From: Vampirovibrio chlorellavorus | GTDB lineage: Bacteria > Cyanobacteriota > Vampirovibrionia > Vampirovibrionales > Vampirovibrionaceae | Length of the DNA stretch: 64,000 bases | Assembly: GCA_903866275.1 (NCBI GenBank) | Contig: CAIPMU010000013.1 | Location: 62,001 to 126,000 of the forward strand | Direction: 5' to 3' | In this document: positions 1 to 64,000 of the stretch, piece after piece | Layout of the letters: every line of letters begins with the position of its first letter | How positions within the stretch are numbered: the stretch's first letter is position 1 | The notes under the pieces: model-generated | Databases searched by the model: none | What the model was told of the DNA's origin: nothing | What the model saw: the letters and a program-made list of their open reading frames with translations, nothing else | Program-made: the position numbers and the translations under genes

Positions 1-1084
1 CCTGAACCCCCACAAACATCTTCTTGTTCATCCGTTCAACGACTTCCGCAGTATGGGTTTTTGTTAAATGGCTATATCGCTGGGTCACTTGAATGGTTTT
101 GTGGCCCAATATTTCCGCAATTTCCAGTAAGCTGGCCCCGCCCATAGCAAGATTAGAGGCGCAAGTGTGCCTTAAATCATGAAAGTGAAAATCTGGGACT
201 TCTGACTTTTTAAGAGCGGCTTCCCACTGTTTCCGAATCTGTTTAGGCGCTTTACCGTCAGAACGAGGGAACAAGAGATCCGTATCCAGCCGCCGATCCT
301 TGTGGTGATACTTTAAAATCTTTCTTAAGTCCTGACCGATTGGCACTGAGCGGCGTTCATCGTTTTTTGTCTGTTCAAGCCGAATTATATTGTGCTTAAA
401 ATCCACATTTTGCCAGCGAAGCCCCAGTATTTCACTCCATCGCGCACCCGTACTTAAGGCAATCAAAACAACCGGCCAAAGGTAAGTCTCTGTACTCTGA
501 GAAACGGCATCTAGGAGTGTATTCAATTCTGAAGCAGAAAGAAAACGCACACGGCCTCTTGGCTCTTTAGGCTTTCGCACATTGAGCATTGGATTCTCAT
601 CCATCCAACTCCAATCCTTGACCGCACAAGCAAATGCAGCGCTCAGGGTGGCCAAATACCTGTTCACTGTTCCAGCGGCCTTTTTTGTCCCCTTTACAGG
701 CTCACCATTGCGGGTTATGGGCTCATTCAATAATTTATTTCGGCACTCTGTCAACATCGCCGGGGTAATGTCTTTCAAGTGGTATCGCCCAAGTTTGGCA
801 CTCCACCATGCAAGATGTGATTCCCGTTTATTCTGATCGGAGCGCAGCTTGGGCAACTCCTCCAATTTATAGCGGGCAATCAGATCCTCAAGTGTCCTGC
901 GCTTGGATTCATACACTTTGAAATAGCGTCCTTCCCGTATGGCCGCTTCGGTTTGTTGAGCCCAGATGCGGGCATCGGTGCGCCGCTCAAAAGTGGCCGT
1001 TTCCGTGGGATGCCCCTTCAAGCGAATTTTGACCCTGTAAGAAATCGTTCCATCTTTTTCTTGCCGCTTCTCGATAGTAGCCAT
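1..1084 (-). CDS. Tyrosine recombinase / phage-type integrase (partial, 3' end outside window)
   Basis: This is a site-specific recombinase that would cut and rejoin DNA at an attachment site. Reading the minus strand from the ATG at 1084 gives an uninterrupted frame of about 361 codons that runs off the left edge. The N-terminal part resembles the SAM-like, arm-binding region of phage integrases. The catalytic part shows the family residues: Arg in TGARWSEILGLRW, then HFHDLRHT (HxxR), then LGHKTIQVTQRYSH (His/Tyr nucleophile). Only a few C-terminal residues can be missing. The gene starts about 170 bp from a tRNA 3' fragment, the usual arrangement for an integrase next to its own attachment site. 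The element it belongs to would therefore lie to the left. The family call is firm; the type of element (prophage or island) cannot be told. Confidence 0.93.
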   Translation of the reverse strand, partial: MATIEKRQEKDGTISYRVKIRLKGHPTETATFERRTDARIWAQQTEAAIREGRYFKVYESKRRTLEDLIARYKLEELPKLRSDQNKRESHLAWWSAKLGRYHLKDITPAMLTECRNKLLNEPITRNGEPVKGTKKAAGTVNRYLATLSAAFACAVKDWSWMDENPMLNVRKPKEPRGRVRFLSASELNTLLDAVSQSTETYLWPVVLIALSTGARWSEILGLRWQNVDFKHNIIRLEQTKNDERRSVPIGQDLRKILKYHHKDRRLDTDLLFPRSDGKAPKQIRKQWEAALKKSEVPDFHFHDLRHTCASNLAMGGASLLEIAEILGHKTIQVTQRYSHLTKTHTAEVVERMNKKMFVGVQ

Positions 1085-1150
1085 ATAGCCTGCTTTCCAA
1101 GGTTTTCCGTGGGACACTCATGGGACACTTAGGGCCAATATCCTTCTAAA

Positions 1151-1221
1151 AATCTCAATCAGCCTCAAGAGGAGTATAAGCCTTAAAGGCTCTCAAAACA
1201 AGGCTTTTTAAGATTGAGATT
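1151..1221. repeat. 10-bp inverted repeat between integrase and tRNA fragment
   Basis: AATCTCAATC at 1151-1160 is perfectly inverted at 1212-1221. The arms lie between the integrase start and the putative attachment core, where arm-type integrase or excisionase binding sites usually sit. Binding is an inference; the repeat itself is seen directly. Confidence 0.4.
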
Positions 1222-1256
1222 GATGGAGGCTTATAGGCTAAATATCAGCGGAATCC

Positions 1257-1303
1257 GACTCATAATCCCTTGGTTGTTGGTTCGAATCCAACTGGGCCCA
1301 CCA
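1257..1303 (+). other. 3' fragment of a tRNA-Met(CAU) gene, probable integration attachment site
   Basis: The sequence contains an anticodon loop CTCATAA, the 3' half of an anticodon stem, a complete T arm (GTTGG-TTCGAAT-CCAAC), the 3' acceptor strand TGGGCCC, discriminator A and an encoded CCA. There is no GGGCCCA acceptor 5' strand or D arm upstream, and the 5' side of the anticodon stem does not pair. So it is not a functional tRNA. A tRNA 3' part beside an integrase is the classic product of integration into a tRNA gene. The intact tRNA should lie at the far end of the element, left of this window. Confidence 0.75.
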
Positions 1304-1331
1304 TTTTTTATTCGGAGCATCTTTTTAAATA

Positions 1332-1895
1332 ATGTCCTCTGAGAGATCTTCAATTCCACTTGAATTAAAACGAAAAATATTGGTTGAGGCTGGACATAGA
1401 TGTGCAATCCCTACATGCAGACATCCCAGTGTAGAAATACACCATATAATCCCTTATGCTGAAGTAAAAGAACATACCTACGAAAATTTAATTGCACTAT
1501 GCTCAAACTGTCATACAAGGTGTCGTAACGATTCTAAACAAGGGAATATAAGCCAGGGGGAAATAGATCGAAAATCCATCCAAATGTACAAACAAAATCT
1601 AATATTCCTTTCTGGGTTGTTAACTCAATTCGAAAGAAATGTGTTGGATTATTTAGCAAATGAACGACAAATTTTAACCATTCATGGCTTAATCTCTATT
1701 AAAACTTTACTCGACTTGAAATTAGTTGCTATTAATAATGTGTCGGTAACGACCAACTGGAAAATTAATGATTCACCTTATTATGATGAACCCACAGTGT
1801 TTAGCATAATGCTTACTACTAAAGGTAGTGAATTTATTTCTGCTTGGCAAAACAATAATAAAACTTACGAGCCCTTACAAAATTATCTTAATTAA
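1332..1895 (+). CDS. HNH endonuclease domain protein
   Basis: The 187-residue product has an HNH nuclease fold in its first 90 residues: a zinc-binding pair C24xxxxC29, the catalytic VEIHHIIPYAE segment, an Asn in YENLIALC, and a second metal site CSNCH. HNH nucleases of this kind cut DNA in restriction, homing or defence settings. The last 100 residues form a separate segment that I do not recognise. The gene is markedly AT-rich compared with everything to its right, which suggests transfer. It lies only 28 bp after the tRNA fragment. No strong ribosome binding site is visible; GGAG sits about 14 bases before the ATG. The fold is clear, the biological role is not. Confidence 0.8.
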   Translation: MSSERSSIPLELKRKILVEAGHRCAIPTCRHPSVEIHHIIPYAEVKEHTYENLIALCSNCHTRCRNDSKQGNISQGEIDRKSIQMYKQNLIFLSGLLTQFERNVLDYLANERQILTIHGLISIKTLLDLKLVAINNVSVTTNWKINDSPYYDEPTVFSIMLTTKGSEFISAWQNNNKTYEPLQNYLN

Positions 1896-2014
1896 TTCAG
1901 TTTACCCTCACAATCAAAGACAAATAGTAAAGTCAGTATTTTCTCAAAACTTGCACAATAGCTGTATAAATTTGGGGAATTGTGATCCCCACATTAACTT
2001 CACCCTTTCAAGCC

Positions 2015-3940
2015 TCAAGACTTGCTACTCAGCGTCATGTCTTTCAATACTTGCACGATGGCATCATTGGCTTGGAGTTTGCCGGCTTGAATGCGGAGTA
2101 ATAAAGCCTCGGCGGTTTCAAAATCGATGCCTGATTGTGCGAGCAAGGCTTTGGCCACTTGTGCGGCAGCACTAGCGGAATAGCCCTCTGCAAGCTGTTG
2201 TTCATACGCAGCCTGGGCTTGTAAAAGCAATGATTGCGTCAGGGAGCTATAGGTTCTGGCAAGAAACATGCTGCCCTGGCCCAGGGTCAGCACGGAGTCA
2301 ACCGGGGGTTGGTCCGTGAGGCCGGAGTTATCCGCCGGACGAGTCGATTGATACAAGCCGGTCAGGCCCGTGTTACCATCACTTTGGCTCAGCAATGATG
2401 GGCCTGTGCTATCGGATTGCGAGCCGCAATCATTGCCACAACCATCGATCCGGGTGTATAAGAATCGGCCGTCACCACCGCTGGCACTGGCAGGCCCCGG
2501 CAAGGCATAAGAATAGCCAGAGAATCCACTGGCAAAAGCTGTACCACCCGATCCACCAAAGCCGCCACGCATATAAAAAGGCATTGCGCCGGGCAAGGGC
2601 ATATTGGGCGCGTACACCGACACATCGCCACCGTAACCGCCATACCCCCCATACCCTCCATAAGCATAGTGATAGAGCGCCCAGGGGCTAGTGGCGATAG
2701 CATTGCCCCCATGCCCCCCATTGCCGCCCAAAAGTTGAACAACCCCGGAGGGGCGCGCAATAAACGATTTACCATAAGCCAGATACAACGACCCACCATT
2801 CCCGCCATTGCCGCCATAATATCCGACCGATTGCTGTAGGGAATAGGCGTAATAGCCATAAGGCCAGCCCCGGTAATAATAATAGTTATAAACAGGCCCC
2901 ACCGCGTTGAAAGCATTCCCACCCTGCCCGCCGTTGGCTTGAATCTCACCTGCGATATCGATACCAGCACGAGCCGCAATCGCTATGACACCGCCATCAC
3001 CGCCCGCACCGCTCACATCTCCCGCAGCACCATTGGCGTGAATGTAAGCACTTTCACCCACTCGCACCCATCCATCCGAGTGATGGACTAAATTGGCGTC
3101 TCTGGCAATTAAATTTGCCTGAACATCATTCATAAAATCCGTGTGATGAATCAGCTCTGAATTCATCGACGTGGTATGCCCCTGTGCTTCCAGCAGAATG
3201 GCACCGCCATCCCGTGCGCCCGGCAAACTGACGCCATCCGCCATCAAAACGCCATCCAGGTTGATTAATCCCCCTTCGATAGAAATTAGGTTCGTATCAT
3301 AATTACCCACGACTTTGCCGCTAACATCCACAATGGAGCCTGGACGAAAATCCATCGCTCCGTGACTGCTGAAATTGCCGATTTCCACAATACCGCCATT
3401 GCCACCGTGACCTTGCGCATAAATTGCGCCCGCAGGCCCCAGTGTTAACGAGTCCACATTCAACTGAACATGTCCCCCATGAATGCCGCTGGCATAAATT
3501 TGTCCGTTCTGATAAATTTGTGCGGCATCCACCGTGATTCTGCCGCCGTTGCCCAGGTACGCCCCATGATTCATCACTGCATCGACGTCCAGCTTGCCAT
3601 CAATACGCACCAGCTGTCCGGGCACAGAGAAATGCAGCCATCCACCATTACCAGTTAAATTGCCAGCCGGATTTGCCGAACTGCCAACTTCACGACCCAC
3701 CACTGTGGTGCCAGGGCTGATGTATAAGCCCGTACCGCCACTATTGATAAACGTCGTTTTATCACCCGGTGTATTATAATAGGTACCCTCAGACACATGC
3801 TGTCCGTCATTCAGGGAGTTCACATCCCCGGTATTCGCCAAGGCAGGAAGAGCCGATGTGGCCAAGGTCAATGTCAGCCCCAAGGCAAAAGCTACCCCAA
3901 ATTGTTTTTGTTTTGGTTGCGTCATAAAAATTGGGGTCAT
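2015..3940 (-). CDS. Secreted glycine/tyrosine-rich beta-helix-like surface protein
   Basis: The product begins with a signal peptide (basic start, hydrophobic core, ALA-N cleavage site near residue 35). The middle (about residues 60-330) is made of short repeating turns rich in Gly, Asn, Asp and Val, such as GGRITVDAAQIYQNGQIYA, typical of filamentous-haemagglutinin-like right-handed beta helices. Residues about 340-490 are a Gly/Tyr-rich zone with GGxGG runs and NYYYYRGWPYGYY. The last 90 residues are predicted helical and Ala/Gln/Leu-rich. I chose the ATG at 3940 because GAGAAAGG lies 8 bases before it; an ATG at 3946 is also possible. No autotransporter barrel or sortase motif is visible. 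A role as adhesin or matrix protein is inferred from composition and from the neighbouring polysaccharide operon. Confidence 0.7.
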   Translation of the reverse strand: MTPIFMTQPKQKQFGVAFALGLTLTLATSALPALANTGDVNSLNDGQHVSEGTYYNTPGDKTTFINSGGTGLYISPGTTVVGREVGSSANPAGNLTGNGGWLHFSVPGQLVRIDGKLDVDAVMNHGAYLGNGGRITVDAAQIYQNGQIYASGIHGGHVQLNVDSLTLGPAGAIYAQGHGGNGGIVEIGNFSSHGAMDFRPGSIVDVSGKVVGNYDTNLISIEGGLINLDGVLMADGVSLPGARDGGAILLEAQGHTTSMNSELIHHTDFMNDVQANLIARDANLVHHSDGWVRVGESAYIHANGAAGDVSGAGGDGGVIAIAARAGIDIAGEIQANGGQGGNAFNAVGPVYNYYYYRGWPYGYYAYSLQQSVGYYGGNGGNGGSLYLAYGKSFIARPSGVVQLLGGNGGHGGNAIATSPWALYHYAYGGYGGYGGYGGDVSVYAPNMPLPGAMPFYMRGGFGGSGGTAFASGFSGYSYALPGPASASGGDGRFLYTRIDGCGNDCGSQSDSTGPSLLSQSDGNTGLTGLYQSTRPADNSGLTDQPPVDSVLTLGQGSMFLARTYSSLTQSLLLQAQAAYEQQLAEGYSASAAAQVAKALLAQSGIDFETAEALLLRIQAGKLQANDAIVQVLKDMTLSSKS

Positions 3941-4298
3941 CGCCATTGCCTTTCTCTTACCAATACTATTGAACCCTCTACCACTGGGCCTTGATCACAG
4001 ATCGTTTGCCTTGGAAACCAGTCAATAGAAAAGTGAACCCTATCATGTCGCGGCTTGCTTTCACCACACACGAAGACAGTTTAGCCCAAAGAAAGCCTCA
4101 TTGAACATTTTTATAACCGTTTATGTCTTTAAGCCTGTCAGATTTATATCGCTTTTATATCACAAACCTTCCGCCTGACCTCAACCCCAGTATGATTTGA
4201 TTCCCCCCCATAAAATAGAGGCCGTGAAAAAATAAAAATACTTTTTTAATTCATCCAAAGCCTCTAGTGTTATCAAGCCTGATTCAAATTAGATGTCT
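3941..4298. other. Intergenic region between polysaccharide operon end and surface protein gene
   Basis: No gene is seen. On the minus strand a good -35 box (TTGACT, 3997-4002 region) lies about 55 bases before the surface protein start, but the matching -10 is poor. A 7-bp inverted repeat TAGAGGC/GCCTCTA (4216-4222 and 4260-4266) encloses an AT-rich stretch just after the last glycosyltransferase gene; its 37-base loop makes it a doubtful terminator. Confidence 0.4.
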
Positions 4299-5489
4299 TT
4301 ACTTCTGGCTTTGCAACTGTGCTTCCACGCGGCGGTAGAATTGGCTGAGTTGCTCTACGTGCGGATGCACATCGAAGCGCTGGCCGTGGGCTTGCAGCTG
4401 GGGCACCAGGGCGGCCAGCTCGGCGTCGGATTGGTTCACCACGCGCAGCAGGCGATCCACGAAGGCGTCTTCATCGCCCACGGGCACCAGCCAGTCCTGT
4501 GCCTCGGGCAGGCCCATCACTTCGGGGATGCCACCGGCGGCATAGGTCACGCAGGGGCGACCAAACAGCATGGATTCCAGCACGCGCAGGCCAAAGCCTT
4601 CCTGCAACGAGGTGCTCACCGTCACGGTGCTGGCCGTTACCAGACGCGGGACATCCGAGCGGAAGCCCAGATACTGCCCATGCGGCGCAAGCTCAGGATC
4701 TTGGGTGAAGGCGGCGGTGAATTCATCCGCCTGTGGGCCATGCCCGGCCACCAGAAAATACACGGGCTGCTGACGACGCGGGTCGTTCAGGAGCCGCTTG
4801 GCAATGCGCAAAAACGCGGCCGAATTTTTATCCGGCGCCAGGCGACAGATAAAACTCACCACGCGCGCATTTGCCGGAATGTTCAATTCCGCGCGGATGG
4901 CTTGCGGGTCGAGGCCTTTCACGCTGGCCATCATGGTCGCGGTGGGCAGGCCGTTATACAGCACTTCCGCCTGAAAGTTTTTGGGCAAAAAGCCTTCCCG
5001 ATAGAGGCGCTGGCGTTCATAATCGCTCACCACCAGCATGCCACTGAGATACGGGGTTAAATTGCGCAACAACGGGCGACTCAAGCCATACACAAAGCGC
5101 ATCAGATCGTTGGGCGCGTTCTCCAGATTGTTGGGGCCGCCGTAGCTATGATAGGTAAACACCAGCGGAAAGCCCGCCTTGCGGATGGCCGATTGCTCCA
5201 CCCGACCCTTGTGAATATGCACCAAATCGGGCTGCTCGGCCTTGAGGATCTCCAGCAGACTGCGCATCACCCGGAAATCCAGCACACGCAAAATGGGCGT
5301 ATGGATATGCGTGGGCAGCCCGTGCACCTTGACTCCGGCCGAGCGCAACTGCTCGGCCAATCGTCCACCCTCGGTCACGGCGGCGCTAACCTCGTAGCCT
5401 TGCTGTTGCAACAGCGGCAGCGTGCAGTTCAGGTAAACCTCAATGCCGCCCCAGGCGTGGTTATCGGGTAAAAAGTGCAAAATTTTCAT
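4299..5489 (-). CDS. GT4-family glycosyltransferase
   Basis: The 396-residue protein is a GT-B fold retaining glycosyltransferase that would transfer a sugar from a nucleotide donor to a lipid-linked polysaccharide intermediate at the cytoplasmic face of the membrane. The N-terminal acceptor domain starts with the GGIEVYL glycine loop at residues 14-20. The C-terminal donor domain has the EX7E motif EGFGLRVLE near residues 298-306, followed by GRPCVTYAAGGIPEVM. Length is normal for the family. It is the last gene of the polysaccharide operon and is a close paralogue of the next gene upstream, sharing the same start and the same donor-site sequence. The donor sugar cannot be read from the sequence. 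Confidence 0.88.
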   Translation of the reverse strand: MKILHFLPDNHAWGGIEVYLNCTLPLLQQQGYEVSAAVTEGGRLAEQLRSAGVKVHGLPTHIHTPILRVLDFRVMRSLLEILKAEQPDLVHIHKGRVEQSAIRKAGFPLVFTYHSYGGPNNLENAPNDLMRFVYGLSRPLLRNLTPYLSGMLVVSDYERQRLYREGFLPKNFQAEVLYNGLPTATMMASVKGLDPQAIRAELNIPANARVVSFICRLAPDKNSAAFLRIAKRLLNDPRRQQPVYFLVAGHGPQADEFTAAFTQDPELAPHGQYLGFRSDVPRLVTASTVTVSTSLQEGFGLRVLESMLFGRPCVTYAAGGIPEVMGLPEAQDWLVPVGDEDAFVDRLLRVVNQSDAELAALVPQLQAHGQRFDVHPHVEQLSQFYRRVEAQLQSQK

Positions 5490-5523
5490 GGGGTTTTCCT
5501 GTGGTTTTCATCGGGTTGTGGCT

Positions 5524-6852
5524 TTAAATGGGGGAAGGCACTTTGGCCTTGGCTGTCTGCGCGACGCCTTGCACGGACTGAAATCTGTTTGCCATCGGGT
5601 ATGATTGGCCGATGGTCATTGCAGAACGGCGCACGCCGACAGGCAAGGTCCACGCAATACGATCATAAAACGCTTCCAGTTTTTTGACGTGACGGGCCAC
5701 GTCAAACTGCTCCGCATGCTGTTCCAACACGGGAGACAATGCGGCCAGCGCCTCACTGGGCTGGTTCACGGTTTCAATCACCGTGTTCACAAAAGCATCT
5801 TCATCGCCGATGGGCACCAGCCACGGTTGCGCCTCCGGCAGGTTCATCACTTCCGGGATGCCACCGGCAGCATAGGTCACGCAAGGCTTACCCAGCAACA
5901 GGGATTCCAGAATGCGGAGACCAAAACCTTCCTGCAACGAGGTGCTGACCGTCAGATCGCTGGCTGAAATAATTTGAGCGACATCCGAGCGGAAGCCCAG
6001 ATACTGGCCGTGTCGAGACAGCACCGGGTCCTGACTGAACGCCTTTCGGAAGGCCGCAGCATGTTTGCCATCACCCGCCACCAGGAAATACACCGACTTG
6101 CTCAACGCGGGATGCGTGGCCACGCGTCTCGCGATGCGCAAAAACGCCTCCGTATTTTTATCCCGCCGCAACTGGCAAACATAACTGATCACAAAAGCCT
6201 GCTCGGGAATATGCAACGCCCTACGGAACGTCTCGGCTGAAAAACCGTTCAGACTGGACCGCATGGCCTCCAGTGGCAAGCCATTGTGAATCACCTCAAT
6301 GGGGAAATTCGCCGGGGCAAAGGCTTCTCGGTAAAGTCGGGCTTTTTCATAGTGGCTTACAATGGTCATGCCACTCAACGCGGGGAGTAGCCCACGAAAC
6401 AGGGGGCGCGCCAGCTTATAAAGCCACTGCACCAACGGATTGGAGGCCTGCTCGATATTAAACGCGCCCGCGTACCCGTGATAGGTGTAAACCATCGGGT
6501 AACCCGCCCAGTGAATCAGCGATTGCTCGATCCGACCGTTGTGCACATGCACCAGATCCGGCTGAACTGCTTTCAGAATAGGGAGCAGGTGCCAATACAC
6601 CGACAGATCGATGCAGCGCGCCCACGGATTGACCCAGGCCGAACGCCAGAGTGATTTTTTCCGGAACGGAAATGGAATGCCCCAAACGGGTATCCCCGCT
6701 TTTTTCAGGGCATGAAACAACGGACTGTCCTGCGTCACGACTGCGCAAATCTCATGTGCCCCGCTGGCTTGCAGCTTGGGCAGCGTGTGGCTGAGGTAGA
6801 CTTCAATGCCACCCCAGACATGATTTTCTGGCATAAAGTGCAGGATCTTCAT
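5524..6852 (-). CDS. GT4-family glycosyltransferase
   Basis: The 442-residue product is a GT-B retaining glycosyltransferase. It opens with HFMPENHVWGGIEVYL (residues 5-20), which is nearly the same as the paralogues on both sides, and carries EGFGLRILE (EX7E, about residues 307-315) and GKPCVTYAAGGIPEVMNLPE in the donor domain. It has about 45 more residues than the downstream paralogue, mainly in an insert near residues 60-80 (FRKKSLWRSAWVNPWARC) and a C-terminal tail of about 30 residues. It starts only 3 bp after the stop of the truncated copy upstream, so the genes are almost certainly co-transcribed. Likely function: adding a sugar during repeat-unit assembly; specificity unknown. Confidence 0.88.
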   Translation of the reverse strand: MKILHFMPENHVWGGIEVYLSHTLPKLQASGAHEICAVVTQDSPLFHALKKAGIPVWGIPFPFRKKSLWRSAWVNPWARCIDLSVYWHLLPILKAVQPDLVHVHNGRIEQSLIHWAGYPMVYTYHGYAGAFNIEQASNPLVQWLYKLARPLFRGLLPALSGMTIVSHYEKARLYREAFAPANFPIEVIHNGLPLEAMRSSLNGFSAETFRRALHIPEQAFVISYVCQLRRDKNTEAFLRIARRVATHPALSKSVYFLVAGDGKHAAAFRKAFSQDPVLSRHGQYLGFRSDVAQIISASDLTVSTSLQEGFGLRILESLLLGKPCVTYAAGGIPEVMNLPEAQPWLVPIGDEDAFVNTVIETVNQPSEALAALSPVLEQHAEQFDVARHVKKLEAFYDRIAWTLPVGVRRSAMTIGQSYPMANRFQSVQGVAQTAKAKVPSPI

Positions 6853-6855
6853 GAA

Positions 6856-7365
6856 TTATCCAGTTGCGGTGATGGTTTTGGGAAATAACGCCTGATGCGG
6901 CGCCTGATACTGTTTTTTGGGTTCCAGTTCGGAAAACACGCGGTCATAGAAGGCTTCCATTTTTTCCACGTGCCGACTGATGTCAAATGCCTGGTCAAGC
7001 GCTTGCAACACGGGAGCCAGCGTTGCTAAAGCCTCATCCTCCAGATTGATCGCGGCCACCAGCACCCTGGCAAAAGCGGCTTCATCGCCCAGAGGAACCA
7101 AGCAGTCCTGTGCTTCGGGGAGTGCCATCACTTCTGAAATACCACCAGCCGCATAGGTCACGCAAGGTTTGCCTTGCAGCAGAAATTCCAGAATCCCAGC
7201 CTCCTTCAACCAATGAAACAACGGGCTATCCAGCGTCACGGCGGCACAAATCTCATAGAGCCCACTGGCCTGTAGCTTGGGCAGCGTGTGTTGCAAATAC
7301 ACTTCTATCCCCCCCCAAACAAAATTTTCCGGCATAAAATGCAGGATTTTCTGTTTCGTTATCAT
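6856..7365 (-). pseudogene. Internally deleted GT4 glycosyltransferase copy
   Basis: The 169-residue frame joins the first 57 residues of a glycosyltransferase (KILHFMPENFVWGGIEVYL to KEAGI) directly to the last 110 (LEFLLQGKPCVTYAAGG onward). Compared with the neighbour at 5524-6852, about 250 central residues are missing, including most of the acceptor domain and the first Glu of the EX7E donor motif. The frame is kept and a strong ribosome binding site (GGGAGG, 8 bases from the ATG) remains, so a short protein could still be made, but it should have no transferase activity. The join falls at an Ile codon present in both flanks, as expected from recombination between short similar sequences. 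It arose by duplication of the gene family followed by an in-frame deletion. Confidence 0.85.
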
Positions 7366-7536
7366 CAGGCTAACCTCCCTCGACTGGGCATTTTGCCCAG
7401 GTCATTATAGCCCGGAAGCAGGTCCAGCGGATATTCAGCTTGCAGAGATTCAGGCCGTAAATTACAGGGGAGGAACAAAACCATTTTTTGGCACTCGAAG
7501 ATCAGGGCGAGTAAGGAGCAGAACGATGAACCACGC

Positions 7537-8850
7537 TTAATGCCGGACAGCACCGTTGGCCGATACCGTAGCGGGTTCCAGAATGCGCGTAAAGACCTTA
7601 ATGAAATTATTCACATACGTGTCAATATCAAACTGATGCGCCCGCTCCAGCAAACGGCTGTTCAGCTGATGTTTTTCTTCAGGCGAAAGATCCAGAATTT
7701 CAAAAATTTTGCGATAAATACCGTCCAGATCACCGCTCGGGACCATCATGCGCTCCCCTTCCGGGAAGTCCAGAATTTCGGCAATCCCGCCCACTTTGTA
7801 GGAAACACAGGGCGTACCCGCTGCAATGGATTCCAGAATACGCAATCCAAAACCTTCCTGCAGGGCAATACTTATCGTGAGATCGCAGCAGGCCAGCAGT
7901 TCGGGAATATCACGACGATACCCAAGACACACCCCTTTGCCTTTCAGCAAGGGCTGATTGAACTCTTCCACAAAGTGGGCTTTCAGAGAACCTTCACCAG
8001 CAATGAGAAAGAAGAATTTCTTATCAGGGTGCTCGGATACCAGCTTTTTAGCTAGTTCCAGAATCTCCAGGGAGTTTTTATCCGGATCCAACCGTCCCGG
8101 ATACCCGATGACGATGGCATCCGGATCAATCCCGAACTCCTGCTTGTAACGCTGAATGTCGGCTTGGCTGGCACGCTGGGAAATATTCTTGATGTCCAGA
8201 CCGTTATAAATCACGGTACCCGGTGCATTTTTGGGCACAAACCCTTCCTCAATCAACCGCTCCTGCTCGGAACGACTCACAAACGTCAGCGCATCCAGAA
8301 AAGGGACCATCCAGCGGAACAGGGGTAAAAGCATCGTGTTCAGCAGGCGTTTTTTGGGGCTGGTAATAAACTTCAGGTTAAACGGACTGCCGTAACCATG
8401 CACGGTATACACCAGCGGGTAGCCCCAGAGCTTGAACAGGGCATTTTCAAGACGCCCGTGATGGGCATGAATCAGGTCAGGCTTGACCCGATCCAGAATC
8501 TTCTTCATATGAACAGTGGTGTGCCAATCAAACGTGCGGAAAATCAGGCGGGGATACTGTTTTTTGAAAAACTCTGGCAGGTAATCCGGGAACGGAATGC
8601 CATGCGCCTGCACGCCCGCTTCGCGCACCATATTGAAATAGGGGGTTTGATCAGTACAGACAATATGAGACTCAAACGGCCCCAATTCATCCATCCGCTT
8701 GCTAAAGCCCAAAATGTTCTTTTCAATCCCACCCAGATTCCCAAAATCCTGATTCACATGCAGAATCTTGAATTTTTTGGGAGAGCCAGAAGACTGATGC
8801 TCCGGGGGCATCTCGTGATTTTGAGAACGTTCTTGTTGTGCAGCAGGCAT
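7537..8850 (-). CDS. GT4-family glycosyltransferase
   Basis: The 437-residue protein is a GT-B glycosyltransferase more distant from the three copies downstream. After a 27-residue hydrophilic start it has KILHVNQDFGNLGGIEKNIL (glycine loop), and in the donor domain GYPGRLDPDKNSLEI (phosphate and UDP contacts) and EGFGLRILE (EX7E, about residues 331-339), followed by GTPCVSYKVGGIAEIL. The Lys in DPDKNS and the two Glu are the usual catalytic or donor-binding residues of GT4. A GGAG ribosome binding site precedes the start. It lies between the acetyltransferase gene and the deleted copy in the same direction, so it is part of the polysaccharide operon. Sugar specificity is unknown. Confidence 0.88.
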   Translation of the reverse strand: MPAAQQERSQNHEMPPEHQSSGSPKKFKILHVNQDFGNLGGIEKNILGFSKRMDELGPFESHIVCTDQTPYFNMVREAGVQAHGIPFPDYLPEFFKKQYPRLIFRTFDWHTTVHMKKILDRVKPDLIHAHHGRLENALFKLWGYPLVYTVHGYGSPFNLKFITSPKKRLLNTMLLPLFRWMVPFLDALTFVSRSEQERLIEEGFVPKNAPGTVIYNGLDIKNISQRASQADIQRYKQEFGIDPDAIVIGYPGRLDPDKNSLEILELAKKLVSEHPDKKFFFLIAGEGSLKAHFVEEFNQPLLKGKGVCLGYRRDIPELLACCDLTISIALQEGFGLRILESIAAGTPCVSYKVGGIAEILDFPEGERMMVPSGDLDGIYRKIFEILDLSPEEKHQLNSRLLERAHQFDIDTYVNNFIKVFTRILEPATVSANGAVRH

Positions 8851-8949
8851 AGGGTTGAATCTCCAACAGGGGTCAATGACATTTTAAACATAGCGGAATC
8901 AATACTAATAAAAATAAGATTGAGGCTTAATTTGCTTTGAGCAACGGAA

Positions 8950-9609
8950 CTACGTTGTTTTAGTGCGAGCGGGCACCAAACGTAACCCGGTGGAACGACT
9001 GGAGGGAGGCTTGGGTGTCGCATCCGACAAGCCTTCCTCCGGCAGTGACTCAGAAGCTTCATTTAAATATTTGATCACTTTAGCAGGGACGCCACCCACC
9101 AGACAATTGGGCGGCACATCCTTGGTGACGAGGGCGCCTGCAGCCACGACCGAACCTTGCCCAATGCGCACGCTGTTCAGTATGGTCACATTGGCCGCAA
9201 TCCATACAAAATCTTCCACGATAATGGGATTGGTTTTAATAGTCGGTCGTAAGGACCTGAAGTTCGAATGGACTTCGTGGGTGCCATTAATGAAGTAGAC
9301 GTTGGGCCCAATGTTGCAGTATCGACCAATCTGAATCGGCGAGGGGGCATCAATGTAGCAGAACATGTTCATGGTGGAATAGTCGCCAATGGAAAAATTA
9401 TGCCGCTTAGACTGCATGGTGATACCGGGGCGGATATAGCAGGCTTTGCCAATCTTGAAACCCATCAACCTCAACATGAAAGGCCGGACATACTGATTCG
9501 CCAGGTAAGAGGACCCCAACCAGTCCGTGAACCGAAAGGATTGCAAACTCACCGTGCAATCCCAAAGTTCTGACAATTTTTGACGAGTGTTGGTCAAATT
9601 GAATTTCAT
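8950..9609 (-). CDS. Hexapeptide-repeat (left-handed beta-helix) O-acetyltransferase
   Basis: The 219-residue product belongs to the LacA/NodL/WcaF group of acyltransferases, which use acetyl-CoA to acetylate a sugar hydroxyl. Hexapeptide repeats ([LIV]GxxxX) begin at about residue 55 (IGKACYIRPGITMQ) and continue through IGRYCNIGPNVYFI. The family signature NGTHEVHS, holding the catalytic His, is at about residues 111-118, then VWIAANVTILNSVRIGQG and the closing GGVPAKVIKYL. The last 30 residues are a charged, Pro/Ser-rich tail. Its place between glycosyltransferase and flippase genes indicates that it decorates the repeat unit before export. Confidence 0.88.
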   Translation of the reverse strand: MKFNLTNTRQKLSELWDCTVSLQSFRFTDWLGSSYLANQYVRPFMLRLMGFKIGKACYIRPGITMQSKRHNFSIGDYSTMNMFCYIDAPSPIQIGRYCNIGPNVYFINGTHEVHSNFRSLRPTIKTNPIIVEDFVWIAANVTILNSVRIGQGSVVAAGALVTKDVPPNCLVGGVPAKVIKYLNEASESLPEEGLSDATPKPPSSRSTGLRLVPARTKTT

Positions 9610-9639
9610 AATGACAACGATTCCATTTGGGGCATGAAA

Positions 9640-11193
9640 TTAACTGAGGGTTTCCAGAGTCGCACTCTTATTACGTTGGGCGCGAAGTTTATTCAGAAAA
9701 GCCGTCACGTACTCCAGTTCAAAACCGGAAGCCGTGGTGAGAAACCAAATCGCGAAACCGGCTGCAAAGGAGGTTCCGGTACAGAACAGGAGATTGAGTA
9801 ACAAAGACTTGCTGAACCAGCCCGTGCCCTTAATCAGCCAGATAATCAGGGCAGCCGCCGAAATTGGCAGAATCATCTTCAGATGGATCTCCCGCAGGTA
9901 TTCACCCAAGGAAATGGCCAGATCCTGACAGGCTTTACGGATGATGACGAGTTGGTGAAATGTACCACGGACCAGAATGGTGGACATCACCACACCGGGT
10001 AAACCATAGATCTTCACGAGAAAAACGCAGATGCTGACCTTGGCGATGGCCATAAAGATGCTGCTAATGCTCACATACTGATGCCGTCCGGCCGCAAACA
10101 GGAAGTGGTTGGCAGGCAGATACAGCGTGGCGCTAATAATACCGGGAATCGCCAGCAGGAACACCGGCCATGATGCGGCCAGGTCAATATTTTCCTTGGC
10201 AAAAAAGCGGAAGAAGTCGACGTAGAAGAAGTAGAGAATCAACACAATCAGATTGATCCCCAAATACAGCACGCTGCTTAAACGCAAGAACAGCAGTCGA
10301 CTTTTTTCCTTTTCCTGTAAAACGTGTAACCGGGTGAAGACGGGATATACCCCGGCAGAAAACTGAACCGGAAACTGGGCCGCCAGATTCAGGAAACGAT
10401 AGGTAAAGGCGTACAAACCTACATCCCGCAGCGTCAGAAATTTGGAGATAATCATCAAGTCCAGACGCCCCGACATAATGTCACTGACGTTCTTAATCAG
10501 GGAATGTATGCTGATTTGCAGCAAATCCTTGGCTTTTTCCAGGTTAAAGTAGCCAAAGTCTAGACTTTCGGGCTGAGTCTTCATGCAGTGGTAAAAGACC
10601 AGAGCAAACTTGATGATCGCCGCACCAAAGCGCAGCAATGTAATCTCCTTCAGGCCCATCCCCATATACAGAAGGATAAAAATCCCGCCATTGGAAATGA
10701 GGTAATACAGGGTCTCACTGGTATTCACACACTGATACTTGCACTTGGCCTGCAACACAGCGGCAAAGTACCCCTGAAACAGGGTCAAGGCCCCTTCTAG
10801 CACAATAATATACAAACAAAAAACAGACAGTTGAACCAGATTGGCGTCAATATTGAGAAAATGGGGAATGCCCGGCACGATAAAGGTGGTCATCAGGACC
10901 AGCGCGGTGATCATCAAGTACAACACCAGCCCGGTTGAGAGTAACTGCCGGGTCTCCAGCTGATCTTCCTTGGCGTGTGAGGTGCTGAGGCGCTGAGTCA
11001 AGCCACTGGTAAAACCCAGATCCATGGCGATCAGGAGTTCAACCACGCCCAACAGGAGCACATAGAGTCCAAATTTCACCCCACCCAATGAGCTCAGAAT
11101 GGCAGGATAGACAATGATATTCAGGACGGTCTTGAGGGTCAGCCCCCCAATACCGGTGAGCGCACCCAATAAAAATTGTCGATTAAGATTCAT
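9640..11193 (-). CDS. Polysaccharide repeat-unit flippase (Wzx-like, MOP superfamily)
   Basis: The 517-residue protein is an integral membrane protein with about 12-14 hydrophobic segments, the first at LGALTGIGGLTLKTVLNIIVY. It would move the lipid-linked repeat unit from the inner to the outer face of the cytoplasmic membrane. The start (GGLTLKTVLNI...SSLGGVKFGLYVLLLGVVELL...DLGFTSGLTQRLS) has the pattern typical of the polysaccharide biosynthesis flippase family: a first helix followed by a G-x-x-x-FG-x-Y and DLG motif. Length is normal. Charged residues are few apart from cytoplasmic loops and the C-terminal tail. The neighbours, polymerase and acetyltransferase, fit a Wzx/Wzy pathway. 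Confidence 0.88.
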   Translation of the reverse strand: MNLNRQFLLGALTGIGGLTLKTVLNIIVYPAILSSLGGVKFGLYVLLLGVVELLIAMDLGFTSGLTQRLSTSHAKEDQLETRQLLSTGLVLYLMITALVLMTTFIVPGIPHFLNIDANLVQLSVFCLYIIVLEGALTLFQGYFAAVLQAKCKYQCVNTSETLYYLISNGGIFILLYMGMGLKEITLLRFGAAIIKFALVFYHCMKTQPESLDFGYFNLEKAKDLLQISIHSLIKNVSDIMSGRLDLMIISKFLTLRDVGLYAFTYRFLNLAAQFPVQFSAGVYPVFTRLHVLQEKEKSRLLFLRLSSVLYLGINLIVLILYFFYVDFFRFFAKENIDLAASWPVFLLAIPGIISATLYLPANHFLFAAGRHQYVSISSIFMAIAKVSICVFLVKIYGLPGVVMSTILVRGTFHQLVIIRKACQDLAISLGEYLREIHLKMILPISAAALIIWLIKGTGWFSKSLLLNLLFCTGTSFAAGFAIWFLTTASGFELEYVTAFLNKLRAQRNKSATLETLS

Positions 11194-11303
11194 CTAAGAC
11201 TCCGAGAGATTCGCCGGGGGAATGGAAAACAGGATTAGAGATTCTCTTTTGAAACGGTGGGTGAGGATAAGCAAACAACCATCGGGGATCGCCCTGGATT
11301 GAA

Positions 11304-12899
11304 TCAAGAACTGGCTACTTCAGCCGGTGAAGCCTCTGACATTGGGGAAACCTGAGATGACTCGACAGTCATGCCCGGTTGGGTCAAAAAGCGACTGTAT
11401 ATGAGAGTGGTTAATAACCAGAATACCAAACAGTCATTCAAACTGGTAATACATTCATCCATCATGGAACCAATCAGGAGAAATAATGTGAGTCCGACCA
11501 CCGAAAGCACCAGGGGCTCACGCCGCTGAAAATAGCTCTTCAGGCTGTGTATGCCCGCAGCCAGAAACCCCGAAAATATCAGCATGCCGCTGATGCCCAT
11601 ATCGTATAAAAAGTTAATAAAGGCATTGTGTACAAAAATGGATTGCTCGCTACTTTGTTTGTTCGTATTGAATAAAAACCGGTAAAGCTCCATATTGCTC
11701 GCGGTCAGACCATGCCCCAGCCAAATGGAGCTAGACGTAATATTGCCCAGCAGATACCCCCACACCGAATAGCGCCATCGCAAGCTGCGAGTATCATTGA
11801 AGCGATCATTAATGGTGGAAACCAAATCTTGACCGGTATACGCCTGGTAACCCCACAAGGTCAGGATCAGAAAACTGAAGAATAACAAGAGGGGCAACGC
11901 AATTTTTCCCCGGATTTTACGGTCAAACAGGCTGAGTCCAAAGAACAGCACACAGGCCGCGCCAAAGCCCACAAAAGAATTTTTGGACATCGACAGCAGG
12001 AAGGTAAGAATGTTCACCACAATCGTCAGACCCAACACGGGGCGAATTTTGGTCCCTAATCCCTCTGTGTCGTTGCTCTGTTGATAAAAAAGCCCGATAT
12101 AGTAGATTAGCAGCAGACCCTGAACTTTCCCAAACTCGTTGGGGTGAGAGTATAATCCGGTACTGCGCCGAAACCCTTCCAGCACCATCGTAAATATATC
12201 CAACGGAAAGCCAATCAGGGTGGCAATCCCGTGCAACAGGCCAAACGTAATCAATGCGATGTTAAACAGGTTGAACAGTTTAATTCTGGCCTCCGGGCTT
12301 TGCGCCGGACGAAAACAGGCGGCAATCAGGCCCACCCCCACAAAGGTGAAAAAGTAATCGTAAATCTTGGTTTGGGAAATACTACTCGCACTGACCAGAG
12401 ATACGGTCGGGTCAATGAAATTCAGGTTGAACAGGAAGTAATAGGCCAAAAACAGTGAGAAAAAGCTGACCAGGTACTTAAAATAATTGTACTTTTCATT
12501 GATGTATTGAAAATTTTTGTAGAGCAGTAGAACCGTTGGCGTCACGACCAATAGCGTGGTCAGCGGTTTCAACGGAAGACTATGTCCACTCTTCAGGGCG
12601 ATTAGACTCACCAGATAATGCATCAGCTGAATCAGCAGAACGCAATAAAGCGCAGGAATAACGGGATGTTTCAGGACGAGCTTAAGATAACGCGTATATA
12701 AAAAAAAGCCGAACCCCAAGGTAATCAGCAGTGGAATCGTGCTGGCACCCACCCGGTGCTTGAAGACCTGAATACCGCAAGCAGGCAGTACCACATTCGT
12801 GAACACCGGAATCAGGCAGGGCAACAGTAACGTCATCAACCAGTATTTCAGTGATGCCTTTTCGTGCTGTTTTTGCGTATGGACTACGGCGTTAAACAA
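11304..12899 (-). CDS. O-antigen polymerase/ligase-like membrane protein (Wzy type), copy 1
   Basis: The 531-residue product has about 12 hydrophobic helices and the large periplasmic loop of the Wzy_C/O-antigen ligase group. Residues about 245-265 contain RRSTGLYSHPNEFGKVQG, and the loop near residues 345-420 contains DRFNDTRSLRWRYSVWGYLL and GHGLTASN; such Arg- and His-bearing loops are where polymerases and ligases bind the polyprenyl-linked sugar. It would join repeat units outside the membrane. Copy 2 lies immediately upstream and aligns along its full length (the same NxFINFLYDMGI and SMxKNSF segments), so the pair is a tandem duplication. Whether this copy polymerises or ligates cannot be decided from sequence alone. 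Confidence 0.83.
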   Translation of the reverse strand: MFNAVVHTQKQHEKASLKYWLMTLLLPCLIPVFTNVVLPACGIQVFKHRVGASTIPLLITLGFGFFLYTRYLKLVLKHPVIPALYCVLLIQLMHYLVSLIALKSGHSLPLKPLTTLLVVTPTVLLLYKNFQYINEKYNYFKYLVSFFSLFLAYYFLFNLNFIDPTVSLVSASSISQTKIYDYFFTFVGVGLIAACFRPAQSPEARIKLFNLFNIALITFGLLHGIATLIGFPLDIFTMVLEGFRRSTGLYSHPNEFGKVQGLLLIYYIGLFYQQSNDTEGLGTKIRPVLGLTIVVNILTFLLSMSKNSFVGFGAACVLFFGLSLFDRKIRGKIALPLLLFFSFLILTLWGYQAYTGQDLVSTINDRFNDTRSLRWRYSVWGYLLGNITSSSIWLGHGLTASNMELYRFLFNTNKQSSEQSIFVHNAFINFLYDMGISGMLIFSGFLAAGIHSLKSYFQRREPLVLSVVGLTLFLLIGSMMDECITSLNDCLVFWLLTTLIYSRFLTQPGMTVESSQVSPMSEASPAEVASS

Positions 12900-12928
12900 C
12901 TGGTGGAAGCCTTTATTAAAAGCCTAAA

Positions 12929-14503
12929 CTATGACAAGTCTGGATCATTCAAACTAACTGTCATCAAACGAGCAGAAACGTCATTTGGTTTGTCTTTTAC
13001 AAATGGCGCTACAAAGTAACTGTAAATAATTGTAACGAGAAGCCAGAATAGCAGACTGCTATCCATAAAGGTAATACATTCATCGACCAAGGAGCAGACA
13101 ACAATAAAGATGGCTAGAGATGCAATCGTCAACATCATTGGCTCATGAGACCGCAAATAAGTCTTAATACCTGAGTAAGCTGCCACGATAAAGCCTGAAA
13201 ACACAAGCATGCCCCATATGCCCATATCGTATAGAAAACTAATTACTGCGTTATGGACAAAGATTGACTGTTCACTACTCTGTTTGCTTGTATTAAACAA
13301 AAAGCGATACAACTCAATATTACTAGAAGTCAATCCGTGGCCGAACCAAACAGTATTTTTGTCAATATTGGCAAGCAAGTAGCCCCAGACACTATATCGC
13401 CACTCCAAACTACGGTTGTCATTAAATCGATCAGTAAGTGTCGCCAATAAATCCTGGCCCGAGTAAAGCTGATAACCCACAAGAATCAACGTTAGAAAAG
13501 CGACAAATATCGCTACCGGGGTTAAGACCTTACTCCTAATTTTGGGATCGAACAGACTAATAGCCAGAAAAATGCTCAAGGCCAAACCAAAGCTAGCAAA
13601 AGAGTTTTTAGACATGGACAACATAAAGCCCAATAAATTGGTGATCACTGTAGCAATCAACAAAATCTTGTATTTAAAAAGCTCTGGCTTATTCAACTTA
13701 ATATAAGAATAATAAAGACCTATATAATATATCAACAATAACCCTTGACTTTTCGCGTACTCATTTGGATGCGAATATAATCCCGTGGCTCGCCGAAAAC
13801 CTTCCAAAACCATTGTAAATTGATTTAAGGGGAATCCAAAAAGAGTAATTAATCCGTGAATCAAGCCGAAGAGAATCAAAAACAGGTTAAAAGTCTGAAA
13901 TAACTTGAACTTACCATCAAGAGTACTAACTTTCTGAAAACTGCAACTAACTAGTGTCAGTCCAACAAAAGTGTAAAAGTAGTCATTCAACTTTCCCTGA
14001 GAAATACTGGTGTTAGAAGTGATAGCCACACCCGGCTCAACAAAGTTATAGTTATAGAATATAAAAAATAAAAGATAAATAACAAAGAAAGCCACTAAAT
14101 ACTTGAAATAATTATACTTGTTATATAAGTATTTAAAATTTTTAATCAATAATAAAGAAGCAGGAAAAACCAAAATCACCATGTGAATTATTCGAACCGG
14201 GAAATGTTTGCCCAAAGCCTCCATTACCAATGCCGCATAAAATAGCAGACGAATAAAAACAGCACTATACAAAGCTAGGACTAAAGGGTTCTTAAAGGAA
14301 TATTTAAGGTACTGGACGTATAATAAACCACCCAACAGGATTGACAATATCGTCGGGATTGTAGTGGGCCCGAGGCGTTGGGACAGGGTTTGAATGCCCA
14401 GCATCGGCAGCAGGACATTGGTCACCAGTGGAATCAGGCAGGCGATGACCACCGTGAGCAGCCAATAGGGGACCTTTGGCTGCTCAGGTTGGTTGTTTTG
14501 CAT
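12929..14503 (-). CDS. O-antigen polymerase/ligase-like membrane protein (Wzy type), copy 2
   Basis: This is a full-length paralogue of the downstream gene (about 12 helices; RRATGLYSHPNEYAKSQG; DRFNDNRSLEWRYSVW; GHGLTSSNIELYRFLF). The frame is open from 14614, but that would overlap the Wzz gene by over 90 bp; the ATG at 14503 (MQNNQPEQ), 20 bp after the Wzz stop, gives 524 residues and matches copy 1 better. Base use is striking: from the stop to about 14345 the gene is AT-rich with many AAT/ATA/TTA codons, whereas the first 50 codons match the GC-richer neighbours. This suggests that the body came from another genome or that one copy was partly replaced by recombination. Function as for copy 1. 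Confidence 0.83.
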   Translation of the reverse strand: MQNNQPEQPKVPYWLLTVVIACLIPLVTNVLLPMLGIQTLSQRLGPTTIPTILSILLGGLLYVQYLKYSFKNPLVLALYSAVFIRLLFYAALVMEALGKHFPVRIIHMVILVFPASLLLIKNFKYLYNKYNYFKYLVAFFVIYLLFFIFYNYNFVEPGVAITSNTSISQGKLNDYFYTFVGLTLVSCSFQKVSTLDGKFKLFQTFNLFLILFGLIHGLITLFGFPLNQFTMVLEGFRRATGLYSHPNEYAKSQGLLLIYYIGLYYSYIKLNKPELFKYKILLIATVITNLLGFMLSMSKNSFASFGLALSIFLAISLFDPKIRSKVLTPVAIFVAFLTLILVGYQLYSGQDLLATLTDRFNDNRSLEWRYSVWGYLLANIDKNTVWFGHGLTSSNIELYRFLFNTSKQSSEQSIFVHNAVISFLYDMGIWGMLVFSGFIVAAYSGIKTYLRSHEPMMLTIASLAIFIVVCSLVDECITFMDSSLLFWLLVTIIYSYFVAPFVKDKPNDVSARLMTVSLNDPDLS

Positions 14504-14522
14504 CAAAAACGTACTGGACACG

Positions 14523-16064
14523 CTATACCAAACTTTTGTTGGTTTTGCCGTTGCTGCCATTCCCGTTGGGAATTGCGGCACTGACGGGGCCATCATTCTG
14601 GAACTGAGTGGCAAACATCTTTTTCAGATCGTCAACACCCAAACCATTGGACGAGTTGCTGCGTTTCAGCAACACGCTGGCAACCCCGCAGGCCAGACCC
14701 AGAATGAAATCGAAAAACAGCAAGTGGGGCTGACGGGGGAAAGACGCCTCAATCGGCAAGCGTGGGGAATCCACGATGAAGACGTTACTAAGGCTTTGAC
14801 TTTCTTTCAGCTGAGCATCCAGCTCTTTCTCTTTCAGGGTTTTCAAAGAACTGTTCAGCGCGGACTCTTCCATTTCATAGTTGGCCAGTTTAGCTTCAAT
14901 CTGAGGCAACGCCTTGGCACGAGATTCCAGTTGGTGCAAGTAGCTGCTCAAAATACGGTTTTTGGAGTTCAACTGCTCAGCTTCAGTGGCGGCACTCACC
15001 ATATCACCCACCGCATGACCGCGGGTTTCATCGGAGATGGCCTGAACATTCGCCGAACCATGACGCCCCACAGAGCGAGTGGTTTCCTTTTGAATGCTGG
15101 CTTGCAGTTCAGCGATGTGGTTATTAACTTCCTGAACCTTCACACTTTGCTCGGTGTATTTGGTCAGCAACGAGGCCCGCTCGGATTGTGCAGTGTACAA
15201 TTCAGATTGCAGCTTGGCCAGGGTTTCGTTACGGCCTAAACCCGCAGCCCGCAGTGCATCGCTGGCATTCATCCCCAACAGGGATTTATAACCACGCACC
15301 TGACTATTTTTACCCACCGCTTCGGCACTGGTCATTGCCAAACTGGTTTTAATGTCCATTTTGGCCTTGGTCAGGTTAATGTTCTCTTCAGCCGAATTCA
15401 CCACGCCGTGCTGGGCCTTGAATTGACTACTTTGCTCCTGCACCAGCACCAGCTTTTGTTCAATATCGCTGATTTGCTGAGCCAGATAACGGCTACGTTC
15501 GTGCTGCTCAGTACGGTTAATGCCCAGACTGGCGTCCCGGAAAGTATTCAAAATCACTTCCAGACCTTCCTTGGCAATCTCTGGATCTTCCCATTTGAAC
15601 TCAAAACTGATCATGTCAGTGCCCGGCAAGTTCGCATATTTAATGAACTTGCTACCGCTACCAAAGAATTTCTCCCAATCCGCTGTGGTTTTGATTTTTT
15701 CCTTTTCCAGCACTTCCGGGTGACGGGTCTGGAAGTAGTGGTAGAGGTTATCCATGAAGATGGTGGTCTTCAACAGGCCCATCGTATTCATGACCGAACT
15801 GGTCGATTGGGCGGCGGTCATTTCATAGCTATCGGCAGTGACATACTTGGCCGTCAGGGCGGTATCCTTGATCATGACCATGCCGGAGGAGACATAGGTG
15901 GGCTTGTATCCCACCAGGGTGTAAACGGAGGTCAGCAACCAGACAAACAGAAAGACCGTGACAAACAACCGCTTGTTCTGACGCAAGAGCGTCATCAGCG
16001 TTTGCAGGTTCAACTTCTGGGCCTGGGAAGTGTTGAGCGAGGAGTTGTCTTCAAGAGGTTTCAT
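14523..16064 (-). CDS. Chain-length determinant / polysaccharide copolymerase (Wzz/GumC-like)
   Basis: The 513-residue protein would control chain length of the polymer by forming a ring in the inner membrane with the polymerase. A first membrane helix lies at residues 34-54 (LFVTVFLFVWLLTSVYTLVG), then a periplasmic region with the N-terminal Wzz fold, a long coiled coil (about residues 190-430, Gln/Glu/Leu-rich), a Pro-rich stretch (SPRLPIEASFPRQP) and a second helix near 447-467 (FDFILGLACGVASVLL). There is no C-terminal tyrosine kinase domain; the cytoplasmic tail is short and Asn/Gly-rich. It lies 44 bp after the export protein gene in the same operon. Confidence 0.88.
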   Translation of the reverse strand: MKPLEDNSSLNTSQAQKLNLQTLMTLLRQNKRLFVTVFLFVWLLTSVYTLVGYKPTYVSSGMVMIKDTALTAKYVTADSYEMTAAQSTSSVMNTMGLLKTTIFMDNLYHYFQTRHPEVLEKEKIKTTADWEKFFGSGSKFIKYANLPGTDMISFEFKWEDPEIAKEGLEVILNTFRDASLGINRTEQHERSRYLAQQISDIEQKLVLVQEQSSQFKAQHGVVNSAEENINLTKAKMDIKTSLAMTSAEAVGKNSQVRGYKSLLGMNASDALRAAGLGRNETLAKLQSELYTAQSERASLLTKYTEQSVKVQEVNNHIAELQASIQKETTRSVGRHGSANVQAISDETRGHAVGDMVSAATEAEQLNSKNRILSSYLHQLESRAKALPQIEAKLANYEMEESALNSSLKTLKEKELDAQLKESQSLSNVFIVDSPRLPIEASFPRQPHLLFFDFILGLACGVASVLLKRSNSSNGLGVDDLKKMFATQFQNDGPVSAAIPNGNGSNGKTNKSLV

Positions 16065-16108
16065 TCAATCTTTTGCCTATCAGGTTACTAACTAATATGG
16101 TCTCAAAT

Positions 16109-17236
16109 TTACTTGGAGGACTTGCTGCCACCCTGCAACGCACGGTTCCAGCCACCAAAGCCGTAAGTTTGCGCAGAATAACCGCCGATCATCGCGGCCT
16201 CCTGGAACGGAGACAGGATGTGAGCCACTTGCTCCATATAACGGCCTGCCTTGTAGGTCTTGGCCTCGCCCACATACACAATGTCGTTGGGACGCAGGGT
16301 CAGGTCGTTCTTGCGGGCATCCACAAACAGGGTGGTAAAGTGGGTGTCGTCCGTAAAGCGACGAACCGCCACCGCGTTTTGTAACCCTTGAGGATTATAG
16401 CCGCCTGCCAGGGCAATCGCAGTGGACAACAAGGGGGTTTCGCCTTCCAGGTGAATCAGGTTGGGATTACCCACCTGGCCCAGCACACGCACAGGGAAGC
16501 TCTTGGGCCCAATCACCGAGTTAGCGACGACTTTGAAGTCTTCGTCAGGCATCATCTGACCTTCGCCCAATGTCGGGATAAACACGCTGTCCCCGGAGTT
16601 CAGCCAGGGGTTTTGAGACGCATCAGCTTCTTTCAGGACTTTCCAGAGATTGTAGTTGGCCACTTCACCAGTTTCGGCGTTCTTGACCTGAACATTGGAC
16701 AGATCGGAGTTCAGTTTAACCCCACCGGCATTGGCCAGAATATTCATCAAGTTTTGCTCGGTACGACGATTGGCATCGACAGTACCCGAGCGATTCACTT
16801 CATGAGAATCCGTAACCACTTCCACAGGACCCAGTTTGCTCACGGCGCCAGCCAGGTAAAAGACGGCCGGACGGGTATTCACCACAGTCAGGCTGACTTT
16901 ATAATTGCGAATTGTCTGGTTCAGCTGGGCTTCAATCTCTTGCTGGGCTTCATCCAGGGTTTTACCAGATACATTGATCTGACCGACAATCGGGAAGCTG
17001 GCGTTACCATCAGAACGCACCAAAACCGACTCGGAGGAGTATTCGATTTGCGGATACACGTTAATGTTTAACATATCGCCAGAACCGATCCGGTAAGTGC
17101 GAGACACCTGATACGATATACGCCCGTTAAGGGGTTCACTGGCAAGAGCTGGACTCAGTTGCCCGACTTGCAAAGAGATGCAGAGTGCAATGGCCGTCAT
17201 GGCCAGACCTTGTTTAGGAATCAGATTGTTTAGCAT
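16109..17236 (-). CDS. Polysaccharide export outer-membrane protein (Wza/OPX family)
   Basis: The 375-residue product carries a signal peptide (residues 1-32, cleaved after ALA in SPALASEPL). No lipobox Cys follows, so it is probably not a lipoprotein. The Poly_export domain starts at YRIGSGDMLNINVYPQ (about residues 48-63) and includes VRSDGNASFPIVGQINVSG. Two SLBB-like domains follow, one at AVFYLAGAVSKLGPVEV and one at FPVRVLGQVGNPNLIHLEGE...AIALAGGYNPQG, with a closing D-I-V-Y-V-G segment. OPX proteins form the periplasmic and outer-membrane channel for exopolysaccharide. It is the first gene of the operon and has a recognisable promoter 45 bp upstream. Confidence 0.92.
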   Translation of the reverse strand: MLNNLIPKQGLAMTAIALCISLQVGQLSPALASEPLNGRISYQVSRTYRIGSGDMLNINVYPQIEYSSESVLVRSDGNASFPIVGQINVSGKTLDEAQQEIEAQLNQTIRNYKVSLTVVNTRPAVFYLAGAVSKLGPVEVVTDSHEVNRSGTVDANRRTEQNLMNILANAGGVKLNSDLSNVQVKNAETGEVANYNLWKVLKEADASQNPWLNSGDSVFIPTLGEGQMMPDEDFKVVANSVIGPKSFPVRVLGQVGNPNLIHLEGETPLLSTAIALAGGYNPQGLQNAVAVRRFTDDTHFTTLFVDARKNDLTLRPNDIVYVGEAKTYKAGRYMEQVAHILSPFQEAAMIGGYSAQTYGFGGWNRALQGGSKSSK

Positions 17237-17286
17237 GGAAATACCTAAAGGGTTGTGACAGTAATAAATGGAGCTGAGGTGATTTG

Positions 17287-17314
17287 GATATAAAAGTTAA
17301 ACAAGCGACGTCAA
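17287..17314 (-). promoter_or_regulatory. Sigma-70-type promoter for the polysaccharide operon
   Basis: Read on the minus strand: TTGACG (17314-17309), a 16-base spacer, TATATC (17292-17287). This would start transcription about 45 bases before the export protein ATG. Five of six bases match at -35 and four of six at -10. No other good promoter is seen between the operon genes. Confidence 0.5.
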
Positions 17315-17413
17315 ATCATTATCAAATTTCAGAGAGATAGTTATTTAAAGTTGAAGGGTTTTTGAAATTAATAGGGAGACGAGTTCAGATTTACATAAAT
17401 TAACACAAACAGA

Positions 17414-17447
17414 TCGCACTGAGTGGATAATCGCACTGAGCGGATAG
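17414..17447. repeat. Two tandem copies of a 17-bp unit
   Basis: The unit TCGCACTGAGYGGATAR is present twice in direct tandem, differing at two positions. It lies about 100 bp upstream of the polysaccharide operon promoter, where an activator could bind; one unit is about 1.6 helical turns. Confidence 0.5.
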
Positions 17448-17841
17448 ATGAGGTGTCGAGATGTTGATGAGTTGTAACGGGTAAAAGAACAAGTCAACTC
17501 TCTAACAAAACTAGGATGCTAACCCAAGAGCATACATGCTATGTTTTGGTCTGTCTAGATATTGGTTTCATCCTAAAATTAAACAATTAACCGGACAAAA
17601 GGGGGGATTCAGCCCGCTTTTACCCATCACAGTCGGTAGAATCTGGCGATTGAGCATCCTCTGGAGTTTGAAACAGGTAAACAGTAGCCTCTTCCTGAAG
17701 GCTAACAATACACAAACTCGCTGATTGTTTTAATACCCTTAATTTCTTTAGATTGATTTGACTTTTAAGAGCGCTTCAAGCGACACTAGTTCAGAGTAGT
17801 CTAAACCTTTGGTCAAACATCCCTAGACGGCTCCAAATGCA

Positions 17842-17875
17842 AACCAATTTCTCAACTGTTGGTCAGAAATTGGTT
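17842..17875. promoter_or_regulatory. Perfect 11-bp inverted repeat (operator or RNA hairpin)
   Basis: AACCAATTTCT and its exact complement AGAAATTGGTT are separated by 12 bases. There is no run of T on either side, so it is not a typical terminator. It lies about 300 bp before the nucleotidyltransferase gene; a protein-binding site is the simplest reading. Confidence 0.5.
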
Positions 17876-18170
17876 CTGTAAACAGTGCCAACCCGTCATT
17901 TAGAGCTGAGCGTCAAGCACCCGATTTTCCCAGATCCTTCAAACCATCTCACGGATTCAGCAAAGACGTTACCCAACAGAAGCAAAGCCAGCCTTTACAC
18001 ACCAGCAGACTGATTGTCGATATTTATTAAAAGACTCTAGCCTGCCATCTGGTTCAATAGTTTAAATCTCACCCTGAACAGTCATGTTTTTGTCTTATTT
18101 TTTCCTTATTCTAATCCTTCAGGATTTCTGTCAATTTACACGCGACTAACCAAATGGAAACCATGCACCC

Positions 18171-19526
18171 ATGATAGCCACCAATGAACAAACCTCTGTA
18201 CAATCCGCCATTGTCTTGAACACGCCAATCGCCGCCGATCGCCTGGCACTTGAGCCCGGCAGCGAGGCAAACCAATACCGGATTATCGACCGCCAGTCCG
18301 GCGAATGCCTTGGTCAGGTCAGCCAGTCTCCCGACAGTCAACATGCCGTGGAGTTATTCTGGGGCAAGGGCGGCTTCATGGGCCTGATTACCTCTCCGTT
18401 GGACGTGAAATATTTTGCACTGCCGGGAGGCACCGTTCAGGTGCAAGGCACTAGCTTGCAACTGGAAGGCAGCCCCATCACCAGCAACGCCACCAAAGCA
18501 AGAACCACGCATCAACCCGTCCAACCCCAACAACACTCGCTGCAAGCCAGCATTCTGGGTGCTGGACTGGCCACCCGCTTCGAGCGTATTTCCGGCGACA
18601 GCACCGACTACTCTAAGCCCGCCGTACCGGTCGTCGGCCACCGCAGCGTGATTGAATGCATCGCAAACGGACTGGCCCAGCATGGCTTTACCCACCTGCT
18701 GGTAAACACCTTCTTCAAGCCAGTGTCCCTCAAGCACAATCTTTCCCGCTGCGATGCCAAACAGGTGCAGTACATTGACGAATCCGAACCCTCCGGCACC
18801 GCTGGCGGCTTACGCAAAATGCTCACCGACCCACAATTTGCCGGATTGTTGGATGAAAGCAAATCCCTGCTGATCGTGCAAGGCGACTCCGTGACAGATG
18901 CCGATTTTTCCAGCCTGATGGAAGCCCACATGGCACACGGCGCGCTGGTGACGATCGGATGTCAGCCCGTGGCAGAAAAAGACGTGGATAAATTTGGCAT
19001 CATCGTCACCGATTGTTCAGGCGAAGATGGACAATCTGGCCGGATCGTGGGCTTTCAGGAAAAGCCAAAACTGGAAGAAGCCAAGTCCCGTCTGGGTAAC
19101 ACCGGTTTTTATATCTTCTCCCCGCAATCCTACCCCATCATCAAGGAAACCTACGCCCAATTGCTCCAGCAGGCGCAAGCGGCGGCTCAGGCCAAACAGG
19201 AGCCTGTCCCGTCCGAAGTGGCCATGGACTTTGCAATGGACGTTTTCCCTGCGATTCTCAAACGCACCCAGGAAGACGCCTCGGTCGGTGCATTCTGGGC
19301 CCAAACCGTCACAGGCTACTGGAGCGACATCGGCAATCCCAGCCAGTATCTGGAAACCGTCCATGATATATACGCAGGCAAGGTGAACTTCCCCTTACCC
19401 GAAGCGCTCAGCCAGTACTATCGCGACGGTGTCATTTTCTGGGAAGGTGCCGCTGCCATCGCTGATCAGGAAGGCGCTGAACTCAAGGGCAATGTTGTTG
19501 TCGCCAAACCCTTTCAGAAAGCCTGA
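18171..19526 (+). CDS. Sugar-phosphate nucleotidyltransferase (NDP-sugar synthase) with N-terminal extension
   Basis: Residues about 125-451 form a nucleotidyltransferase domain that would join a sugar 1-phosphate to an NTP and release pyrophosphate. The signature loop is ILGAGLATRFERISGDSTDYSKPAVPV (nucleotide binding, with the Lys of SKP), followed by SGTAGGLRK, the VQGDSV metal-binding Asp region, VGFQEKPK, the NTGFYIFSP segment and a late SDIGNPSQYLE. The first 125 residues form an unrecognised domain with beta-rich character, absent from ordinary GlmU/RmlA/GlgC proteins. The gene is divergent from the polysaccharide operon, so it probably supplies an activated sugar to it; which base and sugar cannot be told. 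An ATG seven bases earlier is closed at once by a stop. Confidence 0.85.
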   Translation: MIATNEQTSVQSAIVLNTPIAADRLALEPGSEANQYRIIDRQSGECLGQVSQSPDSQHAVELFWGKGGFMGLITSPLDVKYFALPGGTVQVQGTSLQLEGSPITSNATKARTTHQPVQPQQHSLQASILGAGLATRFERISGDSTDYSKPAVPVVGHRSVIECIANGLAQHGFTHLLVNTFFKPVSLKHNLSRCDAKQVQYIDESEPSGTAGGLRKMLTDPQFAGLLDESKSLLIVQGDSVTDADFSSLMEAHMAHGALVTIGCQPVAEKDVDKFGIIVTDCSGEDGQSGRIVGFQEKPKLEEAKSRLGNTGFYIFSPQSYPIIKETYAQLLQQAQAAAQAKQEPVPSEVAMDFAMDVFPAILKRTQEDASVGAFWAQTVTGYWSDIGNPSQYLETVHDIYAGKVNFPLPEALSQYYRDGVIFWEGAAAIADQEGAELKGNVVVAKPFQKA

Positions 19527-19585
19527 AGACACGCACCTTCAGAATCAATCTGACGGAATCAACCTAAAACATTTCTGTACTAAAG

Positions 19586-19620
19586 AAGCGCCAATGCCGA
19601 TTCCGACATTGGCGCTTTTT
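19586..19620 (+). terminator. Rho-independent terminator after the nucleotidyltransferase gene
   Basis: An 11-bp perfect stem (AAGCGCCAATG / CATTGGCGCTT) with a 10-base loop is followed by TTT. It sits between two convergent genes and may serve both. Confidence 0.8.
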
Positions 19621-19657
19621 GATCTACCATCCTTGCATCAAAAAAATAAACGCTAAC

Positions 19658-20755
19658 TCAAGCACTAAGTCGTGGATCGCTGCTGACCGTTTGAAAATAA
19701 CCGTCATTCAAGTGTTTCATCTCCAAAAGAATTTTAAGTTCGGGCCATTTTTTCCAGCACGTCTCCAGGAGGTCGCCAGTCTCGCTGAAATTCTTCAAAA
19801 TCACTCGCAAAGATTGAGAATCAAACTCTGCCGAGCGAATCGCTCGAATGGCCTGATCACCCAGAATTTTCTGCCCCTGGAATTCTTCTTTCAACCTCAC
19901 GTTCAATGCCCAATTCGACAATGAACCAGACTGTAAGAACTCCTGCAAAACCTTGGCACCTTCCAGATAAGATCCTGAAAGTTCAAAAGCCGATTGATAC
20001 GCTAACGCATCAGGCCGATTCGCGTCATTTACAAACTTTTTTTTCTCAGGTTTTTCATTCTCAGGTTTTGATTTCCGGGAAAAAGATCCACGATGCAACG
20101 GAGCTCTGGGAAGCCCTAACGCATTTTGCAACGAGTCCTTTTTCAGCGATGCTTCAGGTTGAGGGGTTCTTTCAAGCTGAAGAGAACTATCAGGTTGAGA
20201 CCCGCTGTGATAAAAGACGCCAGGTTGTGGAAAATGCAGCGTATGAGGCCTACCTTGCACCTGCATGAAAGGCACCTGCTTGAAAGCATCATCCGGTCTC
20301 ACGGCAGGGGGCATCACAGCTGCATTTCCAGTTGGCAGAGACTGGAACGACGGGACTGGACTGATTCCGGGCCCGGATGGAGGCTGATGCAGCAAAGGCA
20401 TAAACGGCGGCGAATAAAGAAAATCAACAGCGCCTGCAGGGGGCATCATGTAGAAATAGTGCTGCGGATGTTGATGATAAGGAAGATGAGGCAGAGGAGC
20501 CCAGTGCTCCGCAGAAGAAGACGCCTGAATGGAAGCAGCCGGAAGTGATGCCGACTGTCTGTCCTGATAGAAAACTTGCTCAGACTCAGATGAAACCCCA
20601 GCAGCACCGCTCGATACTGAGGTGCCGTTATTCGGCACTTTTTCGAACGGTTTATTACTGCCTGAGAATGGTTGGTCCTTTTGGCGTCTGCGAGCACCGC
20701 CAAACTGTAACAACGAATCGGAGGATGTTAAAGGGATGGGACAAGTGATAAACAT
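19658..20755 (-). CDS. Hypothetical protein, Pro/His/Ser-rich with a helical C-terminus
   Basis: I do not recognise this 365-residue protein. The first 240 residues are low-complexity and probably unfolded, with clusters of Pro, Ser, Gln and His (LPHLPYHQHPQHYFYMMPP; PGISPVPSFQSLPTG). Residues about 225-245 are strongly basic and acidic mixed (SRKSKPENEKPEKKK). The last 120 residues look like a compact helical domain (YLEGAKVLQEFLQSGSLSNW, QAIRAIRSAEFDSQSLRVIL). There is no signal peptide or membrane helix. AAGGA about 10 bases before the ATG supports the start. It stands alone between a terminator and the tRNA-Ser gene. Confidence 0.6.
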   Translation of the reverse strand: MFITCPIPLTSSDSLLQFGGARRRQKDQPFSGSNKPFEKVPNNGTSVSSGAAGVSSESEQVFYQDRQSASLPAASIQASSSAEHWAPLPHLPYHQHPQHYFYMMPPAGAVDFLYSPPFMPLLHQPPSGPGISPVPSFQSLPTGNAAVMPPAVRPDDAFKQVPFMQVQGRPHTLHFPQPGVFYHSGSQPDSSLQLERTPQPEASLKKDSLQNALGLPRAPLHRGSFSRKSKPENEKPEKKKFVNDANRPDALAYQSAFELSGSYLEGAKVLQEFLQSGSLSNWALNVRLKEEFQGQKILGDQAIRAIRSAEFDSQSLRVILKNFSETGDLLETCWKKWPELKILLEMKHLNDGYFQTVSSDPRLSA

Positions 20756-21045
20756 ACGTGTCTAGTCCTTGAATCAGGGATTAACGAGAAAAACAAAAAA
20801 TCATGCCTCAAACGGGAGAAATGGCGACCAGGACGGCTGATTTCGGGAAAGAATGCTCTACCAATGACGTGCATGAACCCCAGAGATTTGCAAAAATACA
20901 AATTGCTTTTAGAACCCGCAGCGCTTGACAGCATGTCAAACAAACATCCAGTCAGAGTGACTGCGTGTCTTTCAAATCCAACTGGAATAAACACCCGCTA
21001 CGATGATCTTGAACCCAATCTATCAGGTGAAGCCTATGAAAAAAG

Positions 21046-21136
21046 TGGCGGAGCGGGAGAGATTCGAACTCTCGGTACGCTATTAACGTACACAGACTTT
21101 CCAGGTCTGCACCTTAAACCACTCGGACACCGCTCC
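21046..21136 (-). tRNA. tRNA-Ser (anticodon GGA)
   Basis: The minus strand gives a complete 91-base tRNA with encoded CCA: acceptor GGAGCGG/CCGCTCC, a D arm with GAGTGGTT, anticodon loop CTGGAAA (GGA), the long variable arm GTACGTTAATAGCGTAC expected for serine tRNA, and a T arm GAGAG-TTCGAAT-CTCTC. It reads UCC/UCU codons. Confidence 0.97.
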
Positions 21137-21462
21137 AGGCACGACTTGGGCTGTGAGCCCAGGCTCAAAAGTCTTACGGAAAACCCGCTGACTCCGAGTA
21201 GAGCCTTAGACTAGCACAATCGTGCAAAAATCCACAACCGGGTTTTTAAAATCGCGGAATGCACCACCTCCCGCAGCTTGCGCCAGTAGCCCGTCAGCCC
21301 TCAAGCAGAGCGGAAAGCACAGAGAACTCCGGCCTCTTTCGCCGCCGGGTTTGGGCTCCTTCGCCATTTGGCGTGGTATAATTAGCCAGTCTGGGTATAG
21401 ATGGCTGGATGCTCTCTGCTATGCTTTTATCCAGAAGCCCTAACCGGGAGAATACCTTTATT
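21137..21462. other. Intergenic region between tRNA-Ser and a zinc-ribbon gene
   Basis: No gene is seen. It should hold the tRNA promoter on the minus strand (a possible TTGTGG, 18 bases, TAGTCT reading away from 21240) and the extended -10 promoter of the next gene on the plus strand. Confidence 0.4.
21374..21382 (+). promoter_or_regulatory. Extended -10 promoter for the small zinc-ribbon gene
   Basis: TGGTATAAT is a perfect extended -10 (TGnTATAAT). No good -35 lies 17 bases upstream, which extended -10 promoters can tolerate. It would give a leader of about 75 bases. Confidence 0.55.
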
Positions 21463-21669
21463 ATGCCTGCCTTACGATGCCCAAACTGTGGCTATAGTGA
21501 TTTGCACGCAGTCGATGTTGAGCTATTGGAGCCGGATGATGCCCTGGAGACAGGGTTTCGGATTTTGCACCGTCAGGAGCTTGGCTGCAAACGGTGTCAC
21601 TGGAGCCCTTCCAAGGCCGCAGAAACAACACGGGTTTTAGTCACTACGCCCATGGATCGCAATCACTAA
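21463..21669 (+). CDS. Small zinc-ribbon protein
   Basis: The 68-residue product has two Cys pairs, C6xxC9 and C42xxC45, spaced as in a zinc ribbon, a fold that often binds nucleic acid or another protein. Between them is an acidic helix (VDVELLEPDDALETGFRI). I chose the ATG at 21463 since GGGAGAA lies upstream and the frame upstream of it has no motif. It lies on its own, between the tRNA-Ser and ligA, with its own promoter. Its function is unknown. Confidence 0.65.
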   Translation: MPALRCPNCGYSDLHAVDVELLEPDDALETGFRILHRQELGCKRCHWSPSKAAETTRVLVTTPMDRNH

Positions 21670-21762
21670 ATCCAATCGTCGCCAAAATGAGCCCGCAGCA
21701 CTCAAGATTGCGCCATGTGCCGTATCGCATTGCGCTCCGTTACAGACCCGGATTGAAGTCGT

Positions 21763-21790
21763 TTGAGTCCGTAGTCATTTCAGCTATACT
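21763..21790 (+). promoter_or_regulatory. Sigma-70-type promoter for ligA
   Basis: TTGAGT, a 16-base spacer and TATACT predict a start near 21797 and a leader of about 110 bases before the ligA ATG. Confidence 0.55.
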
Positions 21791-21796
21791 ATTGGG

Positions 21797-24034
<2,238 letters not shown>

Positions 24035-24249
24035 CACCCCAACTGTACGTCTGAGCTTTGAATTTTACGCGTTTAGCGCCCTGAATCCGTCCAAACATTT
24101 CTGAACGCGGGTTCACTCCCAACGGCCTTCACTGGACCAGTGCTGCGATTCAGCACAGTACCCCCTTCTCTGTCTATTCCCCCCATTCAACCACTTCGGG
24201 TTTTATTCAACGAGTCAGCGATACCGCAAACAACGTGGAGAGATATTTA

Positions 24250-24621
24250 ATGCACGTATTTCAAATTCGAGGGATTTCAGGTCTGTTCATGGTGTTATTG
24301 ATCATCATTTCCGCTTTGGCCCTGCTGGTGGCGTTGCCATCCTCGTTCATGATGGTTCTTTGGAATGCCATTGTGTTTGAAGCCGCCAAAGGCCCGGAAA
24401 TTGATTTCCTGCACGGCTTTTACCTCTGGGGGATGACCGTGGGTCTGATCAACCTGATCTTCAAACCCGAAATCAAGCTGCAATTCCAACAGGTGAAACC
24501 TGCCGCTTCCAATTCGAAAAAGAAAAACCAGCCCCTGCAAACCAAAACCGCTGAGCCTGCTGCAAAAACCGCCACAATAGAATCTGCATCCAAACTGGAC
24601 AACAAGCAAGAGCAAGGCTAA
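24250..24621 (+). CDS. Small membrane protein of unknown function
   Basis: The 123-residue product has one or two hydrophobic helices (residues about 8-38, GLFMVLLIIISALALLVALPSSFMMVLW, and a weaker one at 55-68) followed by a 50-residue hydrophilic tail rich in Lys, Ala, Gln and Thr. The start at 24250 is preceded by GGAGAG at 7-12 bases; a GTG five codons earlier overlaps that site. The short segment between the helices (EAAKGPEIDFLHGFYLWG) may be the conserved core. I do not recognise the family. It is followed at once by a strong terminator, so it is a single-gene unit. Confidence 0.65.
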   Translation: MHVFQIRGISGLFMVLLIIISALALLVALPSSFMMVLWNAIVFEAAKGPEIDFLHGFYLWGMTVGLINLIFKPEIKLQFQQVKPAASNSKKKNQPLQTKTAEPAAKTATIESASKLDNKQEQG

Positions 24622-24657
24622 AACCGGCCTCAACCCCCTTTAATCTCAACTGATGTG

Positions 24658-24688
24658 AAAAACGGTTCGGATCTCCGGACCGTTTTTT
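24658..24688 (+). terminator. Rho-independent terminator
   Basis: A 13-bp stem with one G-T pair (AAAAACGGTTCGG / CCGGACCGTTTTT), a four-base loop and a T run. It ends the small membrane protein transcript. Confidence 0.85.
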
Positions 24689-24761
24689 GCAAGGGCTGAA
24701 GCCCCACCCGCAACGTGGAAATCAGTGCTCCAACCGAACCACCCTGCAACCGCGATCCACT

Positions 24762-24789
24762 TTGGATTGAAGCGCAAACCGTGTAAGAT
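24762..24789 (+). promoter_or_regulatory. Sigma-70-type promoter for recJ
   Basis: TTGGAT, a 16-base spacer and TAAGAT. The transcript would carry a leader of about 250 bases before the recJ start, longer than usual; no gene or riboswitch is seen in it. Confidence 0.45.
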
Positions 24790-25043
24790 AGTTTCAGCGT
24801 GAAGGTAAAAACGAATCAATGGTCGTTTACCCTGTTTTCAGTTTGTGAGAAAACGGTTCCAGACAGGAACAGGCCTTTGACTAAAACAGCGCTCGCGGTC
24901 CGTTTTCGACTTCCACAAGGGACTTCGGAGCAGACGTGAACGCCCCCGCAATACAGTGTTTTCATAACCCCATCCCAACGCTCTGATTTCGGCAAAATCT
25001 TTCAGTTCATAGAGGCATTTCAAGCACACAGGGAGTTTCTCAA

Positions 25044-27743
25044 TTGGCAAATATCTGGCAATACCGTGGAGAACGCGCCGCGAATGGACTGACTTTTTCC
25101 CCTGCGGTTCTGGAAGCTGCTGAGGGATCGCCGCTGGTGGCCAGATTGCTGGCCAACCGGGGTGTGACGGAACCGGATGACATCCGGGCCTTTATGAATT
25201 TACAGGCGTACCAGCCCACCAGTGGCTGGGAATTGCCGGACATGCGAGCCGCCGTGGATCGTGTGCTACGGGCGCTGGAAGCCAAAGAGCCGATCCTGAT
25301 TTACGGCGATTTCGATGTGGACGGCATTACCGGCACCTCGGTGCTCTATGAGACCTTCAAAAAACATCTGAACGCCAATGTCAGCTTTTACATTCCGGAC
25401 CGCGCCACCGAAGGCCACGGTCTGCATGCCGCCGCCCTGATTCGACTAACCAGCGCGCGCCAGATCAAACTAGTGATCACCACCGACACCGGGATTACCA
25501 ACTTCTCGGAAGTCAGCCTGCTGAACGGGCTGGGGGTCGACACCATTGTGACCGATCACCACGCCTTGCCGGAGAACTTGCCGCCCGCAGTGGCCAACGT
25601 GAACGCCCAACGACTGGACATTAACCATCCGCTGCACCCCTTGTGCGGTGCCGGTGTTGCCTACAAGCTCTGCGAACTGCTGCTGGAGAAGTTACTACCA
25701 CCCGATCAGGCGCAACAGGCCGCCGAAGCCCTGCTGGATATAGTCGCCGTGGGGACCGTGGTAGACATGGTGCCACTGGTGCAGGAAAACCGCTATCTGG
25801 TGTACCGGGGACTGCAAGTGCTCAACCGCCGCAAGCGGCCCGGCTTTCAGGAGATTCTGGAGCAGGCAGGCGCGAAACCGGATGCCGCCATCACCAGTGA
25901 AACCCTGGGCTTTACCATTGGCCCCCGCCTGAACGCATTGGGCCGTCTGGAACGCGCCGATCAGGGCGTGGAACTGATCACATCCACCGACCCGGAGCGT
26001 ATTCGCATCATTGCCGCCCATCTAGAATTTTTAAACCGTCGTCGCCGCGAACTGTGCGACCAGACCTTTCTGGAGGCCGAAAGCCATCTGCAAAAAAGTG
26101 GCGGCCTGAGCGAAAACCGGGCCATCATCCTCGCCAGCCCCGACTGGAATCCCGGCATCATCGGTATTGTGGCATCGAGACTGATTGAAAAGTACCATGT
26201 GCCCGTCTTCATGATGGTGGTGGATCGTGAGAAAGCGGAAGTGCGCTGCTCGGCCCGTTCCATCCCCGGCTTCGACGTGCAGGATCAACTCCTGGCCCTG
26301 GAACATTATTTCCTCGGCTTTGGCGGACACGCCGGTGCCTGTGGTTTCGCCCTCAAACTGGATCGACTGGAAGCCTTCAAGCGGGATTTGTACGCCATCT
26401 GCAACCGGGTCATCACCGATGAGCAGATGCGGCCCATTATCGACGTGGATGCCACGCTGGAGTGGAGTCAGGTCAATCCCCATCTCATCACGCTGGTAGA
26501 CCGTCTGGCGCCCTACGGGATGGCCAACCCGTCCCCCAAGTTTGTGCTGGAAAACGTGCTGGTGGCCGCGCAACGCTACATGGGCGAAGATGAACGACAC
26601 GTCAAACTGGTGCTCACCAAGGACAACGGGCGTGGCGGCGACAACAATACGCCGCTGGAAGGCATTATCTGGAACTTTGGCCGCAAGGAGCGATTTGAGT
26701 CTCGCAGCGCCTACAGTTTTGTGGTGGTGCCTGGGCTAAACACCTTCAACAACCTCTCCAAAGTACAGTTGATTATTGAAGATTACATGATCGCCCAATC
26801 GGCGAATCTGGCCGCACAGCGCGTGGATGCCCCCGGACAGAAGCACTCGGCAAGCCCGCTCTCCTCCAATAACAATGATTCCAAACCAACCGGAACCAAC
26901 ACAAAGCCCCTGTCAGCCAGTTCCGGGAATCCGTCTCCCTCGACGCGTGCCGGGGAAATGGACTCTGAATCCAGCGAGGACAACGGCCCGCAGTGGATCG
27001 ATCATCGCAGTCGGGAATCCGTGGATGTCTTTATGGGACAGCTCATGCTGCCCTTACAGGATCAACGAGACGTGCTGATCTATCACGAAGGCAAGAAGCC
27101 GGACATTCCCTTCCTGAATGAAAGCCTGTTGGCCGGACGTTTACAAATTCGTCCCGCCGATGAACTGGTGCTGTGGGATCTCCCGCCCTCCCTGCCCGAT
27201 TTGCATCGGGTGCTGAGCGAGGTACAACCCCAGGTGATCCATCTGGTGGGCGGCAAATATCAGTCGGTGCCCGTGTTTCCCTCCGAGCAGAACTACCTCA
27301 AACTGATCGTGCAAGTGCTGCGCCGGGAAGGCGAAAGTATGACCCTGCAGGCCGATACGTTTGCGGCACAACTGGCAACCACCGCCACCGTCGTCACCCA
27401 AGGACTCATCCTGCTGGAGCGCATGGGGATGCTGGAAATCCGTCTGGCGGAACCCGGCAATGCACAAGTGCTGCAAGTGCGCCTGTTACCCCAGAACGCC
27501 AACCGTGAACAGGATATTACGCAACGGCTCGAGTATGCCGCCTTTCAACAGGCGCTGAAAGAAGTTGGAAAATTCAGAGGATGGCTATTAAAAAGCCCCC
27601 TTGCTACAATGAAAGCGACCTTGAGATCGCCTCTGGTCAGTTCTCTTATGGTAAATTCCTCTATGGTTCCCTCACTCCCGGACTTGATGACGGCAAGCGA
27701 ACCATTGTCGGCGACTCCGGTTTCCCCAGTCATGATTCATTAA
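25044..27743 (+). CDS. recJ: Single-stranded-DNA-specific exonuclease RecJ, long form
   Basis: RecJ degrades single-stranded DNA 5' to 3' in recombination and mismatch repair. DHH-domain motifs are present: ILIYGDFDVDGITGTS (about residues 83-98), TTDTGITN, VTDHHALPE (about 170-178) and HPLCGAGVAYKL. The DHHA1 domain has FLGFGGHAGACGFAL, and the OB domain follows to about residue 585. A TTG start is chosen because GGGAG precedes it at 8 bases and no ATG is available. The protein has 899 residues: after the core come an unfolded Ser/Pro/Asn-rich linker (about 592-650) and a C-terminal domain of about 230 residues like that of the longer RecJ forms. The last 45 residues (after WLLKSPL) are low in similarity to anything I know and overlap the apt promoter. 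Confidence 0.93.
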   Translation: MANIWQYRGERAANGLTFSPAVLEAAEGSPLVARLLANRGVTEPDDIRAFMNLQAYQPTSGWELPDMRAAVDRVLRALEAKEPILIYGDFDVDGITGTSVLYETFKKHLNANVSFYIPDRATEGHGLHAAALIRLTSARQIKLVITTDTGITNFSEVSLLNGLGVDTIVTDHHALPENLPPAVANVNAQRLDINHPLHPLCGAGVAYKLCELLLEKLLPPDQAQQAAEALLDIVAVGTVVDMVPLVQENRYLVYRGLQVLNRRKRPGFQEILEQAGAKPDAAITSETLGFTIGPRLNALGRLERADQGVELITSTDPERIRIIAAHLEFLNRRRRELCDQTFLEAESHLQKSGGLSENRAIILASPDWNPGIIGIVASRLIEKYHVPVFMMVVDREKAEVRCSARSIPGFDVQDQLLALEHYFLGFGGHAGACGFALKLDRLEAFKRDLYAICNRVITDEQMRPIIDVDATLEWSQVNPHLITLVDRLAPYGMANPSPKFVLENVLVAAQRYMGEDERHVKLVLTKDNGRGGDNNTPLEGIIWNFGRKERFESRSAYSFVVVPGLNTFNNLSKVQLIIEDYMIAQSANLAAQRVDAPGQKHSASPLSSNNNDSKPTGTNTKPLSASSGNPSPSTRAGEMDSESSEDNGPQWIDHRSRESVDVFMGQLMLPLQDQRDVLIYHEGKKPDIPFLNESLLAGRLQIRPADELVLWDLPPSLPDLHRVLSEVQPQVIHLVGGKYQSVPVFPSEQNYLKLIVQVLRREGESMTLQADTFAAQLATTATVVTQGLILLERMGMLEIRLAEPGNAQVLQVRLLPQNANREQDITQRLEYAAFQQALKEVGKFRGWLLKSPLATMKATLRSPLVSSLMVNSSMVPSLPDLMTASEPLSATPVSPVMIH
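27602..27610 (+). promoter_or_regulatory. Possible extended -10 promoter for apt inside the recJ 3' end
   Basis: TGCTACAAT fits an extended -10 box. It would place a start about 145 bases before the apt ATG, within the last codons of recJ. Readthrough from recJ is also possible. Confidence 0.35.
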
Positions 27744-27760
27744 CAATACAGGAAATTGAT

Positions 27761-28309
27761 ATGCCCATTACCCAGGATCCCATGTTTGCCGTGGACAAAA
27801 TCAAGGCGGCCATCCGTGAAATTCCCGATTTCCCCAAACCCGGCATTTTATTCAAAGACATCACGACCGTCTTGAAAGACCCGATCTTGTTTAATCAAGT
27901 GGTGGATTATTTTTATCACGAGCTGAAAGATAAAAAAATTCAGTATGTCGCCGGTATTGAATCCCGTGGCTTTATTTTGGGGTCCGCACTGGCTTACAAG
28001 CTGGGTTGCGGCTTTGTACCCATTCGCAAGCAAGGTAAATTGCCAGGCTTGGTGGAACGCCATGAGTACGATCTGGAATACGGCACGGATGTGATCGAGA
28101 TTCACACGGATGCCGTGGAACCGGGCGCCCGCGTGGTTCTGATTGATGACCTGCTGGCCACCGGTGGTACCGCAGCAGCCTCTTGTAAACTGCTGGAAAA
28201 ACTCAACGCCGACCTGATTGCAATCATGTTCATGATTGAACTGGAATTCCTGAACGGGCGTGAGAAGTTACCCACAGCCATTAATACTCACGCCATGATT
28301 AAATTCTAA
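27761..28309 (+). CDS. apt: Adenine phosphoribosyltransferase
   Basis: Apt converts adenine and PRPP to AMP and pyrophosphate (purine salvage). The 182-residue product, from the ATG at 27761 with AGGAAA upstream, has the family pattern: IREIPDFPKPGILFKDIT near the start, GIESRGFILGSALAYKLG, VPIRKQGKLPG, and the PRPP-binding motif VVLIDDLLATGGTAAA with the catalytic Asp pair. The same frame is open upstream for 60 codons inside recJ, but those codons have no family match. The gene is followed by a terminator. Confidence 0.95.
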   Translation: MPITQDPMFAVDKIKAAIREIPDFPKPGILFKDITTVLKDPILFNQVVDYFYHELKDKKIQYVAGIESRGFILGSALAYKLGCGFVPIRKQGKLPGLVERHEYDLEYGTDVIEIHTDAVEPGARVVLIDDLLATGGTAAASCKLLEKLNADLIAIMFMIELEFLNGREKLPTAINTHAMIKF

Positions 28310-28346
28310 GCAATCCTTTCAAATTATTTTCATTAATCACGATTTT

Positions 28347-28387
28347 AAATACCGCCTGAAATAAACCACTTCAGGCGGTATTTGTTT
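28347..28387 (+). terminator. Rho-independent terminator after apt
   Basis: A perfect 14-bp stem (AAATACCGCCTGAA and complement) with a nine-base loop and a short T run after it. Confidence 0.8.
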
Positions 28388-28457
28388 GGGAATACTTTTC
28401 ACTCAGATCATTCCCAACGCTCGAACACTCATCCAAGATGGATTATGCAAAAAAACA

Positions 28458-28489
28458 CTAAAAAGCCGCGAATAAACGCGGCTTTTTAG
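28458..28489 (-). terminator. Terminator after the zinc-ribbon low-complexity protein gene
   Basis: A perfect 13-bp stem CTAAAAAGCCGCG / CGCGGCTTTTTAG with a six-base loop lies 20 bases after the stop of the minus-strand gene. T runs flank both sides, so it can work in both directions. Confidence 0.8.
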
Positions 28490-28509
28490 AACATGAATTC
28501 AAAGACCGG

Positions 28510-29886
28510 TTACTTTTCCTTCACCGCACGAGGGGTTCGGGTTTTTGCCTTCGGTGCGACTTCCTGCACGTCATCCTCATCGGACTCGCTGGAAAGCTCC
28601 ACCACGTCTCCCGAAGCCACGGCCGGTTTACGACCACGGGTGGCTTTGGGCTTGGCAGGCGCAACCGCAGCTTCCTCTAAGGATTCTGCATCCTCATCGG
28701 AATCCGCATCAGATTCCTCGGGCAAGAGTTCCACCACCTTGGCCTTGGCGGTACGCTTCGGCTTGGCAGGCGCTTCATCGCCTTCCGTTTCAGTGACATC
28801 AATCACTGCATCCGCATCCACCGCGTCAGGGGAAACCACTTTCGCTTTGGGTTCCGGCTTGGGTTGAGCTGCTTTTTCCTTTTCCGCCTTTTCCTTTTCT
28901 TCGCGAGCAATCCGCTGAGATTCCTTCATTTCCGGCGGCAGATCTTCACGATCTTCGTTCCAGCGATTCAGGTTGCGATTTTTGCGAATCAGACCAATAG
29001 CCACGTGCACTCGCCATTCATCCATCCGCAACTGCTTGGAAATGATTTTGTGAATGCCCAGCGGAGGCAAGGGCAGATAGGGCTCATAGAGCGTTTCGAT
29101 GGCCATCAACTGCTCCGGGGTAACCGCCAGCTTGCGCTTGGGGTACTCCAGCTTGGGCAGCTTCATTTTCTCACGCACCAGATTGATGCCAAAAAACACC
29201 TTGCTGGGCGCCAGATTAATCTGCTCACCGATCACCTCGTGGATGTCGGGATTCGGCAAAGGCAACGCCTGTTTGTAGAGTCTTTCGATGTCAACCAGTT
29301 GCTCCTTGGTAACGAGCAATTTTTTGGGTGCTCGACCAGGGCCACCGGGACGCATACCGGGACGACCGCCACGGGGCGGGCCAAAACCACCGGGTCTGCC
29401 TTGCGGGCGGGGCGGACCAAAACCACCACCCTGGGGACGCGGACCATAACCTCCCTGCGGGCGCGGCGGGCCAAAACCACCACCCTGAGGACGGGGACCT
29501 TGCGGACGCGGGGGACCATAACCACCACCCTGGGGACGAGGCCCCTGGGGACGCGGGCCGTAGCCACCCTGTTGCGGACGAGGAGGACCATACCCACCTT
29601 GTGGCTGACCATAACCCTGTTGCGGACGAGGAGGACCATAGCCACCCTGTTGCTGACCGTAGCCGCCATAGCCGGGATTGCCGCCACCATAACCACCGCC
29701 CTGAGGCTGGTTATAACCGCCCCCTTGAGGTTGATAGGGACGAGGCTGCGGCTGGTAAGGCGCAGGACTGGCAGGGCGTGGCGCCGCAACCGTGCCTTCC
29801 GGGTACAGACAATTGGGGCAAATGACGCGCTTCGGATTTTTGGTCTCGAAGACCTCGCCACATTTTGAACACTGATTTGTAAACAT
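28510..29886 (-). CDS. Zinc-ribbon protein with Gly/Pro-rich repeats and a duplicated unrecognised domain
   Basis: This 458-residue protein has four parts. Residues 1-30 are a zinc ribbon (C6, C9, C23, C26). Residues about 34-186 are low-complexity, built from repeats such as GGYGPPRPQGPRPQGG, with no acidic residues. Residues about 187-247 and 250-312 are two copies of one domain, alignable as VT-EQL--IE-LY---LPLP---IH-I---QL-----V---I-L-R. Residues 313-458 are highly charged, first Glu/Lys helix, then acidic and basic clusters with Asp/Ser runs (ESDADSDEDAESLEE). I know no family with this layout. The zinc ribbon, the disordered Gly/Arg/Pro part and the basic/acidic tail suggest nucleic-acid binding and self-association; that is inference. 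It is a single-gene unit with its own terminator. Confidence 0.75.
   Translation of the reverse strand: MFTNQCSKCGEVFETKNPKRVICPNCLYPEGTVAAPRPASPAPYQPQPRPYQPQGGGYNQPQGGGYGGGNPGYGGYGQQQGGYGPPRPQQGYGQPQGGYGPPRPQQGGYGPRPQGPRPQGGGYGPPRPQGPRPQGGGFGPPRPQGGYGPRPQGGGFGPPRPQGRPGGFGPPRGGRPGMRPGGPGRAPKKLLVTKEQLVDIERLYKQALPLPNPDIHEVIGEQINLAPSKVFFGINLVREKMKLPKLEYPKRKLAVTPEQLMAIETLYEPYLPLPPLGIHKIISKQLRMDEWRVHVAIGLIRKNRNLNRWNEDREDLPPEMKESQRIAREEKEKAEKEKAAQPKPEPKAKVVSPDAVDADAVIDVTETEGDEAPAKPKRTAKAKVVELLPEESDADSDEDAESLEEAAVAPAKPKATRGRKPAVASGDVVELSSESDEDDVQEVAPKAKTRTPRAVKEK
29345..29770. repeat. Imperfect tandem repeats coding for GGYGPPRPQ units
   Basis: About 15 imperfect copies of a 20-30 base unit (GGNGGRCCATANCCACCCTG on the plus strand) code for the Gly/Pro/Arg/Gln-rich part of the minus-strand protein. 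Such repeats change copy number by slippage, so length may vary between strains. Confidence 0.7.
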
Positions 29887-30398
29887 AATGATTTTCTATC
29901 CGCTTAACTTGGCCGAATCCACCAGACTAATGACAAAATTTCAAAAACCTGAGCTGATGCTGATTTAATGGCTAAATAGGTCTTGGATTCGTGCTGACCC
30001 TTCAACTCTGAATGGAACTGGAATAACGATATATGTGCTTTTTGGCTTTCTCACTCGGCAGTTCAATCGATTGCCTGAAATCCTTATATCAACTAATAGA
30101 ATGCGTTACAATAGACTGTTTAGTGTGTCTACTCGCTGTGGGATTGACTCTTGTGTGCTAAATCACAGTCTCGTCTTGCGTAGTGGGTTACGAAGAAACC
30201 TTTTCTTGTGCCATGCTCTCGCAATCAGGCCCTTCTCTTTTCGATCGGTGAAAGATGGAAGGGGGAAATAATCTACTATTCAAACTAAAAAGTCACTCCT
30301 ATAATAAATAACATAGGTTTCCAAAAAAAAGTAGCTTTTTTTAGAAATTTCCCTCATCAGGGTGATCAGTTGCTTAATATTTCGGGGTATCCCAAACC
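29887..30398. other. Divergent intergenic region before the serine dehydratase genes
   Basis: No convincing gene is present; a 78-codon frame at 30035-30271 has no ribosome binding site. A plus-strand TACAAT at 30107-30112 with TTATAT 17 bases upstream is a weak promoter candidate about 285 bases before sdaAB. An AT hairpin (AAAAAAAGTAGCTTTTTTT near 30324-30342) lies just upstream of the gene. Confidence 0.35.
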
Positions 30399-31076
30399 AT
30401 GAGTGGTGGCTCTTTATTTGATATTGTCGGTCCGATTATGGTCGGACCCTCCAGCTCACACACCGCTGGAGCGGTTCGTCTGGCCAATCTGGCTCGGCTG
30501 GTGGCGGATCAACCCATTGTCCGGGTTGAGTTTGTCCTTTACAATTCCTTCGCCCAGACCTATCAGGGTCATGGCACCGATCGCGGCCTGATTGCGGGCA
30601 TTTTGGGATATGGCGTCAACGATGAACGCATTCGGGATGCCTTTGCCCTGGCCGAGACACATGGGCTGAACTACCAGATCACACCCTTTCAAGGGGCGAA
30701 CAACTATCCACCCAATACGGTGGTCTTTCAGATGACCCTGGCCGATGGCCAGGAGTGCCGGGTGGTTGGCCATTCCACCGGCGGCGGCAAGGTGCATGTC
30801 TCTAAAATCAACGATCACAATATTTCCCTGCGCGGCGAAATGCCCACGCTAATTCTGTTTTACAAGGATCAGCCCGGCATGATCTGGAAGGTCACCAAGG
30901 CGCTGGCCCACCGAAACATCAACATCGCCACATTAACCTGCAATCGCAACCAGCGAGGGGTGGACGCCTTCATGATCATCACCCTCGACTCGCTGGCGCC
31001 CCCGGATGCTGTGGCAGAAATCCGACAGATTGCAGATATTTATACGGTAAGATGCATAGATAAACTGTCCGCCTGA
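30399..31076 (+). CDS. sdaAB: L-serine ammonia-lyase, iron-sulfur-dependent, beta subunit
   Basis: With its partner, this enzyme converts L-serine to pyruvate and ammonia. The 225-residue product has the beta-domain hallmark DIVGPIMVGPSSSHTAGAVR at residues 7-26, then SFAQTYQGHGTDRGL and GHSTGGGKVHVSKIN, and a C-terminal ACT domain from about residue 148 (PTLILFYKDQPGMIWKVTKA), the usual site of serine or regulatory binding. The alpha subunit gene follows 86 bp downstream in the same direction, the split two-subunit form typical of Firmicutes-like and anaerobic bacteria. The pyruvate formed could be used by the pyruvate:ferredoxin oxidoreductase encoded near the right end. Confidence 0.95.
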   Translation: MSGGSLFDIVGPIMVGPSSSHTAGAVRLANLARLVADQPIVRVEFVLYNSFAQTYQGHGTDRGLIAGILGYGVNDERIRDAFALAETHGLNYQITPFQGANNYPPNTVVFQMTLADGQECRVVGHSTGGGKVHVSKINDHNISLRGEMPTLILFYKDQPGMIWKVTKALAHRNINIATLTCNRNQRGVDAFMIITLDSLAPPDAVAEIRQIADIYTVRCIDKLSA

Positions 31077-31162
31077 TGGACGCTGCCGCTGTCACGATGA
31101 CGCTGTGCCTGACCTGCCATCCGGTTTGATTCCCGTTGTATGTAACCCAGAAAGCTGTACCC

Positions 31163-32086
31163 ATGCCCAATTTTGACTCTTTTCAGGAACTGCTGACCTA
31201 CTGTGATCAGCATGCCTGCAGCATTTCCGAAGCCGCCCTGCAGTACGAGGAAGCCTACTCTGGTCAGGATCGCGACGCCATTCTGGCAGGCATGCGGCAG
31301 ATTTTACAACAAATGCGCGACACCGTGGCCAGCGGCATTACCTCACAGGAGAAATCCATGAGCGGCCTGTGTGGCGGTGATGCCAAGCGGATTATGGATT
31401 TTATGGCGCAGCCTAACTGCTTTCTATCACCCATTGAGATGAAGATGATCGCTTACGGGCTGGCCACGCTGGAAGAAAACAGCCGTATGAAACGCATTGT
31501 GGCCTGCCCAACGGCGGGCGGCAGCGGCTCGGTGCCTGCGGCTTTGCTGGCCGTGGAACACGAGAAACAGGTGAACCCGGAACAAACCCTCAAGGGTCTG
31601 ATTGCGGGCGGCGTCATCGGAGAAATTACGGCACGGCGTATGTTTCTGTCGGGCTCGGCGGCGGGCTGTCAGGCGGAAGTCGGCGTGGCTTCCGGGATGG
31701 CCGCAGCGGGGCTGGTGGAAATGATGGGCGGCACACCGAAACAGGTGGTGGAAGCGGCCGCCATTTCCATGCAGAACCTGATGGGGTTGGTCTGCGATCC
31801 CGTGGCCGGGCTGGTGGAAGTGCCTTGCGTGGTACGCAACGGATTATCCGGTGTGCAGGCAGCCGCAGCGGCTACAATGGCGTTGGCGGGCGTGCAAAGC
31901 TTTATCCCGATGGATGAGGTGGTGGAAGCAATGGCTGCCGTGGGCAAGCTGATGCACCCCAGCCTGAAAGAAACCGCCGAAGGCGGTCTGGCTCAGACCA
32001 AAACCGCTAAAATCTTTACGGAGCGGTTTAAAGCCCCCAAAACGGTTTCAGAAATTATCGATGAGCAAAAGCCGCCCAGCCACTAA
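31163..32086 (+). CDS. sdaAA: L-serine ammonia-lyase, iron-sulfur-dependent, alpha subunit
   Basis: The alpha subunit carries the catalytic oxygen-sensitive [4Fe-4S] cluster. The 307-residue product shows CPTAGGSGSVPAALLA, SGSAAGCQAEVGVASGMAAAG and GLVCDPVAGLVEVPCVVRN, which hold the cluster cysteines and the substrate loop. The start at 31163 has AGAAAG upstream; a TTG nine codons earlier is less likely. The C-terminus is Lys/Glu-rich and ends soon after the catalytic domain, as in other split enzymes. No terminator is obvious; dapB comes from the other direction. Confidence 0.95.
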   Translation: MPNFDSFQELLTYCDQHACSISEAALQYEEAYSGQDRDAILAGMRQILQQMRDTVASGITSQEKSMSGLCGGDAKRIMDFMAQPNCFLSPIEMKMIAYGLATLEENSRMKRIVACPTAGGSGSVPAALLAVEHEKQVNPEQTLKGLIAGGVIGEITARRMFLSGSAAGCQAEVGVASGMAAAGLVEMMGGTPKQVVEAAAISMQNLMGLVCDPVAGLVEVPCVVRNGLSGVQAAAAATMALAGVQSFIPMDEVVEAMAAVGKLMHPSLKETAEGGLAQTKTAKIFTERFKAPKTVSEIIDEQKPPSH

Positions 32087-32152
32087 GGCATGACCCCATA
32101 GCGCTCACACCCCAACTTGAGGGTATAAAGCTTACAGGTACTTCAGGCCAAC

Positions 32153-32980
32153 CTACAGAATATGCTCCAGCCCATAGGTGAGCCCCGTCAGTGACATCAC
32201 TTTCTTCACGCACAGGGCAATGCCGGGCATAAAGCAGGCGCGATCCATGCTGTCGTGCCGCAGGGTCAACACTTGCCCCGGGCTCCCCAGAATCACTTCC
32301 TGATGGGCAATCAACCCCGGCAGACGCACGCTGTGAATCCGCACATCAGCAGGCCCTTTGGCACCGCGCGCACCAGGCAGCGATTCTTTCTCCGGGGCGT
32401 TACTACCCCCAAAGCGTGCCTGACGCTCAGCCATCAGCTCGGCGGTTTTCAGGGCGGTGCCACTGGGAGCGTCCGCCTTTTGATTGTGATGGAGCTCGAT
32501 GATTTCAGCATGATCAAAATATCCGGCCGCTTCCTGTGCAAACTTCATCAACAGCACGGCGCCAATCGCGAAATTGGGCACCACCATCCCGCCCAGCTGC
32601 TTTCCCTGAAGGGCTTTGTCCAACTGAGCCAGTTGGGAGGCAGATAACCCCGTAGTGCCTATCACCGGGCGACAGTTAGCCTCAATAATCGCCATGCTGT
32701 TCTCAAACACCACCCCCGGATGAGTCAGATCCACGCAAACATCGGGCTTTTCCCGCGCCAGCAGCTCATTCAGATCGGTATCAAAGTGCATTCCCGGCGC
32801 CAACGTAACCCCAAAGTGTTCATCCACGGATTCCGCCGTCGGCGTGCCCGTGACCACCCCCGCCAACGCCAGTTCCGGGTCGCTCCAGATGGTTTTGACA
32901 AACTCCCGGCCCATTTTGCCTTTGGCCCCGCACACGGCCACCCGAATTAATGGACTGTTTCCTGATGCTGGAGCATTCAT
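32153..32980 (-). CDS. dapB: 4-hydroxy-tetrahydrodipicolinate reductase
   Basis: DapB reduces 4-hydroxy-tetrahydrodipicolinate with NAD(P)H in the lysine/meso-diaminopimelate pathway. The 275-residue product has the dinucleotide loop VAVCGAKGKMGREFV at residues 9-23, VDLTHPGVVFEN, GTTGLS, and the active-site signature IELHHNQKADAPSGTALK with the catalytic His and Lys, followed by VRLPGLIAHQEVI. GAAGGTGG precedes the ATG. It lies downstream of the mur/fts block in the same direction, separated by 190 bp. Its product feeds the diaminopimelate used by MurE encoded in that block. Confidence 0.95.
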   Translation of the reverse strand: MNAPASGNSPLIRVAVCGAKGKMGREFVKTIWSDPELALAGVVTGTPTAESVDEHFGVTLAPGMHFDTDLNELLAREKPDVCVDLTHPGVVFENSMAIIEANCRPVIGTTGLSASQLAQLDKALQGKQLGGMVVPNFAIGAVLLMKFAQEAAGYFDHAEIIELHHNQKADAPSGTALKTAELMAERQARFGGSNAPEKESLPGARGAKGPADVRIHSVRLPGLIAHQEVILGSPGQVLTLRHDSMDRACFMPGIALCVKKVMSLTGLTYGLEHIL

Positions 32981-33172
32981 ACCAAAACCACCTTCTCTAA
33001 CCTGATGCTATTTTTGAGACGCCCGATACTGATACTCCCGGTTTTAGCAGGAAGGCAGCACAGGCGCAAGTTCTAGCACCCGCCATGCTTTCCAATAAGC
33101 CTTTGGAGGCTGCTGGCACGGGTCGTATCGTTCACCCCCTTGCAACCCGGAACTGTTCCGAAAGGAAGGGGC

Positions 33173-34501
33173 TTACCCCTGGGTCTGCTCCGGCTTGGGC
33201 AAATCGAGTTTGGCATAGGGTTTTTGGTGGAACGTCACCTGCTCCTCCCACTGCAAATCCACCGACTCCATATCTTCCCGGAACTCCTGAATCTTGGGAA
33301 TCAGATGCACCAAACGGGCCAGACGTTCTTCAGCCGAACCATTCAGCTGGCCCAGCATAACCGGCAGCTCTTCAAAATTGAAAATCACCCGTTTGGGATG
33401 CCGCACATCCACACTCTGTAGATGGAGCCCTTCAATGTGACGCGCCTGCCAGACCAGCGACTGCAGTTGCGTGAGATAAGCCTTGGAAAAAACGGTCCTG
33501 GGCTGCAGAATAATCTTTTCCAGCGGATGCCGGGCATAAATCTCCGGCTGGTAATGATAAGGGCGCAAGGAAATAATCGCATCCGGCACCAGCAAGGCAT
33601 ACGGTTTAGGTTGTGGCCTGACTGGGGCCATATGGGTTGCGTCAGTGGGCTCGTTTTCGCGCACAGCCTTGCGCGGACTGGGATCCACGGCATAAATTTC
33701 GGCCCAGGGCTGCATCTCCTGAACGGTAATGGACAGGCGAGACGGAAACAACTGACGTCGAACCACAACCCGGTTCACAATATCAAAATTTTTCTCGATT
33801 TTATGAGCCATTTTGCCGGTATCAATGACATAAATGGGCCGATCCACCTGACGCTGCACCCACGGGGCAATCTGCTGCGGCTGGATGAGATGGGCATCGC
33901 TCAGAGTGAACCGGGGCTGATCCAGGAGCCATAACGGGCTTCGCACCACTTGCCACAACACAAAGCACAAGGCCACAGCCAGACACAGTTTGAGGATGAC
34001 GCGTACTCGCTGGAATAACACACGCTGCCGCTTTTTATCCCGTCGTTCTTCCAGGTAATTCTTTTGCCGCCGACGTGCGCGTTCCAAATGTCGCTTGGGT
34101 TTCACGGCACGAGCGCCGCCTTTCCCCGGATGGGGCGTCCTCTCTGTCAATTGATCTGCCAGCTCACTCGCAGAAGCAACCGGAGGGCCCGACGGCATCG
34201 ACAAGGATGACTCTCTGGAGGCAGCCCCTTCCTTTGCCCACGCTTCAGCCGATGCGTCATTTTCATTGCGCGCCTCGGCACGATTATCAGGGCGAATCAA
34301 CGGGTCCTGAATGCCACTCCGTTTGGAGAAAATACTTTGTGGGCCCGGTTTACCCTCAGAGGAACCCGCCTGAGTGCCCGGCGGCTGACTACGTTCCAAG
34401 TCGTCCTCCTCCCAGCCATCGAGCCATTCGGTCCAAGACAAATCCGGCAGCGCCTCCCCGGCTTGGGGCGGCAATGCATCTGGGGGCTGAAATTGGCTCA
34501 T
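33173..34501 (-). CDS. ftsQ: FtsQ-type cell division protein with POTRA domain and long N-terminal region
   Basis: FtsQ links early and late division proteins. The 442-residue product has a long, unfolded, Pro/Glu/Arg-rich cytoplasmic part (residues 1-170, ending in the basic stretch ERARRRQKNYLEERRDKKRQR), one membrane helix (LKLCLAVALCFVLWQVV, about 175-192), then a POTRA domain (PRFTLSDAHLIQPQQIAPWV...RPIYVIDTGKMAHKIEKNF) and the FtsQ beta domain (VNRVVVRRQLFPSRLSITVQEMQPWA). Typical FtsQ cytoplasmic parts are far shorter. It is the last gene of the division block after ddl, the same relative order (murB-ddl-ftsQ) as in many bacteria. Confidence 0.82.
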   Translation of the reverse strand: MSQFQPPDALPPQAGEALPDLSWTEWLDGWEEDDLERSQPPGTQAGSSEGKPGPQSIFSKRSGIQDPLIRPDNRAEARNENDASAEAWAKEGAASRESSLSMPSGPPVASASELADQLTERTPHPGKGGARAVKPKRHLERARRRQKNYLEERRDKKRQRVLFQRVRVILKLCLAVALCFVLWQVVRSPLWLLDQPRFTLSDAHLIQPQQIAPWVQRQVDRPIYVIDTGKMAHKIEKNFDIVNRVVVRRQLFPSRLSITVQEMQPWAEIYAVDPSPRKAVRENEPTDATHMAPVRPQPKPYALLVPDAIISLRPYHYQPEIYARHPLEKIILQPRTVFSKAYLTQLQSLVWQARHIEGLHLQSVDVRHPKRVIFNFEELPVMLGQLNGSAEERLARLVHLIPKIQEFREDMESVDLQWEEQVTFHQKPYAKLDLPKPEQTQG

Positions 34502-34533
34502 CGAAAAGCACGCTCATTACATTCAGGGTTCAG

Positions 34534-35496
34534 TTATCCTGCGGTCTGGGCTGTCTGGAGAATATAGTCTACCAACTGATCGTAGTCAATGCCCATGGCT
34601 TTGGCCTGTGCGGGCAAGTCACTCAGGGGCGTCATGCCCGGTATGGTATTAATCTCCAGAATGTAAAACTGATTTTGCGCGTCCACCACGAAGTCAATGC
34701 GGGACATACCCCGGCAACCGGCCGCCAGATGAGCTTGCAAGGTGGCCTGTTGAATGGCCTCAGTCACGCTGGGCGACAATTCGGCTGGCAGGATGAACTC
34801 TGTGCCGCCCTCGGTGTACTTGGCCTCCAGATCGTACCATTCCGACTGAGTGGGGCGCAATTCGAGAATCGGCGTCACTTTAGGGGTACCATCCACCTCG
34901 ACGACGCCCACAGTAATGGATTTACCGGGGACAAACTCCTCGATCATGACTTCATCGGCGTACTGAAAGGCCGTTTTCAGGGCTTCCTTCAGGTCTTCCG
35001 GGCCATTCACCTTGCTCATGCCAATGCTGGAACCTTCATTGATGGGTTTGACCATCACCGGATAGCTCAAGCCAATCTCCAGTGGCTTGCCATTGACCGT
35101 CCCTGCCTTAATCACCACGGAATCAATGACCGGCAAGCCGGCATCTTTCAAGACGCTCTTGGTGAGGGCCTTGTGCATGGTCAAGGCACTGGCAGCCACC
35201 CGGCATCCGGTGTAAGGGATGCCCATCAGCTCTAACAGTCCTTGAATGCAGCCATCTTCCCCAAACTTACCGTGCAAGGCGATGTAGGCCACTTCAATCT
35301 GCTTTTCCGCCAGCGTGCGCGCAATCTGATGGTCCACATCAATGAGTTCCGCGTTGTGATAACCCAGCCGGCGCAGGGCTTCATAGCAGTTATTGCCCGA
35401 AATCAGGGACACCTTGCGCTCGGAGGAAAGACCGCCATACAGCACAGCAATCCGGGTGTCATGGGTCAATTTCAGTGGGGTTTGCACGTTACTCAT
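34534..35496 (-). CDS. ddl: D-alanine--D-alanine ligase
   Basis: Ddl makes the D-Ala-D-Ala dipeptide for peptidoglycan. The 320-residue ATP-grasp enzyme shows VLYGGLSSERKVSLISG near the start, ALHGKFGEDGCIQGLLELMGIPYTG, the ATP-grasp lysine region YPVMVKPINEGSSIGMSKV, MIEEFVPGKSITVGVV, and the terminal metal/D-Ala-binding FYILEINTIPGMTPLSDLPAQA. GAAGAGG precedes the ATG. It is co-directional with murB and ftsQ. Confidence 0.96.
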   Translation of the reverse strand: MSNVQTPLKLTHDTRIAVLYGGLSSERKVSLISGNNCYEALRRLGYHNAELIDVDHQIARTLAEKQIEVAYIALHGKFGEDGCIQGLLELMGIPYTGCRVAASALTMHKALTKSVLKDAGLPVIDSVVIKAGTVNGKPLEIGLSYPVMVKPINEGSSIGMSKVNGPEDLKEALKTAFQYADEVMIEEFVPGKSITVGVVEVDGTPKVTPILELRPTQSEWYDLEAKYTEGGTEFILPAELSPSVTEAIQQATLQAHLAAGCRGMSRIDFVVDAQNQFYILEINTIPGMTPLSDLPAQAKAMGIDYDQLVDYILQTAQTAG

Positions 35497-35566
35497 TCAT
35501 GTAGCCTCTTCAATCGGGTTCAATGGGGAAACCGTAAGGTTTTACGGTGCATTCAGGGTCTTAAAA

Positions 35567-36496
35567 CTAATGAGAAGCGCCTGCGGTCAGGGTTGCCCAG
35601 AGCTGCTGTTCTTCTGCGGTGGCATCTCCCAGAAACAGGTTCTCCGGGTGGGCTTCAAGCCCGTAATGCGACTGAATCGCCTGCTTCATGCGAAGCATCA
35701 GCTTCAACACATCGGTGGAAGTGGCCTGATGGACGTTCACAATAAAATTACCATGCAACGGGCTGACCATCGCGCCGCCTTCGTGCCAGTTGCCCTTGGC
35801 GCCCAGCTCCTCCATCAGGCGGCCCACGGGCATGTCCTGGGCGGGATTTTTGAACACACTGCCCCCGTTGGGCTCCTTGGGGTGGTGAGCCTTGCGAAAC
35901 TGAACGCTCTGGGTCATCATCGCAGCGATTTGACTAGCCTCACCGTGCTGAAACTCCAGCTCGGCGCTGAGCACAATGTGGCTATCCGGCTGAATGGCGC
36001 TCTTGCGGTAGCTAAAACCCAACTGCTCGGGCAGCCAGGTTTCGATTTCTCCGGTTGTCAGATTGTACAAATCCACGCTTCGGACCAGATCCGCCATTTC
36101 CTGACCCAGCGCGCCCGCATTCATGCGCACCGCGCCCCCAATGGTACCGGGAATCCCAATCATGAACTCGCCACCGCGCAAGCTATGTTTCAAGGCCTCA
36201 CTGGCCGATTTCGCCAGATGCACACCGGCGCCGAAGACAATCCGGGTATCGGTCAAGGGCAACACCCAATCCAGCTTGCGGGTAATAATGGTCACACCCC
36301 GAATGCCCGCGCTGGCAATCAGGCTATTCCCGCCCCAACCCAACACGGTAATGGCTTTATCCTTCGCCCGCGCGTCCGATAACACCTTCAGCAGCTCGAT
36401 TTTCGTGCTGGGCTGATAGGCCTCATCCAGCGGGCCACCAATGCGATAGGTGGTGAAGCTGGCACCGGTCAAGACTTGTGGCAAACAGGAATTCAT
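35567..36496 (-). CDS. murB: UDP-N-acetylmuramate dehydrogenase
   Basis: MurB reduces UDP-GlcNAc-enolpyruvate to UDP-MurNAc with NADPH and FAD. The 309-residue product shows ASFTTYRIGGPLDEAYQP, the FAD-binding LGWGGNSLIASAGIRGVTI, IPGTIGGAVRMNAGALGQE and GSVFKNPAQDMPVGRLMEE. The start is taken at 36496 because its ATG shares a base with the murC stop (TGATG), suggesting translational coupling; a GTG at 36508 is an alternative with a 13-base overlap. Confidence 0.94.
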   Translation of the reverse strand: MNSCLPQVLTGASFTTYRIGGPLDEAYQPSTKIELLKVLSDARAKDKAITVLGWGGNSLIASAGIRGVTIITRKLDWVLPLTDTRIVFGAGVHLAKSASEALKHSLRGGEFMIGIPGTIGGAVRMNAGALGQEMADLVRSVDLYNLTTGEIETWLPEQLGFSYRKSAIQPDSHIVLSAELEFQHGEASQIAAMMTQSVQFRKAHHPKEPNGGSVFKNPAQDMPVGRLMEELGAKGNWHEGGAMVSPLHGNFIVNVHQATSTDVLKLMLRMKQAIQSHYGLEAHPENLFLGDATAEEQQLWATLTAGASH

Positions 36497-37950
36497 CAGC
36501 CGTGCCACTGCCTCAGGAGTTGCGTGATATTGCCAGCACCCATCGACAGGACGATGTCACCGGGGCGAATTTCAGCTCTCAGCGTTTCGCGCAGTACGGT
36601 AAAGCCCGGATTCTGCGGGATATAACGCGCATGGGGATGCACCATCTGCTCAGCCAATGCCGCCGAAGTAATTCCGGGGATTTCCGGCTCATGGGCCGAA
36701 TACACGTCGGTCAGGTAAACCTGATCGGCGTCCCCGAAGCAAGCGGCAAAATCTGCCCAAAGGGCCTGCAAGCGCGTATAACGGTGGGGCTGAAAGACCG
36801 CAATCACGCGCCCGTTGCTGCCATGCAACGATTCCTTGGCTGCTTTCAGTGTAACAGCGACTTCGCTGGGATGATGGGCGTAATCGTCAATCAGCAAGGC
36901 ATTATTCAGCTCGCCGACTTTCTCAAAACGACGGCCCATACCGGTAAACTGCTGCAAAGCCTCCGCCAAATCATCAAAATCAGCGCCCAACTGGTCACCC
37001 ACGGCCACGGCGCACAGCCCGTTAAACAGGTTATGCTTGCCGGGCACCGACATACTCAACTCGCCCAGCATTTTACCATTGCGATAGACATAACCCTGAT
37101 AACAGCCCTTACTAAAATGGCGAGCGTTTTTCAGCCAATAGGTGGTCTGCGTTTCTTGTCCTGTAAAAACCTCACCGGGAGCGATCAGGATCGCTTCCAC
37201 ATGGGCCGGGTTTTCCTCGGCCAGCAGTTGGGTATTGGGGCAGCTGACGTTGTAAAACACCTTGCTCCCCGGCTTTAAAGCACTCAGGTACTGCCGGAAG
37301 GTATCCAGCACCCCTTGCAACCCGTTGGTGTAGTGGTCGGCATGGTCTAATTCCAGATTAGCCACCACCGACACCGCGGGCTGATACTGCAAAATCGTAC
37401 CATCGCTCTCATCCAGTTCAGCGACTGCATACTGTTTAGCTTTTCCCCAGACGGCATTGGTACCCAATTGCGGCATTTTTCCGCCCACAATAATCGTGGG
37501 ATCCAGTCCGGCAGCTCGTAGCGCCAGACCGGTCATTCCGGTAATGCTCGTCTTTCCGTGCGTGCCGGTAATGCCGATAGGGCTACTGTGGCCCAGTTTG
37601 GCCCCTTGCAAGATTTCCCGCAACAAAACCGAACGGTGATGGATGGGCAATCCCAAATCCAGTGCCTTGGCGATTTCCGGGTTTTTGCGATTAATCGACG
37701 AAGAAACAATCAGCGCGGCGCCCGCCGGGACGTTCTCCGCGGCATGCCCGATGGCCAGCTTGCAGCCCAGCGCCACCAGTTGCTGGGTGTAGGCGTTTTC
37801 CGCCACATCAGAGCCACTAATGGAGTAACCGGCCTCCAGCAAAATCTTGGCCAGACCGCTCATGCCCACGCCACCAATGCCCACAAAGTGCAATGGCTGG
37901 ACAGGGTCCAGCGTCAGGGGTTGTTGTTCGGTTTCGACGGAAAAACTCAT
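36496..37950 (-). CDS. murC: UDP-N-acetylmuramate--L-alanine ligase
   Basis: MurC adds L-Ala to UDP-MurNAc. The 484-residue product shows LHFVGIGGVGMSGLAKILLE at the nucleotide-fold start, SSSINRKNPEIA, the ATP loop GITGTHGKTSITGM, VANLELDHADHY and, in the C-terminal domain, LIDDYAHHPSEVAVTL. The ATG at 37950 with GAGGAG nine bases upstream is a better start than the GTG at 37971. It follows murE after 23 bp and overlaps murB by one base. Confidence 0.95.
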   Translation of the reverse strand: MSFSVETEQQPLTLDPVQPLHFVGIGGVGMSGLAKILLEAGYSISGSDVAENAYTQQLVALGCKLAIGHAAENVPAGAALIVSSSINRKNPEIAKALDLGLPIHHRSVLLREILQGAKLGHSSPIGITGTHGKTSITGMTGLALRAAGLDPTIIVGGKMPQLGTNAVWGKAKQYAVAELDESDGTILQYQPAVSVVANLELDHADHYTNGLQGVLDTFRQYLSALKPGSKVFYNVSCPNTQLLAEENPAHVEAILIAPGEVFTGQETQTTYWLKNARHFSKGCYQGYVYRNGKMLGELSMSVPGKHNLFNGLCAVAVGDQLGADFDDLAEALQQFTGMGRRFEKVGELNNALLIDDYAHHPSEVAVTLKAAKESLHGSNGRVIAVFQPHRYTRLQALWADFAACFGDADQVYLTDVYSAHEPEIPGITSAALAEQMVHPHARYIPQNPGFTVLRETLRAEIRPGDIVLSMGAGNITQLLRQWHG

Positions 37951-37973
37951 CGGGGCTTGCTCCTCACTCACGG

Positions 37974-39506
37974 CTAAACGGAGGACAGTTCACGTTTTTG
38001 CTTCACATAGTCCTGCACCACTTCGCGGTCATCAAAGTGAATGGTGCGGTCACCCAGAATTTGATAGTCCTCATGGCCTTTTCCGGCCACCACAATGATG
38101 TCTTCGGGCTGGGCCATATCGATAGCCTGATGAATGGCCTGCAAGCGGTCCACTTCCACCACCATCCGGGCGGAATCAAAGCGTTGAATGCCAGAAATAA
38201 CATCGGTAATAATCTGCTGGGGGTCTTCAGAGCGGGGATTATCAGAGGTAATCACCAGTAAATCCGCCAACTGCTCCGCGATGCGGCCCATTTTGGGGCG
38301 TTTGGTAGCGTCACGGTCTCCGCCGCAACCAAATACAGCAATCAATCGACCCTTTTCCGGCGTGACCACGCGCGCCGCATTAAGAATATTCTCCAGCCCG
38401 TCCGGGGTGTGGGCGTAATCAACCAGCACATACGGCTTTTCCGACACCACTTCAAAGCGTCCACGAATCCCGGTCACGCGCTCAATCGACTGCACCGCAT
38501 CAGCAAGGCTAAGCCCTAGCGCCAGACCCGCCGCAATGGCCGCCAATGCGTTATACACACTAAACTGACCACCCAGTTTCAGCTTGACCTGGGCTTCTCC
38601 GGCAGGCGTGATGACAGTAAACGAAGACCCGGCAATGCTGTAATGGGCATTGGCAATGCGCACATTGGCCTCGGGCGATTGAATGGCGTAGGTATAAAGC
38701 GTCACACCGGGCGGGCAGGATTTGACAAACTCCTGCGCATAATCGGAATCCAGATTGATGACCGCCGCGCGAGGCTTTCCGCCACTGGAATCCAGCCCGG
38801 AGAATAGCAGGGCCTTGGCTTTCCAGTATTGCTCCATTGTTTTGTGGTAATCCAGATGATCCTGGGTAATATTGGTGAGCACGGCCACCTCAAAATCGCA
38901 GCCATGCACCCGATACTGGTCGAGGGCGTGCGAACTGACTTCCATCACCACAAAGGCGTCGCCTTCCGTGCGCATCTCGTGCAGGATTTCCTGAAGCTCA
39001 GTGGCCATCGGCGTGGTGTGGCCGGTGCTGTCGTAGGTTTGATTCTGGGTACTTTTGCGCCCCAAAGTGCCGATCAAGCCGACTTTGTGGCCCTGATCCG
39101 CCAGCATTTGCTCAATCAGGTGAGTCACGGTGGTTTTGCCGTTGGTGCCCGTCACGCCCACCAGCCGCATCTGCTGGCCGGGATACCCGTGCAACGCACT
39201 GCTCAACTCCGCCAACGCCTTGTAGGTATTGGGCACCGAAACCACAGCCACGGACTCCGGGAGCTTCACGCTGGCCTTACGATCCGCCTCAATCACCACC
39301 ATCACTGCGCCCTGTTCGGCGGCGATGCTTAAAAACTGGTGCCCGTCAGCACGCGAGCCACCGAGGGCGACAAACACGCTACCAGGCTTGACCTGCCGGG
39401 AATCGCTGGTAATGTTGGCTGCCGTCTTTTGGGACAACGCGGTGGCCAAGGCCGGGGTTTCCAGCGTGGCAGCCGACAAATGGGATAACAGTTCAGCCAG
39501 ATTCAT
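37974..39506 (-). CDS. murE: UDP-N-acetylmuramoyl-L-alanyl-D-glutamate--2,6-diaminopimelate ligase
   Basis: MurE adds meso-diaminopimelate to the peptidoglycan precursor. The 510-residue product has the ATP loop VTGTNGKTTVTHLIE, VMEVSSHALDQYRVHG, LTNITQDHLDYHK (carbamylated Lys in YWKAKALLF), DYAHTPDGLEN and, at about residue 420, SDNPRSEDP. DNPR is the motif that distinguishes diaminopimelate-adding MurE from the lysine-adding type, so the cell wall should be of the meso-diaminopimelate type, in agreement with dapB nearby. GAGGGTG precedes the ATG. It starts 13 bp after ftsI. Confidence 0.96.
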   Translation of the reverse strand: MNLAELLSHLSAATLETPALATALSQKTAANITSDSRQVKPGSVFVALGGSRADGHQFLSIAAEQGAVMVVIEADRKASVKLPESVAVVSVPNTYKALAELSSALHGYPGQQMRLVGVTGTNGKTTVTHLIEQMLADQGHKVGLIGTLGRKSTQNQTYDSTGHTTPMATELQEILHEMRTEGDAFVVMEVSSHALDQYRVHGCDFEVAVLTNITQDHLDYHKTMEQYWKAKALLFSGLDSSGGKPRAAVINLDSDYAQEFVKSCPPGVTLYTYAIQSPEANVRIANAHYSIAGSSFTVITPAGEAQVKLKLGGQFSVYNALAAIAAGLALGLSLADAVQSIERVTGIRGRFEVVSEKPYVLVDYAHTPDGLENILNAARVVTPEKGRLIAVFGCGGDRDATKRPKMGRIAEQLADLLVITSDNPRSEDPQQIITDVISGIQRFDSARMVVEVDRLQAIHQAIDMAQPEDIIVVAGKGHEDYQILGDRTIHFDDREVVQDYVKQKRELSSV

Positions 39507-39519
39507 CGCAACGCACCCT

Positions 39520-41484
39520 CTAATGATTCACAATACTTTGCTTGGGAGCCTTGCTGGTTCCCAATAAGGTCAGTGCCGCCGGAATCGGAGGAGTCGCAGG
39601 GCCACTGATAACATCTCTATGTGTTATTTTAACAGGCTTTAGGCCCAAGTAGCTCACCGTTTCCTGAGCAATATTTCGGAAGATAGGGCCAGCCACCGTA
39701 CTCCCCCAGGCTTCCGCCATTTGGGGACTATCCACCACGACCATCATCAGCACCTTGGGGGCCTGTGCCGGGAAAAACCCCACGAAAGAGGTTATGACGT
39801 TAGGGCTATAGCCCCGGCCATTCGCGTTGGGCTTTCGGGACGTGCCGGTCTTGCCCGCCACATCAATCCCATCTAGCCGGACCGTGGAGGTTTTAGCCTC
39901 TTTAATGCTGCGCGTCAGCAGTTCTTTCATCGTGGCGCAGGTTTTCTCGGAGAAAATGCGCCGATGCGTCACAGGGGAGCCCTTCATCACATGCGGGGAG
40001 TTCCAAATACCCCCATTCGCTATCGCGGCTACCGCCGAAGCCATCTGAATGGGCGTGGCGGCCATCCCGTAGCCGTAACCAATGGAGCCATGCGTGGACT
40101 GATCCCAACTGCTGGGCGGTAAAATAATCCCTGCCGACTCTCCGGGAATGTCCAGCCCGGTTTTGGAGCCAATCCCTACTCGCTTGAGTTGCTCGTAATG
40201 CTGCTTGACCGGAATCATCAACGAGATTTTGGCGCTGGCAATGTTGCTGGAGTGAATCAGCAGGTAAACCAGATCGATCATGCCGGGCGCGCCGTGCTTG
40301 CCGTAGTCATAGTTTTGAATGGTCCAGCCCCCGATTTTCATCTTGCCCGTGTCCAGAATCCGGGTGTTGCGATCAATCACGCCGCTCTCCAATCCGGAAG
40401 CCACGGTGAGAATCTTAAACGTGGAGCCCGGCGGGTACACATCGGTGATGGCCCAGTTCTTAAGCTGTTCAGCAGAGGCTTTGTAGAACTGATCGGGTTG
40501 ATAGGTCGGCAGGACAGCAAAAGCCAGCAACTCTCCCGTGCGGGGATCCATCATGATCACCGTGCCTCGGGTGGCGTGCGATTTGGCAAGCCCAGCGGCC
40601 AATTCACGTTCGGCCACATACTGCAAGCGCGCATCAATAGTAAGATTGACATCCGGGGCCTTGGGCAGGTTCACGAGGTGCTTGGGATCAAGCTGCGCCA
40701 GATCCACCAGATTGCCATGCCCATCCAGATAGGTATTGCTGAGATCGGTCGGCTTTTTCTTCAGGATTTTGACGGCTGAAGCCTCTACCCCAGAACTGAC
40801 TTCCGCTTCATCATTGACGTAACCCAAAATATGTGCCGCGAGATTCCCTTGCGGGTAGTTTCTCACGTTCTTTTTCACAAAATCGAGGCCGGGAACGGGG
40901 ACTTTACGCGTGACAGGCCGCCCTTCCTCATCCAGAATCAGCTTATTGCTCTTTTCATCACGGGCAATAACCTCCAGTCGGAGCTTGGTCAATCGATCCA
41001 CGTCATCTTTGGTGAGATTTTTCTGCACACCAATCGTCGAGTAGCCTTCTTCAAGGCGTTCTTTCAACTTGGACTCATCAGTATTCAGGGCTGGTGCCAG
41101 TATCGAAGCAATCTGATCCGTTTTAATGTCGTGATAATACTTGGGATGGGCAAACAAATCGTACAGAATGGTATCCTGAGCCAGCACCGCACCATTTCGA
41201 TCCAGAATCCGTCCTCGGTTGTAAAGGGTAAGGGCCTGACTGCGAGACAGTTGCGCCTTACGCTTGAGATGGTTAGCATCGATCAACTGAATATAGAAAA
41301 GCTTACAGAGCATGGCAAAGGCCAACACGCCCAACGTAAGGGCAATTAACCGAAAACGCCGGTTATACACACGGGTTTGGTTTGCTTGCGTGGCAGGATC
41401 CGCCGGACGACTCAGGGCGCGTTGTTTTTTTTGCCGATACTGCCCTTCTCGAGCGTCCTCACGGTCTCTAGTATCCGTAGGCAT
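39520..41484 (-). CDS. ftsI: Penicillin-binding protein 2/3 (FtsI-type transpeptidase)
   Basis: This is a class B penicillin-binding protein that cross-links septal peptidoglycan. The 654-residue product has a basic cytoplasmic start, one membrane helix (LIALTLGVLAFAMLCKLFYI), a dimerisation domain, and the transpeptidase domain with SxxK in PPGSTFKIL (Ser about residue 354), SSN (about 414) and KTGTS (about 543). No PASTA domain is seen. The start is taken at 41484, where AGGAG lies six bases upstream; the frame is open further but inside ftsL. It overlaps the ftsL stop by 17 bp, so the two are translated together. Confidence 0.93.
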   Translation of the reverse strand: MPTDTRDREDAREGQYRQKKQRALSRPADPATQANQTRVYNRRFRLIALTLGVLAFAMLCKLFYIQLIDANHLKRKAQLSRSQALTLYNRGRILDRNGAVLAQDTILYDLFAHPKYYHDIKTDQIASILAPALNTDESKLKERLEEGYSTIGVQKNLTKDDVDRLTKLRLEVIARDEKSNKLILDEEGRPVTRKVPVPGLDFVKKNVRNYPQGNLAAHILGYVNDEAEVSSGVEASAVKILKKKPTDLSNTYLDGHGNLVDLAQLDPKHLVNLPKAPDVNLTIDARLQYVAERELAAGLAKSHATRGTVIMMDPRTGELLAFAVLPTYQPDQFYKASAEQLKNWAITDVYPPGSTFKILTVASGLESGVIDRNTRILDTGKMKIGGWTIQNYDYGKHGAPGMIDLVYLLIHSSNIASAKISLMIPVKQHYEQLKRVGIGSKTGLDIPGESAGIILPPSSWDQSTHGSIGYGYGMAATPIQMASAVAAIANGGIWNSPHVMKGSPVTHRRIFSEKTCATMKELLTRSIKEAKTSTVRLDGIDVAGKTGTSRKPNANGRGYSPNVITSFVGFFPAQAPKVLMMVVVDSPQMAEAWGSTVAGPIFRNIAQETVSYLGLKPVKITHRDVISGPATPPIPAALTLLGTSKAPKQSIVNH

Positions 41485-41854
41485 GGGGGAACTCCTGACT
41501 GGCCCGGGGCAGGGCGGGCAACTGGGCTTTCGTCGTGGCGGGCACGTCAATAATGGTTTCCGGCATGCGCAAGTTGGGCACTTTGGCAGCGGCGGCCTCG
41601 ACGTTCTTGAATGAACGGATATGATTGAGTTTGACCTGTAGTTCCTTATTGTGCTCGTTCAATTCCCGGGCGTTGCGCGCCACTTGGTTGATCGAATCCT
41701 CGAAATGCACCTTAAACCCGTAAAAAAACAGGGTCACAATCGCTACCACCGCAAAGAGCAAGGCAAACACGCGAGCAGTCACCTGCAGCACCCGACTGTG
41801 TCGGGCTTGGGCAAAATTTCCTTGTATCAGAAGATGATCCGAATGGTCTCTCAT
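41468..41854 (-). CDS. ftsL: FtsL-like division protein
   Basis: The 128-residue product has a short cytoplasmic part, one membrane helix (VFALLFAVVAIVTLFFYGF, about residues 29-47) and a coiled coil after it (HFEDSINQVARNARELNEHNKELQVKLNHIRS), then a Pro-rich tail. This layout and the position directly before ftsI are those of FtsL, which bridges FtsQ/FtsB and FtsI. Sequence similarity in FtsL is always low, so the name rests on layout and context. It is the first gene of the block; mraZ, rsmH, mraY, murD, ftsW and murG are not present next to it. Confidence 0.75.
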   Translation of the reverse strand: MRDHSDHLLIQGNFAQARHSRVLQVTARVFALLFAVVAIVTLFFYGFKVHFEDSINQVARNARELNEHNKELQVKLNHIRSFKNVEAAAAKVPNLRMPETIIDVPATTKAQLPALPRASQEFPHAYGY

Positions 41855-41932
41855 GCCAATAGAACGACTCTCTATAAGCCAAAGCGCTGGACTGCCAGAA
41901 TAAACACGCTAACCCGCTATAAGCTGACTCCT

Positions 41933-41962
41933 ATTATAGCGGCCTGAGCGCCTGCGCGTCAC
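41933..41962 (-). promoter_or_regulatory. Sigma-70-type promoter for the division and cell wall block
   Basis: On the minus strand, GTGACG (41962-41957), an 18-base spacer and a consensus TATAAT (41938-41933) lie about 80 bases before ftsL. Confidence 0.55.
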
Positions 41963-42044
41963 GTTAAAAAATGCATGCCAAAATTCAAGCTGAGCTTATC
42001 AGTTGAAATTGAATATCTCAACCAACTAAAAAGAAACTGACCTG

Positions 42045-43430
42045 CTATTCGGTGACCAGAATCCCTTTGAGGTCGTAAGGCGTGACGTGCGTGATCTTCA
42101 CGGAGATAATTTCGCCAGGAACGGCTTGGCCCTTGATTTGCACCGTGTTATCAATCTCGGGCGCATCCCACTGGGTGCGGCCAATCAGGGTGCCGTAGGC
42201 GTTCACCATATCCACCAGAACATCCACAGTCTGCCCGATCATCTCCTGATTCTGGGCAAAGGCGATCTGCTGCTGAATGGCCATCAACTCGTTGCGCCGT
42301 TCCTTGATCACGCTCTTTTTGACTTTGCCGTCCAGCGTCTTGCTGTGGGCGGTGTCCACATCGGAGTACTCAAACACGCCCAAACGGTCGAACTTGACCT
42401 GTTGAATGGTGGCCTTGAGGTGCTCGAAATGCTCCTCGGTCTCGCCGGGGAAGCCCACGATGAAAGCGGTGCGCAGTTTCACGTTTTTAATTTTGGCGCG
42501 GGCACGCTCGGCAAATTCCACCAAATCCGTTTGCGGACGGCGCATGCGCTTCAGCATGTCCGGGTGACTGTGTTGCAGCGGGCAATCCAGATACTTCACC
42601 ACTTTGTCGCAGTCGTTAATGGCTTCCAGCAGCTCATCGGACACCAGATTGGGGTAGGCGTACATGAAGCGAATCCATTGCAGTTCCGGGATTTCGTTCA
42701 GGGCGCGCAGCAGTTCCGGCAGGCTGGAATTGATGTCTTTGCCGTAGCTGGTGCTGTCCTGACCCACCAGAATGACTTCAGTGACGCCCCGTTGGGCCAT
42801 TTCACGGGCATTTTCCACGATATTGTCGACCTGACGGCTACGGAAAGCCCCGCGCATGCTGGGGATAATACAGAAGGAACACTTGTAGTCACAGCCTTCG
42901 GCAATCTTCAGGTAGGTGTAAGAGCCCACGGTGATGTGCCGGCGCACGGCATCTTCTTCCAGAATGTAGGTGGGATCTTGCTGCATGGCAAGGACGCGCT
43001 CACCTTTTTCCACGCGTTTCATCACGTCGCCAATTTCGCCCACATTGTTAATGCCCACCACGGCGCGTGCTTCGGGGAATAAGTCCAGCAGCTCGCCCTG
43101 AAACTTTTGGGCCAGACAGCCCGTAATCAGCAATTCTTTACCCTGTTCAGCCAGTTTGGCCAATACGCCCACCGATTCCTTCTGCGCGGAATCAATGAAA
43201 GCACAGGTATTCACCAGCACAATGTCGGCTTCTTCCTCGCTCCCCACGATTTCATGCTGATCCTTGTCCAGAATGCCCAGCATGGTCTCGGTATCCACCA
43301 GATTTTTCGGGCAGCCCAAGTGCACAAAGCCCACTTTCTTCTTGGGAGTTGGCGTTGTGTGGTCTATTTGAATGCTGTTTCCAGCATCAGGGGCGATGGA
43401 AGTCTCTGGGGACAGGGTGGAAGTGGTCAT
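42045..43430 (-). CDS. rimO: Ribosomal protein S12 methylthiotransferase RimO
   Basis: RimO adds a methylthio group to an Asp of ribosomal protein S12. The 461-residue product has the three cysteines of the N-terminal MTTase domain (HLGCPKNLVDTE, VNTCAFIDSAQ, ITGCLAQK), the radical-SAM motif EGCDYKCSFCIIP (CxxxCxxC), FIVGFPGETEEHF, and a TRAM domain at the C-terminus (IGQTVDVLVDMV). The CPKNLVD and CAFIDSA segments distinguish it from MiaB. The first 30 residues are an extra Ser/Thr/Pro-rich lead. GAGG precedes the ATG. Confidence 0.95.
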   Translation of the reverse strand: MTTSTLSPETSIAPDAGNSIQIDHTTPTPKKKVGFVHLGCPKNLVDTETMLGILDKDQHEIVGSEEEADIVLVNTCAFIDSAQKESVGVLAKLAEQGKELLITGCLAQKFQGELLDLFPEARAVVGINNVGEIGDVMKRVEKGERVLAMQQDPTYILEEDAVRRHITVGSYTYLKIAEGCDYKCSFCIIPSMRGAFRSRQVDNIVENAREMAQRGVTEVILVGQDSTSYGKDINSSLPELLRALNEIPELQWIRFMYAYPNLVSDELLEAINDCDKVVKYLDCPLQHSHPDMLKRMRRPQTDLVEFAERARAKIKNVKLRTAFIVGFPGETEEHFEHLKATIQQVKFDRLGVFEYSDVDTAHSKTLDGKVKKSVIKERRNELMAIQQQIAFAQNQEMIGQTVDVLVDMVNAYGTLIGRTQWDAPEIDNTVQIKGQAVPGEIISVKITHVTPYDLKGILVTE

Positions 43431-44063
43431 GAAAAACCTCAGGAATAAATGGGTGACAATAAAGCAAGGATTCTGCTACAGCTGGCATTCAACCAAATTC
43501 CGGGCAGGAATCAGCCTGTATAGGAACGTAAAAACAAACCGACCGCAAGAGTTGACCGTCGAGGGAAAACCGCATTTTACCGACTCCCACTGCAAATAGC
43601 CAATAAATTGCCCCATTCATCAAAGCCTGAAACAACCTCAAAGTCAGCCAATCCCGGAAAAAATATTCTTTTTTTTGCGACGCTTCCGGGAACAAAGCCA
43701 ACACAATCCGTCTCCAGTATCCGTTGATTCGATTGAAAGCGTCGCAATGCCGTCTCATCCATTTCCCCACATGGAAAGCACGACCCGAAATAAAGCTCAG
43801 GCTCTGGTCCGATCACGAGTCGGGTCACGTCAACGAATTGAACCGCTTCGAGTCTGCACAGAACCCCAAACGACAATGGACAACCCTGACTAACCTTTTC
43901 CTGATTATCCTTCCTACCTTATCTACCAATTCCGTACTACCCTGCTGTCCAGTTATGCCAAACGGCTGGACGGCATTATTTTTTGGATCGAATTTCAAAG
44001 AACGCTCAGGCCAATGGGTATCGCGGGCAGAAAAGAGCAGCAACCTATAGAAACAAAGCTTTT
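43431..44063. other. Intergenic region between rimO and yajQ
   Basis: Over 600 bases have no gene that I can support. Several overlapping open frames of 60-100 codons exist on both strands, but none has a ribosome binding site together with sensible composition. The region may hold decayed sequence or the rimO promoter on the minus strand. Confidence 0.4.
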
Positions 44064-44564
44064 CTAGCGGTAGTTTGTAAACTGCAAGGGCATGCTCTGG
44101 CGATCGCCAAACTCGCGCACCTTTTGCATAGCTGCTTGCAGATCATCGCGGCTCTTGCCACTCACTCGCACCTGATCGCCCTGAATGCTGGCTTGCACCT
44201 TGATCTTGCTCTCTTTGATCTCGGCCACGATCTTCTTGGCCATGTCCGTTTCAATACCTTTTTTCAGGTTGATGGTCTGGCGAACCTTGCCGCCCAAAGA
44301 CGCCTCAGGCTCCTGCACATCCAGAATCAACGGGTTCAGGCCGCGTTTGCTGACCTTGCTTTCCAGGATGTCAAAAATGTTTTTGGCCCGAAAATCATCG
44401 GTGGTGTTGATGATGATCTTCTTGCCCTCTTCCAGCTCCAGGCTGCTGTCGGAATCCTTCAGGTCAAAGCGCGAACCGATCTCCCGGCGAGTTTGATCCA
44501 GCGCGTTCACCAACTCCTGCTGGTCGAATTCGGAAACGATGTCAAAACTGGCGTCTTTGGCCAC
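44064..44564 (-). CDS. yajQ: YajQ-family nucleotide-binding protein
   Basis: The 166-residue product matches the YajQ/UPF0234 family throughout: DASFDIVSEFDQQELVNALDQ at the start, IGSRFDLKDS, the middle DDFRAKNIFDILE, and the end KVRVSGKSRDDLQAAMQ-like segment (QVRVSGKSRDDLQAAMQKVR). Members have been linked to cyclic-di-GMP binding and to RNA binding; the exact role here is unknown. The GTG at 44564 is chosen since GGGAGG lies eight bases upstream and the length then fits the family; the frame upstream is non-homologous. Confidence 0.93.
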   Translation of the reverse strand: MAKDASFDIVSEFDQQELVNALDQTRREIGSRFDLKDSDSSLELEEGKKIIINTTDDFRAKNIFDILESKVSKRGLNPLILDVQEPEASLGGKVRQTINLKKGIETDMAKKIVAEIKESKIKVQASIQGDQVRVSGKSRDDLQAAMQKVREFGDRQSMPLQFTNYR

Positions 44565-44713
44565 GGGGCATTCCTCCCTTTTGTTTTTAATAGCAACTGA
44601 AAAGATTAAAAGCGACTCAATATGCAGCGATGCAAGCCTAGGCAAAGTACGATTCACGGTTGGGCCAGTCTGCCCAATTTTTCAAACTGATCATTTTTAC
44701 ATGGGGCATCGTT

Positions 44714-44719
44714 TATACT
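44714..44719 (+). promoter_or_regulatory. Probable -10 box for the ATP synthase operon
   Basis: TATACT lies about 120 bases before the first gene of the operon. The -35 region is poor (TCATTT at 17 bases). It is the best plus-strand candidate between yajQ and the operon. Confidence 0.35.
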
Positions 44720-44838
44720 ACAGTGCGTGATTGTATCCCAAAAAACGCAAGCGATCGATGGCTAAATCCTGTACTCATCCTCGCCATCGAAAAAGTCCTT
44801 CCACCTGTTCCCAATCCAAAACATCCCTGGAGACCCGG

Positions 44839-45219
44839 ATGGATTACGCCATACAGTTGCTCTTACCCATCGTGGGTGGCCTCATGCTCGGTATGTGGCT
44901 AACCAAAACCTATGGCCTCAACCCCATCTGGACAGTTTTGCTGGCGGTGTTGGGCATGATTGGAGGCATAGGTATTCTCTATCGACGCTTCGCCCCGACA
45001 CCGGTGGACCCTAAAACCATTCAAAGCCATACTGGGAAACACTTCTCCCCCGAAAAGCACAAGCCAAAAGCCCCTCAGCAAAATTCGGTGCATCATACCG
45101 AACTGGATTTCATGTACGAACCGCACACCGACGACGATGCGGAGGAATGGCCCGAACTCAACGCCCTGGATCGGGATGACGACAGTACTCTCCCGCCGCC
45201 CAGCAACCCCAAGAGATAG
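44839..45219 (+). CDS. AtpZ/AtpI-like small membrane protein with acidic tail
   Basis: The 126-residue product has two membrane helices (residues about 5-20 and 28-48) joined by a short loop KTYGLNPI, the pattern of the AtpZ/F0F1-ATPase-associated family, which accompanies ATP synthase operons and has been tied to assembly or cation handling. The second half is hydrophilic, with His/Lys first and then Asp/Glu-rich (DDDAEEWPELNALDRDDD), longer than in typical AtpZ. GGAG is six bases before the ATG. It lies 14 bp before atpI, so it is the first gene of the operon. Confidence 0.75.
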   Translation: MDYAIQLLLPIVGGLMLGMWLTKTYGLNPIWTVLLAVLGMIGGIGILYRRFAPTPVDPKTIQSHTGKHFSPEKHKPKAPQQNSVHHTELDFMYEPHTDDDAEEWPELNALDRDDDSTLPPPSNPKR

Positions 45220-45233
45220 GAATAGACTCCCCG

Positions 45234-45647
45234 ATGACTTACAATCCCGCGACCTACTATGGTGAACTCAAGCGAAAGCTCTGGGTGGGTACCCTGATTC
45301 TGGATGTTTTCTATCTGGTCGCGATCGCATTTTATTCCCCAACACATTTGAGCCAGGCTGTCGCGGGAGTCATTATGGGTGTTTTCTATTTATGGAGCCT
45401 GACCTACAGCGCCGAAAACCCTAAAAAGACCATTCAGTTTGCATTTTCACTGATCAGAATCTGTCTTTTCTCTTACTTCGTGGTTCAACTCTCTCACTTG
45501 CGCGTTTATGATCTGGCTATTGTCTTAGGTGGACTTTTAAGTTACAAAGTCATTCTGACGGTAGAATATGTGCTTCAGGCTTTGCAAGTGTTTCGCGCCC
45601 AGTCAGTCAAAGGGCCTCCACACCTTAATACACCCACTGGTTCCTAA
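45234..45647 (+). CDS. atpI: ATP synthase subunit I (AtpI-like)
   Basis: AtpI helps c-ring assembly. The 137-residue product has four hydrophobic helices (about residues 18-33, 38-58, 68-86, 92-116) with short loops, the size and topology of the ATP synthase I family. It directly precedes atpB, the usual place of atpI. Sequence similarity among AtpI proteins is low, so the call rests on topology and place. Confidence 0.75.
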   Translation: MTYNPATYYGELKRKLWVGTLILDVFYLVAIAFYSPTHLSQAVAGVIMGVFYLWSLTYSAENPKKTIQFAFSLIRICLFSYFVVQLSHLRVYDLAIVLGGLLSYKVILTVEYVLQALQVFRAQSVKGPPHLNTPTGS

Positions 45648-45724
45648 ACGCTCCACTCTCGTCCCCGTTTTCTGCGACCGTTCTGCAAGTTTTAGGCAAG
45701 TAGTAAAAGGCAACCGACATTATT

Positions 45725-46402
45725 ATGGAAGGATTCTGGGAAGTACCTTTATTTGGCCAGATGGTCAATCTGAACACATTGATTATGGTCTGGTCGGCCA
45801 TGTTGCTGATCTTGGCGCTGGCTTGGGGCTTTACCCGCAATTTGCAAGTGGTTCCCAGTAAAGGTCAGGTTGTCGGTGAAGGTTTTTTTGAAATCTGTCG
45901 CGGCATCACCATGGCCACCGCTGGCAAGCGTGGCGATTCATTCCTGTTTTTTATTGGCTCCTTATTCCTGTTCATTCTGACGGCAAACCTGATGGGCCAA
46001 TTGCCCCTGCGTTTGATTCCCATTCCCCATGGTGAGTTGAAAGCTGCGACGGCGGATTTGAACACCACCTCCGCTCTGGCCATTATGACGGTGATTATGT
46101 ACTTTGCAGTGGGCATCAAGAAAAAAGGGCTCAGCTACTTCAAACACTACTTCACGCCAAACCCCGCATTTTTCCCCTTGAACCTCCTGGAAGATTTCAC
46201 CCGTCCCGGCTCACTCCTTATCCGTCTTTATTTCAACATCCTGGTCGGCGAAATCCTCTCAGGGATTGCCATGAGCGTAATGCCTTATGTGCTGCCCAGT
46301 CTGGTCATTTTTCTGGAGTTGTTCGTGGCCGTGGTTCAAGCGTACATCTTTGCCATCCTAAGTTCGGTGTATGTCAGCATACTCTCTGAAGATCATCATT
46401 AA
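45725..46402 (+). CDS. atpB: ATP synthase subunit a
   Basis: Subunit a forms the two half-channels for ions next to the c ring. The 225-residue protein has five to six helices and the essential Arg (Arg167) in GSLLIRLYFNILVGE, then a final pair of helices ending in VQAYIFAILSSVYVSIL with conserved Gln and Ile/Leu. Length is normal or slightly short. AAAGG lies before the ATG. It is followed 36 bp later by atpE. Confidence 0.95.
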   Translation: MEGFWEVPLFGQMVNLNTLIMVWSAMLLILALAWGFTRNLQVVPSKGQVVGEGFFEICRGITMATAGKRGDSFLFFIGSLFLFILTANLMGQLPLRLIPIPHGELKAATADLNTTSALAIMTVIMYFAVGIKKKGLSYFKHYFTPNPAFFPLNLLEDFTRPGSLLIRLYFNILVGEILSGIAMSVMPYVLPSLVIFLELFVAVVQAYIFAILSSVYVSILSEDHH

Positions 46403-46438
46403 TCTCAATATATAGCTCATGAAAGGAGACTCTCTATA

Positions 46439-46675
46439 ATGGAAACAGCAGCAGCGGCTTTATTTGCAGGTCCTTTGGCAGTTGGTTTGGCCGCCATTGG
46501 CCCCGCCATCGGTATTTGTATGATGACTGCAGCCTACTTCAACAGCGTTGCCCGTCAACCGGAAGTGCAAGGCAACATCACGCCCCAATACTTCATCACC
46601 TTAGGTGTTGTTGAATTGTTGGGTCTGTTCGGCTTTGTAACCTTCTACCTGCTGTTCGGCAAGTTTGCTGGTTAA
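46439..46675 (+). CDS. atpE: ATP synthase subunit c
   Basis: The 78-residue hairpin of two helices forms the rotating ring. The first helix has AVGLAAIGPAIGICMMTA, then the polar loop RQPE (residues 39-42), then the second helix with the ion-binding Glu59 in LGVVELLGLFGFV. The Gln and Ser/Thr that mark sodium-binding c subunits (Gln in helix 1, Ser/Thr after the Glu) are absent, with Cys27 and Leu60 at about these places, so a proton-driven enzyme is likely. A strong ribosome binding site (AAAGGAG) fits the need for many copies. Confidence 0.96.
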   Translation: METAAAALFAGPLAVGLAAIGPAIGICMMTAAYFNSVARQPEVQGNITPQYFITLGVVELLGLFGFVTFYLLFGKFAG

Positions 46676-46686
46676 TCAACCGTTTT

Positions 46687-46732
46687 AAAGGAACCGCTAT
46701 CCTCAAACCTGTTGTGAGAAGCGGTTCCCTTT
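46687..46732 (+). terminator. Hairpin between atpE and atpF' (partial terminator or processing site)
   Basis: AGGAACCGCT pairs with AGCGGTTCC(C)T across a 21-base loop and is followed by a C/T-rich run (CTTTCCCCCTTTTCT). The gap from atpE to the next gene is 139 bp, much larger than others in the operon. It could end some transcripts after atpE or protect the atpE part of the message. Confidence 0.55.
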
Positions 46733-46814
46733 CCCCCTTTTCTATAGTTCTTCCTATATTTTCGTCTATCTTTTTTCATTTCGTCCCCGATAGTTTCGAG
46801 GTAATCCGTCCGTA

Positions 46815-47261
46815 ATGCTTCAGTTTAACGCCACACTCATCTTTGTGCTAATCAGCTTCATTGTCTTTATGATTTTAATGAAGGGCATTTATTTTGATCC
46901 CATTCTCAAAATCCGGGCGGTGCGTGAGCAAAAGCTAACGGATGATCAGGAAGCCGCACGCCAGTTTGCCGAAGATTTTGAAAGACTGAACGCTGAGTAT
47001 CAAGCCAGTTTGCACAATGCCCGCAAGGAAGCCCATGCCCTGATTCAGGACTTGCGCTTGCAAGCAAAAAACGCGGCCCACGAAAACACCCAGGCCGCCC
47101 GTGCTGAAGCCCAACAAGTCTCGGAACGTCAGATGGCTGAACTGAACGAATGGCGTGAAAGTACCTACCAACAACTGGCTGGCGAGCGCAGCATTTTAAC
47201 CCGCGCCATTATCACCAAGGTGACCGATGGCCGTAGAGTCCGCACTGCAACGGGCAGTTAA
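46815..47261 (+). CDS. atpF': ATP synthase subunit b' (second b-type stalk subunit)
   Basis: The 148-residue protein has one N-terminal membrane helix (LIFVLISFIVFMILMKGIYF, residues 8-27) followed by FDPILKIRAVREQKL and a long coiled coil (about residues 40-135). It is of the b' type, the shorter of two b subunits in Cyanobacteria, chloroplasts and some alphaproteobacteria, which pairs with b to form a heterodimeric outer stalk. It lies upstream of atpF in the b'-b order typical of Cyanobacteria. Confidence 0.9.
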   Translation: MLQFNATLIFVLISFIVFMILMKGIYFDPILKIRAVREQKLTDDQEAARQFAEDFERLNAEYQASLHNARKEAHALIQDLRLQAKNAAHENTQAARAEAQQVSERQMAELNEWRESTYQQLAGERSILTRAIITKVTDGRRVRTATGS

Positions 47262-47296
47262 TCCCGCAAGTCAACAGAAGCGAATCAAGCAGGAAA

Positions 47297-47881
47297 ATGA
47301 TGCATCTATTTGAAACAATGAACTTCTTGCCCCAAGCATCCGTGTACTTGCTGCAGGCACATGAAGGCCCGGAGCAATTGACTCTGTGGCACCGCATTCT
47401 GGAATCCAACGTCATTAACGTGGTTATTGTCGCGTTAATTCTGGGTTTTCTGATTAAAAAATTCAACTTGCTGAATGGCATTGATGCCAAGCGCGAACAA
47501 ATCGCCACCGAAATTCAAGCCTTTGAAGCGCGTAAAAAAGAGGCGCAGGCCCAACTGGAAGCCACTCAGCGACTGACGGCCAACCTCAAAAACGAAGTCG
47601 AAGATATTTTAAACACCGCCCGTGAATCAGCGGAAGTGTTATCGGCCCAGATTTTAAACGACGCCAAACTGGAATCGGTGAAAATCATAGACAACACCAA
47701 ACGTCGCGTCGAACTGGAACAGCGCAGCGCCATCAAGGAACTGGAAAGACGGCTGCTGAACGAAGCACTTCAGGACGCGCGGGCCGAGCTGGCACAATCC
47801 TTGAGCGCCGAACAACAAAAACGCTCCGTGGAATCTTTTCTGGATGAACTCGTCGAAGTCAAAGGGGGCAACCGCTCATGA
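47297..47881 (+). CDS. atpF: ATP synthase subunit b
   Basis: The 194-residue protein has a 40-residue N-terminal lead, one membrane helix (VINVVIVALILGFLIKKF, about residues 36-53) and a long coiled coil with the b-subunit pattern IDAKREQIATEIQAFEARKK and a C-terminal part that binds delta. It pairs with b'. AGGA lies just before two adjacent ATGs. It overlaps atpH by four bases (ATGA). Confidence 0.93.
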   Translation: MMHLFETMNFLPQASVYLLQAHEGPEQLTLWHRILESNVINVVIVALILGFLIKKFNLLNGIDAKREQIATEIQAFEARKKEAQAQLEATQRLTANLKNEVEDILNTARESAEVLSAQILNDAKLESVKIIDNTKRRVELEQRSAIKELERRLLNEALQDARAELAQSLSAEQQKRSVESFLDELVEVKGGNRS

Positions 47882-48432
47882 GTCATCGCTTAGAAAACAA
47901 CAAAGTAGCCTCGCGTTACGCCAAGGCCCTGTTTGAAAGCACCCGCAACAGTGGCGAGACCGCTCAGGTTTCCCAGGAATTGAACATGGTGCAAGGGCTG
48001 ATGATCAGCGCCCCTGAATTGCCCTCTTTTCTCGAAAATCCGGCGATTTCGGCCAATGAAAAGCAGACGTTTCTGGATCAACAATTTGGCAAAGCGGTGG
48101 GTCCCTGGGTGCTCCGCCTGTTGAAATTGCTGGTGGAAAACAAGCGGGTTGCCATTTTTGGTCAACTCGTCGAACAGTTTAACGACTTCATGCTCAAGCA
48201 GGACAATGCAGCCATCGCCGAAGTGGTCACAGCCACCGAGCTGGAAGAGGAGCTGCGTCAACGCATCGGTAAAACGCTGGAAACGACCTTCGGCTTTAGC
48301 CGGGTGGACTTACAGCACCGGGTTGATCCGGGCCTGCTGGGCGGCGTGATCATCAAGTTGCAGGATCGGGTGATCGACGGCAGTTACATCGGCCGTCTGG
48401 AAGAAATGCGGAAGCAATTCAGCAAGCTTTAA
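47878..48432 (+). CDS. atpH: ATP synthase subunit delta
   Basis: The 184-residue protein joins the outer stalk to the alpha subunits. It has the OSCP/delta start KVASRYAKALFEST, a helical N-terminal domain, LLKLLVENKRV in the middle, and the C-terminal VDPGLLGGVIIKLQDRVIDGSYIGRLEEMR, which is the most conserved part of the family. Its ATG overlaps the atpF stop, indicating coupling. Confidence 0.95.
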   Translation: MSHRLENNKVASRYAKALFESTRNSGETAQVSQELNMVQGLMISAPELPSFLENPAISANEKQTFLDQQFGKAVGPWVLRLLKLLVENKRVAIFGQLVEQFNDFMLKQDNAAIAEVVTATELEEELRQRIGKTLETTFGFSRVDLQHRVDPGLLGGVIIKLQDRVIDGSYIGRLEEMRKQFSKL

Positions 48433-48457
48433 TTTTATCCCCAGTTATCAGTTTTAA

Positions 48458-50017
<1,560 letters not shown>

Positions 50018-50038
50018 AACCAGGGAAGGAATTGAACG

Positions 50039-50980
50039 ATGCCTAACCTGAAGGACATCCGACGACGCATTAAGAGCGTTATCAGCACCAAGAAAATTAC
50101 CCAAGCCATGCGCATGGTGGCTGCGGCTAAGGTCAAGCGCGCCGAAAACCGGGTCAAAGCGGCTCGCCCTTACTCGGTGGAGTTGCGGCACGTTTTCAGT
50201 GACGTGTTCAACGAGATGAGAAACCACCCGTCCTCCATCAGCGAATCCCGCTATGCAGAACTGTTCCGCCCTAGAAAAGTCCAATCCGTCGGCTTGATTG
50301 TCTATACTTCGGATCGGGGCTTGTGCGGTGGCTATAACTCAACGGTCATCCGGCAGGCGTTTCGTCTGGAGCGAGCCCTTCGTCAGCGTGGACTCACCCC
50401 CAAGTTTTTCCTGGTGGGGAATAAGGCCATCCAGGCGTTTGCACGCTATTCGAATGCAGAAGTGCTGGGGCAGTTGGCCAATATGACCGCTGCACCGACC
50501 GTTAAGGATGCCAATGAAATCTCTGATGTGATGATGAAGGCCTACCAGGAAGGTCAGATTGACACGATTGACGTGCTATCGACGCACTTTGAGTCCATGA
50601 TTTCCTACAAGGTGCAAGTGACAGCCGTGATTCCTGTCGTCCGCAACTTCGTGGATTGGGAACAGGCGACCATTCCGTCGCTGGATGACATCCACCACAC
50701 CACACCGGCCAACAAGCTGAAAGCCAGAATGTTACTGGAACCGTCTCCGGTGGCGATGCTGGATCGGTTGGTTCCGATGTACATGAGCAATGTGTTCTAT
50801 ACCCTGCTGCTGGAAGCATCGGCCAGTGAGCTGGCAGCCCGGATGACCGCGATGTCGAACGCCACCAACAATGCGGGCGATATGATCAGCCGGTTGACGA
50901 TTCAGTACAACAAGCTGCGTCAGGCCGCCATCACCCAGGAAATTCTGGAAATCGTCGGCGGTGCGGAAGCCCTGAAGTAA
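50039..50980 (+). CDS. atpG: ATP synthase subunit gamma
   Basis: Gamma is the central shaft. The 313-residue protein has the N-terminal helix NLKDIRRRIKSVISTKKITQAMRMVAAAKVKRA, the middle Rossmann-like part with SDRGLCGGYNS, and the C-terminal helix ASELAARMTAMSNATNNAGDMI...NKLRQAAITQEILEIVGGAEA. It is about 20 residues longer than in Escherichia coli. No obvious 35-residue photosynthetic-type regulatory insert is visible. It is the last gene, followed by a terminator. Confidence 0.96.
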   Translation: MPNLKDIRRRIKSVISTKKITQAMRMVAAAKVKRAENRVKAARPYSVELRHVFSDVFNEMRNHPSSISESRYAELFRPRKVQSVGLIVYTSDRGLCGGYNSTVIRQAFRLERALRQRGLTPKFFLVGNKAIQAFARYSNAEVLGQLANMTAAPTVKDANEISDVMMKAYQEGQIDTIDVLSTHFESMISYKVQVTAVIPVVRNFVDWEQATIPSLDDIHHTTPANKLKARMLLEPSPVAMLDRLVPMYMSNVFYTLLLEASASELAARMTAMSNATNNAGDMISRLTIQYNKLRQAAITQEILEIVGGAEALK

Positions 50981-51012
50981 CACTCACCCTGACCTGAAAC
51001 AAAAAGTAAAAG

Positions 51013-51038
51013 TCCCCGCTGATGAGGCGGGGATTTTT
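51013..51038 (+). terminator. Rho-independent terminator of the ATP synthase operon
   Basis: TCCCCGC and GCGGGGA form a 7-bp GC-rich stem with a seven-base loop, followed by TTTTT. Confidence 0.85.
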
Positions 51039-51097
51039 GCTAGGGGGATATTTACTAGGGTCATTTTGTTATTGCGAGGAGTTGTGTGTAGAAAAGT

Positions 51098-51124
51098 CTG
51101 GGCACTGGAGCAAACAGTGCCCAG
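51098..51124 (-). terminator. Perfect 10-bp hairpin after a small minus-strand gene
   Basis: CTGGGCACTG and CAGTGCCCAG enclose GAGCAAA. Read on the minus strand it lies seven bases after the stop of the 64-codon frame and is followed by CTTTTC, a short T run. Confidence 0.6.
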
Positions 51125-51130
51125 GGATCT

Positions 51131-51325
51131 CTATGCTTTTATGTCGAGTGAGCGGCAGCTTTTGGGCGCTGCAATCTGATTGCGGGCAGCGAACTCAAAC
51201 ACATCCGGCTCGCGCCCGATGTTGTTTCCCGCGAAATTGACGTTTTTTTGACCATTTTTCACATTCGATTTTCCCACTGGATTGGATGGGAGGAAGAGGT
51301 TTGGATAGTCTAGTAAGGTCAACAT
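51131..51325 (-). CDS. Small hypothetical protein (64 residues)
   Basis: This short protein (MLTLLDYPNLFLPSNP at the start, then NVNFAGNNIGREPDVFEFA, then a basic C-terminus) is not one that I recognise. There is no membrane helix or signal peptide. The case for a real gene is indirect: a perfect hairpin with a T run lies directly after the stop, and a palindrome-rich control region lies upstream. The ribosome binding site is weak (GTGAG about 9 bases before the ATG). It is divergent from secA. Confidence 0.4.
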   Translation of the reverse strand: MLTLLDYPNLFLPSNPVGKSNVKNGQKNVNFAGNNIGREPDVFEFAARNQIAAPKSCRSLDIKA

Positions 51326-51399
51326 GTTGAGGTCTCACTTTCTGAACTTTGGTCAAAATTGAGTTAAAAGTTGGTGAGCGAGTGGGTTAATGTTATTGC

Positions 51400-51451
51400 A
51401 ACACTATCGTTAGTGTTATTAAAACACCCGCTTAGTGTTTTGTAAACACTA
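51400..51451. promoter_or_regulatory. Twin palindromes with TAGTGTT cores upstream of secA
   Basis: Two palindromes share the same arm: AACACTA-TCGT-TAGTGTT (51400-51417) and TAGTGTTT-TGT-AAACACTA (51433-51451). The centres are about 33 bases apart, near three helical turns, so two dimers would bind on one face of the DNA. They lie between the divergent small gene and the secA promoter. A repressor or regulator binding site is inferred. Confidence 0.55.
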
Positions 51452-51515
51452 CATCTTCATGATTTTTAACATTTCCTTAAATTTGTCGCTTTTCAGGCGC
51501 TGTGGCTACTTTTTG

Positions 51516-51545
51516 GTGACAATATGGCCGGGAATTGCGTATACT
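51516..51545 (+). promoter_or_regulatory. Sigma-70-type promoter for secA
   Basis: GTGACA, an 18-base spacer and TATACT, giving a leader of about 60 bases before the secA ATG. Confidence 0.55.
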
Positions 51546-51611
51546 AGAATGAATATACCCCCCTGACCGAGTCTGAGTCACAGCGTTTCGTTTAACCAGA
51601 GAGATGCTTTC

Positions 51612-54600
51612 ATGTTTGATCTGATCCGTAAAATCCTGCCCGACCCCAATGAGCGCAAAATTAAGGCGCGCTTACCCATTGTGGACCATATCAACGACCT
51701 GGAAGCCGAGTTGTTAACCCTGTCGGATGAGGAATTACGGGGCAAGACAGATTACTTCAAGCAAATGCTGTCCAACCGGGAGCGCTCGGAAAACGACAAA
51801 CGGGACCGGGCACTGGAAAAAGAAGTGCTGGATTTAATCCTGCCCGAAGCCTTTGCAGTAGTTCGGGAAGCCAGTCGGCGTGTGCTGGGCATGCGCCACT
51901 TTGATATGCAGCTGATGGGCGGCATGGTGCTTCACGATGGTGGTATTTCCGAGATGAGAACCGGCGAGGGCAAGACCCTGGTGGCGACCCTGCCCGCTTA
52001 CCTCAACGCCCTGAGCGGCCGTGGCGTGCATGTCATCACCGTGAACGACTACCTGGCACAGCGGGACGCTGAGTGGATGGGTCGTCTCTATCGCTTCCTG
52101 GGGTTGAGCGTGGGCATGGTCCTGTCTCAGCAGCGTAGTTTCAACAGCTTCTCGGATAAAAAAGCGGCTTACGCGGCCGATATTACCTACGGCACCAACA
52201 ACGAATTTGGCTTTGATTATCTGCGGGACAACATGGCGGGTTCCAAAAACCAGTTAGTGCAGCGGGACTTCAACTACGCCATTATCGACGAAGTGGACAG
52301 CATTCTGATTGACGAGGCCCGCACCCCGTTAATCATCAGCGGGCGACTGGAGCAGTCGGCGGACCTGTACCGAACCATGGCCCGTCTGGCGCCTCTGCTG
52401 AATGAAGAACGAGACTACACCGTGGATGAAAAGGGTCGCAACGTCGTGCTAACGGAAGAAGGCATCGATCGAGCGCAAGAGTTACTGGGCATTGACGACC
52501 TGTTTGACATCCAGCACAACATGGCACACCACTTGCTGCAATCGCTCAAGGCCAAGGAACTCTTCAAGGTCGACATCGATTACGTGGTCAAGAATGACGA
52601 AGTGGTCATTGTGGACGAGTTTACCGGGCGCCTGATGGACGGGCGTCGCTGGAGTGATGGCCTGCACCAGGCGGTGGAAGCCAAGGAAGGCGTCAGCATT
52701 CAGGATGAAACCCAGACGCTGGCTAGTATTACCTTCCAGAACCTGTTCCGACTGTACCCCAAGCTAAGCGGGATGACCGGAACGGCCATGACCGAAGAAG
52801 CCGAGTTCGGCAAGATTTACAACCTGGGCGTAACCACCATTCCCACCAACCGCTCGGATCAGCGGAAAGATGTGCCGGATTCCATCTACAAAAACGAGCG
52901 CATCAAAATGTACAAGGTCGTGGAAGAGATTGTGGCCTACCACGCCATCGGCCGTCCGGTGCTGGTCGGAACCGTCTCCATCGAAAAATCCGAAGAGATC
53001 TCCAACCTGCTCTCCAAACCGCAGGAAATGGCCCAGCATTTACGGGACAAAGTCGCGCGTATCCTGCAAGCGTTGCCCACTCAAAACGCCTCGGCGGGCA
53101 TCACCGAACTGGCGGGAAAATTGAGGAATCCTGAAGCTTACAACCCCGATGACTTTACCCAGCCCATCGACGGGCTAAACGATGACTTGTCCGTCATGCT
53201 TGAAAGTATGGCGGAGACCCTAAAAACCGTGATCGCCATTCAACAGGGAATGCCGCATCACGTCCTCAATGCCAAGCATCACGAGCAAGAGGCCATGATC
53301 GTTTCTCAGGCGGGCCGCAAGGGGGCCATTACCATTGCCACCAACATGGCCGGTCGCGGTACCGACATTCTACTGGGTGGTAACGCCGAAGCCATGGCCA
53401 AGAGCGAATTTGAAGCGATGGGAATGAACTGGCGCGACGTGCCGGAGGAAGACTTGGATGCAGCGATCGCCCGCAAGAAACTCCTCACGGATGCCGAAAA
53501 AGAAGAAGTGCTGGCCATGGGCGGCCTGCATATTATCGGGACCGAGCGGCATGAGTCTCGCCGGATTGATAACCAGTTGCGCGGACGCGCAGCGCGGCAA
53601 GGCGATCCCGGTTCGACCCACTTCTTTTTATCCTTGACCGATGGGCTGATGCGTAAGTTTGGCGGGGATAAAATCGCCGGACTGATGGATCTGCTGGGCG
53701 TGGATGAAACCATGCCGATTTCGGCGGGAATGGTGAACCGGGCCATTGAAAACGCGCAACGCAAGGTCGAAGCCCACTACTTCGACATCCGTAAAAATAT
53801 TTTGCAGTATGACGATGTCATGACGGAACAGCGCCAACTGATTTACGATCAGCGCAAAAAGGTCCTGAACGGCGAAAACTTGCGAGATTCAGTGCTGCAC
53901 ATGATCGATCAGGTAATGGAGCGGGTGATTAACAACCACCTGGCTGTCGGCACCACCCCGGAAGACTGGGAAGACGAAACGCTGGATGAGATGCTGAATA
54001 TGTTGCATGGCATTGCACCGCAACTGCAGACAATCATCACTCATGGCACGCTGAAAAGTGGCATGCAACAACCCCAGATTGTGGAATTTTCCCGCCAGGA
54101 AGGCGCCAAACTGTATCAGCATCTGGAAGGTGAGTTGACCCGAATTTCGCAGGAGATTCAGGAAAATCACGGCGTCAGCCTGAGTGGGCTGGAAGATGAA
54201 GCGGAAGGAGGCGAAGACGCCTTTACCCAGCTCTCGCCTGAAAAAGCGGCGGAATTTAAGCATCCGTTGCGGCGCATTGAACGGGATATTTTGCTCTCCG
54301 TCATCGACAATCGCTGGATTGACTACCTGCATAACCTGGATGGCCTGCGGGAAGGCATTGGCCTACGCGCCTACGGACAAAAAGATCCGCTGATTGAATA
54401 CAAGCGCGAAGCCTTTGAGATGTTCCAGAACCTGACCTATGAAATTCAGCGCGACACGGTGTTGATGCTGTTTAATACGCGCATCGAGATTCAGATGGAG
54501 CGCCAGATGGAAGAACCCATCGGCGAGGAGATTCACCATACCCAGTTAACCGAGGCGTTGGAATTTATGCAGGAACTCCCGGATCAATCGTTTGCCACGT

Positions 54601-54797
54601 CGGTCGTCCCTGCCGAGGAGCTCCCGGTGGGACATCATCATTTAGAAGCCGAGTCTCAAGATCAAGCCCCGGCCTATGCCGCTATTCTGGAGACAATCTC
54701 CCCGGACGAGGCGGAGCCCGGATCCACCAACGATGACTCCTCGGTGGATGAGGCCGATCGCCCCAAGCGCAAGCCCACCAAGACCAAACCGTTTTAA
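51612..54797 (+). CDS. secA: Preprotein translocase ATPase SecA, long form
   Basis: SecA drives secretory proteins through SecYEG. The product has NBD1 with MRTGEGKTLVATLPAYL (Walker A, about residues 113-129) and IIDEVDSILIDEARTPLIISG (Walker B), the cross-linking domain, NBD2 with NMAGRGTDILLGGN and GTERHESRRIDNQLRGRAARQGD, and the helical scaffold and wing domains. At 1061 residues it is longer than the usual 830-950. There is an insert of about 75 residues in NBD2 (about 468-544, after SEEISNLL), another of about 35 near 600-635, and a long acidic tail. The C-terminal zinc-binding CxCxGS(X)nCH motif is absent; the tail ends in KPTKTKPF. Confidence 0.97.
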   Translation: MFDLIRKILPDPNERKIKARLPIVDHINDLEAELLTLSDEELRGKTDYFKQMLSNRERSENDKRDRALEKEVLDLILPEAFAVVREASRRVLGMRHFDMQLMGGMVLHDGGISEMRTGEGKTLVATLPAYLNALSGRGVHVITVNDYLAQRDAEWMGRLYRFLGLSVGMVLSQQRSFNSFSDKKAAYAADITYGTNNEFGFDYLRDNMAGSKNQLVQRDFNYAIIDEVDSILIDEARTPLIISGRLEQSADLYRTMARLAPLLNEERDYTVDEKGRNVVLTEEGIDRAQELLGIDDLFDIQHNMAHHLLQSLKAKELFKVDIDYVVKNDEVVIVDEFTGRLMDGRRWSDGLHQAVEAKEGVSIQDETQTLASITFQNLFRLYPKLSGMTGTAMTEEAEFGKIYNLGVTTIPTNRSDQRKDVPDSIYKNERIKMYKVVEEIVAYHAIGRPVLVGTVSIEKSEEISNLLSKPQEMAQHLRDKVARILQALPTQNASAGITELAGKLRNPEAYNPDDFTQPIDGLNDDLSVMLESMAETLKTVIAIQQGMPHHVLNAKHHEQEAMIVSQAGRKGAITIATNMAGRGTDILLGGNAEAMAKSEFEAMGMNWRDVPEEDLDAAIARKKLLTDAEKEEVLAMGGLHIIGTERHESRRIDNQLRGRAARQGDPGSTHFFLSLTDGLMRKFGGDKIAGLMDLLGVDETMPISAGMVNRAIENAQRKVEAHYFDIRKNILQYDDVMTEQRQLIYDQRKKVLNGENLRDSVLHMIDQVMERVINNHLAVGTTPEDWEDETLDEMLNMLHGIAPQLQTIITHGTLKSGMQQPQIVEFSRQEGAKLYQHLEGELTRISQEIQENHGVSLSGLEDEAEGGEDAFTQLSPEKAAEFKHPLRRIERDILLSVIDNRWIDYLHNLDGLREGIGLRAYGQKDPLIEYKREAFEMFQNLTYEIQRDTVLMLFNTRIEIQMERQMEEPIGEEIHHTQLTEALEFMQELPDQSFATSVVPAEELPVGHHHLEAESQDQAPAYAAILETISPDEAEPGSTNDDSSVDEADRPKRKPTKTKPF

Positions 54798-54817
54798 AGC
54801 AAGTTTGACATCCCTTC

Positions 54818-54850
54818 AATCCCCGAGTCTGCCCCAGGCTCGGGGATTTT
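54818..54850 (+). terminator. Rho-independent terminator after secA
   Basis: A 10-bp stem AATCCCCGAG / CTCGGGGATT with an 11-base loop, followed by TT. Confidence 0.8.
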
Positions 54851-54944
54851 GCATGCCAGCCTCAAATCAGACATCAAAGCATCGCAGACAGCTCGCACTG
54901 GCCCAAACCCACAACGCACCGAGAGGCAAGATGCCGGAAAAAAT

Positions 54945-55103
54945 TCAAACTGAAACCTGTCCAGTAGAACGCTCATCTTTACCGCTCACCGGGAGGCAAG
55001 CCTGTTCTCCATCACAGCAGGTCAGCCCCACCCAATGACAACACTCACACTGATAGTGTCCGTGTACAAAAATCAGGTGCCCCCGACAAAGTTCGCACTG
55101 CAT
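54945..55103 (-). CDS. Very small zinc-ribbon protein
   Basis: The 52-residue product has a compact zinc ribbon: C3xxC6, C19xxC22 and a further CC pair at 29-30 in LTCCDGEQ, with HLIFVHGHYQ between the first pairs. The ATG at 55103 has AAAGGA nine bases upstream; the frame is open for 34 more codons without motif. It does not resemble any named protein that I know. It is convergent with secA beyond that gene's terminator. Confidence 0.5.
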   Translation of the reverse strand: MQCELCRGHLIFVHGHYQCECCHWVGLTCCDGEQACLPVSGKDERSTGQVSV

Positions 55104-55133
55104 GAACTGATTTCCTTTCCAGCATCCCATTTT

Positions 55134-55155
55134 ACAATGGTTATACACCCATTGT
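55134..55155. promoter_or_regulatory. Palindrome upstream of the small zinc-ribbon gene
   Basis: ACAATGG and CCATTGT flank eight bases. It lies about 30 bases before the zinc-ribbon start and could be an operator. Confidence 0.3.
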
Positions 55156-55392
55156 ATGAAAAAGTGTATGGGCATAAGCCCCTCCCAAACCCAACATAAA
55201 CACAATCACTTCGCATGCCAGGTATCGTTCCGGGTATCCCTCGGCTGGGTATTCTTCCGGTTTTTCAATGCAGTAAGCCTCGGCCTTGAAAACCGTTTTG
55301 TAACTTTTTGTGTGCATTTTCAAAGTTTTCCAGGATACGGTCGATAGAAACACTAGCACGACCCGAAGCATCTTGAGCAGAGGACTTCCAGC

Positions 55393-56646
55393 ATGAATTT
55401 TAGCAACGTGAATAAAACCATTGGCGATCAGATGCGCTTTATCCAGAATTTCCAGGCCAACCCCAAGGACACGTCTGCCGCGTCCTCTGGTAGTGCAGCC
55501 ATGAATGCACAAATGCAACAAATCATGCCCATGATGCTGATGATGATGTTTCAGATGATGATGCGATTGATGCCCGGTATGGGCCAGCCCCCTTCGCAGG
55601 ATCCGTTTGCGGGCCTGCCCAACACACTGCCCCCGAATGCCCATCTGACGCCAAACTGTTTGCCCGAACAGCAACGGATTCAGCAAAACCCGGCCTATCA
55701 GTTTGTATCCACACAACTCAACGGCGATAACACGACGACAGCAAACACGATAGCCATGCCCGATTTTTCGGATACCAACAGCCTGATCAACCAAATAAAC
55801 ACCCTCACAGCTGGCCTTACGGATCCGAATTTACAGAATCTGGCCTCTCAATTAACGACCTTGCCCATAGATTCACCGCAATCAGCCCAGTTGAAAACAC
55901 AAGCTGAAACAGCCCTGAAAAATAAGGGGGCTAGCGATGCGGATATCGCCAGATTCGATCTGCTCTTTCAGGGCCTTCAGGCGAATAACAGCACCGGCCA
56001 AATCGTGAATCAGTTGCAGGCTCTGACCGCTAATCTCAACCCTCCCAGTCCCGAGATCCAGCAATTACAAAGCCAGTTGAGTCAGGTCAGCCAACTTTTA
56101 ACCCAGTCTCAAGCCCAAATGGCGCAACAATGGCAGAACCTTCAGCCTACGGGAACAACAACCGACCCCGGCGTCACAAATCCCACTTTGGTTACGCAGG
56201 TACAAACCGCGCTGGCCAATCATCAGTTTACGCCACAGGATTTAGGGCAAAGCCTAAAATACCTGCTGAACAACGCCCCGGCAGGCTCTTTAAATCAGCT
56301 CAGTGGATTGATGTCCAGCTTAATGAAATCGGGCACGTTGAATATTGATCCGTTCCTGCAGAGTGGCTATCTGGATATGCTTAGCCCCGAGCGGAAAGAT
56401 GCAGTAATGGGCGCGGTGCAAACGGCCGGATTAACCCTGGACAACGGAGAACCCAACGCCCGATTCGCCGGATTTATTCTGGAAAGTCTGGCCAAGCCGG
56501 GCCCATCCAGCACGCGTGACTTTTTACAACAATTTCTGCAATGGGATGCGGCGAATTACCAGAATTCGCATACCCCGGAAGGCCAGGCTTTAGCGCACCT
56601 GTTACCCCTCGCAGGCCTGAACTATTCACCGCCCGCTGGACTATAG
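55393..56646 (+). CDS. Hypothetical protein with Met-rich segment and Gln/Asn/Leu-rich helices
   Basis: I do not recognise this 417-residue protein. Residues about 37-62 hold a Met-rich hydrophobic stretch (QIMPMMLMMMFQMMMRLMPG), short for a standard membrane span but able to insert or to bind hydrophobic partners. Residues 63-100 are Pro-rich. The rest is mostly Gln-, Asn-, Leu-, Ala- and Thr-rich helices with heptad-like patterns (EIQQLQSQLSQVSQLLTQSQ near 220-240) and very few charges. The C-terminal 120 residues look more compact (DMLSPERKDAVMGAVQTAG). There is no signal peptide. It stands alone, with no clear operon. Confidence 0.6.
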   Translation: MNFSNVNKTIGDQMRFIQNFQANPKDTSAASSGSAAMNAQMQQIMPMMLMMMFQMMMRLMPGMGQPPSQDPFAGLPNTLPPNAHLTPNCLPEQQRIQQNPAYQFVSTQLNGDNTTTANTIAMPDFSDTNSLINQINTLTAGLTDPNLQNLASQLTTLPIDSPQSAQLKTQAETALKNKGASDADIARFDLLFQGLQANNSTGQIVNQLQALTANLNPPSPEIQQLQSQLSQVSQLLTQSQAQMAQQWQNLQPTGTTTDPGVTNPTLVTQVQTALANHQFTPQDLGQSLKYLLNNAPAGSLNQLSGLMSSLMKSGTLNIDPFLQSGYLDMLSPERKDAVMGAVQTAGLTLDNGEPNARFAGFILESLAKPGPSSTRDFLQQFLQWDAANYQNSHTPEGQALAHLLPLAGLNYSPPAGL

Positions 56647-56696
56647 CCCGCTCGGCAGTGCAATCGAAACTGGCCCCAGGAGCCTGCTGAGACGAA

Positions 56697-58007
56697 CTAG
56701 GTCCAGCTCTGGGTGAGGGTTTGCACCCGCCGCACAATCTCGACTTCCGGGACGCGCATCAGCTGGCCGGTTTCAAACACTTTTTCTCCAGCCACATAGA
56801 CAGCCCGAATGGCGCTGGGCTGGCTGGCATAAACCAGATTTTTCACCACGTTCTGACGAGGCTGCATGGACAGGTCGTTGAGATCCACCACAGTAAAATC
56901 CGCATGAAAACCGGGGGCCAGTTGCCCGATGGGCAAGCCCAGATTACGCCCGCCCTGAGAGGTCCCCATCAATACCATATCCTCGGCGCGGGTGACCGTG
57001 GAGTTGCAGAATTTCACCTTCTGCAGCAGGCTGGTCATGCGCATCTCTTCAATAATGGACGCCCGGTTATTACTGCAACCGCCATCGGTGCCCAGCGAAA
57101 TGCAGATCCCGGCATCATGCATCTCTTTAATCCGGGTAATGCCATCGCCCAAAAACATGTTGCTGGACGGGTTATAGGACAGCCCGGTGCCCCGCTGAGC
57201 CATCAGCTCAATCTCCCGGTCATCCAGCCACACGCAATGGATACCCACCAAGCGACGATTCAGCACCCCCAGCGTATCCAGAAAGGCGATGGGTGGCTGC
57301 CCGTGTTTTTCCTGAATCATGGTGCGCTCGTACTCGCCTTCGGCAATGTGCATGTGAAACGGCGTGTCCAGCGTCTCAGCCAGTTCCGCTCCGGCCAGAA
57401 TGAGGTCCACGCTGGCCCCGTGCAAACTGTGCGGTGCGGGCAACACACTCACCAAAGGATGATCCCTGAATGCCGCATGCAGGGCCTTTGTATTTTCCAC
57501 CGCCTGAGACAGCGTTTCCCGGAAACGGATGGGGGCGCCGTCCCAATCGTAAAGCGTCCGGGCCATCACCACCCGGATACCCAAATCCAACGCGGCCTGA
57601 ATCACAGCACGGGCATTGTCGTTGGCCTGATCATTGATGTAGAAAAAGTCGCAGACCGTGGTAATGCCGCACTTGAGCATCTCTCCAAAGGCAAACAGCG
57701 CCCCGGTATAAATGTCCTCGCGGGTCAGAATTTGGGCATACTTGTACAGGGCCTCATCCCGCCAGGTGAAAAAATCGCGGTCATCGCAAAAACCCTTGAG
57801 CAGAGACTGAAAGGAATGGTTGTGCGAGTTCACCAAGCCCGGCATCAGCAAGGCATCGGCAAAATGCGTCACCGGCGCGTCAGGAGCCTGAGCCTGCAAG
57901 GCCTCCAGAGAGCCAACCGCCAAAATTTTGCCGGAATCCACCAAAATCCCCTGATGGCTCAAGCAATGATCCAGCGTTAACAATTGATCGGCGGTAAAAA
58001 TTTGCAT
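56697..58007 (-). CDS. Amidohydrolase of the chlorohydrolase/SAH deaminase group
   Basis: The 436-residue metal-dependent enzyme would deaminate or dechlorinate a nitrogen heterocycle. Its TIM-barrel metal site shows His62 and His64 (NSHNHSFQSLLKGF), HMHIAEGEYE, GIHCVWLDDREIELMA and the final Asp in SLGTDGGCSNNRASIIEEM. PHSLHGAS and SYNPSSNMFLGDGI are also family segments. The best-known relatives are methylthioadenosine/S-adenosylhomocysteine deaminase, guanine and 8-oxoguanine deaminases and TrzN/AtzA; substrate cannot be fixed by eye. A promoter lies upstream and GAGGGAG precedes the ATG. It is a single gene. Confidence 0.85.
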   Translation of the reverse strand: MQIFTADQLLTLDHCLSHQGILVDSGKILAVGSLEALQAQAPDAPVTHFADALLMPGLVNSHNHSFQSLLKGFCDDRDFFTWRDEALYKYAQILTREDIYTGALFAFGEMLKCGITTVCDFFYINDQANDNARAVIQAALDLGIRVVMARTLYDWDGAPIRFRETLSQAVENTKALHAAFRDHPLVSVLPAPHSLHGASVDLILAGAELAETLDTPFHMHIAEGEYERTMIQEKHGQPPIAFLDTLGVLNRRLVGIHCVWLDDREIELMAQRGTGLSYNPSSNMFLGDGITRIKEMHDAGICISLGTDGGCSNNRASIIEEMRMTSLLQKVKFCNSTVTRAEDMVLMGTSQGGRNLGLPIGQLAPGFHADFTVVDLNDLSMQPRQNVVKNLVYASQPSAIRAVYVAGEKVFETGQLMRVPEVEIVRRVQTLTQSWT

Positions 58008-58045
58008 AGTCTAGGCTCCCTCTGGCACAGCGCGAATGATGCTCT

Positions 58046-58074
58046 ATCCTATCGCTATCGATGAACGCTGCCAA
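58046..58074 (-). promoter_or_regulatory. Sigma-70-type promoter for the amidohydrolase gene
   Basis: On the minus strand, TTGGCA, a 17-base spacer and TAGGAT lie about 40 bases before the start codon. Confidence 0.55.
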
Positions 58075-58312
58075 TGCCATTTTTCCAACCTGAAAATATG
58101 AAACGCACGCACAACCACTCTCATGCAGTAATCGCCATCCACGTCAAACTCGCCTGCTCAATCCGGAACGACCGATGGAACAGGGCAGGTTATACCCGGG
58201 GCTACCAGCGCCTATCGCATATCACGCCTTGGACTGGTATGATGAAGGCTCGGTTTTTATTGACTCTTGCAAACTTTTCAATGGATTGAGCCAATCAGGG
58301 ACTACACACCGC

Positions 58313-59242
58313 ATGGCATCCCCCCCCAAACCCATCAATACCATCCAGGCCGCCCAGCGGGTCTTCTGGATTACCCTGAGCCTGAACCTGCTGATTTCGG
58401 GAGCCAAACTCTACTGGGGCTATCAGAGCAACACCCTGAGTTTAACCGCCGATGGCTATCACTCTTTGCTGGATGCGGTGGCCAATATTGTGGGGATTGT
58501 GGGACTCAGCTTTTCAGGCAAACCCGCAGATCATAACCACCCCTACGGCCATCGCAAGTTTGAAGCCGTGGCCTCGATGGTCATTTCCTTCTTTATCTTC
58601 CTGACCTGCTTTGAAATCGTGAATGAGGGCGTGGCCCGTTTCTTTAGCACCATTCACACCCATGCGGTCATTACCGTGATGAGTTATGTGGTGATGGTCG
58701 GCACGCTGGCCGTCAATGTCTGGATCAGCTGGTATGAGCGCCGTGAAGCAAAACGGCTGGGTAACGATCTCTTGCTGGCCGATGCGCAACACACACTTTC
58801 CGATTGTCTGGTGTCCGCGTCCGTACTGGTATCTATGATTCTGGTGCAAATCGGCTTTCAGTGGGCGGACACAGCCGTCGCGCTGGTGGTCGGCATCATT
58901 ATCCTCAAAGTGGGTTTCGAACTGATTATAACCCACCTCAGCGCCCTGACAGATGAAGCGGTGCTCGCGCCCGATGAAGTCCAGGCCATCGTGCTGGACG
59001 TGCCGGGTGTGCTGGGATGCCATAAAATTCGCAGCCGGGGCATGCAGAACCATGTATTTATCGATCTGCACATTCAGGTCAATCCCAACCTGACCGTGAA
59101 AGAGGCCCATACCATCTCCTACGCCGTGGAAGAACGACTGGAGCAAGCCTTTCACGGGCGAGTGAGCGATGTGCTGGTGCATGTGGAAGAGTTTGAAGAT
59201 CATGTGTCGGCCTCGCATGAACCCACCGCTTCCCTGCCTTAA
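58313..59242 (+). CDS. Cation diffusion facilitator (zinc/iron/manganese efflux)
   Basis: The 309-residue protein exports divalent metal ions in exchange for protons. It has six membrane helices, the metal-site motifs HSLLD (ADGYHSLLDAVANIVG, helix 2) and HTLSD (ADAQHTLSDCLVSAS, helix 5), the HPYGHRKFE loop, and a cytoplasmic domain of about 90 residues with DVPGVLGCHKIRSRGMQNHVFIDLHI. His at the first motif position of helix 2 and helix 5 is less usual than Asp for zinc-specific members, so the metal is uncertain. The ATG at 58313 starts the homologous part; 46 upstream codons do not fit the family. Confidence 0.88.
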   Translation: MASPPKPINTIQAAQRVFWITLSLNLLISGAKLYWGYQSNTLSLTADGYHSLLDAVANIVGIVGLSFSGKPADHNHPYGHRKFEAVASMVISFFIFLTCFEIVNEGVARFFSTIHTHAVITVMSYVVMVGTLAVNVWISWYERREAKRLGNDLLLADAQHTLSDCLVSASVLVSMILVQIGFQWADTAVALVVGIIILKVGFELIITHLSALTDEAVLAPDEVQAIVLDVPGVLGCHKIRSRGMQNHVFIDLHIQVNPNLTVKEAHTISYAVEERLEQAFHGRVSDVLVHVEEFEDHVSASHEPTASLP

Positions 59243-59271
59243 AGGCTGAGTGACCCCAATTCTGCAAACCA

Positions 59272-59306
59272 AAACCGCGACATCCAGATTGGGGACATCG
59301 CGGTTT
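59272..59306 (+). terminator. Probable terminator between two convergent genes
   Basis: AAACCGCGA and TCGCGGTTT form a 9-bp stem with a 17-base loop 30 bases after the cation transporter stop. The T run is short. Confidence 0.5.
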
Positions 59307-59346
59307 CAGCGTTTCGGTATTGGTATTGAAATGACAATATGTCGGC

Positions 59347-59556
59347 TTATCGGGTGCCGCTGGGCTGCAGCATGGCCTCAATTTCCAGCACCAATTCCTG
59401 CTGGCTTTTGTGGGTTTTACTCTGCAACCGTTGCAAGAGCTGCTCCTCTTGACCTTCGGTGAAGAACAAATCAGCCTCGCTGAGACTGGGATATTTTTCT
59501 TTCAATCTGGCTTTGATGCGATGCCAGTTGGTTTTTAATGGCAATTTACTGGGCAT
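59347..59556 (-). CDS. CsbD-like stress protein
   Basis: The 69-residue product resembles the CsbD group of small, helical, Glu/Lys/Gln-rich stress proteins: NWHRIKARLKEKYPSLSEADLFFTEGQEEQLLQRLQ, with W in NW and the LTD/ADLFF-EG pattern. These proteins are induced by stress in many bacteria, with unknown mechanism. The start at 59556 is preferred because AGGGAGG lies nine bases upstream; the ATG at 59565 would overlap it. A TATAAT box on the minus strand at 59683-59678 is about 120 bases upstream. Confidence 0.7.
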   Translation of the reverse strand: MPSKLPLKTNWHRIKARLKEKYPSLSEADLFFTEGQEEQLLQRLQSKTHKSQQELVLEIEAMLQPSGTR

Positions 59557-59565
59557 GACTTTCAT

Positions 59566-60054
59566 CCTCCCTGACGCTGTACATGATGACGACTATGGTG
59601 ATCCCTTTTGCAACGCAGTAACCAGCAATCTGGAAACCCGTTAATCCTTAAAAAAGATTAAACAAAAGATTGAGGCCATTATAACCAAACCGAAATTGTA
59701 CAAAATTACCCAGTGGTTTACCCATAGTCTCAAGATTCACCCATCCCCTGAAAGCCTGATGATCCTGCCCCACAAGCGATTCCCCCAATCAGTCCGAGCT
59801 CATTGCCAGCGAATTTCTGCTCAAACACATGGACCAGTGCGGATCAGAATGACAGGCGCTCCTCCCCCGAGCGTCTGTTCAGGCGTATCGGGGCAGGGAA
59901 TGGCAAAGCCCCGGTCAGACGATGTAAGATAAGCAGGTAAACCAGATGGAGCCCAGACTCGGGCAACCATCCACGGGAACTGGAGGGGATAGCAGGGCCA
60001 CTGAGGGCTCATTACCCTCAAACACAAACTCAAACACAAGGGAGGGAGAGGACG
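59566..60054. other. Intergenic region between CsbD-like and universal stress protein genes
   Basis: No gene is seen. It contains a consensus TATAAT on the minus strand (59683-59678, with TTTTGT 16 bases upstream) for the CsbD-like gene and, near 60015-60040, a short direct repeat CAAACACAA before the ribosome binding site of the stress protein gene. Confidence 0.4.
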
Positions 60055-60480
60055 ATGAAAGTATTATTGCCGGTTGATGGCTCGGATTGCGCCAATGAGA
60101 CCCTGGACTGGGCAGCGCATTTGTTGAATCCCAAAGACACGGACTATGCGCTACTGTATGTCATTCCCGTTCTGCCAGATTTAAATTCGGTGGAATTCGA
60201 TATTATGGATGCAACCACCATGCTGTGCCGCTCCAGAGAAATGCTGGAAAAACAGGGCTGTCGTGTCGTCTTCAGCGATTACGCACTCGGTGACGCAGCG
60301 GAACAGATCTGCCAGGCCGCTGACGATCTCGCCGTGGATCAAGTCATTATGGGCTCTCACGGTCGAAGCGGATTAAACAAGTTACTGATGGGTAGCGTCA
60401 GCACCAAAGTGCTGGAGCACTGTTGCCGACCGGTAACCGTACACCGCAATGTACAACCGACCGGGGCGGCTTCCCGATAA
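60055..60480 (+). CDS. Universal stress protein (UspA family)
   Basis: The 141-residue cytoplasmic protein has the Usp fold: KVLLPVDGSDCANETLDWAA at the start with the Asp that contacts adenine, LLYVIPVL, and the ATP-binding signature GSHGRSGLNKLLMGSVS (G-2x-G-9x-G-S) near residues 105-121, followed by VLEHCCRPVTV. The complete signature suggests that it binds ATP. GGGAGG precedes the ATG. It stands next to the CsbD-like stress gene, in divergent orientation, suggesting a shared stress setting. Confidence 0.93.
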   Translation: MKVLLPVDGSDCANETLDWAAHLLNPKDTDYALLYVIPVLPDLNSVEFDIMDATTMLCRSREMLEKQGCRVVFSDYALGDAAEQICQAADDLAVDQVIMGSHGRSGLNKLLMGSVSTKVLEHCCRPVTVHRNVQPTGAASR

Positions 60481-60600
60481 GCCCTCATGACCGGATCCAT
60501 CCATACAGAACAGCCCCAACAAAGCAGCACCGTGATCGTAAAGCCAGGTTCCGCGATGGTTCTATGGCCGTGGGCACTGTGTAACAGGGTTCAACAATCT

Positions 60601-60786
60601 TTATGTTCTCTTTACCCAGACAAAAAAAAGAAAGTCCAACGCACGCATATCGACGAAAAGTCCAATGCAATGAACCTCTGGACGGTTGTGTTTGGTGACA
60701 AGTTCATACCCTGCAATAAACAAAATTAAACCAGCGATGCCCGAATCTACCCGGTTGGACAGGTCCCCGCCCTGGTGTTTTTTCAT
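60601..60786 (-). CDS. Possible small membrane protein
   Basis: The 61-residue frame has one hydrophobic segment (SGIAGLILFIAGYELV) and a second weaker one at the C-terminus (LDFLFFVWV). An AGGA eight bases before the ATG is a good ribosome binding site, the main reason to list it. No family is recognised, and there is no terminator after it. It may be a chance frame. Confidence 0.35.
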   Translation of the reverse strand: MKKHQGGDLSNRVDSGIAGLILFIAGYELVTKHNRPEVHCIGLFVDMRALDFLFFVWVKRT

Positions 60787-61127
60787 ACAATCAATCCTGT
60801 TAAAACAACCTGGCGACTCTGATTTAGATCCGGTCAAAGGGCTGTTTCCTACAGAAACGAGTGGTAAAGCATCGTAAAAGCACCGGCCCTGAGCGTGGTC
60901 CAGGCCTTGCCACGAGCATTGATGGCTTCACGAGCGATAGGGTGTCCTTTTAGCGTGGTCACAGTACATCTTCCCAATCACCCCTCATGCATTGAGGGGT
61001 TTTTTCTTGGAAAAAATCAGACACAGTGAAAAGCGCTCAAATGCGCCCACTAAAAGCGGCCCATTGCACCCAATCACCACTCAATCCACCCGTGAAAATG
61101 GAGAAACAATTTGCGATTACCTGTTCG
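60787..61127. other. Region with an orphan terminator
   Basis: No protein gene is seen. A strong plus-strand terminator at 60980-61005 has no gene ending before it within 500 bases, so this stretch may encode a small RNA ending there. I could not find a convincing promoter or a known RNA family. Confidence 0.35.
60980..61005 (+). terminator. Strong rho-independent terminator with no gene upstream
   Basis: ACCCCTCA and TGAGGGGT form an 8-bp stem with a five-base loop followed by TTTTTT. The nearest upstream plus-strand gene ends 500 bases earlier. Confidence 0.75.
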
Positions 61128-61454
61128 CTAGAATGCTGACGGGTTGCGGTGAGGCGGTTGCTTTTTACCCACAATGGCCGCGTTCACCGGCGTGGGGGAA
61201 TACACTGCGGGGAAACTACCCTTGCCATCTTCAATCTGGCTTTTGCCTTCCACCTGACTTTTGGCATCCAGAATCTCCAGCAGGGATTTTTGATCCGCAG
61301 CGCTGAACTGCCCGCGCCCCATGACCTTTAAAATATGCCGCATCCCACGCCACTCCTGCGCATGACTGGATAACCGTGCATCGGCAAAAGCGGGGGGATT
61401 GACCAGAGAAAGCGTCATAGCAATCAGCACGAGGGCAATAGAGAATGATTTCAT
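61128..61454 (-). CDS. Small exported hypothetical protein
   Basis: The 108-residue product starts with a signal peptide (residues 1-25, IALVLIAMTLSLVNPPAFA, cleaved after AFA). The mature part is hydrophilic with a helical segment EWRGMRHILKVMGRGQFSAADQKSLLEILDAKS and a Pro/His-rich end. No family is recognised. AGGAG about 10 bases before the ATG supports the start. It lies in a gene-poor stretch. Confidence 0.65.
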   Translation of the reverse strand: MKSFSIALVLIAMTLSLVNPPAFADARLSSHAQEWRGMRHILKVMGRGQFSAADQKSLLEILDAKSQVEGKSQIEDGKGSFPAVYSPTPVNAAIVGKKQPPHRNPSAF

Positions 61455-61843
61455 GGGGGAACAATGCTCCTGTTTTCCAGCGGGGAAAAGACAAAGTAAA
61501 AACTGACTTCAAAAGGGAAAATTTCTATAGAGGGGGAAAGCTAAAGAAGGGGTATAGGGACTCCAGTGACTGTACACAAGCGGACCCTGTCCAATCAAAA
61601 CCAAAAAGAAAACCAAAGTTGCTTCCACAAAACTCAGGCATAGCGGCTTGCGCAAACTAACAGACTGCCATGAGCCACATGTATTGTATATCGTACCGGC
61701 CACATGCTGAAGAGGCATCCTATAGCTATGGTAGTCCAGCCCCCCCCATCGTGATCGTGGGCAGCTCCCAGAAGGGGAAAGAGCCTGAAAAAAAGCCCGA
61801 TCCAGTGGGGTGGATCGGGCTTTTCCAATGAATGATGAGAAAT
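61455..61843. other. Intergenic region after the oxidoreductase genes
   Basis: Apart from the terminator near its right end, I see no gene or repeat here. A GGGGGGG/CCCCCCC run near 61740 is unremarkable. Confidence 0.4.
61788..61824 (-). terminator. Rho-independent terminator of the oxidoreductase operon
   Basis: A perfect 14-bp stem AAAAGCCCGATCCA / TGGATCGGGCTTTT with a six-base loop, followed on the minus strand by a T run, 20 bases after the stop. Confidence 0.88.
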
Positions 61844-63490
61844 CTAAACCGCAGCAGCCTTGGTGGCTTTACTCGCTTCAATTTCAGCCATCAGATCCTT
61901 GTTCTCAATACCGGCCAGCTCTTGCAGCAAGCGCCAGTTCAGTTTGCGATCGATCTTGGCGTTTTCGATTTCCGGGGTGACCGGGTTGCCGTTGGCATCG
62001 AAGTGCTTCTTGAAGCGGCCTTCGGTTTTGGCCCAATCGTGGAAGGTGTATTCCACCATGTTGCCATCAGCGCCTTTGACCCAGGCCCAGTCACGATCCG
62101 GGCTGGGATTACCGGTCATGTTAAAACGACTCTTCATCGTCGGGCCCGCTTCCGGGTCGTAGATGAACAGCGGGAACGCACGGCTCTGGACGGCGGTTTT
62201 CGCCTGATGAGCGGCCATGTTGTCAGCCACGCCATGCTCGGGTTGGCAGGTGGTGTAGACGTTGATCACGGCAGGCCCTTTGAATTCCAGCGCCCGGTTC
62301 AGCACTTTGTAGTAGTGGCTGGGGTTGGAACCAATGGTCTGGGCCACGAACACGTTGGGGTGCATCACCATGATTTGGCCGAGTTCCTTGCGGCGCTCGA
62401 ACTTACCGTGGTGAGATTTCCCGTAGGCGCCCATTTTGGACTCCTGACCGGTGTAAGAGGAGGTGGACTGTTGGCCGCCGGTGTTGGAATAAACCTGGGT
62501 ATCCAGTACCAATACCTTAATGTTCATCCCGGACATCAACATACGGGACAGGGCCTGGAAGCCGATGTCCAACATGGCGCCATCGCCGCCCATGTTCCAC
62601 AGAATCCAGTCATCGTTGCCGTTTTGATCCCAGTATGCGCGGATCCCCATCGCATCGGTCGGGCCATTCTCAAACAGAGAGTTGGTCCAGGGCACCGTGT
62701 ACGGGTTGTATGGGTAGGTGGAACCGTAAACGGTGTTGCAGCCAGTCGAAGCCACGATGCCGAACTTGTTGCCGACTTTTTCGTGTGTGGCCGCCAGCAT
62801 CTGACGTATGACGGACGCTTCGCCGCAACCCATACAGGAGCCTGCGCCGCCCTTGTACATATCCAGGTTGCCCAGTTTTAGCATCAAATCGCGCATGTCG
62901 GTCTTGTTGATGTGGGTCAACGGGGATTCCGGCAAGGACTTGTAGAAACCGAAGGTTTCCAGGTAGGTGGGCAGGTTTTCCGGGGTTTTCTTGATCATGG
63001 TCAGCGCGTCGTGGTTGCCGCAGACTTCCACGCACTCGCCGCAACCCTTGCACTTGGTGGGGTCGATGAAGATCCCGAACAGGCCGCCTTTGGGCAGGGT
63101 TTCGTCTTTGGCGTGCTTTTTCTCGAACTGGCCGTGGTATTTCACGGTCGTCGCGAATTGCTGACGCAGGTATTCCTTGTGCGATTCATCCGTCACTTTG
63201 GCCAATTCGGCTTCCAGATCTTCGGGCATCACGATTTTGCCCAAGATAGCGGTGTCGGGGCAGTTGTTGACGCAATCCATACAGCCCACGCAGTTTTCTG
63301 CCAGATATTCTGGCAGTTCCGGGGCAATGTAGCTGAAATCCCGGGCGCCACCAGTACCGGCAGGCAGAACGCTCTGCGCGACAAATTCATCCGCAGGCAG
63401 ACTGGAGCCAGCGCCTTTGTTATAGGCATCAACCACTTCCTGCGCACGCTGGTAATCATACCAATGTTCTGTTTTTTTGTTTGCACTCAT
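61844..63490 (-). CDS. Pyruvate:ferredoxin oxidoreductase, ferredoxin plus TPP-binding subunit
   Basis: With its partner, this enzyme oxidises pyruvate to acetyl-CoA and CO2 and reduces ferredoxin. The 548-residue product has a 60-residue EKR-like start, two [4Fe-4S] motifs (CVGCMDCVNNCP near residue 67 and CKGCGECVEVCG near 148), a proximal cluster motif GSCMGCGEAS, and the thiamine diphosphate domain with MGGDGAMLDIGFQAL (Mg-TPP binding) and LDTQVYSNTGGQ. These match the C-terminal third of the single-chain NifJ-type enzyme, so the enzyme is split here into at least two chains. It lies 57 bp after the partner gene and is followed by a strong terminator. Confidence 0.93.
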   Translation of the reverse strand: MSANKKTEHWYDYQRAQEVVDAYNKGAGSSLPADEFVAQSVLPAGTGGARDFSYIAPELPEYLAENCVGCMDCVNNCPDTAILGKIVMPEDLEAELAKVTDESHKEYLRQQFATTVKYHGQFEKKHAKDETLPKGGLFGIFIDPTKCKGCGECVEVCGNHDALTMIKKTPENLPTYLETFGFYKSLPESPLTHINKTDMRDLMLKLGNLDMYKGGAGSCMGCGEASVIRQMLAATHEKVGNKFGIVASTGCNTVYGSTYPYNPYTVPWTNSLFENGPTDAMGIRAYWDQNGNDDWILWNMGGDGAMLDIGFQALSRMLMSGMNIKVLVLDTQVYSNTGGQQSTSSYTGQESKMGAYGKSHHGKFERRKELGQIMVMHPNVFVAQTIGSNPSHYYKVLNRALEFKGPAVINVYTTCQPEHGVADNMAAHQAKTAVQSRAFPLFIYDPEAGPTMKSRFNMTGNPSPDRDWAWVKGADGNMVEYTFHDWAKTEGRFKKHFDANGNPVTPEIENAKIDRKLNWRLLQELAGIENKDLMAEIEASKATKAAAV

Positions 63491-63547
63491 TGTAGATGAG
63501 CTCCTTTACACTGTTTTAAAGCAATAAACGGTCAGGGTTCGTTGCGC

Positions 63548-64000
63548 CTAGATAAAGAAGGCGTTGGTGTCTTTACCCTTGGCTTCCCATTCCAGACGAC
63601 CTTGTTCCAGCACGTCCGCGGGGGTAGCATCAATGATTTCGCGGGGCACTTCAAACACTTCCTTGAAGCCTTTGCGGGCCGCTTCCACGTTGTCGCGCAC
63701 AACGGCTGCGCCACGCTTGCCGAAGTATTTCTCAATCGGCACTTCAACGCGTTCAAACAGAGCGTCGTCGCTCAGTCCGGCGTCTTTCTGGAAGGGGGTC
63801 AGGCGCAAGAAGACGCCCAGCAACACGATCCCCTGGAAACGTTGCACCAGCGAGTCGTCGGAGCGGCAGCTTTCCTGGGCAATGCGGATGGTGTCCACGC
63901 CGTAGAAGCGAATGTTGTTTTCCTTGATGTAGTGCTTGGCCCAGACCGGAACGGAATTCCACAACACTTGCGGATCTTCGTTGGGGGTGTGCTGGAAGAG
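63548..64000 (-). CDS. Pyruvate:ferredoxin oxidoreductase, catalytic (gamma-domain-containing) subunit, partial
   Basis: The last 150 residues of a longer protein are visible; the frame runs off the right edge. They match the end of the gamma domain of pyruvate:ferredoxin oxidoreductase: NNIRFYGVDTIRIAQESC, RFQGIVLLGVFLRLTPF, and EVPIEKYFGKRGAAVVRDN. In NifJ the order is alpha, gamma, ferredoxin, TPP domain, so the missing part should hold the alpha domain. The ferredoxin/TPP subunit follows in the same operon. Confidence 0.9.
   Translation of the reverse strand, partial: LFQHTPNEDPQVLWNSVPVWAKHYIKENNIRFYGVDTIRIAQESCRSDDSLVQRFQGIVLLGVFLRLTPFQKDAGLSDDALFERVEVPIEKYFGKRGAAVVRDNVEAARKGFKEVFEVPREIIDATPADVLEQGRLEWEAKGKDTNAFFI

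Follow-up and report, generated by a model that had tools for sequence, protein, structure and literature searches.

A composition break within one of two tandem Wzy-type polymerase genes in an accessory exopolysaccharide operon of a Vampirovibrio genome

Wzy polymerases and the operon of the tandem pair

In Salmonella, wzy genes have been gained, lost and partly duplicated both in and outside the O-antigen clusters (PMC3715488), and group D3 is said there to have a duplication of part of wzy. In the Salmonella groups B1 and D1, according to that source, the old wzy is a remnant, whereas in the locus described here each of the tandem copies has an open, full-length frame, and one of them is compositionally mosaic. 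It is already known from that work that polysaccharide loci gain, lose and recombine their wzy (PMC3715488). Since reshuffling of this kind is familiar from surface-sugar genes, the apparent patchwork in one of our two copies is instructive rather than surprising. Phrase searches of the literature for a double wzy gave no paper, and absence from print is not claimed.

Vampirovibrio is an alga-killing bacterium of a predatory lineage whose members are relatives of cyanobacteria. The source genome studied here, a draft of 3.0 Mb in 20 contigs with an estimated contamination of 2.31%, is grouped in this genus, as is G004 (V. chlorellavorus). We analysed a 64-kb stretch, hereafter the window, which covers positions 62001-126000 of the 204-kb contig C13; all coordinates refer to the window. 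An exopolysaccharide operon on its minus strand reads leftward from a wza-like export protein gene (16109-17236; Poly_export 73.3 bits, SLBB 38.6 bits) to a co-polymerase gene of the PCP/Wzz-Wzc-like kind (14523-16064, 513 aa), wzy copy 2 (12929-14503, 524 aa), wzy copy 1 (11304-12899, 531 aa, TTG start), a wzx-like flippase gene (9640-11193; Polysacc_synt_3 33.0 bits, cut-off 23), a hexapeptide acyltransferase gene (8950-9609; Hexapep 49.1 bits), a GT4-type glycosyltransferase gene (7537-8850; Glycos_transf_1 76.8 bits) and further glycosyltransferase genes down to 4299. Wzx, Wzy, co-polymerase and Wza are encoded together, as in Wzx/Wzy-dependent polysaccharide operons, the co-polymerase being assigned from a GNVR match of 20.8 bits, under the cut-off of 27.7, and from gene context. 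Homologues of the co-polymerase in relatives adjoin wza and wzy.

The same genome has a second locus on contig C18, in which wza, co-polymerase, wzy and wzx genes follow in this order and which has counterparts in G001-G004. This core wzy of the genus resembles the pair in gene order and in sequence (30-33% identity), but there is one wzy per locus and no break of the kind found in copy 2. The locus in the window is an additional, accessory exopolysaccharide locus beside that on C18. When 146 genomes were searched, the own genome included, matches were obtained in 11, again including the own, and adjacent copies in the own genome only; several of the others are fragmented. The tandem pair appears to be specific to this lineage and to lie within an accessory Wzx/Wzy-dependent exopolysaccharide operon.

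A preliminary description of this DNA, made from the sequence alone, had the two membrane polymerases aligning over their full length. This was borne out by 53% identity over the whole length and by Wzy_C scores of 54.2 bits for copy 2 and 51.3 bits for copy 1, both above the cut-off of 31.7, which places both in the Wzy/WaaL superfamily (PF04932). Both copies look intact, with open full-length frames. The start of copy 2 was taken as the ATG at 14503, since a longer frame to 14614 would overlap the upstream gene. In a 12-row alignment including both copies, 46 columns were invariant, the VHN and YDxG positions among them, while at the position of the FDEM motif the two copies have VDEC and MDEC, unlike the ten other rows. 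An AlphaFold model, compared by fold for copy 2 only of the two copies, had a mean pLDDT of 75.5 and a pTM of 0.77 and showed a predicted multi-helix WaaL/SEDS-like fold. Its best match was WaaL 7tpg_B (VIA Z 20.2, rmsd 5.3, 364 residues aligned, model residues 67-503), FtsW and RodA rows scoring lower (Z 10.8-14.8), and Foldseek gave an E value of 7.1e-05. The fold is thus closest to WaaL, but sequence identity to 7tpg is low (10%) and residues 1 to about 66 of copy 2 lie outside the matched part; when the alignment was used to search the sequences of solved structures, there was no hit up to an E value of 1. The examined sequence and fold do not separate Wzy from WaaL, and it is the operon context that favours a Wzy, which joins repeat units, over a ligase, for which lipid A or a protein is the acceptor of the chain.

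The composition break inside copy 2

GC content is about 0.48-0.53 above 14400, 0.31-0.41 over 13000-14200 and 0.45-0.49 over copy 1. At codon positions 1, 2 and 3 it is 0.57, 0.38 and 0.73 in codons 1-56 of copy 2, 0.37, 0.31 and 0.40 in the remainder, and 0.46, 0.36 and 0.59 in copy 1. GC3 was then conditioned on the amino acid; the codon preferences for this came from 302 ORFs within 464 kb of the same genome. The change point of copy 2 fell at codon 56, where the logit GC3 offset drops from +0.23 to -1.05 (LR 16.1; 1 of 200 permutations as large). Amino acids alone as the cause of the composition were thereby rejected, since the break persists after conditioning. Copy 2 therefore comprises a stretch of resident-like composition and codon usage (codons 1-56; 14336-14503, minus strand) and an AT-biased body (12929-14335, minus strand) with its 5' limit at 14275-14371 and its 3' limit at 12773-12958. 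Over seven operon genes, the best AT-rich segment ran from 14287 to 12875 or 12934, these two ends being nearly tied (LR 74, about 1.4 kb), and its lower end falls where copy 2 meets copy 1. No 5' break is present in copy 1 itself, where the best change point is a drop of lesser strength at codon 468 (LR 10.4).

These results agree with the preliminary description, in which copy 2 was AT-rich from 12929 to about 14345, its first 50 codons had the local composition and copy 1 was free of such a break; the GC and codon analysis that it had called for near 14345 showed the break to be real. Allowing for its uncertainty (codons 44-76), the break falls at the border of the WaaL-like core, which spans model residues 67-503, so that nearly the whole catalytic fold is encoded by the AT-rich segment, and the start with the first helix by the resident part.

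How unusual such a break is was judged on a set of 217 ORFs, each with 250 codons or more, from the window and 400 kb sampled from the same genome. As the 56-codon cut came from copy 2 itself, a GC-rich 5' end of any length from 35 to 120 codons, followed by an AT-rich body, was scanned for, which removes that bias. Copy 2 ranked first of the 217 ORFs (LR 16.1, the next having 10.2) and first of the 18 membrane-like ones. When a break in any direction was counted, it ranked only about 11th. A body offset of -1.0 or lower was found in 3 of the 217 ORFs, namely copy 2 and two in L075. A similar scan of 20 sampled pieces of 20 kb showed an AT-rich segment with an LR above 74 in 4 of them; over window positions 1-20000 it chose 1335-2026 (LR 71.2) and not copy 2. 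The genome is patchy in composition, and the rarity lies in the direction of the break and its position within a gene.

In such a genome the break might also be a strong fluctuation in patchy codon usage, copy 2 having arisen by duplication in place, followed by uneven mutation and selection, with no transfer at all. The larger change-point LR values of 10 of the 217 ORFs (about 5% have a break as strong), the other low-GC3 patches in the genome and the single phylogeny of the two parts given below are consistent with this explanation, which we nevertheless hold to be unlikely: the adjoining sister, copy 1, has an offset of -0.25, close to the resident composition, direction and size of the break put copy 2 first among the 217, and the fit of the body improves by about 0.2 nats per codon under other codon-usage tables.

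Within the operon, the offsets of the six other genes ranged from 0.00 to -0.25, while copy 2 as a whole had -0.91; three glycosyltransferase genes at 4299-7365 were left out of this run. Between copy 2 and the co-polymerase gene the offset differs by 0.91, and between the two copies by 0.66, whereas the wzy-type gene differed from its listed neighbours by no more than 0.37 in all 16 polysaccharide loci compared, from the own and related genomes; the wzy on C18 has an offset of 0.01. Some of these loci are AT-rich throughout, in G004 (contig C1), G007 (C4) and G026 (C66). The difference between the first 60 codons and the rest was -0.92 to +0.73 in 17 homologues including both copies, except for copy 2 with +1.07. 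GC-rich 5' ends as a family-wide trait were therefore rejected as well, no such trend being present in the 16 other homologues, copy 1 included.

Codon usage was compared as log-likelihood per codon under the resident table and under that of the AT-rich locus of V. chlorellavorus. Codons 1-56 of copy 2 gave -1.127 and -1.487, respectively, codons 57-300 gave -1.329 and -1.086, and codons 301-524 gave -1.346 and -1.166; the preference thus switches sides at the break. Copy 1 (-1.147 and -1.308) is resident-like. The AT-rich polysaccharide locus of G007 likewise fitted the body of copy 2 better than the resident table, and two AT-rich genes of the own genome, in L075, came close to the V. chlorellavorus locus in their fit to it (-1.118 and -1.216). 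The body is of an AT-rich codon type that points to no single donor.

That two strains were joined within copy 2 during assembly or binning is very improbable. The genome is indeed a draft with contaminating sequence estimated as above, but the frame is open across the junction, homology extends over the full length with no jump in similarity, and the contig, 204 kb in length, continues on both sides at near-resident composition.

Ancestry of the two parts and the search for a donor

Separate trees of the N-terminal and C-terminal parts had been proposed in the preliminary description, with a shared phylogeny named as one of two findings that would speak against a chimera, and a shared phylogeny is what we obtained. 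With the N-terminal 65 residues as well as with the rest, copy 2 was the sister of copy 1 (support 100/99 and 100/100, respectively), although the N-part tree was built from 81 columns only, with a bootstrap that was not fully settled. The full tree, of 17 rows, also joined the two copies (100/99), on a long stem and with copy 2 on the shorter end branch. The two parts of copy 2 thus do not differ in phylogeny as those of a mosaic gene may; an orthologous donor, however, would leave the topology unchanged.

No jump in identity to copy 1 accompanies the break (23/56 before it, 28/74 just after). Where the two copies share an amino acid in codons 1-56, the same codon is used in 7 of 22 cases, with 8.2 expected by chance. 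The absence of an identity jump and codon sharing at the level of chance indicate that the 5' end of copy 2 is not a recent copy of that of copy 1, and recent gene conversion from copy 1 was rejected as its source. From the unchanged topology and the steady identity it also follows that any donor must have been orthologous to copy 2 or have belonged to its sister lineage.

Searches for a donor gave no match in plasmids, viral contigs or phages, and none in GTDB contigs with the protein as query. With the alignment as query, GTDB contigs yielded 10 loci at 24-31% identity, seven titled Vampirovibrio or Vampirovibrionales and three uncultured cyanobacterium. In the search of 146 genomes, the best match besides copy 1 was 33% identical and located in the same genome, and in 386 genomes sampled from the phylum the own genome alone was found at E <= 1e-30. 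The 5' end of copy 2, searched against its own genome, matched itself, its own inverted stem and weak sites.

Replacement by an orthologue changes composition and not topology, and composition alone carries the reading that we prefer, as somewhat more likely than not, in which copy 2 is a mosaic gene that kept its resident 5' end and had its catalytic body replaced, through recombination, by an AT-rich orthologue. The part kept would be the resident start region and first helix, about 44-76 codons, and the part replaced nearly all of the WaaL-like catalytic body, ending near the stop codon or in the gap before copy 1. Both the replacement event and the type of donor, an AT-rich orthologue of copy 2, are what we infer. 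The preliminary description had taken a partial replacement or a chimera as the best explanation; the bounded AT-rich segment (LR 74) and the switch in codon usage sustain this, while the common phylogeny of both parts and the lack of a donor weigh against it. If a replacement did take place, the catalytic body of a polymerase can be exchanged while the start and first helix stay, in a relative of the cyanobacteria from a predatory lineage. Two sister polymerases could then coexist in one operon with one co-polymerase, and a division of labour between paralogous Wzy proteins would become testable.

The 5' hairpin and possible roles of the pair

A strong RNA hairpin lies in codons 7-16 of copy 2 (14456-14485, minus strand; -25.0 kcal/mol in 40 nt), and the 140-nt region around it (14384-14523) folds at -50.9 kcal/mol with a z of -3.63. 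The comparison pieces of 140 nt had z values of 1.00 and 0.16 (the next two of copy 2) and -0.01 (the start of copy 1). The hairpin occurs once in the genome; among 216 other ORF starts one is as strong, and among 12,926 coding windows, spaced 20 nt apart, none is. Several GC-richer wzy homologues have early hairpins, of -17 to -20 kcal/mol (-18.7 in that on C18; -19.0, -20.0 and -20.4 in others). AT-rich homologues had weak hairpins (-8.6 in G007_C4, -9.1 in G004_C1 and -5.4 kcal/mol in G026_C66) and no GC-rich start either.

Such a structure could account for the GC-rich start by selection on RNA, and it is the chief rival to replacement as the cause of that start. Copy 2 would then be AT-rich throughout by origin, as a whole import or a drifted duplicate, and its first 50-60 codons would be kept GC-rich by a hairpin that could set translation, or mRNA processing, between the co-polymerase and polymerase genes. 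The low z of the region, the rarity of so strong a hairpin at ORF starts and in coding windows, and the fairly strong early hairpins of several homologues speak for this. We judge it rather unlikely all the same, since the GC-rich stretch reaches codon 56, past the hairpin, the AT-rich homologues do without either feature, the hairpin of copy 1 is weak (-9.4 kcal/mol) and strong hairpins are commoner in GC-rich DNA anyway. Neither is the stem followed by a U tract, so the hairpin is not a usual intrinsic terminator.

Replacement of the body and a role for the hairpin could also be combined. The 5' end of copy 2 might be a fixed leader, comprising the start site, the first helix and a hairpin that sets the amount of polymerase relative to co-polymerase, onto which Wzy cores are swapped between strains beside a constant paralogue, so that the linkage could change while a working polymerase is retained. 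We consider this idea quite improbable.

Returning to the pair as such, both copies probably polymerise the lipid-linked repeat unit that Wzx flips, and may each prefer a different linkage or substrate, under the single co-polymerase encoded upstream, and it is possible that two polymerases make two linkages. The preliminary description had also suggested that two polymerases allow switching. This found no support in the arrangement of the genes, which are co-oriented: no inverted repeats of at least 20 nt were found around them between 4200 and 17400, the only pair in that interval being at 6098-6141, and no recombinase family was found among the ten operon proteins scanned, so that the locus does not have the make-up of a phase-variable switch. 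For WzyE and WzzE, a published account gives a stoichiometry that would fit a single Wzy to each co-polymerase octamer (PMC10030265). The operon studied here encodes two Wzy proteins and a single co-polymerase, for which the copies could compete or on which they could alternate.

The distal glycosyltransferase genes are all on the minus strand. GT4-type genes are present at 5524-6852 (Glyco_trans_1_4 74.2 bits) and, as its paralogue, at 4299-5489 (Glyco_trans_1_4 84.5 bits), the two having in common a 300-nt repeat of 75%. The glycosyltransferase gene at 6856-7365 has an internal in-frame deletion of 780 bp compared with its neighbour, both of its halves matching the gene at 5524-6852 by blastn. 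The window contains one tRNA (Rfam, gathering thresholds).

AT-biased coding segments outside the polymerase genes, and a hairpin in Wzy copy 2

The RecJ-like gene at 25044-27743 (+), which carries DHH, DHHA1 and RecJ_OB domains, showed a sharp AT bias in its final ~60 codons. The change point was placed at codon 838 with a likelihood ratio (LR) of 25.1, which is higher than that of Wzy copy 2. In the segment scan, an AT-rich patch at 1335-2026, holding the HNH endonuclease gene (1332-1895, +), had an amino-acid-conditioned GC3 offset of -1.59. Across the sampled background, AT-rich coding segments peaked in strength at 10343-12350 of L075, a 20-kb piece of the same genome (G000:C11:400001-420000); this segment, with an LR of 165 and an offset of -1.47, is possibly another imported patch.

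A very strong hairpin was observed at 14456-14485 (-), within the start of Wzy copy 2, and is devoid of a U tract.

Nucleotidyltransferase gene divergent from wza

The nucleotidyltransferase gene at 18171-19526 (+), divergent from wza, has a 59% identical copy in the related genome G004 (C1:37137-38456), adjoining the AT-rich polysaccharide locus of that genome. Further copies, 64-65% identical, are present in G002, G003 and G004:C24, and no other window gene was detected around these in the stretches examined (tblastn, E 1e-10).

Tandem glycosyltransferase genes

Among the three related tandem glycosyltransferase genes at 4299-7365 (-), repeats 124-300 nt long recur at 74-80%, which points to local duplication. 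An in-frame loss of 780 bp sets the paralogue at 6856-7365 (-) apart from the neighbouring gene at 5524-6852. What remains is an open frame of 169 aa, whose two halves match that neighbour at 77% and 68% (blastn).
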